Origin: Liolophura sinensis
Taxonomy: Eukaryota; Mollusca; Polyplacophora; Chitonida; Chitonidae
Reading direction: 5' to 3'
Assembly (NCBI RefSeq): GCF_032854445.1
Contig: NC_088300.1
Coordinates: forward strand, 81,458,101 to 81,522,100
Length of the DNA: 64,000 bases
Positions within the stretch are counted from its first letter, which is position 1. The number at the start of each line of letters is the position of its first letter. The position numbers and the translations under genes are program-made. This document shows, one piece after another, positions 1 to 64,000 of the stretch. The notes below the pieces were generated by a model. The model made no database searches. It saw only the letters and a program-made list of their open reading frames with translations, and was not told the DNA's origin.

Positions 1-540
1 ATAACATAGTTACATAGAACAGCAGGATAACACACCACATAACATGGTTACATAGAACAGCAGGATAACACACCACATAACATGGTTATAGAGAACACCA
101 GAGTAACACACCACATAACATGGTTACATAGAACAGCAGGATAACACACCACATAACATGGTTACATAGAACAGCAGGATAACACACCACATAATATAGT
201 TACATAGAACAGCAGGATAACACACCACATAACATGGCTACATAGAACAGCAAGATAGCACACCACATAACATGCTTACATAGAACAGCAGGAATAACAC
301 ACCACATAACATGGTTATAGAGAACACCAGGATAACACACCACATAACATGGTTACATAGAACAGCAGGATAACACACCACATAACATGGTTACATAGAA
401 CAGCAGGATAACACACCACATAACATAGTTACATAGTTCAGTAGGATAACATACCACATCACATGGTTACATTGAACAGCAGGACAACACACCACATAAC
501 ATGGTTACACAGAACAGCAGGACAACACACCACATGGCAT
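1..540. repeat. Minisatellite, 38-bp unit, about 14 copies
   Basis: The window opens inside a tandem array of a 38-bp unit containing AACATGGTTACATAGAACAG and a CACACCACAT segment. Copies differ by point changes and a few 1-bp indels. The array runs off the left edge. No coding role is seen. Confidence 0.95.
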
Positions 541-599
541 GGTTATATAGTACATATTGTGCAACATCAATCCAACAATAGTTGTACAAAAGCATCATA

Positions 600-1060
600 A
601 AGCAAAATTCTGCCATGGTGTGGTAAATATTTTTGATCTTTTGTTCCGATTCTGAAGTTGTTTCTCACAGGACAACCTGTCCTCAATTATGTTATTTCGA
701 GTAGTTCAGATTGAATACTTCCTTAGATTTGTTGTTTTCTGTTTGTCATAGATAACTTTGATACCGTGAAAGACATTTGTTTCTAAATTGTTAAGTCATT
801 TTCTGTAATAATTGGCGGTTAATAAGGTCAGATGCCTTGCTAAGATCAATATATAACACACTTGTCAGCTGGCCTCCGACCATCTGTGAAAGCCAGTTAT
901 CAGTAATGTTTATCGATGCAGTTTGGCACGATTGATGGGATCTGAAAGCTGACTGTAGTTCAGGCTTTTCCTTATCTCTATGTTATTTGGTTTCTGTGTA
1001 CTTTTACCAGCAGTTACAAAATTTTCATTCAGTATACTTGAAATTGTTTTAGTGGTATTT
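600..1060 (-). mobile_element. Decayed non-LTR retrotransposon (LINE) reverse-transcriptase fragment
   Basis: Read on the minus strand, 817-960 gives a clear reverse-transcriptase signature: an FRSHQSCQTA segment, then about 25 residues later YIDLSKASDL, matching the conserved 'GFR..hSc.ta ... D.SKAFD' region of LINE reverse transcriptases. Towards lower coordinates (about 600-810) residual similarity continues but is broken by several stops, and the catalytic FADD box is not recovered. It is a dead fragment; the clade (Jockey, CR1 or similar) is not resolved. Confidence 0.75.
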
Positions 1061-2435
1061 GTTGATAGATTAATTTTGGATCCGGCAATTACCGGGTACT
1101 AAATCGGATCGAGTATGAGGGATTGTGCCTTGATAAGGGTACCAACAGAAAAGTACTACGGAATGGAACCTGAAAACCTGGACGAGTTGATAATCCATGA
1201 CAAACAAGTGGGTTATATCCTTCCACACAGGCTCACGTGTAACGGGAGAGTATGGCGTAAAACAACAATCTAATGAATAAATATATAAATAAACAAATAT
1301 GTAACATGAGGCCCCAGCAAAGGCACATTTTTTTGTCTTCCGTATTGGCTTTCATCGCTCTGTTAAGAGCGGCGACAATTCGCGTACCGGTATTTGTGTT
1401 AGCACATCAGTCTAATATAGATCCCTATGTAAAAGTCAAGTATCGATGCTTTTGTTTCTGTGATCCCTATGCGGCCTACTTCACACTTAACTAGGTATTC
1501 TCTGCAAACAGTGCATGATGCTATCACAACTCGTGAGATGCTTTATATTCAACAAATAATCCACAATTGTGCGAACCACAACATCACAATGTGGACTGAT
1601 GGTCAGTCCCCAGCACAAAGGTATGTGGACGGAAGTGAACTCTCGCCCATATCATCGCCCCATTCTTTTCTGCCAGGGCATGGCTTGGTTAAGGTGCTGG
1701 TCTTCCACTCCCCACGGCATATGCGGTGCGGTGTGAAACTCGGCACATGACAAAAAATCTATATAATAATTCCAACGCTTTCATTGTTCGCAGGGCCCCA
1801 AGCTCGCCCACTATGCTCGTGTGATCGTTGCACAGTTTACATTCGCTGAAACCTACTTTTCTATATTTACATTGTTCACCAGTAACTTGCATGAAAGTTA
1901 GTGTTATAGTTCGGGTAATCTGGTTTCCTCAACCCATAAAACTGACCGCTAATGTAAAAGTGAAAACTCTTAGTGTATAAATAGTTGTTATACCGGAATT
2001 TGGGCAAAAAAAGTCCATATTCTCCATCAAATCAAATTTTCTGTACCGGTACGGTAGGTATCGAGAGAAGTTGTACTAAATAACTGCCTTTCGGTAATAG
2101 ATATATAGACAGATTTTAGGGATATGACATCGCTCTTTAAGACAAAGCATAAACAGCGATATTTGTGTTGTCAAGCCTAATCCTTCTCTATACTTCGGTC
2201 GGCAGACATTCAAGACACGATCGAAAATCATCGAATTCGACGAACTGTTTTAGCCTCTCGGCGTCTGTTATACCCTTTTGGTTTTAGCCTCTCGGTGTCT
2301 TTTTTCGTTGGGGTGATGTTGAATGTGACAGTCTCGACTTGATGAGGGGTCAAGCAATGAGAGGTAACAGCGTCACGAATACAACGTAGACATGACTGTA
2401 AAAAAACCGTGTACATTTCAAACGGCTAAACATTT
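1061..2435. other. Intergenic sequence, nothing recognised
   Basis: Only short open frames occur, on both strands, with no recognisable protein similarity or exon structure. A small direct duplication of a GTTTTAGCCTCTCGG motif lies at about 2250-2300. Confidence 0.5.
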
Positions 2436-2720
2436 ATTTATTTATTAATTATTAAGTATTTATTTATTAATTATTAAGTTTTTATTTATTACTTATTTAG
2501 TATTTATTACGTATTTATTGATAACTTATTTATTAATTATTAAGTATTTATTTATTACTTATTAAGTATTTAGTACTTAATTAGTATTTATTAAGTATTT
2601 ATTTAGTACTTATTAAGTATTTATTTAGCACTTATTTAATACTTATTTAGTACTTACTTCGTACTTATTTACTTATTTAGTACTTATTTATTTAGCACTT
2701 ACTTAGTACTTACTACTTAC
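2436..2720. repeat. AT-rich degenerate satellite of TATTTATTA / ACTTATTAAGT words
   Basis: A nearly pure A/T tract is built from permuted short words such as TATTTATTAATTATTAAGT and TAGTACTTATT. It has low complexity and no fixed period longer than about 10 to 20 bp. Confidence 0.85.
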
Positions 2721-3040
2721 TTATTCATTTTCTTACTCATTTCCTCCTTTCTTACTCCCTTACTCCTTTCTTACTCCCTTACTCCTTCCTGCCTTACTCC
2801 TCCCTCCCTCCCTTACTCCTTCCTCCCTTACTCCTTTCCTCCCTCCTTTCTTGCTCCCTCCCTCCTTTCCTCCTTCTCCCCCCTTACTCCTTTCCTCCTC
2901 CTCCCCTTACTCCTTTCCTCCTCCTCCTTTCCTCCTCCACCCCTTACTCATTTCCTCTTCCTCCCCCTTACTCCTTTCCTCCTCCTGCTCCCTTACTCCT
3001 TTCCTCCATCTCCCCCTCCCTTATTCCCCTCCTCATCCAT
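2721..3040. repeat. Strand-asymmetric pyrimidine tract (CTCCTT/CCTTACTCC)
   Basis: About 300 bp of almost uninterrupted C/T on the plus strand, built of TTACTCC and CCTCCTTTCC words. The open frame across it (Pro/Ser/Leu only) is a composition artefact. Long polypurine-polypyrimidine tracts can form triplex DNA; that is general knowledge, not shown here. Confidence 0.85.
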
Positions 3041-3080
3041 ATATTCACTGGATGAAATCTGTCCCCAACACATTCGTACC

Positions 3081-3305
3081 TCAACAACAATGATGCAGTC
3101 GCTGTGAGTTCAAGTCCAGCTCAGACTGGCTTCCTTTCCGGCCGTACGTGGGAAGGTCTGCGAGCAACCTGCGGATAGACGTGGATTTTCACCGGGCTCT
3201 GCCCGGTTTCCTCCCACCATAATGCTGGTCGCTGTCGTATAAGTGAAATATTCTTGAGTACGGCGCAAAACTCCAATCAAATAAATAAAATAAATCAACA
3301 ACAAT
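3081..3305 (+). mobile_element. tRNA-derived SINE (family A) with 11-bp target-site duplication
   Basis: The element body at 3092-3294 runs from a B-box-like GAGTTCAAGTCC through the conserved core (CATAATGCTGG, then GTATAAGTGAAATATTCTTG, then ACGGCG) to an AAATAAATAAAATAAA tail. It is flanked by perfect direct repeats TCAACAACAAT at 3081-3091 and 3295-3305, so the insertion is well bounded. The tRNA head is 5'-truncated relative to the copy at 60687. A fairly recent insertion is inferred. Confidence 0.9.
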
Positions 3306-3615
3306 AAAATTGGCTGGGCTACATATGTTTATATATAACATTTGCCTTGAAACGGCCAACATTAGGTACAGGGTGAGAAGCGTAGCCAGTAATGGAACTA
3401 GTATAAGGCTGTACAGCCTGTCTTACGAACTGTTTATGAAACAGTCCCGTTGACAGGCTGGACGCATCTGCATGCGCCTAGATATCGACAATCACATTCA
3501 GTGGGACGTTGTTCACACGCACATTACACATCACTTTGGGGGCAGGTAATTGCCTGGTCTTGGTGCACAGAACTTGATTGTCCTCCTCTGGGCTTGTTAC
3601 TCCATGAACTTTGGT
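3306..3615. other. Intergenic, nothing recognised
   Basis: No repeat, exon or element could be identified. Confidence 0.4.
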
Positions 3616-4170
3616 CTGTGACTTACTGCAAACTACAGCCTTGTGGCTTTTAAGTCTGCAGGATTTGTATTTAGGGTTTTTCGCGAGGCATTTACGGGCA
3701 TTGGCCAGGTGTCGATTTGATCCACAGCAGTACCAACGTGTAGGTGAATTTTTTTTGTAGATTTCTGCTGTGGGTTAGCTCTGTAATTTACCTGAGGTTT
3801 GTTCTGAAGCTGGGATTTAGGACGGTTGTGACTTACCCCAGGGCAGGCAGAATCCACACCCAGTGAGAGTATGCCGCTTTCAGAGCTGGTCCCAACTGAA
3901 CGGGCCATTTGAATTGCATTGTTCAGTGTTAAATCAGTTTCGATCAGTAATATCTCTCTGATTCTGGGACTGCAAAGGTTTCCGATCAACTGATCGCGTA
4001 TCATCTCGTCTTGTAATGTCCCAAAATCACATAACAAGTGGACGCTAACTCACACTGTTTTGGCAATGTAGGAATTTACCGTCTCGTGTGCGTACTATGC
4101 TCGCTGGCGAAGACGATGACGTTTGTGTAACAACGTTGATTACAGGATAAAATTGTTTCTTTACCAAATT
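3616..4170 (-). pseudogene. Frameshifted gag relic of an LTR retrotransposon (Ty3/gypsy-like)
   Basis: On the minus strand an open frame at 4037-3633 contains a gag-type block (DEMIRDQLIGN, then IREILL, then DLTLNNAI) typical of retrotransposon capsid proteins. The expected C-terminal zinc-knuckle region is present but in another frame (about 3745-3620, with CCGSNRHLAN), so there is a frameshift near 3745, and the first knuckle Cys position reads Trp. A further in-frame remnant extends up to about 4170 with a stop. No protease, reverse transcriptase, integrase or LTR was seen next to it. It is a non-functional fragment. Confidence 0.7.
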
Positions 4171-4884
4171 TGTCTCCAACTGAAGGGAAAAATTGAAAGG
4201 GTGGGTGAATTATCAAATCGGCCATCGTAAATAATGGAAAAATCAGAACGTTTGTCGCAGAATTAGTAACTTATCTATATGTTCGTGAACTGTAGTAAAT
4301 TTTTCTGTGATCCACGTCTCCAAATATGGCGGTTTGGTGGCTGTTGACAGTCTATCTGCTATCACTCATGAATCCGCTCTAGAACTTTGAAGCAGTCGGT
4401 ACCGGTACTCAGAAGTGTTCTATAGATGTCAGCTAGGCCTTTGTGATACGCCTGTGTGGTAGGTCTACAGTAAATTATTTAGCAATGAAACAAGTCTTGA
4501 GCACTGTTGCCCACAGGTCAGTCTTCTGGTGTAGGTCGTATGCCTAAAGCTTTTGCCTTCGACGGCTTAAAATGTACAGTATGAAGGTTACACGTCGCAT
4601 ATCAGCTTCAGTCAGCAGATGTAGTCCCAAGAGTATCCCTGAACCAATCCAAAATTATAGTACAGGTAGGTAGCAAAGGATTTTTTAAAAATGAATAAAA
4701 TGCTCATAGGCCTATACTTAAAAAGAAGCAAATGAAATAGAACGATTAAAAAAAGAGCAAATAAAGCTAAACTGCAGTTCACTAAGAATGTTCATTGCTC
4801 TCGATTAAAAGAAAGTTATGTATGGGTGGAGGGGGGGGGGGGGATTAATTAGAATTTGTTGTGCAAACGTCAAACTGGGGCTTG
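4171..4884. other. Intergenic upstream of the RING-PARP gene
   Basis: No gene or named repeat is recognised. A homopolymer run of G lies at about 4831-4843. The region may hold distal promoter sequence. Confidence 0.4.
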
Positions 4885-5012
4885 TCTGTAAGCATGCGCG
4901 TGGATGTGGGATTGGCCTACCCCGTGACGTCACGGATGGACATCTAGCACTAATGCGGAAGTGCAGGCAATGACAGGCAAAATGTTTTTGTTCAGTGCAT
5001 AACTCTGAGACT
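4885..5012 (+). promoter_or_regulatory. Promoter and 5' UTR region with perfect CRE palindrome and NRF1-like site
   Basis: A 12-bp perfect palindrome CGTGACGTCACG occupies 4923-4934 and contains the full cAMP-response element TGACGTCA (4925-4932), 80 bp upstream of the first start codon. GCATGCGC at 4892-4899 resembles an NRF1 half-site. No TATA box is evident. CREB/ATF or XBP1-type factors bind such palindromes (established knowledge); their use here is inferred. Confidence 0.6.
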
Positions 5013-5043
5013 ATGGCCAGCCCAATCGTCCTCTCTTCTGATG
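5013..5043 (+). CDS. RING-PARP exon 1 (31 nt coding)
   Basis: The ATG at 5013 has A at -3 and G at +4. It encodes MASPIVLSSD plus one base of a Glu codon and is followed by the donor GTAAGG. The phase joins perfectly to the exon at 7791 and completes an acidic/hydrophobic motif across the junction, which is the main reason for choosing this start. Confidence 0.75.
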
Positions 5044-8000
5044 GTAAGGGGGTCATTTCTGTCCGTCAACTGCTATCTAGGTACTTGTGATGTGTATTAA
5101 GTTGATTTGTTTTCAGTCAAGCTCGAGATTACTTTTTCTGTGTGGCCATAACAACAACAACAATACAGCTTTCACCACACTTTCGATTTCCACGCAGCAT
5201 GCATTCCTACATGACAAACACACTTGACTTCCCGTATATATGTGGTTTGACATTACATTAGAAGATGAATTATGTAGAGTTTTACCCACAAGGCAACATG
5301 TCAAACACTTATGCTCAAATAACAAGAGCTTTACAGGTCTCACACTGCTGACCGTCTTATGCTGAACGTGGACAAACACACCCCGACAACAGTTCTTTTC
5401 CAAAAGTTAAAATGGCTCACTATTTATCAGCTTGTAGGCTACTGCAAAGGTTAACAGTGTATACAAATCTCTTAATGAATATTTCACAGGATATATGTCA
5501 ACTCTGTTTTCAGTTGAATTTAAATCCTGCTATGAATTTAAGATCTACAACTGCATTTAAACTAAAAACACCTTTCCAAGAACTGAAATTGATAAAAAAT
5601 CTTATCATAGTCAAGACCAGTTTTATGGAATGCTTTGAGTAAAGAAATTCAATGTTCTTCCTTGGTTCAATGTTTTAAGAACCGATATCTTCAAGGGATT
5701 ATATACTGAAAAATGATACTTCATTTTGAGAATGCCATCATAGCACTCATGGGCTCATGTGCAGATGAGAAGGGGGTGGGAAAGGGCCATCACCCACTCA
5801 CTCGTTCTGTGCTTTGAACATGTGTATCATGAAGTTCCAAATTCTGGATAGGATAGGAAGGGGTCGGTAATGGGCCGTCTCCTACTGTCTCTTCCATTGG
5901 CTGGGATAGTTATGGTGGCAAAATTCACACTTGCTTTTATTATTAAATATAATTTAAGTTTGCTAAATTATAGCTAAAAATTGAGTTCGGGTTTAATAGT
6001 TAACTGCAGTGTTTTCAAATTTCACAAAAATTAGAGCCAGTAGTTTTCTCCTGGTATTGTATAGGATTGCATGAGTTTTCTTTCTGAAAATCTTTCTTTA
6101 AGTATTTTTAATACGAATTATCACTCTTATTGAGCAATGCAATTGCGAGAGTTACTGAGAGGAACAGTCCCAAATGTGTCGGATTGACGGTAAGGAACAT
6201 TTACCACTCTTTACATGCACATTAAATGTTCCCTAGCATAAATTGATGTCAGCTGCCTGTTCCTACAAATTAAACATATCTGTTCTTAGATTATCCTAAC
6301 TAAAAATAGCCTATGGCAATAACTCAGATTGACAAAAAAGGACAATTTCAGGGTTTAACTGTACTGCGGCCACACTCTCGATAACCCATGAACTGTTATG
6401 GTATAGGCTTGGACAATGTGATTATTTTTCATAAGCGGACGTGACTGCCATGGACCATGTTTTGGTTTTCCGAGTCTCACAACAGGCTAGTTAATTACAG
6501 AGACCACATGAGTGACATCGATTTATATAAGGGAAGATTTTATGCACCTGTGAACAGCCGTAAATGTTCCTTACCATCAGTCCAACACTTTTGGGCTCTT
6601 TAAGTAACTCTCACAACTGCTTTGCTCGATAAGAGATATGCAACTAGCAAATGTAACATTCCATGGAAAACACATGTGCACTGCTTTCCTGTCTTTTGTT
6701 TTTAGGATACTGTAATAACATTGTGGTGTGTGGCACTCATGTTTAAGGAATGGACTAAGGCCATTTTGATGTCTCAATGTTGCAAAACCAATTTGGAGCA
6801 AGTCATGGCATTTTGAGCAATTTAAGCCGGATAGATTGTAAAGATTTGTGCAGGTTATTTCTGGCCATACATATGAAAGCTACAAATTGCATACATGATT
6901 ATGGTACGAAACAATGGAAAAGTCTTACACAACCATGACTTTTAAGCCTTAGATATTCACTAGTTTACCACCCATCAGACAAAATACTTCACTTTTCATT
7001 GGACAACAAGGGTCATGTGGGGTATGGATATATTACTGAATCCTGCAGACGACGTCAAATGTCTGCTGAGTAGGTTATCTCCCTTCGTTGGGTTGTGAAT
7101 ACCATGGTCACACCTCTGAAGCGATCACCGTACATCGGTCTTCTGCACTGAATTGATGGGTCTTTGTGGGATAAATTTGTTACAAAATCCTTGCTCAATA
7201 TGAGGATTATTTCCACCATATATTTGCATATCCTATCACTGAAAAACCATGTAAATAATAAAGTCCTGTGCCATCTCAGTAACACTATATTTTCGTCCTT
7301 CTAATTTCATGGAACAGTCAAACTTTTATCGAGGGCCACTTGTCACATATAGACAGTTTGTCAGTAACTTGCAAATGGTAGGTGATTTAGCCCAGGCACT
7401 ATAGTTTCCTCCATCTATATATCTGACCATCATCATTAGATTTTTTAACATGATGTTAAACAAAAATAAGAAAAATGAAATAGTTTGACATTGTGAAAGT
7501 GACGTCTTTGTACCTGTAGCCAGATGTTTAAAAGTGTATGAAAAGTTAAGCCAGCGTTAAATATTAACATCGGTTTTGGCATAATACAAAACTAATGGCA
7601 CTTTAATCATGACTAAAGTTAGTGCCCGGCTTTAGTTCTGATACACTTTTGAACAACTGGGCTTAAAATGTCAAAAATCAACACATGAACAAAGTCAACA
7701 CCAGAATGTCAAAAATCAACAAACATGAAATAATATCAATTCTAGACACTTTGTTGTGAGAATTATATTATGAACCATTCCCAATTTCAGAGTCTGAAGA
7801 TGAGGTGGTTGTGGTTTGTGAAACAAAAGCAGCCCCAAAAGATTTAGATGAAGATGGAGATGTTGTTTTCTTGTCTATAGAGAAGTCTGATGGAGGTACA
7901 ACAAACACAGGTCATGCAAAGACAAATCATTCTGATGTTGCTTCTCTGGCCACTGACAACTCGCATGCAACTCCCCTCACATCAGATAGTTCAGATGTGA

Positions 8001-11000
8001 CTCCGCTGACTTCAGACAGCTCAGATGTAACTCCGCTGACTTCATACAGCTCAGATGTGACGCCTTTGAACACAGATATTTTGTGCACAACTCCAGTAGA
8101 CACAAATAGTTTAAATGTGGTAACTCCAGTGGTTGCCATTACTAGTGTACAGCATGTATCTAGTAAACAGGTTAAAGTTGAAGTGCTGGGGGACAGCTGT
8201 GCATCTAGGGGGCAAAGGGCGTCATCATGGGCCGTTGTTGGTAGTCAGACAGTGAGCAATGTGTCCACTGTTCTCAGCCAAAGAGCCCAACCTTTACTGA
8301 ACGGGAGTGAGGATTCTGCTGATCACATCAAAGTAACAAGCTACAAAGGTGGGGCGCACACAGTTCACCCTCAGTCTGCCAGCCCCCCTCTGTCCTGTCC
8401 CTCCCAATCCTGCCCACAGTTCTACTTAGCAGATTCTGCCAGCGTAACAACATGCTCTCCCACTCCCTCAAGGGCTTCCTCCTCCGTTGTCTCTCCTGTG
8501 ACTTTGCCAGCGACTGCAGCTGACAGTGCTTTAGACAAGACTAATCAGATGTTCACCAACTGGCTTCTGCAGGGAGCTGACTCTGGCGGGGTGTTGCCTG
8601 TGGCAGAAAGTAGCACATGTCCTGCCAAAACGTCTGTCAAGTCTTCACTCAGCCGCTCCTTCAGTTCTACCTATCCTTCTGCTGACTCGGCCAGCCACTC
8701 CTCACTGCTGTCACCTCATGTATCTGTCGAGCTATCTGGCTGTACAAGTCCTCAGACCACAAGGTTAATCTCTGATCAGAGGAATGTTCCACTGCGTAAA
8801 CGCCTGCGCAGTGATGGCGAGTTGGGGAAACCCTGGTGCAAGCTGCACGCACCTGGGGGCACAGGGCACGCGGGCTGGAGCACACGCTGCAGCGTGTGTG
8901 GGGAAGAGGAGCGTAAAGTCTCATGCTGCATGCAGGGACATCAGACCTGCTGTATCTGTCTGGAGGAACGTGCAAAATACCTGCTCAGCGACAAGAAGGG
9001 AGTAAGTTATAACAAGATAATCTACATGTATGCAATAAAAGCACCACTTCTCTTAGCACAGCTAGGCCACAAACAGCATAGTTTGGATGGAGGGGGAACA
9101 AAAATTGTCTCAGATTCACACTCAAGTATTCAGAACTTGGTTGTGTGTAAATTAATAGGTGATGTTGTTTGTCTCAATGACTGCGTATTACTAAGTTATG
9201 CTTCTTTGGAAAATATTCAGCATTATTTGACTAGCATATCAGTCAGCTTAATTTCCATAACTTTGAACTGCTGTATTTTGCTGAGATGGTCATCTGAAGG
9301 TGCTTGTAACATTCGGGGCTCGGGAGGGCTGCTTTGTTACTCCTATTGTCATCTGAAGGTGCTTGTAACTTTTGGACCTTGGGAGGGCTGCAGTGTTATT
9401 CCCATTGTCATCTGAAGGTGCTTGTAACATTCAGGGTTCAGGAGGTCTGCAGTGTTACTCCTATTTTATCTAATTTGGGTTTCGTTTTCAATTCACTGAC
9501 ACTGCTTTGATAAAAAGTTTACAAAGGCTTTTTAAATGCTCTACCTTTCATATATAGCAGTTTTTGAGGCTAACCTTGCTTCTGTTCTTGGTTATACACT
9601 GTTGCGTATGTACATGTATTACTATGTATTTTGGCAAGTGGAGGTAACAGTTATTAAAGCATTACACAAGCTTGTAACCCACATATACAGACAAATAGGA
9701 ATATTTTGATCCATGATCAGTAAGTGGTGAGATGTATGCAAAGCTGACCACTACTGCACTACTGCAGCATTCATGTAAATGCCACATCATGTTTATGTGG
9801 CTATATTCAGTTGACAGTGCATTTTATCTGTCACATCAAGTTTGTAAAGGTGGTGTCTACAGAAAGCCATTGTATTTAGAACAGTCTGTTTTTGGGACCC
9901 TTGGATGTCCTCGTGGATAAGTGGTATGATTAGATGACACAGGAAAATGGCTCCTTGGTACCAGTGGAGATAAAATTAATAAACAACATCAACAACACAA
10001 GGTTTCATATTAGATAGACATGTTTTGCTGTCCGATAGAAATACTTTTCTGGTAATAAACCTACATTGTCCATGAGTGGTAGCGTTTGATCACACTTAGT
10101 TTTGTGTAATTGTGTAACTTGTCCTGTGTTCAGTGTTGCAGTATTTCCAGGTGTGCCCAACAGGTGATGGTTAAAGGATGAACTATTCGTACATTATTTT
10201 CTTCTTGGATAAGGCTGTCTGGAAAATAATTGAGTACATGTATGATTTCTCTACCACATGTCTGAGGGAGTTGCTATCAGTAATTTGTTACACTCACAGC
10301 ATTTATTGTAACTTTGTTGGGGAATGAGAATATTTGGATTGTGTTTGTCAATGGTCATGATATGATATGTATTACTGTGAAGAGTTCATTTGTTAAAATG
10401 TGAGAAAGAAAGTGAAAATAGCCTCAGTTCTGCAAATGGAGTCTTTTCATTAACAACTAAATACATGTTACCTATTTTCCAGACAACACTGAAATGCCTG
10501 TCAGTTGGCTGTGAAAGTTTCTATCCCATGAGTGAGTAAGAGTTGTATTATCTGTGTTTTGTTTAACCCACAAGACGAATAATGTAATATTTATTACATG
10601 ACATGCAGCCATACAGAATTGTATGTAATTTCCATGTGGTACTAGATGATATGACAGAAAAGACTACAATTACAACAATGTCAGGGGAAAATATCCAAGA
10701 GATAAATTAAAAAATGGCTCTGTGAAAGCTTCTGACAACGTTTCATAAGTGGATATTTCAAGTCAAAAAATAAGATTGACTATAACAAGCTGATTATTTA
10801 TTGAAAGTGTGTGTTTGTGGCAACAGGTGAGCAATAGGTAGTGTTTGTGTGGCTATAGGTGAGCATTAGGCTGTGTGTGTGGTTACAGGTGAGCAACATG
10901 TTGGTTTGTGTGTGGTGACTGGTGAGCAATTGGCTGTGTTTGTGTAGTGACAGGTGAGCAGTAGGCTGTGAGTTGACAGGTGAATAATAGCCTGTGTTTG

Positions 11001-14000
11001 TGTGGTGACAGGTGAGTAGTAGGCTGTGTTTGTGTGGTTACAGGTGAACAATGGGTTGTTTGTGTGGTGACAGGTGAGCAGTAGGCTGTGTGTATGTGTT
11101 ACAGGCAAACAGTGTGTTTGTGTAGTGACAGGTGAGCAATAGGGTGTGTGTGTATGGTTACAGGTGAACAATGGGTTGTTTGTGTGGTGACAGGTGAGCA
11201 ATAGGCTGTATGTGTGTGGTTACAGGTGAACAGTGTGTTGGTTGTGTAGTGACAGGTGAACAATAGGCTGTGTGTATAGTTACAGGTGAACAATGTGTGG
11301 TGACAGGTGAGCGTTAGGTTGTGTGTGTGTGTTACAGGCGAACAGTAGGCTGTGTTTGTGTGTGGCCACAGGTGAGCAGTAGACTGAGTTGATAGGTAAG
11401 TAATAGGCTGTGTTTGTATGGTTACAGGTAATCAGTAGGCGGTGTGTGTGATGACAGGTGAGCATTATGCTATGTGTGTGATGACAGGTGAGCATTAGGC
11501 TGTGTGTCTGATGACAGGTGAGCATAAGGCTATGTGTGTGATGACAGGTGAGCATTATGCTATGTTTGTGATGACAGGTGAGCATTAGGCTGTGTTTGTG
11601 ATGACAGGTGAGCATGAGGCTATGCGTGTGATGACAGGTGAACATTATGCTATGTGTGTGATGACAGGTGAGCATTAGGCTATGTGCGTGATGGCAGGTG
11701 AGCATTAGTCTATGTGCGTGATGACAGGTGAGCATTAGGCTACGTGCGTGATGACAGGTGAGCATTAGGCTATGTGCGTGACCATAGGTGAGCATTAGGC
11801 TATATGCGTGTTGGCAGGTGAGCATTGTGCTATGTGTGTGTTGACAGGTGAGCATTAGGCTATGTGCGTGATGGCAGGTGAGCATTGGGCTATGTGTGTG
11901 ATGGCAGGTGAGCATTAGGCTGTGTGTGTGATGACAGGTGAGCGTTATGCTATGTGTGTGATGACAGGTGAGCATCGGGCTGTGTGTGATGACAGGTGAG
12001 CATTAGGCTATGCGTGTGATGACAGGTGAGCATGAGGCTATGCGTGTGATGACAGGTGAGCATTAGGCTATGTGCGTGATGGCAGGTGAACATTAGTCTA
12101 TGTGCATGATGACAGGTGAGCATTAGGCTACGTGCGTGACCATAGGTGAGCATTAGGCTATATGCATGTTGGCAGGTTAGCATTAGGCTATGTGTGTGTT
12201 GACAGGTGAGCATTAGGCTATGTGCGTGATGGCAGGTGAGCATTGGGCTATGTGTGTGATGGCAGGTGAGCATTAGGCTATGTGTGTGATGACAGGTGAG
12301 CATTAGGTTATGTGCATGATGACAGGTGAGCATTAGGTCAAGTGTGTGAGGGCAGGGGAGCAATAGGCTATGTGTATGATGACAGGTGAGCATTAGGCTG
12401 TGTGTGTGATGACAGCTGTATTTTGTGGTTACAGGTGAGCTGAAGCACACATTGCCTGGCATGGTGGTGGATGTGCTAGAAATACAGTTGGAGAAACACT
12501 ATGTGGATTATTTGGCTGACATGGTCATGAAAGAAGTGGACAGTGCTGCTGGTGAAGTCAATATCAGTCAAGATGATGATGACCTGAAGGATTCCAAAAG
12601 TAGTGCTGGTGCGAAAATAAAAAATGAGTGTATGGAAGTACCAAGTTCATGGATTGACATGGAACCTCAAACTGTAAGTAACGAAGACAGACAATTTTCT
12701 CAGTTTATCCTCACTGCTGAAGTTGGTGGTTTTATCCGCACTAATCTACTCTTATCTGGAGTGATGGTTGTAGTGGTATGGCTATCTTTATTGTTATAGA
12801 GTTCACAGTGGTGGTACAATCATCTTTATTGTTATAGAGTTCACAGTGGTGGTACAGTCATCTTTGTTGTTATAGAGTACACAGTGGTGGTACAGTCATT
12901 TTTATTGTTATAGAGTTCACAGTGGTGGTACAGTCATCTTTGTTGTTATAGAGTTCACAGTGGTGGTACAGTCATTTTTATTGTTATAGAGTTCACGGTG
13001 GTGGTACAATTATCTTTATTGTTATAGAGTTCACAGCGGTGGTGCAGTCATCTTTATTGTTATAGAGTTCACAGTGGTGGTACAGTCATCTTTATTGTTA
13101 TAGAGTACACAGTGGTGGTACAGTCATCTTTATTGTTATAGAGTTCACAGTGGTGGTACAATCATCTTTATTGTTATAGAGTTCACAGTGGTGGTACAGT
13201 CATCTTTGTTGTTATAGAGTTCACAGTGGTGGTACAGTCATCTTTATTGTTATAGAGTTCACAGTGGTGGTACAGTCATCTTTATTGTTATAGAGTTCAC
13301 AGTGGTGGTACAGTCATCTTTATTGTTATAGAGTTCATGGTGGTGGTGCAGTCATCTTTATTGTTATAGAGTTCACAGTGGTGGTACAGTCATCTTTATT
13401 GTTATAGAGTTCACGGTGGTGGTACAGTCATCTGTATTGTTATAAAGTTCACAGTGGTGGTACAGTCATCTGTATTGTTATAGAGTACACAGTGGTGGTA
13501 CAGTCATCTGTATTGTTACGGTATTCACAGTGGTACAGTCATCTTTATTGTTATAGAGTTCACAATGGTGGTACAGTCATCTTTATTGTTATAGAGTTCA
13601 CAGTGGTGGTACAATCATCTTTATTGTTATAGAGTTCACAGTGGTGGTACAATCATCTTTATTGTTATAGAGTTCACAGTGGTGGTAAAATTATCTTTAT
13701 TGTTATAGAGTACACAGTGGTGGTACAGTCATCTTTATTGTTATAGAGTTCACAGTGGTGGTACAATCATCTTTATTGTTATAGAGTTCACAGTGGTGGT
13801 ACAATTATCTTTATTGTTATAGAGTTCACAGTGGTGGTACAGTCATCTTTATTGTTATAGAGTTCACAGTGGTGGTACAGTCATCTTTATTGTTATAGAG
13901 TTCACGGCGGTGGTGCAGTCATCTTTATTGTTATAGAGTTCACAGTGGTGGTACAGTCATTTTTATTGTTATAGAGTTCACAGTGGTGGTACAATCATCT

Positions 14001-17000
14001 TTATTGTTATAGAGTTCACAGTGGTGGTACAATCATCTTTATTGTTATAGAGTTCATGGTGGTGGTACAATCATCTTTATTGTTATAGAGTTCACAGTGG
14101 TGGTACAATCATCTTTATTGTTATAGAGTTCACAGTGGTGGTACAGTTATCTTTATTGTTATAGGGTACACAGTGGTGGTACAATTATCTTTATTGTTAT
14201 AGAGTTCACAGTGGTGGTACAATCATCTGTATTGTTATAGAGTTCACAGTGATGGTACAGTTATCTTTATTGTTATAGAGTACACAGTGGTGGTACAATC
14301 ATCTGTATTGTTATAGAGTTCACAGTGGTGGTACAATTATCTTTATTGTTATAGAGTACACAGTGGTGGTACAGTCATCTTTATTGTTATAGAGTTCACA
14401 GTGGTGGTACAGTCATCTTTATTGTTATAGAGTTCACAGTGGTGGTACAATCATCTTTATTGTTATTGAGTTCACAGTGGTGGTACAATCATCTTTATTG
14501 TTATAGAGTTCACAGTGGTGGTACAATCATCTTTATTGTTATAGAGTTCACAATGGTGGTACAATCATCTTTTTTGTTATAGAGTTCACGGTGGTGGTAC
14601 AGTTATCTTTATTGTTATAGAGTACACAGTGGTGGTACAGTCATCTTTATTGTTATAGAGTTCACAGTGGTGGTACAATCATCTTTATTGTTATAGAGTT
14701 CACAGTGGTGGTACAATCATCTTTATTGTTATAGAGTTCACAGTGGTGGTACAATCATCTTTATTGTTATTGAGTTCACAGTGGTGGTACAATCATCTTT
14801 ATTGTTATAGAGTTCACGGTGGTGGTACAATCATCTTTATTGTTATAACGTTCACGGTGGTGGTACAATCATCTTTATTGTTATAGAGTTCACAGTGGTG
14901 GTACAATCATCTTTATTGTTATAGAGTTCACAGTGGTGGTACAGTCATCTTTATTGTTATGGAGTTCACAGTGGTGGTACAGTTATCTTTATTGTTATAG
15001 GGTACACAGTGGTGGTACAGTCATCTTTATTGTTATAGAGTTCACAGTGGTGGTACAATCATCTGTATTGTTATAGAGTTCACAGTGGTGGTACAGTTAT
15101 TTTTATTGTTATAGAGTACACAGTGGTGGTACAATCATCTGTATTGTTATAGAGTTTACAGTGGTGGTACAATTATCTTTATTGTTATAGAGTACACAGT
15201 GGTGGTACAGTCATCTTTATTGTTGTAATACTCACAGTGGTGATACAGTCATTTTTGTTGTTATAGAGTTCAAAGTGGTGGTACAGTCATCTTTATTGTT
15301 ATAGTATACACAGCGGTGGTACAATCATCTTTATTGTTATAGAGTACACAGTGGTGGTACAGTCATCTGTATTGTTACGGTATTCACAGTGGTACAGTCA
15401 TCTTTATTGTTATAGTATTCTCGGTGGTACAGTCATCTTTATTGTTTTAGTATTCACAATGGTGATACAGTCATTTTTATTGTTATGGTATTAACAGTGG
15501 TGGCACAATAATGGTATTCACAGTGGTGGTACACTTACAGTACAGTCCTCTTTTTCTATTATAGTGTTTATAATAGTGCTATAGCCCTCTGTACCGTGAT
15601 AGTATTTTACACTCTTGGTATAGTCCTCTGTAATGTGGTAGTATTTTACACTCCTAGTGTAGTCCTCAGTACCGTGATAGTATTTTACACTCCTAGTATA
15701 GTCCTCTGTACCGTGATAGTGTTTTACACTCTTGGTGTAGTCCTCTTTACTGTGGTAGTAATTTACACTCCTGGTGTAGTCCTCTGTGCTATGATAGTAT
15801 TTTACACTCTTGATATAGTCCCCTGTACCGTGATAGTGTTTTACACTCTTGGTATAGTCCTCTGTACCGTGATAGTATTTTACACACCTGGTATAGTCCT
15901 CTGTACGATGATAGTATTTTACTCTCTTGGTGTAGTCCCCTGTACTGTGATAGTATTTTACACTCTTGGTATAGTTCTCTGTACCTTTATAGTATAGTCC
16001 TCTGTACCTTGATAGTATTTTAGACTCTTGGTATAGTCCTCTGTACTGTGACAGTATTTTAGACTCTTGGTATAGTCCTCTGTACCGTGATAGTATTTTA
16101 GACTCTTGGTATAGTCCTCTGTACCGTGATAGTATTTTACTCACCTGGTATAGTCCTCTGTACCGTGACAGTATTTTAGACTCTTGGGATAGTCCTCTGT
16201 GCCGTGATAGTACTTTACACTCCTGGTATAGTCCTCTGTGCCGTGATAGTACTTTACACTCTTGGTTTAGTCCTCTGTACAATGTTGGTATTTTACACTC
16301 TTGGGATAGTCCTCTGTACCGTGATAGTATGTTACACTCTTGGTATAGTCATCTTCACTCTTCCAGTCACATTAAAATCATGATCATCTGCTTTCTTCCA
16401 GCCTTTTCTTCTGGTACAGTTGGAACCAGAGACAGAAGCCTATGTCTCAGTCTCACTCAAGTTTCATGAAACCATGAAGTTTGGATCTATTGATATAGAA
16501 AAGATCTATAGAGTGCAGAATCCTATTCTCTGGAAGTTTTACTCTGTGTAAGTACACATGTATATACATGTATACGGTGGGCATAAAGAAAGGGCCGTAC
16601 TTTGACACTCAATGTCTCCAAAACCCTGTTACATCAGCTTGTAAAAATTTACACACTCAAAAGCCATTATGTCCTAAGTCCTAATCAAAATTGAGTCAAA
16701 AACGCATGTTCCAGACATTTCAGAATGATGTTGTACCTTGTTTGACTTGAAAAGGTGATCAGTTGGTCCTCCATCTTCTCAGTAGATGGCGCTGATTGAG
16801 TCCAAAATCATGCCAGTTGAATGTCCAAAGTTTGAAAGGGTTTAAACAAAGGATAATGGAGTAATGCAGAATTAAGGTACGGCCCATTTTATAATCAGTA
16901 CAATCAGTATTGGTGTGTTAATGTTAATACTTGTTGTCTGTGAGTTCAAGTCCAACTCATGCTGACTTCCTAACCTATCCTCTGTGGAAAGGTCTGCCAG

Positions 17001-20000
17001 CAAACTGTGGATGGTCATGAGCTTCCTCCGGGTTTCTTCCCACCTAGTACTGGACTCTGTTGTATAAAAGTGAAATACTCTTGAGTATGGCTCTGTCATA
17101 TAAAGTTGAAATATTCTTCAGTACTGCCTAAAACTCCAGTCTAATAAGTAAATTAGTGCTTGTTCTCTGTCCAGTCTTCACATCAATACTGCTAATTAAA
17201 TGCTGTTCTATTTTGTGTAAGAACTTATGTCCATAGCTGAATTATCATGATAATGTTACCTTTAACTCATCTCAGTCCTTACTGTCTGTCTGCTCTCCTC
17301 ATCTGTGTTTGTCTGTGTGTGTGTTTTGTGATAATGTTACATTTAACTCATGTGTCAGTACTTACTGTCTGTCTGCTCTCCTCATCTGTGTTTGTCTGTG
17401 TGTGTGTTTTATGATAATGTTACATTTAACTCATGTCAGTCCTTACTGTCTGTCTGCTCTCCTCATCTGTGTTTGTCTGTGTGTGTGTTTTGTGATAATG
17501 TTACATTTAACTCATGTGTCAGTCCTTACTGTCTGTCTGCTCTCCTCATCTGTGTTTGTCTGTGTGTGTGTTTTATGATAATGTTACATTTAACTCATGT
17601 CAGTCCTTACTGTCTGTCTGCTCTCCTCATCTGTGTTTGTCTGTGTGTGTGTTTTGTGATAATGTTACATTTAACTCATGTGTCAGTCCTTACTGTCTGT
17701 CTGCTCTCCTCATCTGTGTTTGTCTGTGTGTGTGTTTTGTGATAATGTTACATTTATCTCATGTGTCAGTCCTTACTGTCTGTCTGCTCTCCTCATCTGT
17801 GTTTGTCTGTGTGTGTGTTTTGTGATAATGTTACATTTATCTCATGTGTCAGTCCTTACTGTCTGTCTGCTCTCCTCATCTGTGTTTGTCTGTGTGTGTG
17901 TTTTGTGATAATGTTACATTTAACTCATGTGTCAGTCCTTGCTGTCTGTCCGCTCTCCTCATGTGTGTTTGTCTGTGTGTGTGTTTTGTGATAATGTTAC
18001 ATTTAACTCATGTCAGTCCTTACTGTCTGCCTGCTCTCCTCATCTGTGTTTGTCTGTGTGTGTGTTTTGTGATAATGTTACATTTAACTCATGTGTCAGT
18101 CCTTACTGTCTGTCCGCTCTCCTCATCTGTGTTTATCTGTGTGTGTGTTTTGTGATAATGTTACATTTAACTCATGTGTCAGTCCTTACTGTCTGTCTGC
18201 TCTCCTCATCTGTGTTTGTCTGTGTGTGTGTTTTGTGGTAATGTTACATTTATCTCATGTGTCAGTCCTTGCTGTCTGTCTGCTCTCCTCATCTGTGTTT
18301 ATCTGTGTGTGTGTTTTGTGATAATGTTACATTTAACTCATGTGTCAGTCCTTACTGTCTGTCCGCTCTCCTCATCTGTGTTTGTCTGTGTGTGTGTTTT
18401 GTGGTAATGTTACATTTGACTCATGTGTCAGTCCTTACTGTCTGTCCGCTCTCCTCATCTGTGTTTGTCTGTGTGTGTGTTTTGTGATAATGTTACATTT
18501 AACTCATGTGTCAGTCCTTACTGTCTGTCCGCTCTCCTCATCTGTGTTTGTCTGTGTGTGTGTTTTGTGATAATGTTACATTTAACTCATGTGTCAGTCC
18601 TTACTGTCTGTCTGCTCTCCTCATCTGTGTTTGTGTGTGTGTTTTGTGATAATGTTACATTTAACTCATGTCAGTCCTTACTGTCTGTCTACTCTCCTCA
18701 TCTGTGTTTGTCTGTGTGTGTGTTTTGTGATAATGTTACATTTATCTCATGTGTCAGTCCTTACTGTCTGTCTGCTCTCCTCATCTGTGTTTGTCTGTGT
18801 GTGTGTTTTGTGATAATGTTACATTTAACTCATGTCAGTCCTTACTGTCTGTCCGCTCTCCTCATCTGTGTTTATCTGTGTGTGTGTTTTGTGATAATGT
18901 TACATTTAACTCATGTGTCAGTCCTTACTGTCTGTCTGCTCTCCTCATCTGTGTTTGTCTGTGTGTGTGTTTTGTGATAATGTTACATTTAACTCATGTG
19001 TCAGTCCTTACTGTCTGTCTGCTCTCCTCATCTGTGTTTGTCTGTGTGTGTGTTTTGTGGTAATGTTACATTTATCTCATGTGTCAGTCCTTGCTGTCTG
19101 CTCTCCTCATCTGTGTTTGTCTGTGTGTGTGTTTTGTGATAATGTTACATTTAACTCATGTGTAAGTACTTACTGTCTGTCTGCTCTCCTCATCTGTGTT
19201 TGTCTGTGTGTGTGTTTTGTGATAATGTTACATTTAACTCATGTGTCAGTCCTTACTGTCTGTCCGCTCTCCTCATCTGTGTTTGTCTGTGTGTGTGTGT
19301 TTTGTGGTAATGTTACATTTATCTCATGTGTCAGTCCTTGCTGTCTGTCCACTCTCCTCATCTGTGTTTGTCTGTGTGTGTGTTTTGTGATAATGTTACA
19401 TTTAACTCATGTCAGCCCTTACTGTCTGTCCGCTCTCCTCATCTGTGTTTGTCTGTGTGTGTGTTTTGTGATAATGTTACATTTAACTCATGTGTCAGTC
19501 CTTACTGTCTGTCTGCTCTCCTCATCTGTGTTTGTCTGTGTGTGTGTTTTGTGATAATGTTACATTTAACTCATGTCAGTCCTTACTGTCTGTCTGCTCT
19601 CCTCATCTGTGTTTGTCTGTGTGTGTGTTTTGTGATAATGTTACATTTAACTCATGTGTCAGTCCTTACTGTCTGTCTGCTCTCCTCATCTGTGTTTGTC
19701 TGTGTGTGTGTTTTGTGATAATGTTACATTTAACTCATGTCAGTCCTTACTGTCTGTCTGCTCTCCTCATCTGTGTTTGTCTGTGTGTGTGTTTTGTGAT
19801 AATGTTACATTTATCTCATGTGTCAGTCCTTACTGTCTGTCTGCTCTCCTCAACTGTGTTTGTCTGTGTGTGTGTTTTGTGATAATGTTACATTTAACTC
19901 ATGTGTCAGTACTTACTGTCTGTCTGCTCTCCTCATCTGTGTTTGTCTGTGTGTGTGTTTTGTGATAATGTTACATTTGACTCATGTGTCAGTCCTTGCT

Positions 20001-23000
20001 GTCTGTCTGCTCTCCTCATCTGTGTTTGTCTGTGTGTGTGTTTTATGATAATGTTACATTTAACTCATGTGTAAGTACTTACTGTCTGTCTGCTCTCCTC
20101 ATCTGTGTTTGTCTGTGTGTGTGTTTTGTGATAATGTTACATTTAACTCATGTCAGTCCTTACTGTCTGTCTGCTCTCCTCATCTGTGTTTGTCTGTGTG
20201 TGTGTTTTGTGATAATGTTACATTTAACTCATGTGTCAGTCCTTACTGTCTGTCCGCTCTCCTCATCTGTGTTTGACTGTGTGTGTGTTTTGTGATAATG
20301 TTACATTTAACTCATGTGTAAGTACTTACTGTCTGTCTGCTCTCCTCATCTGTGTTTGTCTGTGTGTGTGTTTTATGATAATGTTACATTTAACTCATGT
20401 GTCAGTCCTTGCTGTCTGTCTGCTCTCCTCATCTGTGTTTGTCTGTGTGTGTGTTTTGTGATAATGTTACATTTAACTCATGTGTCAGCCCTTACTGTCT
20501 GTCTGCTCTCCTCATCTGTGTTTGTCTGTGTGTGTGTTTTGTGATAATGTTACATTTAACTCATGTGTCAGTCCTTGCTGTCTGTCTGCTCTCCTCATCT
20601 GTGTTTGTGTGTGTGTGTGTTTTGTGATAATGTTACATTTATCTCATGTGTCAGTCCTTACTGTCTGTCTGCTCTCCTCATCTGTGTTTGTCTGTGTGTG
20701 TGTTTTGTGATAATGTTACATTTAACTCATGTGTCAGTCCTTGCTGTCTGTCCGCTCTCCTCATGTGTGTTTGTCTGTGTGTGTGTTTTGTGATAATGTT
20801 ACATTTAACTCATGTCAGTCCTTACTGTCTGCCTGCTCTCCTCATCTGTGTTTGTCTGTGTGTGTGTTTTGTGATAATGTTACATTTAACTCATGTGTCA
20901 GTCCTTACTGTCTGTCCGCTCTCCTCATCTGTGTTTATCTGTGTGTGTGTTTTGTGATAATGTTACATTTAACTCATGTGTCAGTCCTTACTGTCTGTCT
21001 GCTCTCCTCATCTGTGTTTGTCTGTGTGTGTGTTTTGTGGTAATGTTACATTTATCTCTTGTGTCAGTCCTTACTGTCTGTCTGCTCTCCTCATCTGTGT
21101 TTATCTGTGTGTGTGTTTTGTGATAATGTTACATTTAACTCATGTGTCAGTCCTTACTGTCTGTCTGCTCTCCTCATCTGTGTTTGTCTGTGTGTGTGTT
21201 TTGTGATAATGTTACATTTAACTCATGTGTCAGTCCTTACTGTCTGTCCGCTCTCCTCATCTGTGTTTGTCTGTGTGTGTGTTTTGTGGTAATGTTACAT
21301 TTATCTCATGTGTCAGTCCTTGCTGTCTGTCCACTCTCCTCATCTGTGTTTGTCTGTGTGTGTGTTTTGTGATAATGTTACATTTAACTCATTTCAGCCC
21401 TTACTGTCTGTCCGCTCTCCTCATCTGTGTTTGTCTGTGTGTGTGTTTTGTGATAATGTTACATTTAACTCATGTGTCAGTCCTTACTGTCTGTCTGCTC
21501 TCCTCATCTGTGTTTGTCTGTGTGTGTGTTTTGTGATAATGTTACATTTAACTCATGTCAGTCCTTACTGTCTGTCTGCTCTCCTCATCTGTGTTTGTCT
21601 GTGTGTGTGTTTTGTGATAATGTTACATTTAACTCATGTCAGTCCTTACTGTCTGTCTGCTCTCCTCATCTGTGTTTGTCTGTGTGTGTGTTTTGTGATA
21701 ATGTTACATTTATCTCATGTGTCAGTCCTTACTGTCTGTCTGCTCTCCTCAACTGTGTTTGTCTGTGTGTGTGTTTTGTGATAATGTTACATTTAACTCA
21801 TGTGTCAGTACTTACTGTCTGTCTGCTCTCCTCATCTGTGTTTGTCTGTGTGTGTGTTTTGTGATAATGTTACATTTGACTCATGTGTCAGTCCTTGCTT
21901 TCTGTCTGCTCTCCTCATCTGTGTTTGTCTGTGTGTGTGTTTTATGATAATGTTACATTTGACTCATGTGTAAGTACTTACTGTCTGTCTGCTCTCCTCA
22001 TCTGTGTTTGTCTGTGTGTGTGTTTTGTGATAATGTTACATTTAACTCATGTCAGTCCTTACTGTCTGTCTGCTCTCCTCATCTGTGTTTGTCTGTGTGT
22101 GTGTTTTATGATAATGTTACATTTAACTCATGTGTCAGTACTTACTGTCTGTCTGCTCTCCTCATCTGTGTTTGTCTGTGTGTGTGTTTTATGATAATGT
22201 TACATTTAACTCATGTGTAAGTACTTACTGTCTGTCTGCTCTCCTCATCTGTGTTTGTCTGTGTGTGTGTTTTATGATAATGTTACATTTAACTCATGTC
22301 AGTCCTTACTGTCTGTCTGCTCTCCTCATCTGTGTTTGTCTGTGTGTGTGTTTTATGATAATGTTACATTTAACTCATGTGTCAGTACTTACTGTCTGTC
22401 CGCTCTCCTCATCTGTGTTTGTGTGTGTGTTTTGTGATAATGTTACATTTAACTCATGTGTCAGTCCTTGCTTTCTGTCTGCTCTCCTCATCTGTGTTTG
22501 TTTTGTGCTGTGCAGGAAGAAACAGCAGATGAGCCAGGATCATGAAGGAGAAATGGTGGAGGAAAAACTGCTGTTCCACGGCACCAATGACGACGCAGTA
22601 GATGCCATATGCAAATCTGGTTTTGACTGGCGGCTATGTGGCAAGCATGGGACTATGTACGGCCAAGGTATAACCACCCGTCCGTGGCTCCCTGGCAGCA
22701 TCACGGTGACTGCTCAACACCCGTCAGTAGCTCCCTGACAGCATCACTGTGACTGCTCAACAACCCTTAGTAGCTCCCTGACAACATCACTGTGACTGCT
22801 CATTACCCCTGAGTAGCTTCCTGACAGCATCACTGTGACAGCTCATCACCCCTGAGTAACTCCCTGACAGCATCACTGTGACTGCTCATTACCCCTGAGT
22901 AACTCCCTGACAGCATCACTGTGACTGCTCATCACTCCTCAGTAGTTCCGTGACAGCATCACTGTGACAGCTCATCACCCCTCACTAGCTCAGTAGCTCC

Positions 23001-26000
23001 CTGACAGCATCACTGTGACAGCTCATAACCCGTCAGTAGCTTCCTGACAGCATCACTGTGACTGCTCATCACCCCTCAGTAGCTCCCTGACAGCATCACT
23101 GTGACAGTTCATAACCCGTCAGTAGCTTCCTGACAGCATCACTGTGACAGCTCATCACCCCTGAGTAACTCCCTGACAGCATCACTGTGACAGCTCATCA
23201 CCCGTCAGTAGCTCCCTGACAACATCACTGTGACTGCTCATCACCCCTGAGTAGCTTCCTGGCAGCATCACTGTGACTGCTCAACACTCGTCAGTAGCTC
23301 CCTGACAGCATCACTGTGACTGCTCATCATCTCTCAGTAGCTCCCTGAGGGCATCATTGTGACTGCTCAACACCCGTCAGTAGCTCCCTGACAGCATCAC
23401 TGTGACAGCTCAACACCCATCAGTAGCTCCCTGAGAGCATTAGTGTGAGTGCTCAACACCCGTCGTTAGCTCCCTGACAGCATCACTGTGACTGCTCAAC
23501 ACCCAGCAGTAGCCCCCTGACAGCATCACTGTGACTGCTCAACACCCGTCGTTAGCTCCCTGACAGCATGCCTGTGACTGCTCAACACTTGTCAGTAGCT
23601 CCTTGACAGCATCACTGTGACAGCTCATCACCCCTCAGTAGTTCCCTGACAACATCACCCCTGAGTAGCCCCCTGACAGCATCACTGTGACAGCTCAATA
23701 CCCCTCAGTAGCTCCAACAGCATCACTGTGACTGCTCAACACCCGTCAGTAGCTCCCTGACAGCATCTCTGTGACTGCTCAACACTTGTCAGTAGCTCCA
23801 TGACAGCATCACTGTGAGTGGTCAACACCCCTGAGTAACTTCCTAACAGCATCACTGTGACTGCTCATCACCCCTGAGTAGCCCCCTGATAGCATCACTG
23901 TGACTGCTCATCACCCCTCAGTAGTTCTCGTGACAGCATCACTGTGACTGCTCATCATCTCTTAGTAGCTCCCTGACAGCATCACTGTGACTGCTCAACA
24001 CCCATCAGTAGCTCCCTGACAGCATCACTGTGACTGCTCAACACCCGTTAGTAGCTCCAACAGCATCACTGTGACTGCTCAACACCCATCAGTAGCTCCC
24101 TGACAGCATCACTGTGACTGCTCAACACCCGTCAGTAACTCCCTGACAGCATCACTGTGACTGCTCAACACTTGTCGGGAGCTCCCTGACAGCATCACTG
24201 TGAGTGGTCAACACCCCTAAGTAACTTCCTAACAGCATCACTGTGACTGCTCATCACCCCTGAGTAGCCCCCTGATAGCATCACTGTGACTGCTCAACAC
24301 CCATCAGTAGCTCCCTGACAGCATCACTGTGACTGCTCAACACCCATCAGTAGCTTCCTGACAGCATCACTGTGACTGCTCAAGACTTGTCAGTAGCTCC
24401 CTGACAGCATCATCCCTCAGTAATTCCCTGACAGCATCACTGTGACTGCTCAACACCCCTGAGTAACTCCCTGACAGCATCACTGTGACTACTGTGACTG
24501 CTCATCACTCCTCAGTAGCTCCCTGACAGCATCACTGTGATTACACATCACCCCTGATTGGCTCCCTGCCAGGATCAGTGTATGATTGCTTATCACCTCT
24601 TGGTAGCTCCCTGCCAGCATCAGTTTGTAACATAATTATGGCTGCTATTATAAATCTGCTGGTTTCTCTGTATGCTTCTGTTATATTTTGTGACAGGCTT
24701 GTTTTAAAACACGATTTCTCTTGAAACTTTGAAGACATTTTTATTAAGCTTGTACCACATGAGCACCTACAGATAATCATACAGATCATCTGACAGAAGC
24801 ACCCTATTTGTTTTCAGTGACCTTGATCTACTTTTTCAAGGTCATTAGGACTCTGCCTCTTTTACCTTGTAAACGTTGGCATCTGTAGAATGCTTGTGGC
24901 CATGTTTATTAAACTTCAGCCACATGTACACGTAGGCAATATGAATGGGCCTGTGTATCTGTTACCTTGTAAGCACACTACCTACTGCGTGTAGGGCCGG
25001 GCAGTATTTTAGTGCATTTTTCACTGTAATTGTTTTTGTATTTCTTTGTGTGTACTTTGTTTTAGTCAGTCAGGTTTTCTTCTCTGTTTTAGGTTCGTAC
25101 TTTGCCCAGACAGCATCTTACTCCCATCAGTACTCGGCTGCGGCAAAGGTTAACCGACGGGGCAGACATCCACTCACTGGCTTGTTGGGAGGGAAAGTCC
25201 GGGCCTGCAAGATCAAGATCCCCAAACTGCCCAAAAAGTCTTCTGCGAGCTCACCTCAGGCCATGCAGCTTAATAACTATACCTTTCTCTCCAGCTCAGC
25301 TGGTGTCAATCCAACCACCAGTGGTCCATACAGCTCTGGACTAGGAGGCTTAACCATGTCCTCTGTGGCAGGAGGCCAGTTTCCAGCCCCCTGTGTCCTG
25401 CCTCCATCCAGCCCTGTCAGCCACAGCATGAGCTCAGCCACTCACGGCTCGAGCATAGGTAGCCATGGTAGCAGTGTCTTCACCTCTAGCTCCACAACCC
25501 CAGCTGGAACTGGGGGGCCTCAGACACTGAGCTGGCCACCCTCACAGCCTAACCCCCTTAACCTGTCCATGAGCAGCTATTCCACACCCAGCTCTACTGC
25601 CCCACCAAATGTAGCCCTCTCTTCTCCTCTGGGAGCCCATTGCAGCTCAGCCCTAAGCTCCTTGTCAACCAATGCCAGTCTTACAGTGCCTGGGATGACA
25701 GGATTCTACCTGCCTCACGCCTTCCTGGCTAATGTCGTCTCCAGTCAGGCAACGGCGGCAAACCTAGGATTTGGCAGTGCACCAGCCCTGGGGGGGACAG
25801 GGAGTAAGCAAGTGTCAAGCAGTGCACTTTTGACTGACAGCGACGCCCCTGTGTTTAAGATGTTCCTGGCGCGGGTACTGGTGGGCACTTACACTACTGG
25901 GAACAATGACCTTCGTAAACCTCCGCCATTGGACCCAGTCTCTGACCCATACGGCAGGTGCTTTGACAGCTGCGTTGACAATGTCATCTCACCTAAAATA

Positions 26001-26069
26001 TTTGTTGTGTTTGATTCAGCTCAGGCATATCCGGAATACATCGTGCATTATAAAGAAAATGTTTCTTAG
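5013..26069 (+). CDS. RING finger - PARP-family mono-ADP-ribosyltransferase (spliced, 7 coding exons, 934 aa)
   Basis: Assembled CDS: 5013-5043, 7791-9001, 10483-10531, 12435-12673, 16402-16547, 22516-22667, 25093-26069 (2805 nt, all phases consistent, all GT-AG). Residues 4-19 form two SUMO-interacting-like segments. About 20-350 is Ser/Thr-rich with a 10-residue tandem repeat at about 56-95. Residues 377-424 form a C3HC4 RING (C377, C380, C390, H394, C397, C400, C419, C424) followed by an 'SEL..tLP' segment, as in RING1 of RNF216-type RBR ligases; no IBR or RING2 follows. About 520-934 is the PARP fold: YRVQNP..LW, LFHGT (H580), FDWRLCG, GSYFA (Y612), MFLARVLVG (866-874) and C-terminal YPEYI (I926). 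An H-Y-I triad predicts mono-ADP-ribosylation (family knowledge). About 240 Ser/Pro-rich residues interrupt the fold after Y612. The combination suggests an enzyme linking ubiquitin, SUMO and ADP-ribose signalling, perhaps in stress or immunity; that is inference. Confidence 0.85.
6118..6642. repeat. Inverted-repeat foldback element in intron 1
   Basis: The segment at about 6118-6235 is repeated in inverted orientation at about 6528-6642. Both arms share GTAAATGTTCCTTACC, then CAACAC or CGACAC TTTGGG, then GTAACTCTC, then TTGCTC and ATAAGAG. Identity is roughly 75-80 percent by eye, with a spacer near 290 bp. A non-autonomous foldback or MITE-like relic is inferred. Confidence 0.65.
7520..7660. 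mobile_element. MITE-like element, 141 bp, with 20-bp terminal inverted repeats
   Basis: The left end CCAGATGTTTAAAAGTGTAT and the right end ATACACTTTTGAACAACTGG are reverse complements with two mismatches in 20. The interior has no coding capacity. No clear target-site duplication was identified, so the superfamily is not assigned. Confidence 0.65.
7791..9001 (+). CDS. RING-PARP exon 2 (Ser/Thr-rich region and first part of RING)
   Basis: The acceptor CCAATTTCAG precedes 7791 and the donor GTAAGT starts at 9002. It encodes residues 12-414: an acidic/valine motif (SEDEVVVV), a tandem SSDVTPLTSD-type repeat, a long Ser/Thr/Pro-rich low-complexity region, and the first six zinc ligands of the RING. 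The open frame continues into the intron to 9415 without coding character. Confidence 0.9.
7930..8080 (+). repeat. Coding minisatellite, 30-bp period, within exon 2
   Basis: Tandem copies encode variants of the decapeptide TPLTSDSSDV (about four copies, residues about 56-95). The 30-bp period keeps frame. It adds clustered Ser/Thr next to Asp, which are possible phospho-sites. Confidence 0.8.
9002..10482 (+). other. RING-PARP intron 2, with three 59-60-bp tandem copies at 9287-9475
   Basis: Three tandem copies of a unit containing GTCATCTGAAGGTGCTTGTA lie at about 9287-9475. The rest (9476-10482) shows no exon or named repeat. Confidence 0.6.
10483..10531 (+). CDS. RING-PARP exon 3 (49 nt, last RING cysteines)
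   Basis: The acceptor is CTATTTTCCAG and the donor GTGAGT starts at 10532. It encodes residues 415-430, including C419 and C424. An alternative donor at 10536 was rejected because it would bring a stop into frame with exon 4. Confidence 0.8.
10532..10800 (+). other. Start of RING-PARP intron 3, unique sequence
   Basis: Unique AT-rich intron sequence before the array; nothing recognised. Confidence 0.5.
10805..12434 (+). repeat. Splice-junction minisatellite in intron 3, 30-bp unit, about 50 copies
   Basis: The unit is close to ATGACAGGTGAGCATTAGGC followed by TATGTGTGTG. The 5' third is more irregular and often carries GTGGTTACAGGTGAGC, the same 16 bases that form the exon 4 junction at 12425-12440. 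The array runs straight into exon 4. Every unit carries CAGGTG (an E-box), a CAG acceptor and an immediately adjacent GTGAGC donor. Minus-strand Thr/Cys/His-rich open frames here are artefacts of a period divisible by three. Confidence 0.95.
12435..12673 (+). CDS. RING-PARP exon 4 (post-RING helix and linker)
   Basis: The acceptor GTGGTTACAG ends at 12434 and the donor GTAAGT starts at 12674. It encodes residues 431-510: SELKHTLPGMVVDVLE resembles the end of RNF216-type RING1 domains, then an acidic linker with DDDD. The acceptor and first six exon bases (GTGAGC) match the units of the preceding minisatellite. Confidence 0.85.
12755..15540 (+). repeat. Minisatellite in intron 4, 38-bp unit, about 70 copies
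   Basis: The unit contains TCATCTTTATTGTTATAGAG followed by TTCACAGTGGTGGTACAG. Recurrent variants (TACACAG, ATTATC, CTGTATT) recur in blocks, suggesting block-wise duplication. It starts about 80 bp after the exon 4 donor and contains no exon sequence. Confidence 0.95.
15541..16350 (+). repeat. Second minisatellite in intron 4, 39-bp unit, about 20 copies
   Basis: The unit contains TAGTCCTCTGTACCGTGATA followed by GTATTTTACACTCTTGGTA. It follows the 38-bp array directly with a short degenerate transition and ends about 50 bp before exon 5. Open frames on both strands are period artefacts. Confidence 0.93.
16402..16547 (+). CDS. RING-PARP exon 5 (start of PARP catalytic domain)
   Basis: The acceptor CTTTCTTCCAG ends at 16401 and the donor GTAAGT starts at 16548. 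It encodes residues 511-558, with the conserved IEKIYRVQNPILWKFY entry segment of TIPARP/PARP12-like catalytic domains. Confidence 0.9.
16548..16929 (+). other. Start of RING-PARP intron 5, unique sequence
   Basis: Unique intron sequence, nothing recognised. Confidence 0.5.
16930..17160 (+). mobile_element. Diverged family A SINE with duplicated 3' part
   Basis: GTGAGTTCAAGTCC at the start, a CTGCCAGCAA segment and GTGAAATACTCTTGAGTATGG match family A. The 3' core then repeats (GTTGAAATATTCTTCAGTAC), so the 3' end is internally duplicated. It is more diverged than the copies at 3092 and 60687. Confidence 0.75.
17240..22512 (+). repeat. Large minisatellite filling intron 5, 79-83-bp unit, about 64 copies
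   Basis: The unit runs TGTGATAATGTTACATTTAA, then CTCATGTGTCAGTCCTTACT, then GTCTGTCTGCTCTCCTCATC, then TGTGTTTGTCTGTGTGTGTG. Units with CATGTCAG instead of CATGTGTCAG are 2-3 bp shorter. The last unit merges into the exon 6 polypyrimidine tract and acceptor. Variant patterns repeat at long range (see findings). The many Cys-rich open frames are shadows of the array. Confidence 0.97.
22516..22667 (+). CDS. RING-PARP exon 6 (catalytic His, donor loop)
   Basis: The acceptor TGCTGTGCAG ends at 22515 and the donor GTATAA starts at 22668. It encodes residues 560-609, with LLFHGTNDDAVDAICKSGFD and WRLCGKHGTMYGQ. H580 is the NAD-binding histidine of the triad. Confidence 0.92.
22675..24620 (+). repeat. 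Minisatellite in intron 6, 43-bp unit, about 45 copies
   Basis: The unit contains GTCAGTAGCTCCCTGACAGC followed by ATCACTGTGACTGCTCAACA and CCC. It starts within about 10 bp of the exon 6 donor and decays into unique sequence near 24620. Confidence 0.95.
24621..25092 (+). other. End of RING-PARP intron 6, unique sequence
   Basis: Unique sequence ending in the TCTCTGTTTTAG acceptor. The open frame that begins at 24945 is only an intronic extension of exon 7. Confidence 0.6.
25093..26069 (+). CDS. RING-PARP exon 7 (terminal exon with Ser/Pro insert)
   Basis: The acceptor CTGTTTTAG ends at 25092 and the stop codon TAG is 26067-26069. It encodes GSYFAQTASYSHQYS, then about 240 residues rich in Ser, Thr, Pro and Leu, then MFLARVLVGTYTTGNNDLR, SCVDN, PKIFVVF and YPEYIVHY. 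The whole stretch is one uninterrupted open frame. Confidence 0.9.
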
Positions 26070-27419
26070 TATCAAGTTTTTTATGTACTAAGGAGAAAAC
26101 TGTCACCAATAATTTTCCTTGGGTTGAGCCATGAAGGCAGTTGATATTGATAGGTGTAATTTGAGTACACAGCTTTGTTGTGATATGTACACATCTTGGG
26201 TGCTTCTCTACTCTCCAGTTACACCAGACTATATTAATCCATTGTTATACTTTACAGGGAACCTCTCGTTGTGTTTTAGTTACTAAATGCTGATGATTGT
26301 CCTTACTGTAACTACATACTGCTAACTGTATGTACATCATGACTTTCAGAAACTACACGTACCTGTACAGGTGTATGTGTTATATATATGAGAATAGGCC
26401 ATATGTTTGGGAATCGTATGTGGTTGATAGACATCTAATTGTTATTTCCATGCAAACATGAACTTACAAATATCCATGTCTAGAGTGACATCTCGTGAAG
26501 CCACACAGGAACACGCAAGAGTAAGTGAGTGCTTGGGGTTTAACATCGTACTCAACAATTTTTCAGTCATATGATGACAAAGGAATCCTTAGAGTGCATG
26601 TAATGTGCCTCCTTGTTGCAGGACAGATTTTCACTGCTCTTTTATTTAGTGCCGCTTCACTGAGATGATTTACCAAAGGCAAGTAAAGCGCCCCGTCCGA
26701 GGCATTATACTGATACAGGTCAACCAGTCGTTGCATGCTCTTTAATCCAAGCTCTTCAGTGGCCTACCTCTCATACATTTTTGCACTACTTTTCCAGCAT
26801 AGTAAAGACTATATTCTGAGTTAATTTAATCATGGATAATCAAGCTGAGAAGTAAACCAGAGAATGAAAATCACATGAAAATGTGTCCCTGGTTAAAGTG
26901 AAGCGGTCTATAACTGTGATCCCTATGTTGTGAGCAGCAAGATGTGTTTAGTTAAACTATCACAGATGTATTATAAATCAGCAGCTTTTGTCATATTTTC
27001 AGTGAGTTTATTTCGGGTGTGAATTTCTCAGAATGTCATTTATAATTATAATAAATAATTATCAATATTCTTAACCTGTCAATCCAAGAATCATCATGAA
27101 TTGAACCACACTTTATGCATCTTTTTTAGTTATATTTGAATTAGTCTCTTTATTAGTGTTTATAGACTGTGATTTTTCCCTGCTTGAATAAGTGATGCTG
27201 TAAGACTGATATGTTGAATGTGTAAGAAACATATGCAAGTGTTTACAACATGTATATTCATGTACCTGCAATTGTGCTGTGTCAGTATGTTCTGTTTATC
27301 ACCTAGCTGTCCATTTGTTAAGTTTATTGTCTGTTTACTTGCCAAATATAACCTGCTAGTCTAAAATTTGTCAACAGATGGAACATGTATCTAATCTGTC
27401 TTGTGACATGTCTTGTGCA
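26070..27419 (+). other. 3' UTR and downstream flank of the RING-PARP gene
   Basis: AT-rich non-coding sequence. A SINE fragment lies at 26519-26760. A candidate polyadenylation signal AATAAA is at 27050-27055, about 980 bp after the stop, but the true 3' end is not determined. Confidence 0.5.
26519..26760 (-). mobile_element. Family B SINE-like element, partial copy
   Basis: It matches the element at 55851-56192 over GTGAGTG, GGTTTAAC, TCATATGA, GGAATCCTTAGAGTGCATG, TGTGCCTCCTTG and ATTATACTGATACAGGTCAA. The tRNA-like end is missing or diverged. Minus orientation is inferred from the longer copy. Confidence 0.75.
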
Positions 27420-28905
27420 GGCGAGTACTGCTCTGGATGTGTCAGTCTGATCTACCTAAACTAAGACATGTCCTGTCCTGAGTGTGTCAGTCAGTCTGAT
27501 CTACCTTGACTGAGACATGTCCTGCTTCGGGTGTGTCAGTCAGTCTGATCTACCTTGACTAAGACATGTCCTGCTTCAGGTGTGTCAGTCTCTCTGATCT
27601 ACCTTAGCTAAGACATGTCCTGCTTCGGGTGTGTCAGTCAGTCTGATCTACCTTTGCTTAGACATGTCCTGCTCTGGGTGTGTCAGTCTCTCTGATCTAC
27701 CTTCACTGAGATATGTCCTGCTCCGGGTGTGTCAGTCAGTCTGATCTACCTTAGCTAAGACATGTCCTGCTCCGGGTGTGTCAGTCAGTCTGATCTACCT
27801 TAGTTAAGACATGTCCTGCTCAGGGTGTGTAAGTCAGTCTGATCTACCTTAGTTAAGACATGTCCTGCTCAGGGTGTGTAAGTCAGTCTGATCTACCTTT
27901 GCCTAGACATGTCCTGCTCTGGGTGTGTCAGTCAGTCTGATCTACCTTGACAAAGACATTTACTGTCCAGGGTGTGTCGGTCAGTCTGATCTACCTTGAT
28001 CAAGCCATTTACTGTTCTGGGTGTGTCAGTCAGCCTGATCTACCTTGACTAAGACATTTACTGTCCTGGGTGTGTCAGTCAGTCTGATCTACTTTGACTG
28101 AGACATGCCCTGCTCTGGGTGTGTCAATCTGATCTACCTTAGCTAAACCTTGTCCTGCTCTGGGTGTGTCAGTCAGTCTGATCTACCTTGACTAAGACAT
28201 TTACTGTCCTGGGTGTGTCGGTCAGTCTGATCTATCTTGACTGAGACAAGGTGTGTCAATCTGATCTACCTTAGCTAAGACATGTCCTGCTCTGGGTGTG
28301 TCAGTCAGACTGATCTACCTTGACTGAGACATGCCCTGCTCTGGGTGTGTCAATCTGATCTACCTTGACTAAGACATGTCCTGCTCCAGGTGTGTCAGTC
28401 AGTCTGATCTACCTTAGCTAAGACATGTCCTGCTCCGGGTGTGTCAGACAGGCTGATCTACCTTGATTAAGACATTTACTGGCCTGAGTGTGTCAGTCAG
28501 TTTGATCTACCTTTGCCTAGACATGTCCTGTCCTGAGTGTCAGTCAATCTGATCTACCCTAAGACATGTTCAGCTCCAGGTGTGTCAGTCAGTCTGCTCT
28601 ACCTTGACTGAGACATGCCCTGCTCTTGGTGTGTCAGTCAGTCTGATCTACCTTTGCCTAGACATGTCCTGCTCTGGGTGTGTCAGTCAGTGTGATCTAC
28701 CTTAGCTAAGACATGTCCTGCTCCGGGTGTGTCAGTCAATCTGATCTACCTTGACTGAGATGTTCTGCTCTGGGTATGTCAGTCAGTCTGATCTACCTTT
28801 GCTTAGACATGTCCTGCTCTGGGTTTGTCAGTCAGTTTGATCTACCTTGACTGAGACATGTCCCGTCTGTGTCAGTCAGTCTAGGCTAAGACATGTCTGG
28901 TCTTT
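27420..28905. repeat. Minisatellite, 49-bp unit, about 30 copies
   Basis: The unit contains ACATGTCCTGCTCCGGGTGT, GTCAGTCAGTCTGATCTACC and TTAGCTAAG, with frequent 4-bp GTCA indels. It lies between the convergent RING-PARP and KIF17 genes. Confidence 0.93.
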
Positions 28906-29217
28906 GGTATGTAAGCTTTGGTAATGTTTCTAGATGAATAAGCGATACAGTCACTGAAGTGGAAATTGCTGTTCAGTTACCTGTGTAAGGCATTGCTGCT
29001 CATCTGCCTGTATAACACATCTAGTTTGATTGGGAAAGAAATTGCACATTTTGCCACTCACGCCTCACTTACGTCTCAAATTTTAAATATTTTCTTGCTA
29101 TCTTTAACTTGTATTTGTCACTTTCTCAAGCCTTTGTAAACTAACTTGTTTTTAACTGAATTATATCTGGTACATAGCATTAGCCATTGCAGATGTTCAT
29201 GTTCACTGTTTCTGTGA
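28906..29217. other. Intergenic unique sequence
   Basis: Nothing recognised. Confidence 0.4.
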
Positions 29218-29412
29218 TTTATTTATTGATTTTATTGGTGTTTTACACTGTCTTCAAGAATATTTTACCAATACAATGACAGCCAGCATTATGGTGGGAT
29301 GAAACCCATGACCATTCACAGGTTACTGACAGACCTTCCCCACATACAGCCAGAGAGGAAGCCAGCATGAGCTGGACTTGAACTCACAGAGACCACATTG
29401 GTCGCTGTTTGT
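29218..29412 (-). mobile_element. Family A SINE, minus orientation, diverged
   Basis: The reverse complement shows GAGTTCAAGTCCAGCTCATG, CATAATGCTGGC and a diverged core with a 3' AATAAATAAA tail. Flanking CTGTTTCTGTG and CTGTTTGTGTG may be a target duplication with one mismatch. Confidence 0.8.
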
Positions 29413-29774
29413 GTGTGGACTTTTAAACATTACGTTATTACCCTGAATGGCTGCTTCATACTCTCAATAAACTTTTTGTATAAATGAAATGCTTTATATA
29501 TAGACCATAACTCTAGACAGGGAAATTCAAATGCTCAACAATTTATTCGTACAAGTGACATGTGGATGCATAAGAACTCCAGGCATGGACAGAATTCTCT
29601 TGACTGTCTCTCAACTGTGACATTCTACCATTTTCAATGTGACAAAGTGACAATCATTGGACGGATTTATATATGCAGAAAAGTGTATGTGGATTTCAAG
29701 AGCTAGGAAATACCCTGCAGGAGAATGTGGGCAGGTCACATACAATGCATGTTTTAGTTACATCATCTATGTTT
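29413..29774. other. Intergenic unique sequence
   Basis: Nothing recognised. Confidence 0.4.
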
Positions 29775-30110
29775 AAGGTCAGCCAAGGTTGAGTGTGACC
29801 CCAAGCCACGTAAATGTAGATCCTTTATGTTTGAGGTCAGCCAAAGTCGATGGTTACACCTTGCCATCTCACAGTCTTAACGCTTCTCAGAACAAACACA
29901 TCCTGTGTCTGAGGTCAGACTGAGCCTCTTATGGTTGATGTGGGCCAAAGTTGATGGTCAGACCAAACCTCGTACATTGTACATCCTCTGTGTTTGAAGT
30001 TGGCCAAGGTTGACGATTACACTAAGCCTTGGACACCCTCTATGTTAGGTGTGGGCCAAGGCTGACAGTCACACCAAGCCTTGTACACCATCTCTCAGTC
30101 TTAACGCTTC
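29775..30110. repeat. Degenerate tandem repeat around GTCAGCCAAGGTTGA
   Basis: Four to six irregular copies of segments resembling GAGGTCAGCCAAGGTTGATG and ACCAAGCCTTGTACACC occur, separated by variable lengths. Confidence 0.6.
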
Positions 30111-30269
30111 TAGACAAACACAGTTTTCCAACATTCTGGTACAAGTTACTTAAACTTACAGCCATGTCAATGATACTGTTATCATAGCAGTGTAAAAACC
30201 CAATATTACATCAACAAAATGCTTTAAAATAGCTGATCACAGGGTACCCATTCGGTATTTGTGAATATT

Positions 30270-30480
30270 CTTTACACTGGGTCGGTTAGCGCGCTCATGC
30301 TGGCTTCCTCTCCGGCCATAAGTGGGAAGGTCTGCGAGCAACCTGCGGATGGTCGTGGGTTTCCCCCGGGCTGTGCCCGGTTTCCACCCACCATAATGCT
30401 GGCCGTCGTCGTATAAGTGAAATATTCTTGAGTACGGCGTAAAACACCAATCAAATAAATAAATAAATACTTTACACTGG
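30270..30480 (+). mobile_element. Family A SINE with perfect 11-bp target-site duplication
   Basis: The element body 30281-30469 is flanked by identical CTTTACACTGG copies at 30270-30280 and 30470-30480. The tRNA head is internally deleted: an A-box-side segment (GGTTAGCGCGCT) joins directly to CATGCTGGCTTCC. The core and (AAAT)n tail are intact. Confidence 0.9.
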
Positions 30481-30544
30481 ATAATTTATACTTTCAATTA
30501 ATGTACACTTCTGTGATTCTGTTCGAGCACTAAAATTACCTATA

Positions 30545-31750
30545 TTACCATAAGGAGTGACGACACACCTGGGCTGTCCCACTGTACACCAACTGGCCTA
30601 GACTGATCATATAAGGAATGGAACACACCTGGGCTGTTTCAGGGTACACCAACCGACTTGGTTGATCACATAAGGAATGATGACACACCTGAGCTGACAC
30701 AGGGTTCACCAACTGGCTTTGGGCTGATCACATAAGGAATGGGACACACCTGGGCTGTCTCAGGGTACACCAACTGACTTGGGTTGATCACATAAGGAAT
30801 GATGACACACCTGAATTGTCTCAGGGTATGCCAGCTGACTTGGGTTGATCACATATGGAATGATGACACACCTGGGCTGTCTAAGGGTATGCCAACTGAC
30901 TTGGGCTGATCACTTAAGGAATGACTGCACACCTGAGCTGTCCCAGGGTATGCCAACTGACTTGTGGTTATTCACATAAGGAATGACTGCACACCTGGGC
31001 TGTCCCAGGGTATGCCAACTGACTTGGGCTGATCACATAAGGAATGGAACACACCTGGTCTGTCCCAGGGTATGCCAGCTGACTTGGGCTGATCACATAA
31101 GGAATAACTGCACACCTGAGTTGTCCCAGGGTATGCCAACTGACTTGGGCTGATCACATAAGGAATGACTGCACACCTGAGCTGTCCCAGGGTATGCCAA
31201 CTGACTTGTGGTTATTCACATAAGGAATGACTGCACACCTGGGCTGTCCCAGGGTATGCCAACTGACTTGGGCTGATCACATAAGGAATGGAACACACCT
31301 GGGCTGTCCCAGGGTATGCCAGCTGACTTGTGGTTATTCACATAAGGAATGACTGCACACCTGAGCTGTCCCAGGGTATGCCAACTGACTTGGGCTGATC
31401 ACATAAGGAATGACTGCACACCTGGGCTGTCCCAGGGTATGCCAACTGACTTGGGCTGATCACATAAGGAATGGAACACACCTGGGCTGTCCCAGGGTAT
31501 GCCAGCTGACTTGGGCTGATCACATAAGGAATGGAACACACCTGAGCTGTCCCAGGGTATGCCAACTGAGTTGTGGTTATTCACATAAGGAATGACTGCA
31601 CACCTGGGCTGTCCCAGGGTATGCCAACTGACTTGGGCTGATCACATAAGGAATGGAACACACCTGGGCTGTCCCAGGGTATGCCAACTGACTTGGGTTG
31701 ATCACATAAGGAATGACTGCACACCTGAGTTGTCTCAGGGTATGCTAACT
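30545..31750. repeat. Minisatellite, about 61-bp unit, about 20 copies
   Basis: The unit contains GCACACCTGGGCTGTCCCAG, GGTATGCCAACTGACTTGGG and CTGATCACATAAGGAATGAC. A variant with GTGGTTATTCACATAAGG alternates in the centre. Open frames on both strands are shadows. Confidence 0.95.
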
Positions 31751-32165
31751 GATCTTTTAGGCAACAAAAATGAGCCAACGCTGATCACATATCAAACAGC
31801 ACATGCTCCATTGAGAAGATAAAATGACTCTCTGGCTAGTGAGATTTTGATTAAAGTATGTTTGTAAAGGCATAAATTATGAAAAAGAAAATGGTGGCAT
31901 AATAGTTGTCTTAAATGGAAAATAATAATGTGACAAATCATTGAAATAAATAATTTAAAACAAATGCAAGAACACTGTTAAAATCACCTGCATCTAATTC
32001 CAATACATGATCTGAGAATATATGCTGACTGTGTCAAAGAAAGTGAACAGCACAATATCTTAAGGTAGACTGTGGAATGTGACTTAGCTGCAACCAATAA
32101 ATAAGTATGAAATGGTGACAACTGGAATGAATGAGACTTTACACTTAGTTCACATAATCTACAAA
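31751..32165 (-). other. 3' flank of KIF17
   Basis: AT-rich sequence immediately downstream of the KIF17 stop on the minus strand. No canonical minus-strand AATAAA was found close by, so the 3' end of the transcript is not placed. Confidence 0.4.
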
Positions 32166-32458
32166 TCAAATGGGTTCCAGGACATTGCGCTTTTTCTTGG
32201 ACTTTTTGCTGGCTTGTGGGTTTAAAGACTCGAGTCGCTGAGGCCGTCGGATCAGCCCTTCATCTGGGTTGTTATTGAGGGTGCCATGGACAAACGCAGC
32301 TCTCTGTTCATTGGTCAGGTCATCCTGAGGAACGCCAACAGTCCCGTTCTGTAGAATTCCTGTTCCACTGTTCTGGAACTTTACTCCTGCTCCGTTAATA
32401 TGAGCATAGCGCTTCTGCTGCACCTGCACACTGTTGGTATGGATCAACTGCTGTTTGG
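32166..32458 (-). CDS. KIF17: KIF17 exon 18 (terminal, basic tail)
   Basis: The acceptor is CTGTTTTCAG and the stop TGA is at 32168-32166. It encodes residues 858-954, ending in the basic [15 protein letters not shown], a likely ciliary/nuclear targeting signal. Confidence 0.9.
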
Positions 32459-35400
32459 CTGAAAACAGTCAATGTTGGATCTTCACAAACATGTAGCAAT
32501 GTGGACAACTAGGTGCTAACTTTCTGACATGGACAACAAATCACACCAAGCAGTGCACACTGTGCACAGAGACGTGTGCTTCGGGTTTTATTGGTGTCTT
32601 TGTGATAAGCCCATGTCCACATCACAGAAAATTTGCTATGATCTTACAAAGTGATTGAATGGATCATGTCTGCAGTGTAGTCAGTAACATATTATTAATC
32701 ATACAATTTCAAACAAATTAAAACACTGCCATCATCCTGCTTTACAAAGATTACTTCACAAGGTGTATCACCAGGTGGCATAAGAGAGTTTTTTGTATAT
32801 ATCTTGTTTCCATGGATACCCTGCTGTACATGAAAACCACATTGTACTGAATATTATAGTTTTAAACATGAATCAAGAAAATAATAAAACAAAGGCAACA
32901 ACCAAATAGTAGACCGGAGCCTGTTGAAATTTCTACATTTCTGAGAGATAATCAAAGCTTCTCTTTAGATTCCTACCTTTCCTAACAGCCATATTGTTAC
33001 TTTCTGGTGGAGGCTGAGAAAGAAGCTGACTGGCTCGCTTGGATTGAAAATATGAGTCCACTACATTGTCATTCACCTGTTCCAGTTTCTGAAAACATCA
33101 ACAACATATCTACACATTATCAAATATATGTACAGGCCATCATTAAAATAACAATACAATAGCTAAATTTGTACTGTGATATAACAATGACTTAAACTGA
33201 CTTACCTGCCTCAATCTGTCTTCACTGTGAGTGCTCACAGGCATGCTTTGCTCTCCTAGGTACGTCCGAGATTTCGAGTCCAAACGTCCACCCGGCATTA
33301 CACCTGTAGCCATATTCACCACCATGTGTTAACGGTTCTTCTATAAAAGTTGGATACTGTCAGACTATAACATCTACCTTAGTTCTTCAACTGCCTGTGC
33401 AACCAATATTTTGAAACATTCTAAGAGAACTACTGGGTACAGAGAAATAGTTTTAGGAATTATTTTCATATTAATTGCATGCATAAATTCAACAGAAAAA
33501 ATGCTGGTTTAAGGTTGGAAATGTTGAAAATTTCCAACAGTCAAATATTTATTTGTCATCATGCTATCTCCACCACTATAGTCACTTTTTGACTGTTTAT
33601 AGAAAAAAACTCTCCTTGGACAGCTTAGGTTACATGTGAAGGTACCTACATTAGGCACAAATGTCTCCATATGACATACCTGCATTAGGCAGAACTGTCT
33701 TCTCAATGGGCTGCCTAGGTAACATTTGACACTCCTGCATTAGACACAACTGTCTTCTGCATGGACAGTTTGGGTTACACATGACATACCTGCATTAGGC
33801 AGAACCATCTTCTCAATGGACTGCCTAGGTAACATGTGACGCACCTGCATTAGGAACAACTGTCTTCTGCGTGGACAGTTTGGGTTACACATGACATACC
33901 TACATTAGGCAGAACTGCCTTCTCAATGGACTGCCTAGGTAACATGTGACGCACCTGCATTAGGAACAACTGTCTTCTGCGTGGACAGTTTGGGTTACAC
34001 ATGACATACCTGCATTAGGCAGAACCATCTTCTCAATGGACTGCCTAGGTAACATGTGACACACCTGCATTAGGAACAACTGTCTTCTGCGTGGACAGTT
34101 TGGGTTACACATGACATACCTGCATTAGGCAGAACTGTCTTCTCAATGGACTGCCTAGGTAACATGTGACACACCTGCATTAGACACAACTGTCTTCTGC
34201 GTGGACAGTTTGGGTTACACATGACATACCTACATTTGGCAGAACCGTCTTCCAATGGACTGCCCTAGGTAACATTTGACACACCTGCATTAGGAACATC
34301 TGTCTTCTCCTATGGACAGTTTGGGTTACACATGACATACCTGCATTAGGCAGAACTGTCTTCTCAATGGACTGCTTAGGTAACATGTGACATACCTGCA
34401 TTAGGAACAACTGTCTTCTCAATGGACTGCTTAGGTAACAGTGTGACACACCTGCATTAGGAACAACTGTCTTCTCCATGGACAGTATGGGTTACACAAG
34501 ACATACCTGCATTAGGCAGAACCATCTTCTCAATGGACTGCCTAGGTAACATGTGACACACCTGCATTAGGAACAACTGTCTTCTGCGTGGACAGTTTGG
34601 GTTATACATGACATACCTGCATTAGGCAGAACCATCTTCTCAATGGACTGCCTAGGGTAACATGTTGACACACCTGCATTAGGAACAACTGTCTTCTGCG
34701 TGGACAGTTTGGGTTACACAATGACATACCTGCATTAGCAGAACTGTCTTCTCAATGGACTGCCTAGGTAACATGTGATGCACCTGCATTAGGCACAACT
34801 GTCTTCTGCGTGGACAGTTTGGGTTACACATGACATACCTGCATTGGCCAGAACTGTCTTCTCAATGGACTGCCTAGGTAACACGTGACACACCTGCATT
34901 AGACACAACTGTCTTCTCCATGGACAGTTTGGGTTACACATGACATACCTACATTTGGGCAGAACCGTCTTCTCAATGGACTGCCTAGGTAACATTTGAC
35001 ACACCTGCATTAGGAACATCTGTCTTCTCCATGGACAGTTTGGGTTACACATGACATACCTGCATTAGGCAGAACTGTCTTCTCAATGGACTGCTTAGGT
35101 AACATGTGACACACCTGCATTAGGAACAACTGTCTTCTCCATGGACAGTTTGGGTTACACATGACATACCTACATTAGGCCGAACTGTCTTCTCAATGGA
35201 CTGCCTAGGTAACATGTGACACACCTGCATTAGGAACAACTGTCTTCTGCGTGGACAGTTTGGGTTACACATGACATACCTGCATTAGGCAGAACCATCT
35301 TCTCAATGGACTGCTTAGGTAACATGTGACGCACCTGCATTAGACACAACTGTCTTCTCCATGGACAGTTTGGGTTACACATGACATACCTGCATTAGGC

Positions 35401-38400
35401 AGAACTGTCTTCTCAATGGACTGCTTAGGTAACATGTGACACACCTGCATTAGACACAACTGTCTTCTCCATGGACAGTTTGGGTTACACATGACATACC
35501 TGCATTAGGCAGAACTGTCTTCTCAATGGACCTGCTTAGGTAACATGTGACACACCTGCATTAGACACAACTGTCTTCTCCATGGACAGTTTGGGTTACA
35601 CATGACATACCTGCATTTGGCAGAACCATCTTCTCAATGGACTGCCTAGGTAACATGTGACACACCTGCATTAGACACAACTGTCTTCTCCATGGGACAA
35701 TTGGGTTACACATGACATACCTACATTAGGCAGAACTGTCTTCTCAATGGACTGCTTAGGTAACATGTGACACACCTGCATTAGGAACAACTGTCTTCTC
35801 CATGGACAGTTTGGGTTACACATGACATACCTGCATTAGGCAGAACTGTCTTCTCAATGGACTGCCTAGGTAACATGTGACACACCTGCATTAGGAACAA
35901 CTGTCTTCTCCATGGACAGTTTGGGTTACACATGACATACCTGCATTAGGCAGAACTGTCTTCTCAATGGACTGCTTAGGTAACATGTGACACACCTGCA
36001 TTAGACACAACTGTCTTCTCCATGGACAGTTTGGGTTACACATGACATACCTGCATTAGGCAGAACTGTCTTCTCAATGGACTGCTTAGGTAACATGTGA
36101 CACACCTGCATTAGGAACAACTGTCTTCTCCATGGACAGTTTGGGTTACACATGACATACCTGCATTTGGCAGAACCATCTTCTCAATGGACTGCCTAGG
36201 TAACATGTGACACACCTGCATTAGGAACATCTGTCTTCTGCGTGGACAGTTTGGGTTACACATGACATACCTACATTAGGCAGAACTGTCTTCTCAATGG
36301 ACTGCCCTAGGTAACATGTGACGCACCTGCATTAGGCACAACTGTCTTCTGCGTGGACAGTTTGGGTTACACATGACATACCTGCATTAGGCAGAACCAT
36401 CTTCTCAATGGACTGCCTAGGTAACATGTGACACACCTGCATTAGGAACAACTGTCTTCTGCGTGGACAGTTTGGGTTACACATGACATACCTGCATTAG
36501 GCAGAACTGTCTTCTCAATGGACTGCCTAGGTAACATGTGATGCACCTGCATTAGGCAGAACTGTCTTCTGCGTGGACAGTTTGGGTTACACATGACATA
36601 CCTGCATTGGCCAGAACTGTCTTCTCAATGGACTGCCTAGGTAACACGTGACACACCTGCATTAGGAACAACTGTCTTCTCCATGGACAGTTTGGGTTAC
36701 ACATGACATACCTGCATTAGGCAGGACCGTCTTCTCCATGGACAGTTTGGGTAAAATCCAGCATTCATTGTCCTCATCCCATTTGGCCTCAGCCTTGATC
36801 TTGTCCAGGTTGATGTAGTTACAGTCACGCCTGACACATGGGTGGAGGCGCTCTACCAGGGACATGTACAATTTCAACTGCTTTTCCTGTTTCCGTATTG
36901 TGTCCAGGTAATCTGTTCTCTCTGTCTCAAACTCTGACTGAATATCTTTAATATCCTCCTTCAAACCCAGTATCTGCAAGAACACAAAAAAAAAGAAGAC
37001 TGGCATATTAAAGAAGCATACACAAGGACTACCCAAATATAACACGCATAATATGGCATGTATGTGTTGATACAATCATCACAGCTTCTGACATATGTTT
37101 TAGTTAACCCACACCTGTGCAACAGGTATAATGTTGGGTGTTGATACAGTCATTACAGCTTCTGACGTGTTTTAGTTAACCCAACTCTGTACAACAAGCA
37201 TATTGTTAGGTGCTGATACAGTCATTACAGCTTAAGACGTGTTTAGCTGCCAATACAGGTGTTTTAGCTTCCAACACAGGTGTTTTAGCCGTCAACACAG
37301 GTGTTTTAGCCGCCAACACAGTTGTTTCAGCTGCCAATACAGGTGTTTTAGCCGTCAATACAGGTGTTTTAGCCGCCAATACAAGTCTTTTAGCTGCCAT
37401 TACAGGTGTTTCAGTTGACAATACAGGTGTTTTAGCCAATACAGGCATTTCAGCTGCCAACACAGGTGTTTTAGCTGCCAATACATGCATTTGAGCTGCC
37501 AACACAGGTATTTTAGTCGCCAACGCAGATGCTTCAGCTGCCAAAAACAGGTGTATTAGCTGCCAATACATGCATTTGAGCTGCCAATACAGGTGTTTTA
37601 GCCACCAACGCAGATGCTTCAGCTGCCAAAAACAGGTGTATTAGCTGCCAATACATGCATTTGAGCTGCCAATACAGGTGTTTTAGCTGCCAATGCAGAT
37701 GCTTCAGCTGCCAATACAGGTGTTTTAACCGCCAATACAGGTGTTTTAGCTGCCAATACAGGTGTTTCAGCCGCCAATACAGGTGTTTTAGCCGCCAATA
37801 CAGATGCTTCAGCTGGCAATACAGGTGTTTTAACCACCAATACAGGTGTTTTAGCTGCCAATACAGGTGTTTCAGCTGCCAATACAGGTGTTTGAGCAGT
37901 TGATGCATGTATTTTCCTCCTTGTTCCACAAATTTACCCCTTGAACTATACATTTCTTCGAGAAAGTAGTAGGAGAAATACTGGTATGAGTTTGCTCATG
38001 ACTGAAGAGAGCTGTATTTACCACTTGGTGTGCTTTGTCCACTTCCTCAGATTTAGCGTAGACTTCATCCTGGATGTCACCATAAATCCTGATCATTATC
38101 TGGTCATCATCCATCTGATTTATGGCATCTGTTATACAAAGACAATCATCAGATTTGTGAACACTGCACAATCCCACAGATCTATTGATCAAATTTTGAT
38201 CATCATCCATCTGACTTATGGTATCTGTTAGACATACATGAACACCTGTGAATTACACAAAATCTCACTGATCAAGGTTTGGCCATCAACCATTTAGTTT
38301 CTTGCATCCGTTCTCGAAAGATAAAAACCTTCATAAACAATACATAACTGTTAACAGATAGGCCACTTATTCATATACATTTTTGTAACACTCACTGGCT

Positions 38401-41400
38401 AGCTCCAGTTGTCTCCCATCTGCAAACTCTTTCCTTCTTCGTCTCTTTTTCTTCACTTCTTCATTGTCTGCATTTTCCCCACCAACCATCTGCATCTGCA
38501 GCTCATGTAACCTACATCATGCACACAAATTACCATCTTACCTAAAGTGTAACGTGTGAAATTCATCGTAGCTGACAGGAAAAAAAAAGTAACAATGAAT
38601 AACATCAATTTTAGTCTGGGCTTTCAACTTTAATGTCAGTAGTTATGTAAAAACTAACCTGTGCTGAAGTGTACAACAGGAAAAAACACACAATGCGTTA
38701 GAGGTTAGTCTCATAAACCTTTGATTGCTAAGCCTGTATTTGTTACTGCAAGTACACATAGCTTAGTAACATTCAAACTTTCAGCATCAACAATGTGAAC
38801 ACTTCCAGCACAGAGATCTAGGACATGCTACATGTAACTTACCTGTCAACTGCTTCCTTGTGCATCTGAGCCAAGGTCTGGGAGTTAGCACTGGTGTTAA
38901 AACAAGAGAAAGACAGTGTTAGTGAGGGAGGAGAGCATGACAGCTTCTAGCGCAAAGCCATGACCAGAGTTAGAGAATGGTTAACAGGAAGACTGGACAT
39001 CCTATAAAAAGGAAAATATTAGTGTGAGACAGAGAGGAAAGCGTGACAGCTTCTAGAACAAAGCCATGACCAGGGAGTTAGAGAATGGTTAACAGGAAGA
39101 CTGGACATCCTACAAGAAGGAAAATATTAGTGTGAGACAGAGAGGAAAGCATGACAGCTTCTAGAACAAAGCCATGACCAGGGAGTTAGAGAATGCTTAA
39201 CAGGAAGACTGGACATCCTACAAGAAGGAAAATATTAGTGTGAGACAGAGAGGAAAGCATGACAGCTTCTAGAACAAAGCCATGACCAGGGAGTTAGAGA
39301 ATGCTTAACAGGAAGACTGGACATCCTATAAGAAGGAAAATATTAGTGTGAGACAGAGAGGAAAGCATGACAGCTTCTAGAACAAAGCCATGACCAGGGA
39401 GTTAGAGAATGGTTAACAGGAAGACTGGACATCCTATAAAAAGGAAAATATTAGTGTGAGATAGAGAGGGAAGCATGACAGCTTCTAGAACAAAGTCATG
39501 ACCAGGGAGTTAGAGAATGCTTAACAGGAAGACTGGATGTCCTATAAGAAGGAAAATATTAGCGTGAGACAGGGAGGAAAGCATGACAGCTTCTAGCACA
39601 AAGCCATGACCAGGGAATTAGAGAATGGTGAACAAGAGGACTGGACGTTGTTTAACAACAGGTTAAGGAGGTACATCTAGACAGACTGTGTTAGGAATTT
39701 ACATAGCTTGTTATACAGGAAGAGACAACATACATGTATGGTAAATGACTTAAGGTTTCCCCTGTCAGTTTCTGTCTTTTGAAAGGGACATATCAGCAGA
39801 AGTTGGTGATTAGCCTATTGCCCGTTTCGTTACCCTGTATATCAGCTATCATTGCTAATTCGTGCCACATGGGGTCAAGTCACTGACAGCGAGGTGTGCA
39901 GATCTCCCAACTAGCCATCTATAACTATACCCATGACTTAAATGGGCACGATGAAAGTATCAAGTCAGGCGATGACTATTACAAACCTGTAAATTCCAAA
40001 CACATGTCTCGATCCATGGTCATGTCAGTACAAATTCTACAATGTACACTCAAGGCCTTGAAACGACAGCCGATTGTTATAGTAACGTGAAAGTTACGTC
40101 GCAGCATTATCTTATGAACTGTTGTGTGTTCTGAGCTCTCATTATTGAACAATTAAATGTACACATGTATTTCAGCTATAAATGGATTTCACTGAGAAAT
40201 ATCTGTCAACAAGATCCAGTATAATTTGAATGAATATGTCATTCTATGCACACATTTTGTTTCGTTACAATTAGACCTTGTTACAATCAGTCATCCTATT
40301 GCAGAAGAGTTATCTTTCCTGCAATATGAAATCGGGAACCCCCATTAAGCACAGAAAACATAGTTTCTGAAAACGACCACGACTACCTTTTTCAGTGGCA
40401 CTGTGTCTGGCATATCGAGAGTCAGTCAGGATTTGTGCGTGTTGTTGACATATTAGAAGTTCACACAACAATGACTGGCTACATATCAATTAAAAAGCAT
40501 GTATTATGATTACCAGTATCCAAATATGCCCAGGTATCGTCAGCGACTGGTAAGATTATTTTTTTGCCTTTCATCTTCCAAAATCACGCCATCATACTAT
40601 TAATAATATTTACATAAACGTGGAGATTTTGAGCAGTGTGATTGCAAGCTGTCGCTTTAAACGCGGTTTTAATCATCATCTGCTGGTAATTTGAAAGTAA
40701 GGATTTGTGGTGTGCTAAGTTTTTTTATAGCTTTGTACATGAAGAGCTGTGCATGCATATTAATGGATATTTGACATGCCACTCCACATGTCCAAAGGTA
40801 CTGTCTGGTCACTCTCATGCTCATCAATCTCTAGAGACTTTTCTCCCAAATTCCTTTCATCATAAAACAATCAAGGTGCACCTTTTGTGGAGTAAGCTTT
40901 TATGTACAAAATTCATTGTGATTCAAACTGAGGAAAACATGGAACTGCTCAGTGAAGCACGAGCTTGTTTATTACATTCGGGAACTGTAAATATAATCCC
41001 TTGACCACCGCTGCTGATCTCCCATAGCATCCAGTCAGTAAGAGCCATAATCAATGCAATGAATCAAGGCATACACTTTTCAACACTGAGGACGAAACTT
41101 GAGGTCATTTACCGTAATATACATGTAGAGCGTATAGATACAATATGCCAGGTACAGGGCAAAAGTCTGGGGAGCTTCTAACAACATGTAGATTACAGGG
41201 CAGGGGAGTGAAAGGGGGAGTTAATTTAAGTGGCATACATATACACTGTTGTTTTCCTGCACCTACTGTGTGTAATGCAAACTGCTTGAAGGTGACTGGT
41301 AAGAGCATACCTCCTGAGCAGCTCCATGTGATCTGGTGGCAGGTTTTCTTGGCCGACCCCTGACGTCTCCACCGTCCCCTTGCTGCTGGACAGGTGGATG

Positions 41401-44400
41401 GCCCTCTGTGCTGTGTTACCAGTCTGTGAAGCAGGAGGTGGATGGCCGGGCAACTCATCACGAATATCAGTTGAGGTCTGTAAAACAGAGGAAAATTTCA
41501 CCTATACATCAGCTTCCTCAGTCAGACTTCTACTACAGGCTACAAGGCTATATACATGTACACATCAGCATTTCCATCTTGTCATAGTACTCTACACTCC
41601 GGGTGTTTACAGGTTATGCTGATAAAGCAATGCTAGTACAGTTTACTAAACATCCTGTTAGAAAGTCAAAAAAGACAATTCTTGTGAAGTTCAGGCTGAA
41701 AAGAAAAAGGAAAACATTTAACACTTAACATTTCTGAGATAGTATCACTGAGTAGGTAAGTTAATCCAGGCATAAGCAGGTCCCTCTGACACTTCCTATG
41801 CTCTTGGGGGCCTTTGGGGGCCTTTGTAGTCTAGTACAGCACAATGACACAGGAGCCTCTCATTTATTGATTGCTGTGAGCTCAAGACCAGCGGATGGTC
41901 ATGGGTTTATCCTGGTTCTATCCTGTTTCCTCCCAACATAATGCTGGCAGCTGTTGTATTTAAACGTGAAAACGTGAGCTTATATAGCTTATATATATGA
42001 TGTATAAAAAATTAGTTTGACTCACCACACTTGTGACCTCCAGGGCGTGACCACCATCTAATGGGTGTCCATTGATACCTGTAAACCAGAGGGGATGAAG
42101 TCTGATTCAGAGCTGGATTTCAGATGTAGAGATCAAATCTTGGTGTGATCAACTGTTTAGATCCGACAACCATTACAAATCAAGTATGATGAGACACACA
42201 GGTGCAATGGCCTCCTCCTCCCCTTAGGCTCTCAGACTTCCCATCCCACCCACACCGGGCTATAACTCCCATCTGGTTGAAGTGGTCTTCCCCTCATCTG
42301 AGGCTCTCAGTCTTTTCACTCCACCCACCTGAGGGACATGGTGCTATAACTTACCTGGACCACTTGGTCTAGGCAAGTCATCTAGAGAAGACAAAGGCTC
42401 CCATCTGGTTGCAGTACACTGCCTTTCCCTTCTCCTGAGGCTCTCAGTTTTACACCCCATCCACCTGAGGGACATGCTGATGAAACTTACCTGGACCACT
42501 TGGTCTCTGCAGGTCGTCTAAAATGTAGGCTAATATCTGGGTGCAGTGCCCTGCCCTTTTTCTCCCCTGAGGCTCTCAGTCTTCCAACCCCATCCACCTG
42601 ATGGACATGCTGATGAAACTTACCTGGACCACTTGGTCTCTGCAGGTCGTCTAAAATGTAGGCTCGCATCTGGGTGCAGTGCCCTGCCCTTTATCTCCCC
42701 TGAGGCTCTCAGTCTTCCAACCCCAGTCACCTGAGGGACATGCTGATGAAACTTACCTGGACCACTTGGTCTCTGTAGGTCATCTAGAGATGTAGGCTCG
42801 CATCTGGGTGCAGTGCCCTGCCCTTTTTCTCCCCTGAGGCTCTCAGTCTTCCCACTCCACTCACCAGAGAGACATGCTGATGAAACTTACCTGGACCACT
42901 TGGTCTCTGTAGGTCGTCTAGAGATGTAGGCTCCCATCTGGGTGCAGTACCCTCCTCCTCCCTTGAGGTTCGCAGTCTACCCACCCCACCTGCCTGAGGG
43001 ACATGGGCGTCCTTGTTAACCTTCTTGTGTTTGCTCTCAGGTTTGCCTGTGTAACACAATGAGGAAAGGTCAGTCAGTTTATCTTAGTCACTAGGGTATA
43101 TAAATACTCTGCAGCAAACAAGCCATTATACGTATCTTCTCAATAATTACACACTTGCTAATTGAGACACACTGGAAGCAGATCAATCAAATCCTCTGCA
43201 AAGTGCTCACAGTGGGTGATATTGACATGCCAGCTGCCAAGCTGGTGTATACACCTATCCTGGCCTATAAAGCCAGGCTTTCCTGACAGCTTGTACACAG
43301 CAAATCACGATGTCACTTCTCAGCATACACACCTGTTTAAAAAAAAATAAAAGACAAAAACACTGATACCGGAACATCAATATAGAGAAGGTATCTCTTT
43401 GCCATTTCCCTACCCAAAACTCCCTCCATGCCACTTTCCCCCACAGTGTTTTACAAACTATGCCATCCAATATTTAAAGTTTAATATATTTACAGGGGAA
43501 CATTCAACACCTTACTGCATTAGGTACATTATCTGCAGGACTGTCTTGAATCTACTGATCCCTTGTCTTCCTCCCTACTCGTGTATGGGGCCCACATAAG
43601 TATAGAACATGGATGATTGCCGTTTGATCATTGAACTAACAATGCTGCCTTACAAATGTGGATAAAACACCTGAAAAACGTGTGTCCGACTTGTAGGTAG
43701 GCTTCCCTTTGATCCCTGAATTAACAATGCTGCCACGTTTTTCAGATAAAGCACCTGAAAAACGTGTGTCTGACTTGTAGGTAGATGTCCCTACTACTGG
43801 TTACTGACTACGTGTCTACTTTGGCGGGAATATAACATAAATCTGACAGTTGAGTCTCGATGAGGAGGGGAGGGGGCTACACCCTCTTCAGATTAATTTC
43901 AGAAAGATACTTTGTAACATATTACCACAGGTACTTCAAGAAAAGTTAGTAGTGTATGTGCAGCCATGTATATATGTTATTAAATTAGGTAAACTGGGCT
44001 TTTATTATGTACCAGATGACCTTGAGAGAATATCAATCTCTGTGCATATACATGTTGTTATGAAAGGCATTGCTAATTCCACAGAAAGAACATAAACCAT
44101 GTTTGCTCAGAAAACAAAGTTCAAGTTGTTAGATCCAACTAAAAAGATGAAAGACCTGATAGCCCAGTTCAGCTGGAGAATACAAACCATGTAGATTTCA
44201 TCTGCCACCTGCAGGTTTGCGATATGGGAGGCTCTGGAAAGTCATTTCCAGACACAAGATCACACATATATGTTCAGTGTCCTAATAAATGTCTAAAGTA
44301 AAGGGAAGAATTGTCAAATTCTCATGTGTATTTATCTATTAATCACTCTAAAGGTATGCTCAAAAGTTAGCAATGGTATGACACAGTCTCAGTAAATACA

Positions 44401-47400
44401 CAACCACATCCTTCCCTTGGACACTCAGTTCATTCTGACTTCAATTAAACAGAAGGACATGTATCTTTACAAACTCTTCAGTTGAATGTTAGTGAGACAA
44501 AATATACAAAGTGCATACTGATTACAAAAATCAAGACAATCGCTACAGGTACTGGCTTTAAAAATTATTAGCATATAACAAACTCACAACAAAAGAAATT
44601 ATTAAAATATTAGGGAAATTCACAGCTTGTATGTATCCCACTGACAGTATATTTTTAAGCAGCCTTCCCAAATTATCGACAGGCCTACAGGTACATATAT
44701 ACATATAGGTGAATGAACGATTACCTACTGTGACAAAACTTTTGAACCAGGTTTTATTTTTTTTTGATGTGCAATAAAAGCTTTTAATTCAGAGGAAGCA
44801 GGGCTTGATCAGCAGGTGTCTCCAACACAAGCATGTGCCTTATCCAGATGGTAAGTTCAAGTTTCAGCCAGTTTATTAAAAGTATGAGAAGGGTGGCGAC
44901 TACTCAGTGAAAGAATCTCAAAGCACTGTTTATCTAACTTGGATTGGTGTGCATGGCTCACAATATGAGTTGAGGCCACCAAGTAAAGTCACTTGGGGCT
45001 TAGAACTGTCATGGAAGACTTAAAAGGTTGTTATTCGCTAGCCATTTCACATACTCATCGAAGAGTCCGAATGTTGATTGTGTCAAATGCAGGACCTACG
45101 GCCTACGACCATGTGGGATGAAATAGTGTTTGCTGGGACAGTACCGGTAATTACAAACTTGTGCTTAGTCCATCTACATGGAATTTTTGGTTTTCTACAT
45201 CTTGACATTCATCACAACACTGAGTAAATCCCTGACTGTTACAATCGTTCCATGGAAAAATGTGAATCTTTAAAAAATCGGCAGTGCGTTTCATACCATT
45301 CTTGCCAAGATGGTGAGGCTCAATGAGGCGTGAGAGCGGAGTGGGAAGCTGTCACTGATCGACTACTTATAATCCCCTACTCCCCACAGAGAGTTTACTA
45401 CTTAAGACAACATCCATCGCAAGGTACTATGGTATACAGTTTCTGAAAATGCATCTGTAATTATTGAGAAGGTACAGTAAAACCACTTGAAGTCATTAAT
45501 ATATTGTTGTTGACTAAGCTTGTGTCACATCAGTACTTCATCAGCATGCAACTCCTATCAATTGTTCTCTTCCTTCAAATAAAAACTGGTAGTAAAACAT
45601 ATTTATTAGTTACTGTATGATTACATCTGAAAATTATGAAAGGTCTAATTCATGTGATAATTTATCTTTCAAATATTACATAGGGAAACTGCATTCGTAA
45701 ACTACTCTATTTGTAGTGCAGTGCTCTATTTGCAAGACAGTGAGTGAAATCAATGTACATTAGTTACTGTACATCATTCCGGGAATTATTCATCAGAACA
45801 TACAATATACATTTATCTATATATATAGCAACCCTGAACCATCTCACAGAATTGTTACAACCCTACACAGGTATCATCAAAACTGTGCAACTTTAGGGCA
45901 GTATGATGAAGACACCAAAATGATGTAGGTACATTTAAGCTAAAACATGTGATTGAACAAACAAATTTATATAATCTGTTTAGTACAAAGACATACACAT
46001 GCATGCACAATGATAAGGGAAAGTGAAGCCAATATCCCCTCAGCGAAACAAGGTTAGTTTTGAGACAATCTGACAATGACAAGACAAAAATGACAATGAC
46101 AAGACATGAGGACATTTCCACAGCTCACAATAACACAAGCCTCAGCAGGGATGGTGCACAAGTAAAATGAGTGTTGCACTAAACCTCAGAAATACAACCT
46201 CTTGACCAACCTTTAATCTTCTATTTCTTCTATGTCATTCAACAACATAAACATATTGTAATACTAATGACAGCAATGATGCCTTTATCACTTTAGTTTT
46301 TAATTAGACATCTTTTCACTGTGCAAGTATAAGACGAATAAGGTGTTGTCAAAATCACACTGTGCTGAAATGGAGTGTAAATGCAATTATTCTGACTTGC
46401 GCCAAACCAAAATGTAACACAATGTTATATGTCAATGTGTTGAGTGCCAAGATCTTACGGATTAGACTTCACACGAAAGCAGAACAGACATGAACGATAA
46501 CAGCAGCAAACAGCTAGACTCACGCAGTGACATGTCTTCTGCATTCCATTCTACTTCACCCAGAACTGAACAAAACAGAGACACATTACAGCCCTGTTCT
46601 CCATAGTATCATCAGTAATGTGTAAACAATTATGTAGCAACATCAAGTCTGCTAGCAACTGACAAATACAAACGTAAAAGTATAACTGACATTAACAAGA
46701 TTATGACGAATATAAATGAGAAGGTGGTAGAGCACAAAAAGTCCATGCCTGCAAACAAGTCTGTATAGGATGTGAGGGGGGCAGAGTTAGATAACTGACA
46801 AGAAAACATTTCTCATGGGTTATACAGCCACTGGCTTTTTAGTCTGAAAAGGTTTCCATCAGATCTATGGGTTAATTAACACTATTATTAGCACTACAGT
46901 TATCAATCTACTGGAGTTATGAATTTAACAAAAAATACAGAGCACCAGAGTTAGAATAAGGTGACTATACAAGTATCTACAGGTTAAAAATGGCTATTTA
47001 GGTTCAAAATCTTACAGAATCTCCACAGGAAAAATATTTATCATTATTTCAACTTCTCTTATTTATTACGTAGGCTTAAAGAGCAAGAGAGAGAGACAGA
47101 GTAAGCTTGGCCCAGATGTGTATGTGGAAATCAGACTAATTGTATACCTTCAGCTGTTGTAGGGAAGTGGGATATGTGACTCTCCACAGACGCTAGCCGC
47201 TCGTCATAAAACCCTCTCAATCGAGACATGTCCTGCTGTAGTTTGTTCTTGCTGATTTTTTCTGCTTCATACATAGCCTTGATATCCCTTAGCTCCTGGT
47301 CGTACTCCTAATGAAGAGGGTCGGACATTCAATGATTCATCAGAAAGGAACACTGGCTATACCAGCTGTGATACACTGTACACGGCTACATTGTTAGTAA

Positions 47401-50400
47401 TGGTAGAAAGTCCTCAAGCATACCAGGCTAAGCATAGCTGTGTCAGTAATCTGTACAAGGAGACCTATTCCCAGCCTACAGGCACATGTATCCTATACCT
47501 CAGAAATAAGCCCCAAGACTGCGAACTTGTATATCAGACACGGTTTTAGCATCCATGTTACAGTAGATTACAGCTATTCTTTAATACCACTACCTAGAGC
47601 AGCCCCTTACAAGCAAAAGTTAACAGTAGTTCTATAGGGTATACAACCAGTTTGGCATCACAGCTCCATATAACACAGTGATGCAAATAGGCCTTGTTCA
47701 CCTGTCTAATCCTCTCCTTCTCAGCCTCCAGTTCTTCTCTGGTGCTGCCCTCCTCCACCAGGGACTCTCTGCTCCGTTCCTCAATGCTGCCACCAAATCG
47801 TCCCTCATCTATCACAGTGCTGATGCCATCTGCAACACGGAAATATCAGAACAATCTTCAACACTGAAAACACACAGACATCGGAACAATTTTTCAACTG
47901 AACAACACCCAGATGTCAGAACAATCTTCAACATTGAACAACACACAAATGAAGGCCATACATGTTATAATTCCAAACTTCAGGTATCATTCCACCCACC
48001 ATACATGTATCTCTTAGAGGATACATGTATGGTAACATGTTGGAGTTTGATAAGTGAAGTGCAAGGTCTGCTGTAACATTCCCTGTAACTGGCCCTGCCA
48101 TTAGCTGCCCAGTCAGCATGGCCTTCAGGTGTCCTCTCTTAGAGGATACATATATGGTAACATGTTGGAGTTTGATGAGTGAAGGGCAAGGTCTGCTGTA
48201 ACATTCCCTGTAACTGGCCCTGCCATTAGCTGCCCAGTCAGCATGGCCTTCAGGTGTCCTCTCTTAGAGGATACATGTATGGTAGCATGTTGGAGTTTGA
48301 TAAGTGAAGGGCAAGGTCTGCTGTAACATTCCCTGTAACTGCCCCTGCTATGAGCCGCCCAGTCAGCATGGCCTTCATGTTTCGCCGCTAAGAGGATACA
48401 TGTATAGCAGCATGTTGGAGTTTGATAAGTGAAGGGCAAGGTCAGCTGTAACGTTACCTGTAACTGGCCCTGCCATTAGCTGCCCAGTCAGCATGGCCTT
48501 CAGTCGCTGGATTTCCTCCTGGTACTCCCTCAATAAAGCATCTTTGGGATCTTCATTAATCTTGGGTTTGTTTTTGATGTTCTTGGCTCTGTTGGCATAT
48601 CTGAGAGTGCTGAGTGTCTCGTCATAGTTGTTGTCAGCAGGGGAGAGACAGGCCACCATCAAGGTTTTGGTGTTTCCCCCGAGTGAGTCTTGCAGCAGTC
48701 GTGTCAACTTGGAATCTCTGTATGGTATATGTTTAGACTTGCCATCCACCAGAGCAGAGATAACATTGCCCAAAGCTGAGAGAGACAAGTTGATCCTTGT
48801 GGCTTCCTTCAGCCTGTCCCCTGTCGCACCTTCACAAAGATAGTCACAAGTAATTTGCAGATAAATACATATATTTCCAATAGAGAGACATTCCTGTCTA
48901 AAAAGGAATGTTTTGGTTTCCAAACAGAATACAAATACCAGAACTTCGGTTCTGAGCCAAAAGGTCCTGAATATTCAATCTAAGATCAGCTATAAAACTG
49001 TGATTCTATATTTTATGGAGCAAATAGGATCGTGCATGGTACATGTACAGTGTATAGCTCTATGGTTAGTGAGGACGCAGAAGAATGAAATGGAAGGACC
49101 ACATGGTTCTTCACTCACTCATCCTGTATGGTATGGTTAGTGATGGCATAGTGAAGTCAGAATAAAGTGGAAGTGAGGGACCACATAGTTCTTCACTCAT
49201 TCATCCTGTATGGTATGGTTAGTCAGGGTGTAGTGGGACCACTTGATTCTTCTATCAATGGTATGGTTAGTGAGGGTGTAGTGAAGCCAGAATGAAGTGG
49301 AAGCAAAGGACCACATGGTTCTTCACTCATACATCCTGTATGGTATGGTTAGTGAGGGCACAGTGAAGCCAGAATGAAGTGGAAGTGAGGGACCACATGG
49401 TTTTTCCCTCACTCATCCTGTATGGTATGGTTAGTGAGGGTGTAGTGAAGCCAGAATAAAGTGGAAGTGAGGGACTACATGGTTCTTCACTCATTCATCC
49501 TGTATGGTATGGTTAGTGATGGCACAGTGAAGCCAGAATGAAGTGGAAGTGAGGGACCACATGGTTCTTCACTCATTCATCCTGTATGGTATGGTTAGTC
49601 AGGGTGTAGTGAAGCCAGAATGAAGTGGAAGTGAAGGACCACATGGTTTTTCCCTCACTCATCCTGTATGGTATGGTTAGTGATGGCATAGTGAAGCCAG
49701 AACGAAGTGGAAGTGAGGGACCACATGGTTCTTCACTCATTCATCCTGTATGGTATGGTTAGTTAGGGTGTAGTGAAGCCAGAATAGAGTGGAAGTGAGG
49801 GACCACATGGTTCTTCACTTAATCATCCTGTATGGTATGGTTAGTGTGGGCATAGTAAAGCCAGAATGAAGAGGAAGTGAGGGACCACATGGTTCTTCAC
49901 TCATTCATCCTGTATGGTATGGTTAGTCAGGGTGTAGTGAGGCCAGAATGAAGTGGAAGCAAAGGACCACATGGTTTTTCACTCAATCATCCTGTATGGT
50001 ATGGTTAGTGAGAGTGTAGTGAGGCCAGAATGAAGTCGAAGTGGGGGACCACATGGTTTTTCCCTCACTCATCCTGTATGGTATGGTTAGTGAGGGTGTA
50101 GTGAAGCCAGAATGAAGTGGAAGTTAGGAACCACATGGTTTTTCCCTCACTCATCCTGTATGGTATGGTTAGTGAGGGTGTAGTGAGGCCAGAATGAAGT
50201 GGAAGCGAAGGACCACATGGTTTTTCACTCAATCATCCTGTATGGTGTGGTTAGTGAGGGTGCAGTGAGGCCAGAATGAAGTGGAGGCAAAGGACCACAT
50301 GAGTTTTCACTCAATCATCCTGTATGGTATGGTTAGTAAGGGCGTAGTGAAGCCAGAATGAAGTGGAAGTGAGGGACCACATGGTTCTTCACTCACTCAT

Positions 50401-53400
50401 CCTGTATGGTATAGTTAGTGAGGGTGTAGTGAAGCCAAAATAAAGTGGAAGCAAAGGACCACATGGTTCTTTACTCATTCATCCTGTATGGTATGGTTAG
50501 TGAGGGTGTAGTGAAGCCAGAATGAAATGGAAGTGAAGGACCACATGTTTTTTCACTCACTCACTCATCCTGTATGGTATGGTTAGTGAGGGTGTAGTGA
50601 GGCCAGAATAGAGTGGAAGTGAGGGACCACATGGTTCTTCACTCAATCATCCTGTATGGTATGGTTAGTGAGGGTGTAGTGAAGCCAGAATGAAGTCGAG
50701 GTGAGGGACCACATGATTCTTCCATCAATGGTATGGTTAGTGAGGGCATAGTGAAGCCAGAATGAAGTGGAAGCGAAGGACCACATGTTTTTCACTCAAT
50801 TATCCTGTATGGTAAGGTTAGTGAGGGTGCAGAAGCCAGAATGAAGTCAAGTAAAGGTTAACTGTCATGGTGTGTGTTTGTCTGTACACCAGACAACCCT
50901 AACCAGACAGAGAATCATGTAAAGGTTAACCAGACACAGAGTCACGTAAAGATTAACTGTCATGGTGTGTGTTTGTCTGTACACCAGACAACCCTAACCA
51001 GACAGAGAATCATGTAAAGGTTAACCAGACACAGAGTCACGTAAAGATTAACTGTCATGGTGTGTGTTTGTCTGTACACCAGACAATCCTAACCAGATAG
51101 ACATCTACCTGTACAGTGTACAATGTACGTGGAGATGCAGCTCACTGCTCTTCACTCCATGTGTATTTTACACTGTCTACTTGACAATCTATGGGAGGGT
51201 TTAGCTGAGGATACCTGTCTTTGCTTGTCGTTCACTACCGGCAAGATCTACTAGGTTGAGTTTGCCGGCACGGATGTGTTCCTCATCCAGTTCATTTTTA
51301 CTGATCATCTCCAGGTGAATAGAGAAGATGGAGTGGCTGCGTGATGAGTCGGCGTTCATCAGCGTAGCTCCCGTTGCCCGGTTCTTCCAGCCCTTCTCCA
51401 TCACACGCTCACACTCAGACACATTGTGAACCGGGTGCATAGACAGGCCTAGAAAAAACGACGGTATACAGTGAGTTCTCTAACACACTGACAGACAAGA
51501 TACTTCTATTGTGACTGATTACAGCACTTTTGTTTCAACACACAAATGTCTAATCAATGTATAAGGTCCAACACTTTTCAGAAATTCCGGATGTTTCAAT
51601 CCAGTCAAATATCTAATCTAAAATAACAGAGTTATATTACCTTGAACATAAACTCCTCTGTCTGGGTGTTCCTTCAGCTCCAGTTTAGCCTTCACATCTT
51701 TACCAAGTAAATCACGAATCTCTTCATTGTAAATTTCACAATATGATGCATGTACAAGGAATTTAGTGTGATCAGCCACTGATATTGTTTCAAATATATG
51801 ATCAAAAGCTCTGAAAGGATAAAACAGCAATGAAGGTCATGCAAGGTGAAGATATCACAGAGAAAATAACACATAATACAAAAAAAAAAAAAAAAACAGT
51901 ATGGCGAGCAAAACCAGAAAAGCAATGACAGTGTGATACTTGGTAAATGGTCACATGTAACCTATAATAATATAATGTGACAGGTTGTCAATTTAGCTCG
52001 TTTAGGGCTTTGTTTTAACTGTTGCTGCAATGGCCAAAACAATAGTAATGTACACAGTTCCTACCACAGTGGCTTAAACATCATTTGTCTAGAATTATCC
52101 TTAGTGTTGTGTAAGTAATAAGCTTCCCTGTTGGAAGATCTTGGCTCTTATCTGTAATCTTGGGAGGTAGAGTATGGTGACTGGTCTAACAGACAACCAA
52201 TGAGCGTCTGAATCCTGTCAATTCAGATCAAGACAACCCACTAGAGTCTGAGTCCTGTCACTTCAGACCAAGACAACCCACTAGAGCATCAGAAACCTGT
52301 CACTTCAGACCAGGACAACCCACTAGAGTCTGAATCCTGTCTCTTCCGACCAAGACAACCCACCAGAATCTGAATTCTGTCACTTCAGATCAAGACAACC
52401 CACCCGAGTCTGAATCCTGTCACTTCAGATCAAGACAACCCACTAAAGCCTGAATCCTGTCACTTCATACCAAGACAACCCACCAGAATTTGAATCCTGT
52501 CACTTCAGACCAAGACAAACCACCGGAATCTGAATCCTGTCACTTCAGACCAAGACAAACCACCGGAATCTGAATCCTGTCACTTCAGACCAAGACAACC
52601 CACCCAAGTCTGAATCCTGTCACTTCAGATCAAGACAACCTATGAAAGTCTCAATCCTGTCAATTCAGATCAAGACAAACCACCAGAATCTGAATGCTGT
52701 CCCTTCAGACCAAGACAAACCACCGGAATCTGAATCCTGTCACTTCAGACCAAGACAAACCACTAGAGTCTGAATCCTATCACTTCAGGCCAAGACAACC
52801 CACTAGAGTCTGAATCCTGTCCCTTCAGACCAAGACAAACCACCAGAATCTGAATTCTGTCACTTCAGATCAAGACAACCCACTAGAGTCTGAATCCTGT
52901 CACTTCAGACCAAGACAACCCACCCGAGTCTGAATCCTGTCACTTCAGACCAAGACAACCCACTAGAGCCTGAATCCTGTCACTTCAGACCAAGACAACC
53001 CACCCGAGTCTGAATCCTGTCACTTCAGACCAAAACAACCCACTAGAGTCTGAATCCTGTCACTTCAGACCAAGACAAACCACTAGAGCATCTGAATCCT
53101 GTCACTTCAGACCAAGACAACCCACTAGAGTCTGAATCCTGTCACTTCAGACCAAGACAACCCACTAGAGTCTGAATCCTGTCACTTCAGACCAAGACAA
53201 CCCACTAGAGTCTGAATCCTGTCACTTCAGGCCAAGACAACCCACTAGTGTCTGAATCCTGTCACTTCAGACCAAGACAACCCACTAGAGTCTGAATCCT
53301 GTCACTTCAGACCAAAACAACCCACAGGAGTCTGAATCCTGTCCCTTCAGACCAAGACAACCCACCCGAGTCTGAATCCTGTCACTTCAGACCAAGACAA

Positions 53401-56400
53401 CCCACCCGAGTCTGAATCCTGTCACTTCAGACCAAGACAACCCACTAGAGTCTGAATCCTGTCACTTCAGACCAAGACAACCCATGAAAGTCTGAGTCCT
53501 GTCACGACCCAGAATCTGAATCCTGTCACTTCAGACCAAGACAACCCACCCGAGTCTGAATCCTGTCACTTTAGACCAAGACAATCCATGAAAGTCTGAA
53601 TCCTGTCACTTCAGGCCAAGACAACCCACTAGAGTCTGAATCCTATCACTTCAGGCCAAGACAACCCACCCGAGTCTGAATCCTGTCACTTTAGACCAAG
53701 ACAATCCATGAAAGTCTGAATCCTGTCACTTCAGGCCAAGACAACCCACTAGAGTCTGAATCCTATCACTTCAGGCCAAGACAACCCACTAGAGTCTGAA
53801 TCCTGTCCCTTCAGACCAAGACAACCCACTAGAGTCTGAATCCTGTCCCTTCAGACCAAGACAACCCACTAGAGTCTGAATCCTGTCCCTTCAGACCAAG
53901 ACAACCCACCAAAATCTGAATCCTATCACTTCGGACCAAGACAAACCAACAAGAGTCTGCACTGCTCTATGTTATCATGCAGTGCTCTCCTCACTCGGTC
54001 TGATCTGTGCTAAATCACTCTGTTACCCTATGATAAAACAATGAATGCAATACAAACTAAACAATTAAATATGTAAATACACACACAAAAAGGGTTCTTT
54101 TAGGTCTGCTGATTCCCTTTTGTGGCCTCATTTTTGATTTGATGTATTCAGAATAAAGCATTCAGAAGAAACTGTCTTAGCATCATCAAACAGTCCATGG
54201 CATTATCCAACAGAGATCTGGACATTGGCTTTCCATTAGGACATTGGGACATGTGATTTCTCCAACAGCCACTTTGACATTTAAAAGCTAAAAATGCTTC
54301 ATGACTGTGAGAGCAAAAAGGATACTTCAACACCATGTACAGAAATATGAACTCAAAAATTTCATGCTGTAAAAGGAAATGCACTACTCACCGTGGGATA
54401 ATACCTCTCTGTGAAGGTGGTGAAGTGACGCCCTGCATCGTGTAAGATTTACCACACCCTGTCTGTCCATAGGCAAATATTGTTCCATTGTAGCCTTCAG
54501 TCACACCCTAAACAAGCACATAGATTGTCCTCCGTTACAAGGTGAATACAGTCTGCATGACTTCTCCTGCTACATGATGAAGAAGGGCACAGTATCAGGT
54601 GTGATGATTCAATACACTATTCAGAACTCTTTCTCAGTGAATGAGCAGAGATGATGAAGTGGTTACTGGAAACCTACAGGGTTACAAGACAACTTTCCCA
54701 ATGACTTAAAAAAATTTCTGTTTCTACTTATTTTAAGTGGCAGGTAAAGCTTTTCTAATCTAACCAGTCACTAAAAATATATGTTCATTATATTATACAA
54801 GTACTCCAATGGATAATTACGCAATTCATCCTCATCCATCGGCTGAGAGAATCTGTGTCAACAGCCACCTTGATACTCATCTCCACCACAGGGTTTCCAT
54901 GTCACAGTAAGTGTGCTGTGGTAATACCTCCGACAGAGGGGATCCATGTCACACTAAATGTGCTGTGGTAATACCCATCTCCACCAGAGGGTATCCATGT
55001 CAAGGCAAATATGTTGTGGTAATACCCACTTCCACCTCAGGGTATCCATGTCACTGTAAATGTGCTGTTGTAATACTCATCACAGATTTACTGTGTTTGT
55101 GTCACAGTAAATGTGCTGTGGTAATACTCATCTCCAACAGAGGGTATCCATGTCACAGTAAATGTGTTGTGGTAATACTCATCTCCACCAGAGGGTATCT
55201 GTGTCACAGTAACTGTGTTGTTGCACTCACCTCCACCAGAGGGTATCCATGTCACAATAAATATTCTATGGTAATACTCATCTCATCAAGAGGGTAACCA
55301 TGTCACTGTAAATGTGCTGTTGTAATGCTCACCTCCACCAGAGGGTATCCATGTCATAGTAAACGTGCTGTGGTAATACCCACCTCCACCAGAGGTATCC
55401 ATGTCATAATAAATATGCTGTGGTAATACTCATCTCAACGAGAGGGTATCCACGTCACAGTAAGTGTGCTGTTGTAATGCTCACCTCCACCAGGGGATAT
55501 TCATGTTACAGTAAATGTGCTGTGGTAATACTAAACCTAAAGAAGAGGGCATCCATGTCACAGTAAATGTGTTGTGGTAACACTCATCTCCACTAGAGGG
55601 TATCCATGTCACAGTAAGTGTGTTGTTGTAATACTCACCTCCACCAGAGGGTATCTGTGTCACAGTAACTGTGTTGTTGTAATACTCACCTCCACCAGAG
55701 GGTATCCATGTCACAATAAATATGCTGTGGTAATACCCACCTCCACCAGAGGATATCCATGTCACTGTAAATGTTTTGTGGTAATACTCACCTTCACCAG
55801 AGGATATCCATGTCACAGTAAGTGTGTTGAGGTAATGCTCACCTCAATCAGAGTGAGTGAGTGAGTGTTCTTGGTTTAACGTTGTTCTTAACAATTTTTA
55901 ATCATATGACAATGAATGAATCCTTAGAGTGCATGTACATGTAATGTGCCTCCTTGCTGCAGGACATATTTCCATTGCTCTTTCATCTAGTGCTGCTTCA
56001 CTGAGACGACTTACTGAAGGCAAGTAAGCCACCTCACCAAGCCATTATACTGATACAGGTCAACAAGTTGTAGCACTATCATCTCAATGCTAAACACCAA
56101 ACGAGGAAGCTATAACTTTCTCTTTTCAGGTCTTAGGTGTGACCCGACCCACGATTGACCATGGATCTATCGCCCCCGAAGCGGAACCACAATCAAAGGG
56201 TATCCATGTCATGATAAATGTGTTGTGGTAATACTCATCTCCAACAGAGGGTATCCACGTCACAGTAGATGTGTTGTGGCAATACTCATCTCCACCAGAT
56301 GGTATCCACGTCACAGTAAGTGTTTTGTTGTAATACTCACTTCCAACAGACAGTAACCTATGCCATGGTAAATGAATTGTGGTAATATTCACCTCCAACA

Positions 56401-57065
56401 CAGTGTATCCATGCCATAATAAATGTGTTGTGGTAATACTCACCTCCACTAGAGGGTAGTTTATGTCAATGTAAATCTGTTCTGTCAGTAAATGTGTTTT
56501 GTAATACTCACCTCCAACACAGTGTATCCGTGCCATGATAAATTTGTTGTGGTAATAATCTTCTCCACTAGAAAGTAGTCTATGTCATGGTAAATCTGTT
56601 CTGTCAGTAAATGTGTTGTGTGATACTCACCTCCAGCACAGTGTATCTGTGCCATGATAAATTTGTTGTGGTAATATTCATCTCCACCAGAGGGTATCCA
56701 TGTTATGACAAATGTGTTGTTTTAATGCTCACTTCCAGCATTGTGTATCAATGCCATGGTAATGGTGTTGTGGTAACGCTCACTTCCACCTGAGGGGATC
56801 CATGTCATGATAAATATGCTGTAGTAATACTCACCTCCACCAGAGGGTAGCCTATGTCATTGTAAATCTGTTCTGTTGTTGACTGTAAGAAGTAAGCACC
56901 ATCAAAGGTGAAACTTTTAGGAGCAGCTTTCTGGTCTGATGGGTTTTTGAGTTGGCATAGTCCTGTTTTTGATTCCATGAATACCACATTTTCACACTTC
57001 AAGCTTTTTTCCCTATCATTCATAGGGCGACACCGAACAATCACTTTTACAGCCTCTGCTGCCAT
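32166..57065 (-). CDS. KIF17: Kinesin-like protein KIF17 (homodimeric kinesin-2, OSM-3 type), 18 coding exons, 954 aa
   Basis: The eighteen exons listed below join in phase to a 2865-nt CDS. Residues 1 to about 340 are an N-terminal kinesin motor: P-loop GQTGCGKS (91-98), switch I SSRSHS (207-212), switch II DLAGSE (240-245), [16 protein letters not shown] (287-302) and the neck-linker side [36 protein letters not shown] and [12 protein letters not shown] match KIF17 more closely than KIF3A/B. Residues about 340-480 are Glu/Arg/Lys-rich coiled coil, and 701-787 are a second conserved coiled-coil block (ILGLKEDI..., then [13 protein letters not shown], then KWDEDNECW) diagnostic of KIF17. The tail carries KKSKKKR (942-948), resembling the C-terminal basic ciliary or nuclear targeting signal of KIF17. 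Known role: plus-end transport along cilia and dendrites. Human KIF17 is about 1030 residues, so the length fits. Confidence 0.95.
32459..32976 (-). other. KIF17 intron 17
   Basis: AT-rich unique sequence, nothing recognised. Confidence 0.6.
32977..33088 (-). CDS. KIF17: KIF17 exon 17
   Basis: Acceptor GTTTTCAG, donor GTAGGA. It encodes residues 821-857, [20 protein letters not shown] through NNMAVRK. Confidence 0.87.
33206..33303 (-). CDS. KIF17: KIF17 exon 16
   Basis: Acceptor GGCTACAG, donor GTAAGT. It encodes residues 789-820, [20 protein letters not shown] through EDRLRQ. Confidence 0.87.
33304..33680 (-). other. KIF17 intron 15, acceptor-proximal unique part
   Basis: Unique sequence between the array and exon 16, nothing recognised. 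Confidence 0.5.
33681..36711 (-). repeat. Exon-15-derived minisatellite in KIF17 intron 15, about 109-bp dimer of two 54-55-bp halves, about 28 dimers
   Basis: On the minus strand each half contains GAGAAGACAGTTCTGCCTAA followed by TGCAG and then GTATGT or GTGTGT. This copies the end of exon 15 (GAGAAGACGGTCCTGCCTAA, then TGCAG, then GTATGT). The two halves differ: one has GTATGTCATGTGTAACCCAA, the other GTGTGTCACATGTTACCTAG. The array begins exactly at the real donor and decays near 33690. The minus-strand frames here are exon-tail shadows. Confidence 0.95.
36712..36973 (-). CDS. KIF17: KIF17 exon 15 (conserved second coiled coil)
   Basis: Acceptor TTCTTGCAG, donor GTATGT. It encodes residues 701-787: [73 protein letters not shown]. 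This is the most KIF17-specific part of the tail. Its last 40 or so bases and donor seed the following array. Confidence 0.95.
37065..37245. repeat. Short tandem duplication, about 76-bp unit, 2.5 copies, KIF17 intron 14
   Basis: Copies share GATACAGTCATTACAGCTTC, TGACGTGTTTTAGTTAACCC and CTGTACAACA. It leads directly into the 21-bp array. Confidence 0.8.
37240..37905. repeat. Minisatellite, 21-bp unit, about 31 copies, KIF17 intron 14
   Basis: The unit is close to GCCAATACAGGTGTTTTAGC plus T. Because 21 is divisible by three, long open frames appear on both strands; none is a gene. Each unit carries ACAGGTG, so it also contains an E-box and AG|GT. Confidence 0.95.
38022..38128 (-). CDS. KIF17: KIF17 exon 14
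   Basis: Acceptor TATAACAG, donor GTAAAT. It encodes residues 666-700, [20 protein letters not shown] through KAHQV. The start of the exon is duplicated twice upstream. Confidence 0.87.
38085..38300 (-). repeat. KIF17: Three tandem copies of about 100 bp including the KIF17 exon 14 acceptor
   Basis: The exon 14 start (AACAG, then ATGCCATAAATCAGATGGAT) is copied at about 38160-38230 as AACAG, then ATACCATAAGTCAGATGGAT, and again, much decayed, at about 38265-38300. The first upstream copy keeps an AG acceptor and an open frame for about 20 codons. Confidence 0.85.
38396..38511 (-). CDS. KIF17: KIF17 exon 13 (basic cluster)
   Basis: Acceptor TGATGTAG, donor GTGAGT. It encodes residues 627-664, including the basic run KKKRRRRK (646-653), a possible nuclear or ciliary targeting or tubulin-binding patch. 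Confidence 0.87.
38843..38890 (-). CDS. KIF17: KIF17 exon 12 (48 nt)
   Basis: Acceptor TAACACCAG, donor GTAAGT. It encodes residues 611-625, [15 protein letters not shown], which looks helical. Confidence 0.82.
38905..39640. repeat. Minisatellite, 108-bp unit, about 7 copies, KIF17 intron 11
   Basis: The unit contains GGAAAATATTAGTGTGAGAC, GCATGACAGCTTCTAGAACA, AAGCCATGACCAGGGAGTTA and GACTGGACATCCTATAAGAA. It begins about 15 bp from the exon 12 acceptor. Copies are very similar, suggesting recent expansion. Confidence 0.95.
39641..41310 (-). other. KIF17 intron 11, unique part
   Basis: No exon, element or repeat recognised; short frames only. Confidence 0.55.
41311..41477 (-). CDS. KIF17: KIF17 exon 11
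   Basis: Acceptor CTGTTTTACAG, donor GTATGC. It encodes residues 555-609, [20 protein letters not shown] through PDHMELLR, and is Ser/Thr/Pro-rich linker. Confidence 0.82.
41478..42025 (-). other. KIF17 intron 10, with a truncated family A SINE at about 41876-41965
   Basis: GCTGTGAGCTCAAGACCAG joins GGATGGTCATGGGTTT and then CATAATGCTGGCAGCTGTTG on the plus strand, matching family A with a large internal deletion. The rest is unique. Confidence 0.6.
42026..42078 (-). CDS. KIF17: KIF17 exon 10
   Basis: Acceptor GTTTACAG, donor GTGAGT. It encodes residues 538-554, [17 protein letters not shown]. The call rests on splice signals and phase; the region is poorly conserved in the family. Confidence 0.75.
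42210..42890 (-). repeat. KIF17: Exon-9-derived tandem duplication in KIF17 intron 9, about 133-bp unit, five to six copies
   Basis: On the minus strand each copy reads AGACTGAGAGCCTCAGGGGA, then GCACCCAGATGCGAGCCTAC, then GACCTACAGAGACCAAGTGG, TCCAG and GTAAGT. This matches exon 9 residues from about 507 to the donor. Donors recur at about 42350, 42486, 42619, 42752 and 42886 (functional), a spacing of 133-136 bp. All keep GTAAG. Confidence 0.93.
42891..43046 (-). CDS. KIF17: KIF17 exon 9
   Basis: Acceptor ACACAG, donor GTAAGT. It encodes residues 486-536, [20 protein letters not shown] through DDLQRPSGP. The 3' two-thirds with the donor is copied in tandem downstream. Confidence 0.85.
43047..46523 (-). 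other. KIF17 intron 8, large, mostly unique
   Basis: 3.5 kb with no exon or gene recognised. A two-copy direct duplication of about 90 bp lies at about 43626-43800, sharing AACAATGCTGCC, CACCTGAAAAACGTGTGTC and GACTTGTAGGTAG. A tRNA-like stretch near 44805-44880 was considered and rejected. Confidence 0.6.
46524..46565 (-). CDS. KIF17: KIF17 exon 8 (42-nt small exon)
   Basis: Acceptor GTTCAG, donor GTGAGT. It encodes residues 472-484, [13 protein letters not shown]. The phases (1 in, 1 out) fit both neighbours, and the length is divisible by three, so it could be skipped without a frameshift. Confidence 0.75.
46566..47147 (-). other. KIF17 intron 7
   Basis: AT-rich unique sequence, nothing recognised. 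Confidence 0.55.
47148..47307 (-). CDS. KIF17: KIF17 exon 7 (coiled coil)
   Basis: Acceptor CATTAG, donor GTATAC. It encodes residues 418-470, [20 protein letters not shown] through FPTTAE. Confidence 0.9.
47308..47701 (-). other. KIF17 intron 6
   Basis: Unique sequence, nothing recognised. Confidence 0.55.
47702..47829 (-). CDS. KIF17: KIF17 exon 6 (coiled coil)
   Basis: Acceptor TTGCAG, donor GTGAAC. It encodes residues 376-417, [20 protein letters not shown] through EAEKERIRQ, and is strongly charged. Confidence 0.9.
47990..48457 (-). repeat. KIF17: Exon-5-derived tandem repeat in KIF17 intron 5, 125-bp unit, four copies counting the exon
   Basis: The phrase TGGAGTTTGA on the plus strand recurs at 48041, 48166, 48291 and 48416, exactly 125 bp apart. 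Each unit copies the last 45 or so bases of exon 5 (minus strand: CTGAAGGCCATGCTGACTGG, then GGGCCAGTTACAG). The functional copy continues GTAACG; the intronic copies continue GGGAAT (or are otherwise altered), so they lack a GT donor. Confidence 0.93.
48458..48829 (-). CDS. KIF17: KIF17 exon 5 (end of motor, neck)
   Basis: The acceptor TTTGTGAAG ends at 48830 and the donor is GTAACG at 48457. It encodes residues 252-374, from [20 protein letters not shown] to [15 protein letters not shown]. The last 45 or so bases are copied in the following intron. Confidence 0.93.
49050..50845. repeat. Minisatellite, 82-bp unit, about 22 copies, KIF17 intron 4
   Basis: The unit contains TGGTATGGTTAGTGAGGGTG, TAGTGAAGCCAGAATGAAGT, GGAAGTGAGGGACCACATGG and TTCTTCACTCATTCATCCTG. 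It is not adjacent to an exon: about 220 bp from exon 5 and 370 bp from exon 4. Confidence 0.95.
50850..51085. repeat. Tandem repeat, about 95-bp unit, 2.5 copies, KIF17 intron 4
   Basis: The unit contains TGTCATGGTGTGTGTTTGTC, TGTACACCAGACAACCCTAA, CCAGACAGAGAATCATGTAA and AGGTTAACCAGACACAGAGT. Confidence 0.9.
51215..51448 (-). CDS. KIF17: KIF17 exon 4 (switch I and II)
   Basis: Acceptor TTCTAG, donor GTATCC. It encodes residues 174-250 with SSRSHS and [11 protein letters not shown]. Confidence 0.95.
51641..51810 (-). CDS. KIF17: KIF17 exon 3
   Basis: Acceptor TTTCAG, donor GTAATA. It encodes residues 117-172, including [20 protein letters not shown] and the [14 protein letters not shown] segment. 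Confidence 0.95.
51811..52165 (-). other. KIF17 intron 2, exon-3-proximal unique part
   Basis: Unique sequence with a short poly-A run near 51880-51896; nothing else recognised. Confidence 0.5.
52170..53965. repeat. Minisatellite, 40-bp unit, about 45 copies, KIF17 intron 2
   Basis: The unit contains CACTTCAGACCAAGACAACC followed by CACTAGAGTCTGAATCCTGT. It is highly regular; variant blocks (CACCCGAG, CACCGGAA, TATGAAAG) recur in groups. It is not adjacent to an exon. Confidence 0.96.
53966..54391 (-). other. KIF17 intron 2, exon-2-proximal unique part
   Basis: Unique sequence; the minus-strand open frame here has no recognisable similarity. Confidence 0.5.
54392..54507 (-). CDS. KIF17: KIF17 exon 2 (P-loop)
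   Basis: Acceptor TTTAG, donor GTGAGT. It encodes residues 78-115, [20 protein letters not shown] through SQRGIIP, and so contains the nucleotide-binding P-loop. Confidence 0.95.
54508..54860 (-). other. KIF17 intron 1, acceptor-proximal unique part
   Basis: Nothing recognised. Confidence 0.5.
54861..56834 (-). repeat. KIF17: Exon-1-derived minisatellite in KIF17 intron 1, 51-bp unit, over 30 copies
   Basis: On the minus strand the unit reads ATACCCTCTGGTGGAG, then GTGAGTATTACCACAACACA, then TTTACTGTGACATGG. This copies the exon 1 end (TACCCTCTGGTGGAG) with its donor GTGAGT. The copies nearest the exon (about 56440-56600) extend further into exon 1, covering the segment that encodes TEQIYNDI. 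A family B SINE interrupts the array at 55851-56192. Confidence 0.95.
55851..56192 (-). mobile_element. Family B SINE-like element inserted in the exon-1-derived array
   Basis: It runs from a GAGTGAGTGAGTGAGTG microsatellite end through GGTTTAACGTTGTTCTTAAC, TCATATGACAATGAATGAAT, CATTATACTGATACAGGTCA and GCTAAACACCAAACGAGGAA to GATCTATCGCCCCCGAAGCG. The last part, read on the minus strand, resembles a tRNA-type head, so minus orientation is inferred. Array sequence resumes on both sides. Confidence 0.8.
56835..57065 (-). CDS. KIF17: KIF17 exon 1 (start of motor domain)
   Basis: The ATG is at 57065-57063 and the donor GTGAGT starts at 56834. It encodes residues 1-77, from [20 protein letters not shown] to [15 protein letters not shown]. 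The 3' end of this exon with its donor is copied many times in the adjoining intron. Confidence 0.95.
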
Positions 57066-58344
57066 CCCTCACCATATGATACTGCTCTGTAAACAAAATG
57101 CTTCATTAGTAAAATGTGCAGTTAGCTTGGAGAAAAAAATAATAAGCAAACATATAATTGTCAAAGATATCATGCACTAATGAGTCTTGAATCACATATC
57201 ATTTGGCTAGCTAGTCTAGCTTTGCAAAAATTTCATTGAAATCCATTTCTGATAAAGTACTTACCAACAAATATACAGATAGGGAGAGAAATAAATGATA
57301 GCAAAGACTTGGAAATCAGAACGTCTCATTATTAGTTTTCTCCTATTTTCCCTGTCTCTCCCATGTTAATTTTGTCAGAGTATGGTGTCTAAAAGACACT
57401 GAGACACTGATGTGTGTTGCCATTGGAGTGGATTTGATGTCCAACTTTGTTCCAGAAAGTGCCTTGCGCAATGGAAAATATCAGAAATTGTTGTCAACAG
57501 ACCTCAACCTTTAAGTTAATTGAACTAACGTCAATTTTAATAATAATCAAGCTAATCTGGGCCAGATTTTATTATTGAAGCAATCTGAAAGCTGCAATGA
57601 AGCAATGATTTCTCAAGTATCATGGGACATTAAAGGCTGATTTAAACACCACGACACATGCAAGTCTTTAATTTGGCACGCGGACAATTATATCAGCAAC
57701 AACAACAACATAAGCAAAACATTAGCCTAAAACAGTTTTTGGCGGACTGGTAATTTGATAACTGAACAAATACTTTTACTTAACAAATGTAAATGGTTGT
57801 GGCAGTGAACAGAATCAATCAAAAAAATAAACTGATCAGACGAACCTGTCACTGTCAGCCTCTGGCTGCTATTTACACCCGTTGTCTTGGAAACTGATTT
57901 TTCAGCAGAGGCCGGTAGATCTTCCCGCAGATATTTCCGTTTCTACTTGCCTTATGGCATTAAACCTTATCCCAAAAATGCTTTGTCATAAACCCTCTTC
58001 TTTCCTTCCAAACGAAGGGACATCCATTGCCTTGGTGGTTGTTTTCGGGCATCAAAATATCAATATTTACAATGACAATGTGCTGTCATTCTCGCGGAAA
58101 TATTTACCCCGGAAGTGCCAATGAAACTTGACATTTGACTCGTATCTTTCCGAAGTGTGAGCTCATCACATATACCTGGTAAAGGTATCAGACTTTATTT
58201 AGTCAAATGAATTCCTAAAAAAACTTACTTTAACTGGCAGTTATTGTTAACGAGAATGTTGTAGAAGCAAAATAAACACAAAGTACGGAAGCAAAAAAAG
58301 TTCAAGCAGACGCGTCTTCACGCGTTTACAACAACAACGGCAAC
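57066..58344. promoter_or_regulatory. Divergent KIF17/PSMD2 intergenic region with promoter elements
   Basis: Between the two start codons. CCGGAAGTG at 58109-58117 is a canonical ETS/GABP-type site, and two ACGCGT boxes lie at 58310-58315 and 58320-58325, just before the PSMD2 start. On the minus strand a TTTACAG acceptor about 20 bp before the KIF17 ATG and a donor-like ACAG|GTTCGT near 57845 suggest a 5' UTR intron for KIF17. No TATA box is obvious. The rest is AT-rich unique sequence. Confidence 0.5.
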
Positions 58345-58431
58345 ATGGCGGACAAAAGCAAACAGGAGAAAGATAGTGGCGAAAAGAAAGAAGAGAAGAA
58401 GACAAATGGTGAAGAAAAAGAACAGGAAATG
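58345..58431 (+). CDS. PSMD2: PSMD2 exon 1
   Basis: The ATG at 58345 sits in the context CAACATGG. Encodes 29 residues, almost all charged. The donor GTAGGA starts at 58432. Confidence 0.9.
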
Positions 58432-61400
58432 GTAGGAATTATAAATGGTACATGATTATATGTGCAGGCGATGTAATATATTTCATTCGATTATAATACG
58501 GCCTGAAATCGGTCTTTACGATAAAATTGAAATTTGCATTGTCACCCCTGAAAAACATTATTAGGGACCCATTTTTCGACACACGATCAATCGAATTCGT
58601 CGAATAATTCTAATCAGGTACGATTCCTATCTGAAAGTTGCACATTAACCGGATGGCGAATTCTGTAGGTGAGGTTGCTGTCACGTGGTAAAGTAACGTC
58701 AATTCAAAAAACAACAAAGAAGGGGCTCATTGACTCTCAAAAGAATCTTTACAACTGCCAGAGGATTAAAGGCCGACATAGATCTAGCCACAACTGCTCG
58801 GACGGTTTCTGAACTAACGTATGTACCATCGTCACAAATGCCACCTGGTTCAGTTTAGGCGAGGCATCGCTATAACTGCCCTCCACGTGAAGCAGAAACA
58901 CTGGAGAAGCCCGCTACCTATCGCATTTTCCTCACATGGCTGCTATACGTCACTAGTAGGAATAAAATACCTCCCACTTGCTCACCTGAACTGGCCACCA
59001 CATTGCCAGTTACACAAAACAACTTCAGTTCTGGGTACAGGATGCACCAGCTGGCAAAGTGACAAGGTACTTGTCTACTATTACATAGAATTTGGCGATT
59101 CGTGAATTGTGATGATGACAACATGGTGGCCGGTGACCTGTTCAGGTGAGCGAGTGGGAGGTTTTTCATTCCTAGTCAGGTATAGCGGCCATGTGAGGAA
59201 AATTTGATTAGGTGGAGGGCTTCGTTAGTGTTTCAGCTTCATGCAGAGCACATTTGTAAATTGAATGGTGCATTTGCAACGATGTTACATACGTTAGTTC
59301 AGTCACCGTCGAAACAGTTGTGGCTTACGTAGACCTAGTGCAACATATCGGCCAGGTTTAGGAAGTTTTAGCATTCTGGCAACAGGCCTATTGTATTTGG
59401 ACATACATGTATTTCGAGCCTAGATTGAATTGAAATGTGGATATCACTTGATGTAGAAAATTTTCCTTGGTCCGCTAAAACATTATGTGCCTCAGCTGGT
59501 CCAATTAAATCACTAGTTCAGTTAAATTGTAATGTTATTGTGGCAATATTTGATGATCTGATAGTTGATGGCCACATTAACAATGTATGAAGCGCCTTCC
59601 AAGCTGTGCGTAATGAATCTTGATGAAAATTGACTCAAGTTACAAATCCACAAGCTGGCCCATTGACTTCTTACCTTACTCGTACAAGTTTTAGAAGTAG
59701 CTTCATTAAAGGTCAATGAAGCTGTCAACTGTTTGTATTTGATCACCAAACTTGATGTTTAATTTAAATGAACTGGTGAATCTTTAATAGACCTGGAGTG
59801 CCTGTAGGGGTACTTCTAGTCTATGTTTTAGACTCTTGCCACACTGATTTTAATTAAATTTTGTTCTGTATTCTTTTACCGGTATCAATCACTTCATTGC
59901 GAATGCAACCTTAAGTTGCCTCTTTTGTAAAAGAAAATATCACATTGCACAAGATGCATATCACACTGATCAAAGACAGTGTTTGACCCGGTCAAAATTT
60001 TACCTTGTAATTTGTGCACCAAAAAAAAGAAGCTGTAGGATGAGATAGACTGGACTTACAACTCTATGGAGGAAGAATGTGTTGAATTCTGGTAAAACTA
60101 CTGTCATGGTAACAATTAATACACCATTTCAAGACAGGTCATTGTTACATGTGTATCAGTTGTGAATCAGTATAAACATATATGAGAGGACTATGTGGCA
60201 GAGTGGTTAATGACAGGAGAGCTACTCATCAATGTGGTCGCTGGGAAGTCCAGCTCATGATGGCTTTCCCGACCGTCGTACATGGCAAAGTCTGCAGCAA
60301 GCTGCTGATAGTCGTGGGCCAGAGTGGTGTCTCAGTGTCACTGAGATGCCCTATTCTGACAAAATTAACATGGGAGAAATAGGAGAAAATTGGAAATGAG
60401 ACAGACTGATTTCAAATTCTGGCTAAATCTGTGGTCATGGGTTTCCCTCGATCTCTGTCTGGCTTCCTCCCGCCATAATGCTGGCCACCATCAAATAAGT
60501 GGAAAATTCTTGAGTATGGCATTAAAACACCAATCAAATGCTAGCAAGTAAGGTTGTCTCTAAGTTTCATGCTTTTCTGTTTTCAGTCTGATGAAGACAA
60601 ACAACTTCAGGATGAATTGAACATGTTGGTTGAAAGACTCACTGTAAGTAACAGTACATTTATGTAAGTTACATAATTGCATACAGGGGGCCTCCATGGC
60701 TCAGTTGGTTAAAGCGCTAGCGCAGCGTAATGACCCAGGAGTCTCTCACCAATGCGGTCGCTGTGAGTTCAAGTCCAGCTCATGCTGGCTTACTCTCCGG
60801 TCGTACGTGAGAGGGTCTGTCAGCAACCTGCGGATGCTCGTGGGTTTCCCCCAGGCTCTGCCCGGTTTCCACCCACCATAATGCTGGCCGCCGTCGTATA
60901 AGTGAAATATTCTTGAGTACGGCGTAAAACACCTATCAAAAAAAAAAAAAAATAATAATTGCATACAGAGGTCCATCTGCTTGTTGCTATATCAATGTAC
61001 CATGCATTAATGGCTGTTCCTGTCAATGAGCGATGTGTGTTAACCCATGTTCATGTTATCTGGACAATGTAGGGTGTGGTAGCTGGTGTTCATGTCATCT
61101 GGACAATGTAGGGTGTGTTAACCCATGTTCATGTCATGTGGACAGTGTAGGGTGTATTAACCCATGTTCATGTCATGTGGACAATGAAGGGTGTGTTAAC
61201 CCATGTTCATGTCATGTGGACAGTGTTGGGTGTGTTAACCCATGTTCATGTCATGTGGACAATGTTGGATGTGTTAACCCATGTTCATGTTAATCCATGT
61301 TCATGTCATGTGGACAGTGTTGGGTGTGTTAACCCATGTTCATGTCATGTGGACAATGTTGGGTGTGTTAACCCATGTTCATGTCATGTGGACAATGTTG

Positions 61401-64000
61401 GGTGTGTTAACCCATGTTCATGTCATGTGGACAATGTTGGGTGTGTTAACCCATGTTCATGTCATGTGGACAATGTTGGGTGTGTTAACCCATGTTCATG
61501 TCATGTGGACAATGTTGGGTGTGTTAACCCATGTTCATGTCATGTGGACAATGTTGGGTGTGTTAACCCATGTTCATGTCATGTGGACAATGTTGGGTGT
61601 GTTAACTCATGTTCATGTCATGTGGACCATGTTGGGTGTGTTAACCCATGTTCATGTCATGTGGACAATGAAGGGTGTGTTAACCCATGTTCATGTCATG
61701 TGGACAATATTGGGTGTGTTAACCCGTGTTCATGTCATGTGGACAATGTTGGGTGTGTTAACCCATGTTCATGTCATCAGGACAATATTGGGTGTGTTAA
61801 CCCATGTTCATGTCATGTGGACAATGTAGGGTGTGTTAACCCATGTTCATGTCATGTGGACAATGAAGGGTGTGTTAACCCATGTTCATGTCATGTGGAC
61901 AATGAAGGGTGTGTTAACCCATGTTCATGGCATGTGGACAATGTAGGGTGTGTTAACCCATGTTCATGTCATCAGGACAATGTAGGGTGTGTTAACCCAT
62001 GTTCATGTCATGTGGACAATGTTGGGTGTGTTAACCCATGTTCATGCTAACCCATGTTCATGTCATGTGGACCATGTTGGGTGTGTTAATCCATGTTCAT
62101 GTCATGTGGACAGTGTAGGGTGTGTTAACCCATGTTCATGTCATGTGGGCAATGAAGGGTGTGTTAACCCATGTTCATGTCATGTGGACAATATTGGGTG
62201 TGTTAACCCATGTTCATGTCATTTGGACAATGTTGGGTGTGTTAACCCATGTTCATGTCATCAGGACAATGTAGGGTGTGTTAACCCATGTTCATGTCAT
62301 GTGGACAATGTAGGGTATATTAACCCATGTTCATGTCATGTGGACAGTGTAGGGTGTGTTAACCCATGTTCAAGTTAACCCATGTTCATGTCATGTGGAC
62401 AGTGTTGGGTGTGTTAATCCATGTTCATGTCATGTGGACAGTGTAGGGTGTGTTAACCCATGTTCAAGTCATCTGGATAATGTAGGGTGCGTTAACCCAT
62501 GTTCATGTCATGTGGACAATGTAGGGTGTGTTAACCCATGTTCATGCTAACCCATGTTCATGTCATGTGGACCATGTTCATGTCATGTGGACCATGTTGG
62601 GTGTGTTATCCATGTTCATGTCATGTGGACAGTGTTGGGTGTGTTAACCAATGTTCATGTCATGTGGATAATGTAGGGTGTGTTAACCCATGTTCATGTC
62701 ACCTGGACAATGTTGGGTAAGTTAACCCATGTTCATGTCATCTGGACACTGTAGGGTGAGTTAACCCATGTTCATGTCATCTGGACAATGTAGGGCACAC
62801 CCCTAGCTAAGCATATTTGGCCTGGCTCTCCATGTGTCCCTTGTCAAGTCACATGCATGCCCCGTGGTCTTAAAACATTTGTTTTATTTCATTACAAGAC
62901 AAAAATGAGTTGAAAAGCTAGGATTCACTCTGTTGTGGTCTCGGGCTGTGATAGTAGCTCTTCTGCAAAAGAGAGGCAAAAAGCCATTCTTCTGGTTTGG
63001 CAGAATTCTCTGCAATGCTTGAAATTCTCTGAAGGCCTGTATTATTATTATAGGCTGTCTGGTTAAGGCACAGTCTGCGTTGAACCCTTTACAGGCTGTC
63101 CGTGTTGAAAACTTCACAGGTTGTCTGGTTAAACTACAGTCTGTGTTGAACACTTTACAGGCTGACTGGTCAAGGCGCAGTCTGTGTTGAACACTTTACA
63201 GGTAGTCTGATTAAGGTACAGTCTGTGTTGAACAGTTTACAGGTAGTCTGGTTAAGGCTCAGTCTAGGTTGAACACTTTACAGGTAGTCTGATTAAGGTA
63301 CAGTCTATGTTGAACACTTTACAGGTTGTCTGATCAAGATACACTCTATGTTGAACACTTTACAGGCTGGTTAAGGTTTAGTCTGTGTTGAACACTTTAC
63401 AGGTTGCCTGGTTAAGGCTCAGTCTGTGTTGAAAACTTTACAGGTAGTCTGATTAAGGTACAGTCTGTGTTGAACACTTTACAGGTAGTCTGGTTAAGAC
63501 AGTCTTTGTTGAACCCTTTACAGGTAGTCTGGTTAAGGTACAGTCTATGTTGAACACTTTACAGGTTGTCTGATCAAGATACACTCTATGTTGAACATTT
63601 TACAGGTTGTCTGATCAAGATACACTCTATGTTGACCACTTTACAGGTAGTCTGGTTAAGGCTCAGTCTGTGTTGAACACTTTACAGGCTGTCTGGTTAA
63701 GGCTAAGTCTGTGTTGAACACTTTACAGGTTGTCTGGTTAAGGCTCAGTCTGTGTTGAACACTTTACAGGCTGTCTGTTTAAGGCTCAGTCTGTGTTGAA
63801 CACTTTACAGGCTGTCTGGTTAAGGCACAGTCTGTGTTAAACAATTTACAGGCTGTCTGGTTATGGTTTAGTCTGTGTTGAACACACCGTCTGGTTAAGG
63901 ATCTGTGTACATATTGTTCAGATTGGTTATTGTATTTTCAGGAGTCAAACGAGAAGCTATACAGACCATCGCTGGAGAGCCTGCGTACGCTCATCCGGGC
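58345..64000 (+). CDS. PSMD2: 26S proteasome non-ATPase regulatory subunit 2 (PSMD2/RPN1), first three coding exons, partial
   Basis: Coding exons 58345-58431, 60587-60643 and 63942 to the window edge join in phase 0 and give the first 67 residues. The N-terminus is a Lys/Glu-rich disordered segment (MADKSKQEKDSGEKKEEKKT and so on). It is followed by SDEDKQLQDELNMLVERLT and then ESNEKLYRPSLESLRTLIR, which match the conserved start of PSMD2 (EEDKQLQDELEMLVERL, then LYRPALEELR) in sequence and order. RPN1 is the largest base subunit, with PC repeats that dock ubiquitin-like shuttle factors and the deubiquitinase USP14/Ubp6. Those regions lie beyond the window. Confidence 0.93.
58432..58769 (+). 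other. Start of PSMD2 intron 1
   Basis: Unique sequence, nothing recognised. Confidence 0.5.
58770..59355. repeat. Large foldback (inverted repeat, arms about 230-240 bp) in PSMD2 intron 1
   Basis: The left arm at about 58770-59010 recurs inverted at about 59117-59355. Matching pairs along the whole arm include GCCACAACTG, CTGAACTAACGTATGTA, GAAGC..AAACACT, TTTTCCTCACATGG, ACCTCCCACT.GCTCACCTGA and GGCCACCA. Arm identity is roughly 75-80 percent by eye, with a loop of about 105 bp. A transcript would form a long hairpin. It has no coding capacity. Confidence 0.8.
59356..60185 (+). other. PSMD2 intron 1, unique part
   Basis: AT-rich unique sequence, nothing recognised. Confidence 0.5.
60186..60540 (+). 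mobile_element. Old family A SINE with an internal insertion of about 100 bp
   Basis: GGCAGAGTGGTTAATGACAG and AATGTGGTCGCTGGGAAGTC form a decayed head. The core resumes at GTCATGGGTTTCCCTC and CATAATGCTGGCCACC and ends AAAACACCAATCAAATG. Unrelated sequence separates the parts. Confidence 0.75.
60587..60643 (+). CDS. PSMD2: PSMD2 exon 2 (57 nt)
   Basis: The acceptor TCTGTTTTCAG ends at 60586 and the donor GTAAGT starts at 60644. It encodes SDEDKQLQDELNMLVERLT. Confidence 0.95.
60673..60968 (+). mobile_element. Full-length family A SINE with perfect 14-bp target-site duplication
   Basis: The body 60687-60954 has a complete tRNA-like head with A box TGGCTCAGTTGG and B box GAGTTCAAGTCC (RNA polymerase III internal promoter), the conserved core CATAATGCTGGCCGCCGTCG and TATAAGTGAAATATTCTTGA, and a poly-A tail. 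It is flanked by identical ATAATTGCATACAG at 60673-60686 and 60955-60968. It is the least decayed copy here and a good family reference. It inserted into PSMD2 intron 2. Confidence 0.95.
61033..62800 (+). repeat. Minisatellite, 39-bp unit, about 44 copies, PSMD2 intron 2
   Basis: The unit contains GTGTGTTAACCCATGTTCAT followed by GTCATGTGGACAATGTTGG. Occasional partial units reset the frame. The Cys/His-rich frame with 13-residue period is an array shadow, not a gene. Confidence 0.96.
62801..63035 (+). other. PSMD2 intron 2, spacer between two arrays
   Basis: Unique sequence, nothing recognised. Confidence 0.5.
63036..63910 (+). repeat. Minisatellite, 41-bp unit, about 21 copies, PSMD2 intron 2
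   Basis: The unit contains GAACACTTTACAGGCTGTCT followed by GGTTAAGGCTCAGTCTGTGT and T. It ends about 30 bp before the exon 3 acceptor. Each unit has an acceptor-like CTTTACAG. Confidence 0.94.
63942..64000 (+). CDS. PSMD2: PSMD2 exon 3 (cut by window edge)
   Basis: The acceptor TGTATTTTCAG ends at 63941. It encodes ESNEKLYRPSLESLRTLIR and then runs off the window. Confidence 0.95.

Follow-up and report, generated by a model that had tools for sequence, protein, structure and literature searches.

Deltex proteins and PARPs are known to connect ubiquitin with ADP-ribose signalling in trans, and a locus in the chiton Liolophura sinensis raises the question of whether one gene joins a ubiquitin-ligase module to a PARP catalytic domain and, if it does, what the two parts would do together. 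The locus lies in a stretch of 64,000 nucleotides (hereafter, the window; C6:81458101-81522100), which we analyzed together with searches of its host genome, 609,464,459 bases in 632 contigs. The assembly was published as Liolophura japonica, a name later corrected to L. sinensis (PMC11068029, in the excerpt available; PMC12441733). An earlier note on this DNA had described an RNF216-type RING finger fused to a PARP domain, called the architecture a candidate for an undescribed one, and suggested that one polypeptide could couple ubiquitin transfer and mono-ADP-ribosylation.

In the present analysis, we find it on balance probable that the gene encodes a chimeric mono-ADP-ribosyltransferase, in which an RNF216-type RBR without RING2 is joined to a PARP12-like ADP-ribosyltransferase (ART) domain and an E2-docking RING1 would feed that domain. 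The ART half can be recognized from the protein itself, and the identity of the RING half was settled through a paralog elsewhere on the same contig.

Results

Structure of the gene

The seven phase-matched exons proposed earlier are all present on the plus strand at 5013-26069, separated by six GT-AG introns, and encode a product of 934 amino acids whose stop codon ends at 26069. The N-terminal PIVLSSDESEDE of this product resembles what we take to be the consensus of a SUMO-interacting motif (SIM). The features of the gene, with the tandem arrays that make up most of introns 3 to 6, are as follows.

5013..5043, plus strand: exon 1, with the start ATG and the donor GTAAGG in phase 1; exons 1 and 2 together encode MASPIVLSSDESEDEVVVV, the SIM-like N-terminal start of the protein
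7791..9001, plus strand: exon 2, encoding a Ser/Thr-rich region and ligands 1-6 of the predicted RING1, and lying inside an open stretch of 551 aa
8888..8959, plus strand: first part of the predicted RING1, C377-C400 (C377, C380, C390, H394, C397, C400)
10483..10531, plus strand: exon 3 (49 nt), with predicted RING1 ligands C419 and C424 (C-x4-C)
10808..12415, no strand: tandem array of 30-32-bp units, most of intron 3
12435..12673, plus strand: exon 4, with the RING1-IBR-helix-like SELKHTLPGMVVDVL, then an acidic linker, then the PARP start VPSSWIDMEPQT
12784..16354, no strand: tandem arrays of 38- and 39-bp units, most of intron 4
16402..16547, plus strand: exon 5, N-terminal part of the PARP domain (IYRVQNPILWKFY)
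17248..22501, no strand: 83-bp tandem array, most of intron 5
22516..22667, plus strand: exon 6, PARP domain with triad residue H580 (codon 22577-22579, in LFHGT)
22675..24622, no strand: 43-bp tandem array, most of intron 6
25093..26069, plus strand: exon 7, PARP domain with Y612 (25098-25100), the insertion, the last strands with I912 (25998-26000), and the stop

Downstream of the gene, the minus strand carries kinesin motor exons in convergent orientation. Searches of Rfam (at the gathering threshold) and NCBIfam returned nothing useful, and in a search of viral contigs one stretch fitted a pattern and none was confirmed.

A PARP12-like ART domain

Across the full window protein, PARP was the sole Pfam family at E <= 1, with no CCCH, WWE or DTC match. 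The domain (PF00644) was found in two stretches at E 2.1e-26, scoring 93.1 bits against a curated cutoff of 26.7, and residues 1-373 submitted by themselves matched no Pfam family. The closest solved ART domain is that of PARP12 (2pqf; E 2.1e-43), whose alignment covers residues 508-625 and, as a second block, 859-930. The intervening residues 626-858, about 233 aa rich in Ser and Thr, form an insertion that splits the PARP domain ahead of its last strands. The core is 50% identical to human PARP12. Since the alignment with PARP15 begins at residue 495, the start of the PARP domain lies inside exon 4.

These matches bear out the earlier description of a full PARP domain with H580 and Y612. The third residue named there, I926, has to be replaced: position 926 is an isoleucine, but the alignment to PARP12 places the triad at H580, Y612 and I912, the last within K-I-F-V-V-F. 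In PARP12, the tyrosine follows the histidine by 32 residues, the isoleucine of SIFVIF by 96 and that of EYVIQ by 111; we take I660, 96 residues after H564, to be the PARP12 triad residue, and I926 matches the residue at distance 111. An H-Y-I triad is read as mono-ADP-ribosylation. The window PARP is a PARP12-like mono-ART with this triad, and its activity is predicted.

A RING whose class is read through a paralog

The eight RING ligands are found where the earlier note had placed them (C377, C380, C390, H394, C397, C400, C419 and C424) and complete a C3HC4 cross-brace set, for which zinc binding is predicted. When residues 341-520 or the whole protein were shuffled, 20,000 times each, no shuffle produced the pattern C-x2-C-x(8-12)-C-x(1-3)-H-x2-C-x2-C-x(10-25)-C-x(2-4)-C. 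The profile search that had been suggested for the 934-residue product recovered the PARP domain and gave no significant Pfam match for the RING. Submitted alone, the RING again had nothing significant in Pfam, a shorter piece returning a PHD match at chance level (E 4). In the PDB it did not retrieve RNF216 at E <= 10; it matched the RING1 of ARIH2 at E 0.46 and a pilin backbone chain at 4.7e-4, the latter in two stretches of E 5.8 each, in which the aligned pilin has no cysteine. From its own sequence, the class of the window RING would have stayed doubtful.

Used as a query against the host genome, the PARP segment found nine matches, of which two are exons 6 and 5 of the window gene itself. 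One of the others, on the contig of the window but at a distance of 38 Mb (C6:43.697 Mb), keeps the PARP intron places of the window gene and belongs to a gene that we call paralog B (C6:43,687,223-43,700,384), modeled in ten exons with zero internal stops and a provisional 5' end. Upstream of its PARP part are a RING exon, a 49-nt C-x4-C exon equal in length and phase to exon 3 of the window gene, an exon for an LPGM-x-x-D-x-L helix, and two IBR exons; the helix after the RING is retained in both genes. Five introns occupy equivalent places and phases in the two: between C6 and C7 of the RING, after the 49-nt exon, before the first PARP strand, after Y-x-V, and in G-Q-G. The site of the PARP insertion is also common to both, and four extra introns of paralog B have no counterpart in the window gene. 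The two PARP cores are 54% identical and are mutual best matches among seven rows, although the fork that unites them in the tree of these seven rows is unsupported. By eye, paralog B also has a CUE-like stretch, for which Pfam gave no family and the best PDB match had E 2.

The RING1-IBR of paralog B matches human RNF216 (7m4m, 8eb0) at E 6e-18 over 141 residues and ends where the IBR ends; its IBR_1 match, at E 1.5e-4, falls under the curated cutoff. Because of this match and the common gene structure, the RNF216 class of the window RING can be regarded as settled. A profile built from the two chiton RINGs only finds RNF216 at 3e-7, with the next chain at 0.069. When human RNF216 is added to the profile, its own match becomes a self-match, and the other matches up to E 1 are RBR RING1s (ARIH1, ARIH2, RNF144A and 1wim). 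In pairwise comparison, the window RING matches RNF216 at 9e-6 and the paralog RING at 8e-13, the latter with 34% identity, and the window protein, paralog B and human RNF216 share all eight ligands and a P...L...LP pattern without change. The earlier designation of an RNF216-type RING is thus supported, as a sequence-based prediction of an RNF216-class RING1.

Missing modules and other loci

The IBR was not found in the window, where the best tblastn match had E 1.4, and neither gene model has a RING2 with a catalytic Cys between the RBR part and the PARP domain. In paralog B, the second IBR half is followed by the PARP start, LPSHWSTTDM, within one exon (C6:43,694,897-43,695,049), with no RING2 between. 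A tblastn search with a human IBR-RING2 sequence covered the window and the 40 kb around paralog B and returned no RING2 match under E 5.5; its reach is limited, as it also missed the second IBR half of the paralog.

We searched 14 fetched stretches for a RING near the other PARP matches and found the six-ligand pattern in paralog B only. Ten of these stretches surround six other PARP matches, with 10-20 kb covered per match, and a RING split by an intron within the pattern or lying farther upstream would escape such a search. The other chiton PARP matches were rejected as RING-PARPs, with no six-ligand RING pattern in the fetched stretches. By eye, the upstream ORFs of the loci at C9:23.6, 20.5 and 4.4 Mb resemble CCCH fingers.

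A separate RNF216-like copy at C6:18.742-18.744 Mb has RING1, IBR and RING2 pieces and no PARP match at E <= 1 in the 30 kb covered. Its RING1-to-IBR pieces are close to each other, in different frames and without introns, so this copy does not carry the introns of the chimeras, and such an arrangement does not identify it as a working gene. Searching the genome with the window RING retrieved, besides its own exons, only four rows with E between 0.5 and 6.9, and searching with the paralog RING1-IBR retrieved the paralog's own exons only; as neither search retrieved the other gene, a diverged third copy could escape both. The PARP-based search retrieved both the window gene and the paralog.

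Discussion

Proposed origin and mechanism

We infer from these comparisons a rearrangement that ran from RING2 loss through the join to IBR loss. An RNF216-type RBR ligase gene would have been cut after the IBR and before the catalytic RING2 (Rcat), and the truncated gene would have acquired a PARP12-like ART domain. The chimera would then have been duplicated, with paralog B representing the RING1-IBR-PARP stage, and the window copy would also have lost its IBR. Loss in the window gene, rather than gain in the paralog, is suggested because the similarity of the paralog to RNF216 is unbroken. Several observations weigh against the reading as a whole: by itself the window RING matches nothing significantly in Pfam and does not retrieve RNF216 from the PDB, the fork uniting the two genes is unsupported, four introns of paralog B lack a counterpart in the window gene, G381 stands in our alignment for RNF216 Y519, and the introns of the chimeras are missing from the RNF216-like copy at C6:18.74 Mb.

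In the mechanism that we propose, RING1 would dock an E2, with a preference for charged E2~Ub kept in the open state typical of RBRs, and would present E2, ubiquitin or complexes that bear ubiquitin to the ART domain. The ART domain would use NAD+ to mono-ADP-ribosylate the delivered E2 or ubiquitin, or neighboring proteins, and its SIM-like N-terminus may also direct the protein to SUMO-bearing sites. Docking of E2 or E2~Ub ahead of the ART domain appears likelier than the action of an autonomous ligase because RBR RING1s keep E2~Ub open. According to the available portions of the sources, an RBR RING1 docks E2~Ub while HHARI RING1-IBR alone does not enhance E2~Ub reactivity (PMC3305615), and RBRs hold E2~Ub open, with extra residues between ligands 7 and 8 disfavoring the closed state (PMC5548887, PMC9834252). 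More tentatively, the gene might be a catalytic-module swap, in which the RING2 of an RBR was exchanged for an ART domain, RING1 (with or without the IBR) delivers charged E2 or ubiquitin, and ubiquitin, E2 or E2~Ub is ADP-ribosylated.

Alternative explanations

A somewhat unlikely alternative is that RING1 (in the paralog, RING1 and IBR) no longer handles an E2 and is a relic, a structural or dimerisation element, or a ubiquitin-reading module, so that the protein would be an otherwise ordinary PARP12-like mono-ART with an unusual N-terminus. The absent IBR of the window gene and the divergence of its RING from that of paralog B (34% identity) would fit such a role, as would a drift of E2-interface residues: in our alignment, G381 stands for RNF216 Y519, a residue that matters for E2-Ub discharge (PMC9834252, in the part available). 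However, all eight ligands have been retained in both genes despite this divergence, and the LPGM-x-x-D-x-L helix has been kept as well.

We consider it unlikely that the protein is a working dual enzyme, with a RING that discharges ubiquitin from E2 in the manner of ordinary RING E3s and a PARP domain that adds ADP-ribose. The ligand set is complete, and V379 occupies a canonical E2-contact position, as V284 does in HOIL-1 (position after PMC9834252). However, the RING is a RING1 of the RBR class. In a canonical RING E3, two residues separate ligand 7 from ligand 8 and a linchpin Arg follows the latter, whereas in the window RING C419 and C424 are separated by four residues and Glu425 takes the linchpin position. 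The HHARI result (PMC3305615) and the RBR loop that blocks the closed state (PMC5548887, PMC9834252) weigh against this reading too, within the portions of those papers available. RBR RING1s are without the linchpin arginine, and the accessible text of PMC5548887 rates a missing linchpin as a secondary factor. By this analysis, the window protein alone is probably not an efficient ubiquitin ligase. The earlier idea of one polypeptide coupling ubiquitin transfer to mono-ADP-ribosylation therefore survives as far as the single gene goes, and its transfer half is weakened by a predicted RING1 without RING2, by C-x4-C and by Glu425.

It is very unlikely that the gene model merged two neighboring genes or that the join is an assembly accident. 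Tandem repeats do fill the introns, and the model comes from genomic sequence, but exon 4 by itself encodes the tail of the RING and, in frame and uninterrupted, the beginning of the PARP domain, which upholds the claim of a single gene, and the paralog is joined likewise, its IBR ending and its PARP domain beginning inside a single exon. As each of these is a single open exon, we reject read-through or an assembly artefact. That paralog B repeats the join, together with five introns, the PARP insertion site and the 6e-18 match to RNF216, corroborates the predicted single-gene fusion. Finally, a decaying copy that has lost expression, which the lost IBR and very repeat-rich introns might suggest, is extremely improbable given seven open exons, canonical splice sites and a PARP core still 50% identical to human PARP12.

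Relation to known systems

RNF216 (TRIAD3), an RBR E3, shares with the window RING the C-x3-H and C-x4-C spacing followed by a P-x-x-x-L-x-x-x-LP helix, and its whole RING1-IBR is matched in the paralog; the window gene differs in having neither RING2 with its catalytic Cys nor IBR, and a PARP domain instead. A figure legend on HOIL-1 and RNF216 names a SIM and a CUE domain (PMC9834252, in the part available), which in our reading belong to RNF216; a SIM-like start is seen in the window protein and, by eye, a CUE-like stretch in the paralog. Among the PARP12-type mono-ADP-ribosyltransferases (Clade 3 PARPs), PARP12 provides the closest solved ART domain and the same H-Y-I triad, but the window protein has no CCCH or WWE match in Pfam, an RBR-derived RING1 in their stead, and the insertion of about 233 aa.

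Ubiquitin-related domains have been linked to PARPs before. As described in the available excerpts, a Dictyostelium U-box-macro-PARP (DDB0232928 or, in the same paper, DDB0393590; PMC2964712, PMC4245714) resembles the window protein in joining a RING-related E2-binding fold to a Clade 3 PARP in one polypeptide and differs in its U-box and macro domain, with no RBR ancestry mentioned in those excerpts. DTX3L-PARP9 likewise couples a RING E3 to a PARP but, as the earlier note had it, as two proteins, with a Deltex RING-DTC, whereas the window protein has no DTC match in Pfam; the ADPr-ubiquitin chemistry of DTX3L is independent of PARP9 (PMC12687431, in the part available). Clade 6 PARP6/8 homologues of fungi, moss and a green alga fuse a ubiquitin-pathway domain, UBCc, to a PARP (PMC4245714, excerpt); unlike in the window gene, this domain is E2-like and the PARP belongs to another clade. 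PARPs bearing UBA and RWD domains are also described (PMC2964712, PMC4245714, excerpts).

The matches listed from the open-licence literature included no report of a PARP combined with an RNF216- or RBR-type RING, in agreement with the earlier note, to which no RING of this class in a PARP was known. What appears to be new is the pairing of an RBR-derived RING1 with a PARP; ubiquitin-linked PARPs as a kind are already known. The description as an undescribed architecture accordingly appears to hold for an RNF216-class RING with a PARP and falls for a ubiquitin-E3 fold with a PARP, for which the available text on the Dictyostelium U-box-PARP offers a precedent (PMC2964712, PMC4245714).

Conclusions

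The window gene and its informative paralog B represent two forms of one rearrangement, without and with the IBR, respectively. RNF216 binds an allosteric ubiquitin at the RING1-IBR interface (PMC9834252, in the part available). If the catalytic-module swap is true, it would mean that RBR scaffolding can be rewired from ubiquitin transfer to ADP-ribose transfer. A single polypeptide that retains the E2-docking part of an RBR and carries an ART domain in place of the catalytic part would provide a natural case in which to test the wiring between ubiquitin and ADP-ribose signalling.

Genomic context of the RING-PARP gene

Long tandem arrays occupy the introns and the 3' flank of the RING-PARP gene, and more are found throughout the remaining window, including the kinesin region.

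Window features:
10808-16354, tandem arrays of 30-, 38- and 39-bp units, introns of the RING-PARP gene
17248-22501, tandem array of 83-bp units, intron of the gene
22675-24622, tandem array of 43-bp units, intron of the gene
27441-28881, tandem array of 49-bp units, 3' flank of the gene
48378-57068, minus strand, kinesin motor exons (PF00225)
3478-4049, minus strand, retroelement-like ORFs in which a run of cysteines resembles a zinc knuckle, judged by eye
61093-61187, plus strand, tRNA-Met call (ARAGORN)

The tRNA-Met call is enclosed in a further array, of 39-bp units (61035-62795), and is probably spurious. The kinesin motor exons, whose Pfam family was matched in four of the ten window ORFs tested, are convergent with the RING-PARP gene. 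For the retroelement-like ORFs, a Pfam search of 3636-4049 (minus strand) returned no match.

Related loci and the insertion in the PARP domain

Elsewhere on the same contig, C6, pieces of an RNF216-like copy (RING1, helix, IBR and RING2) are spread across different frames within a few hundred bases:
L040:8082-8454 and 9607-9702 (G000:C6:18.742-18.744 Mb), RNF216-like copy

This copy is a pseudogene, or else the sequence is of poor quality there. The RING-PARP paralog (G000:C6:43687223-43700384; gene model 5'-partial) has the domain order RING1-IBR-PARP, with a Ser-rich exon of 3.45 kb and a start that, judged by eye, is CUE-like. In each of the two RING-PARPs the PARP domain is interrupted, ahead of its final strands, by a long insertion of low complexity, which spans residues 626-858 in the window protein and lies at the equivalent place in the paralog; the PARPs at 23.6 and 20.5 Mb on contig C9 lack such an insertion.
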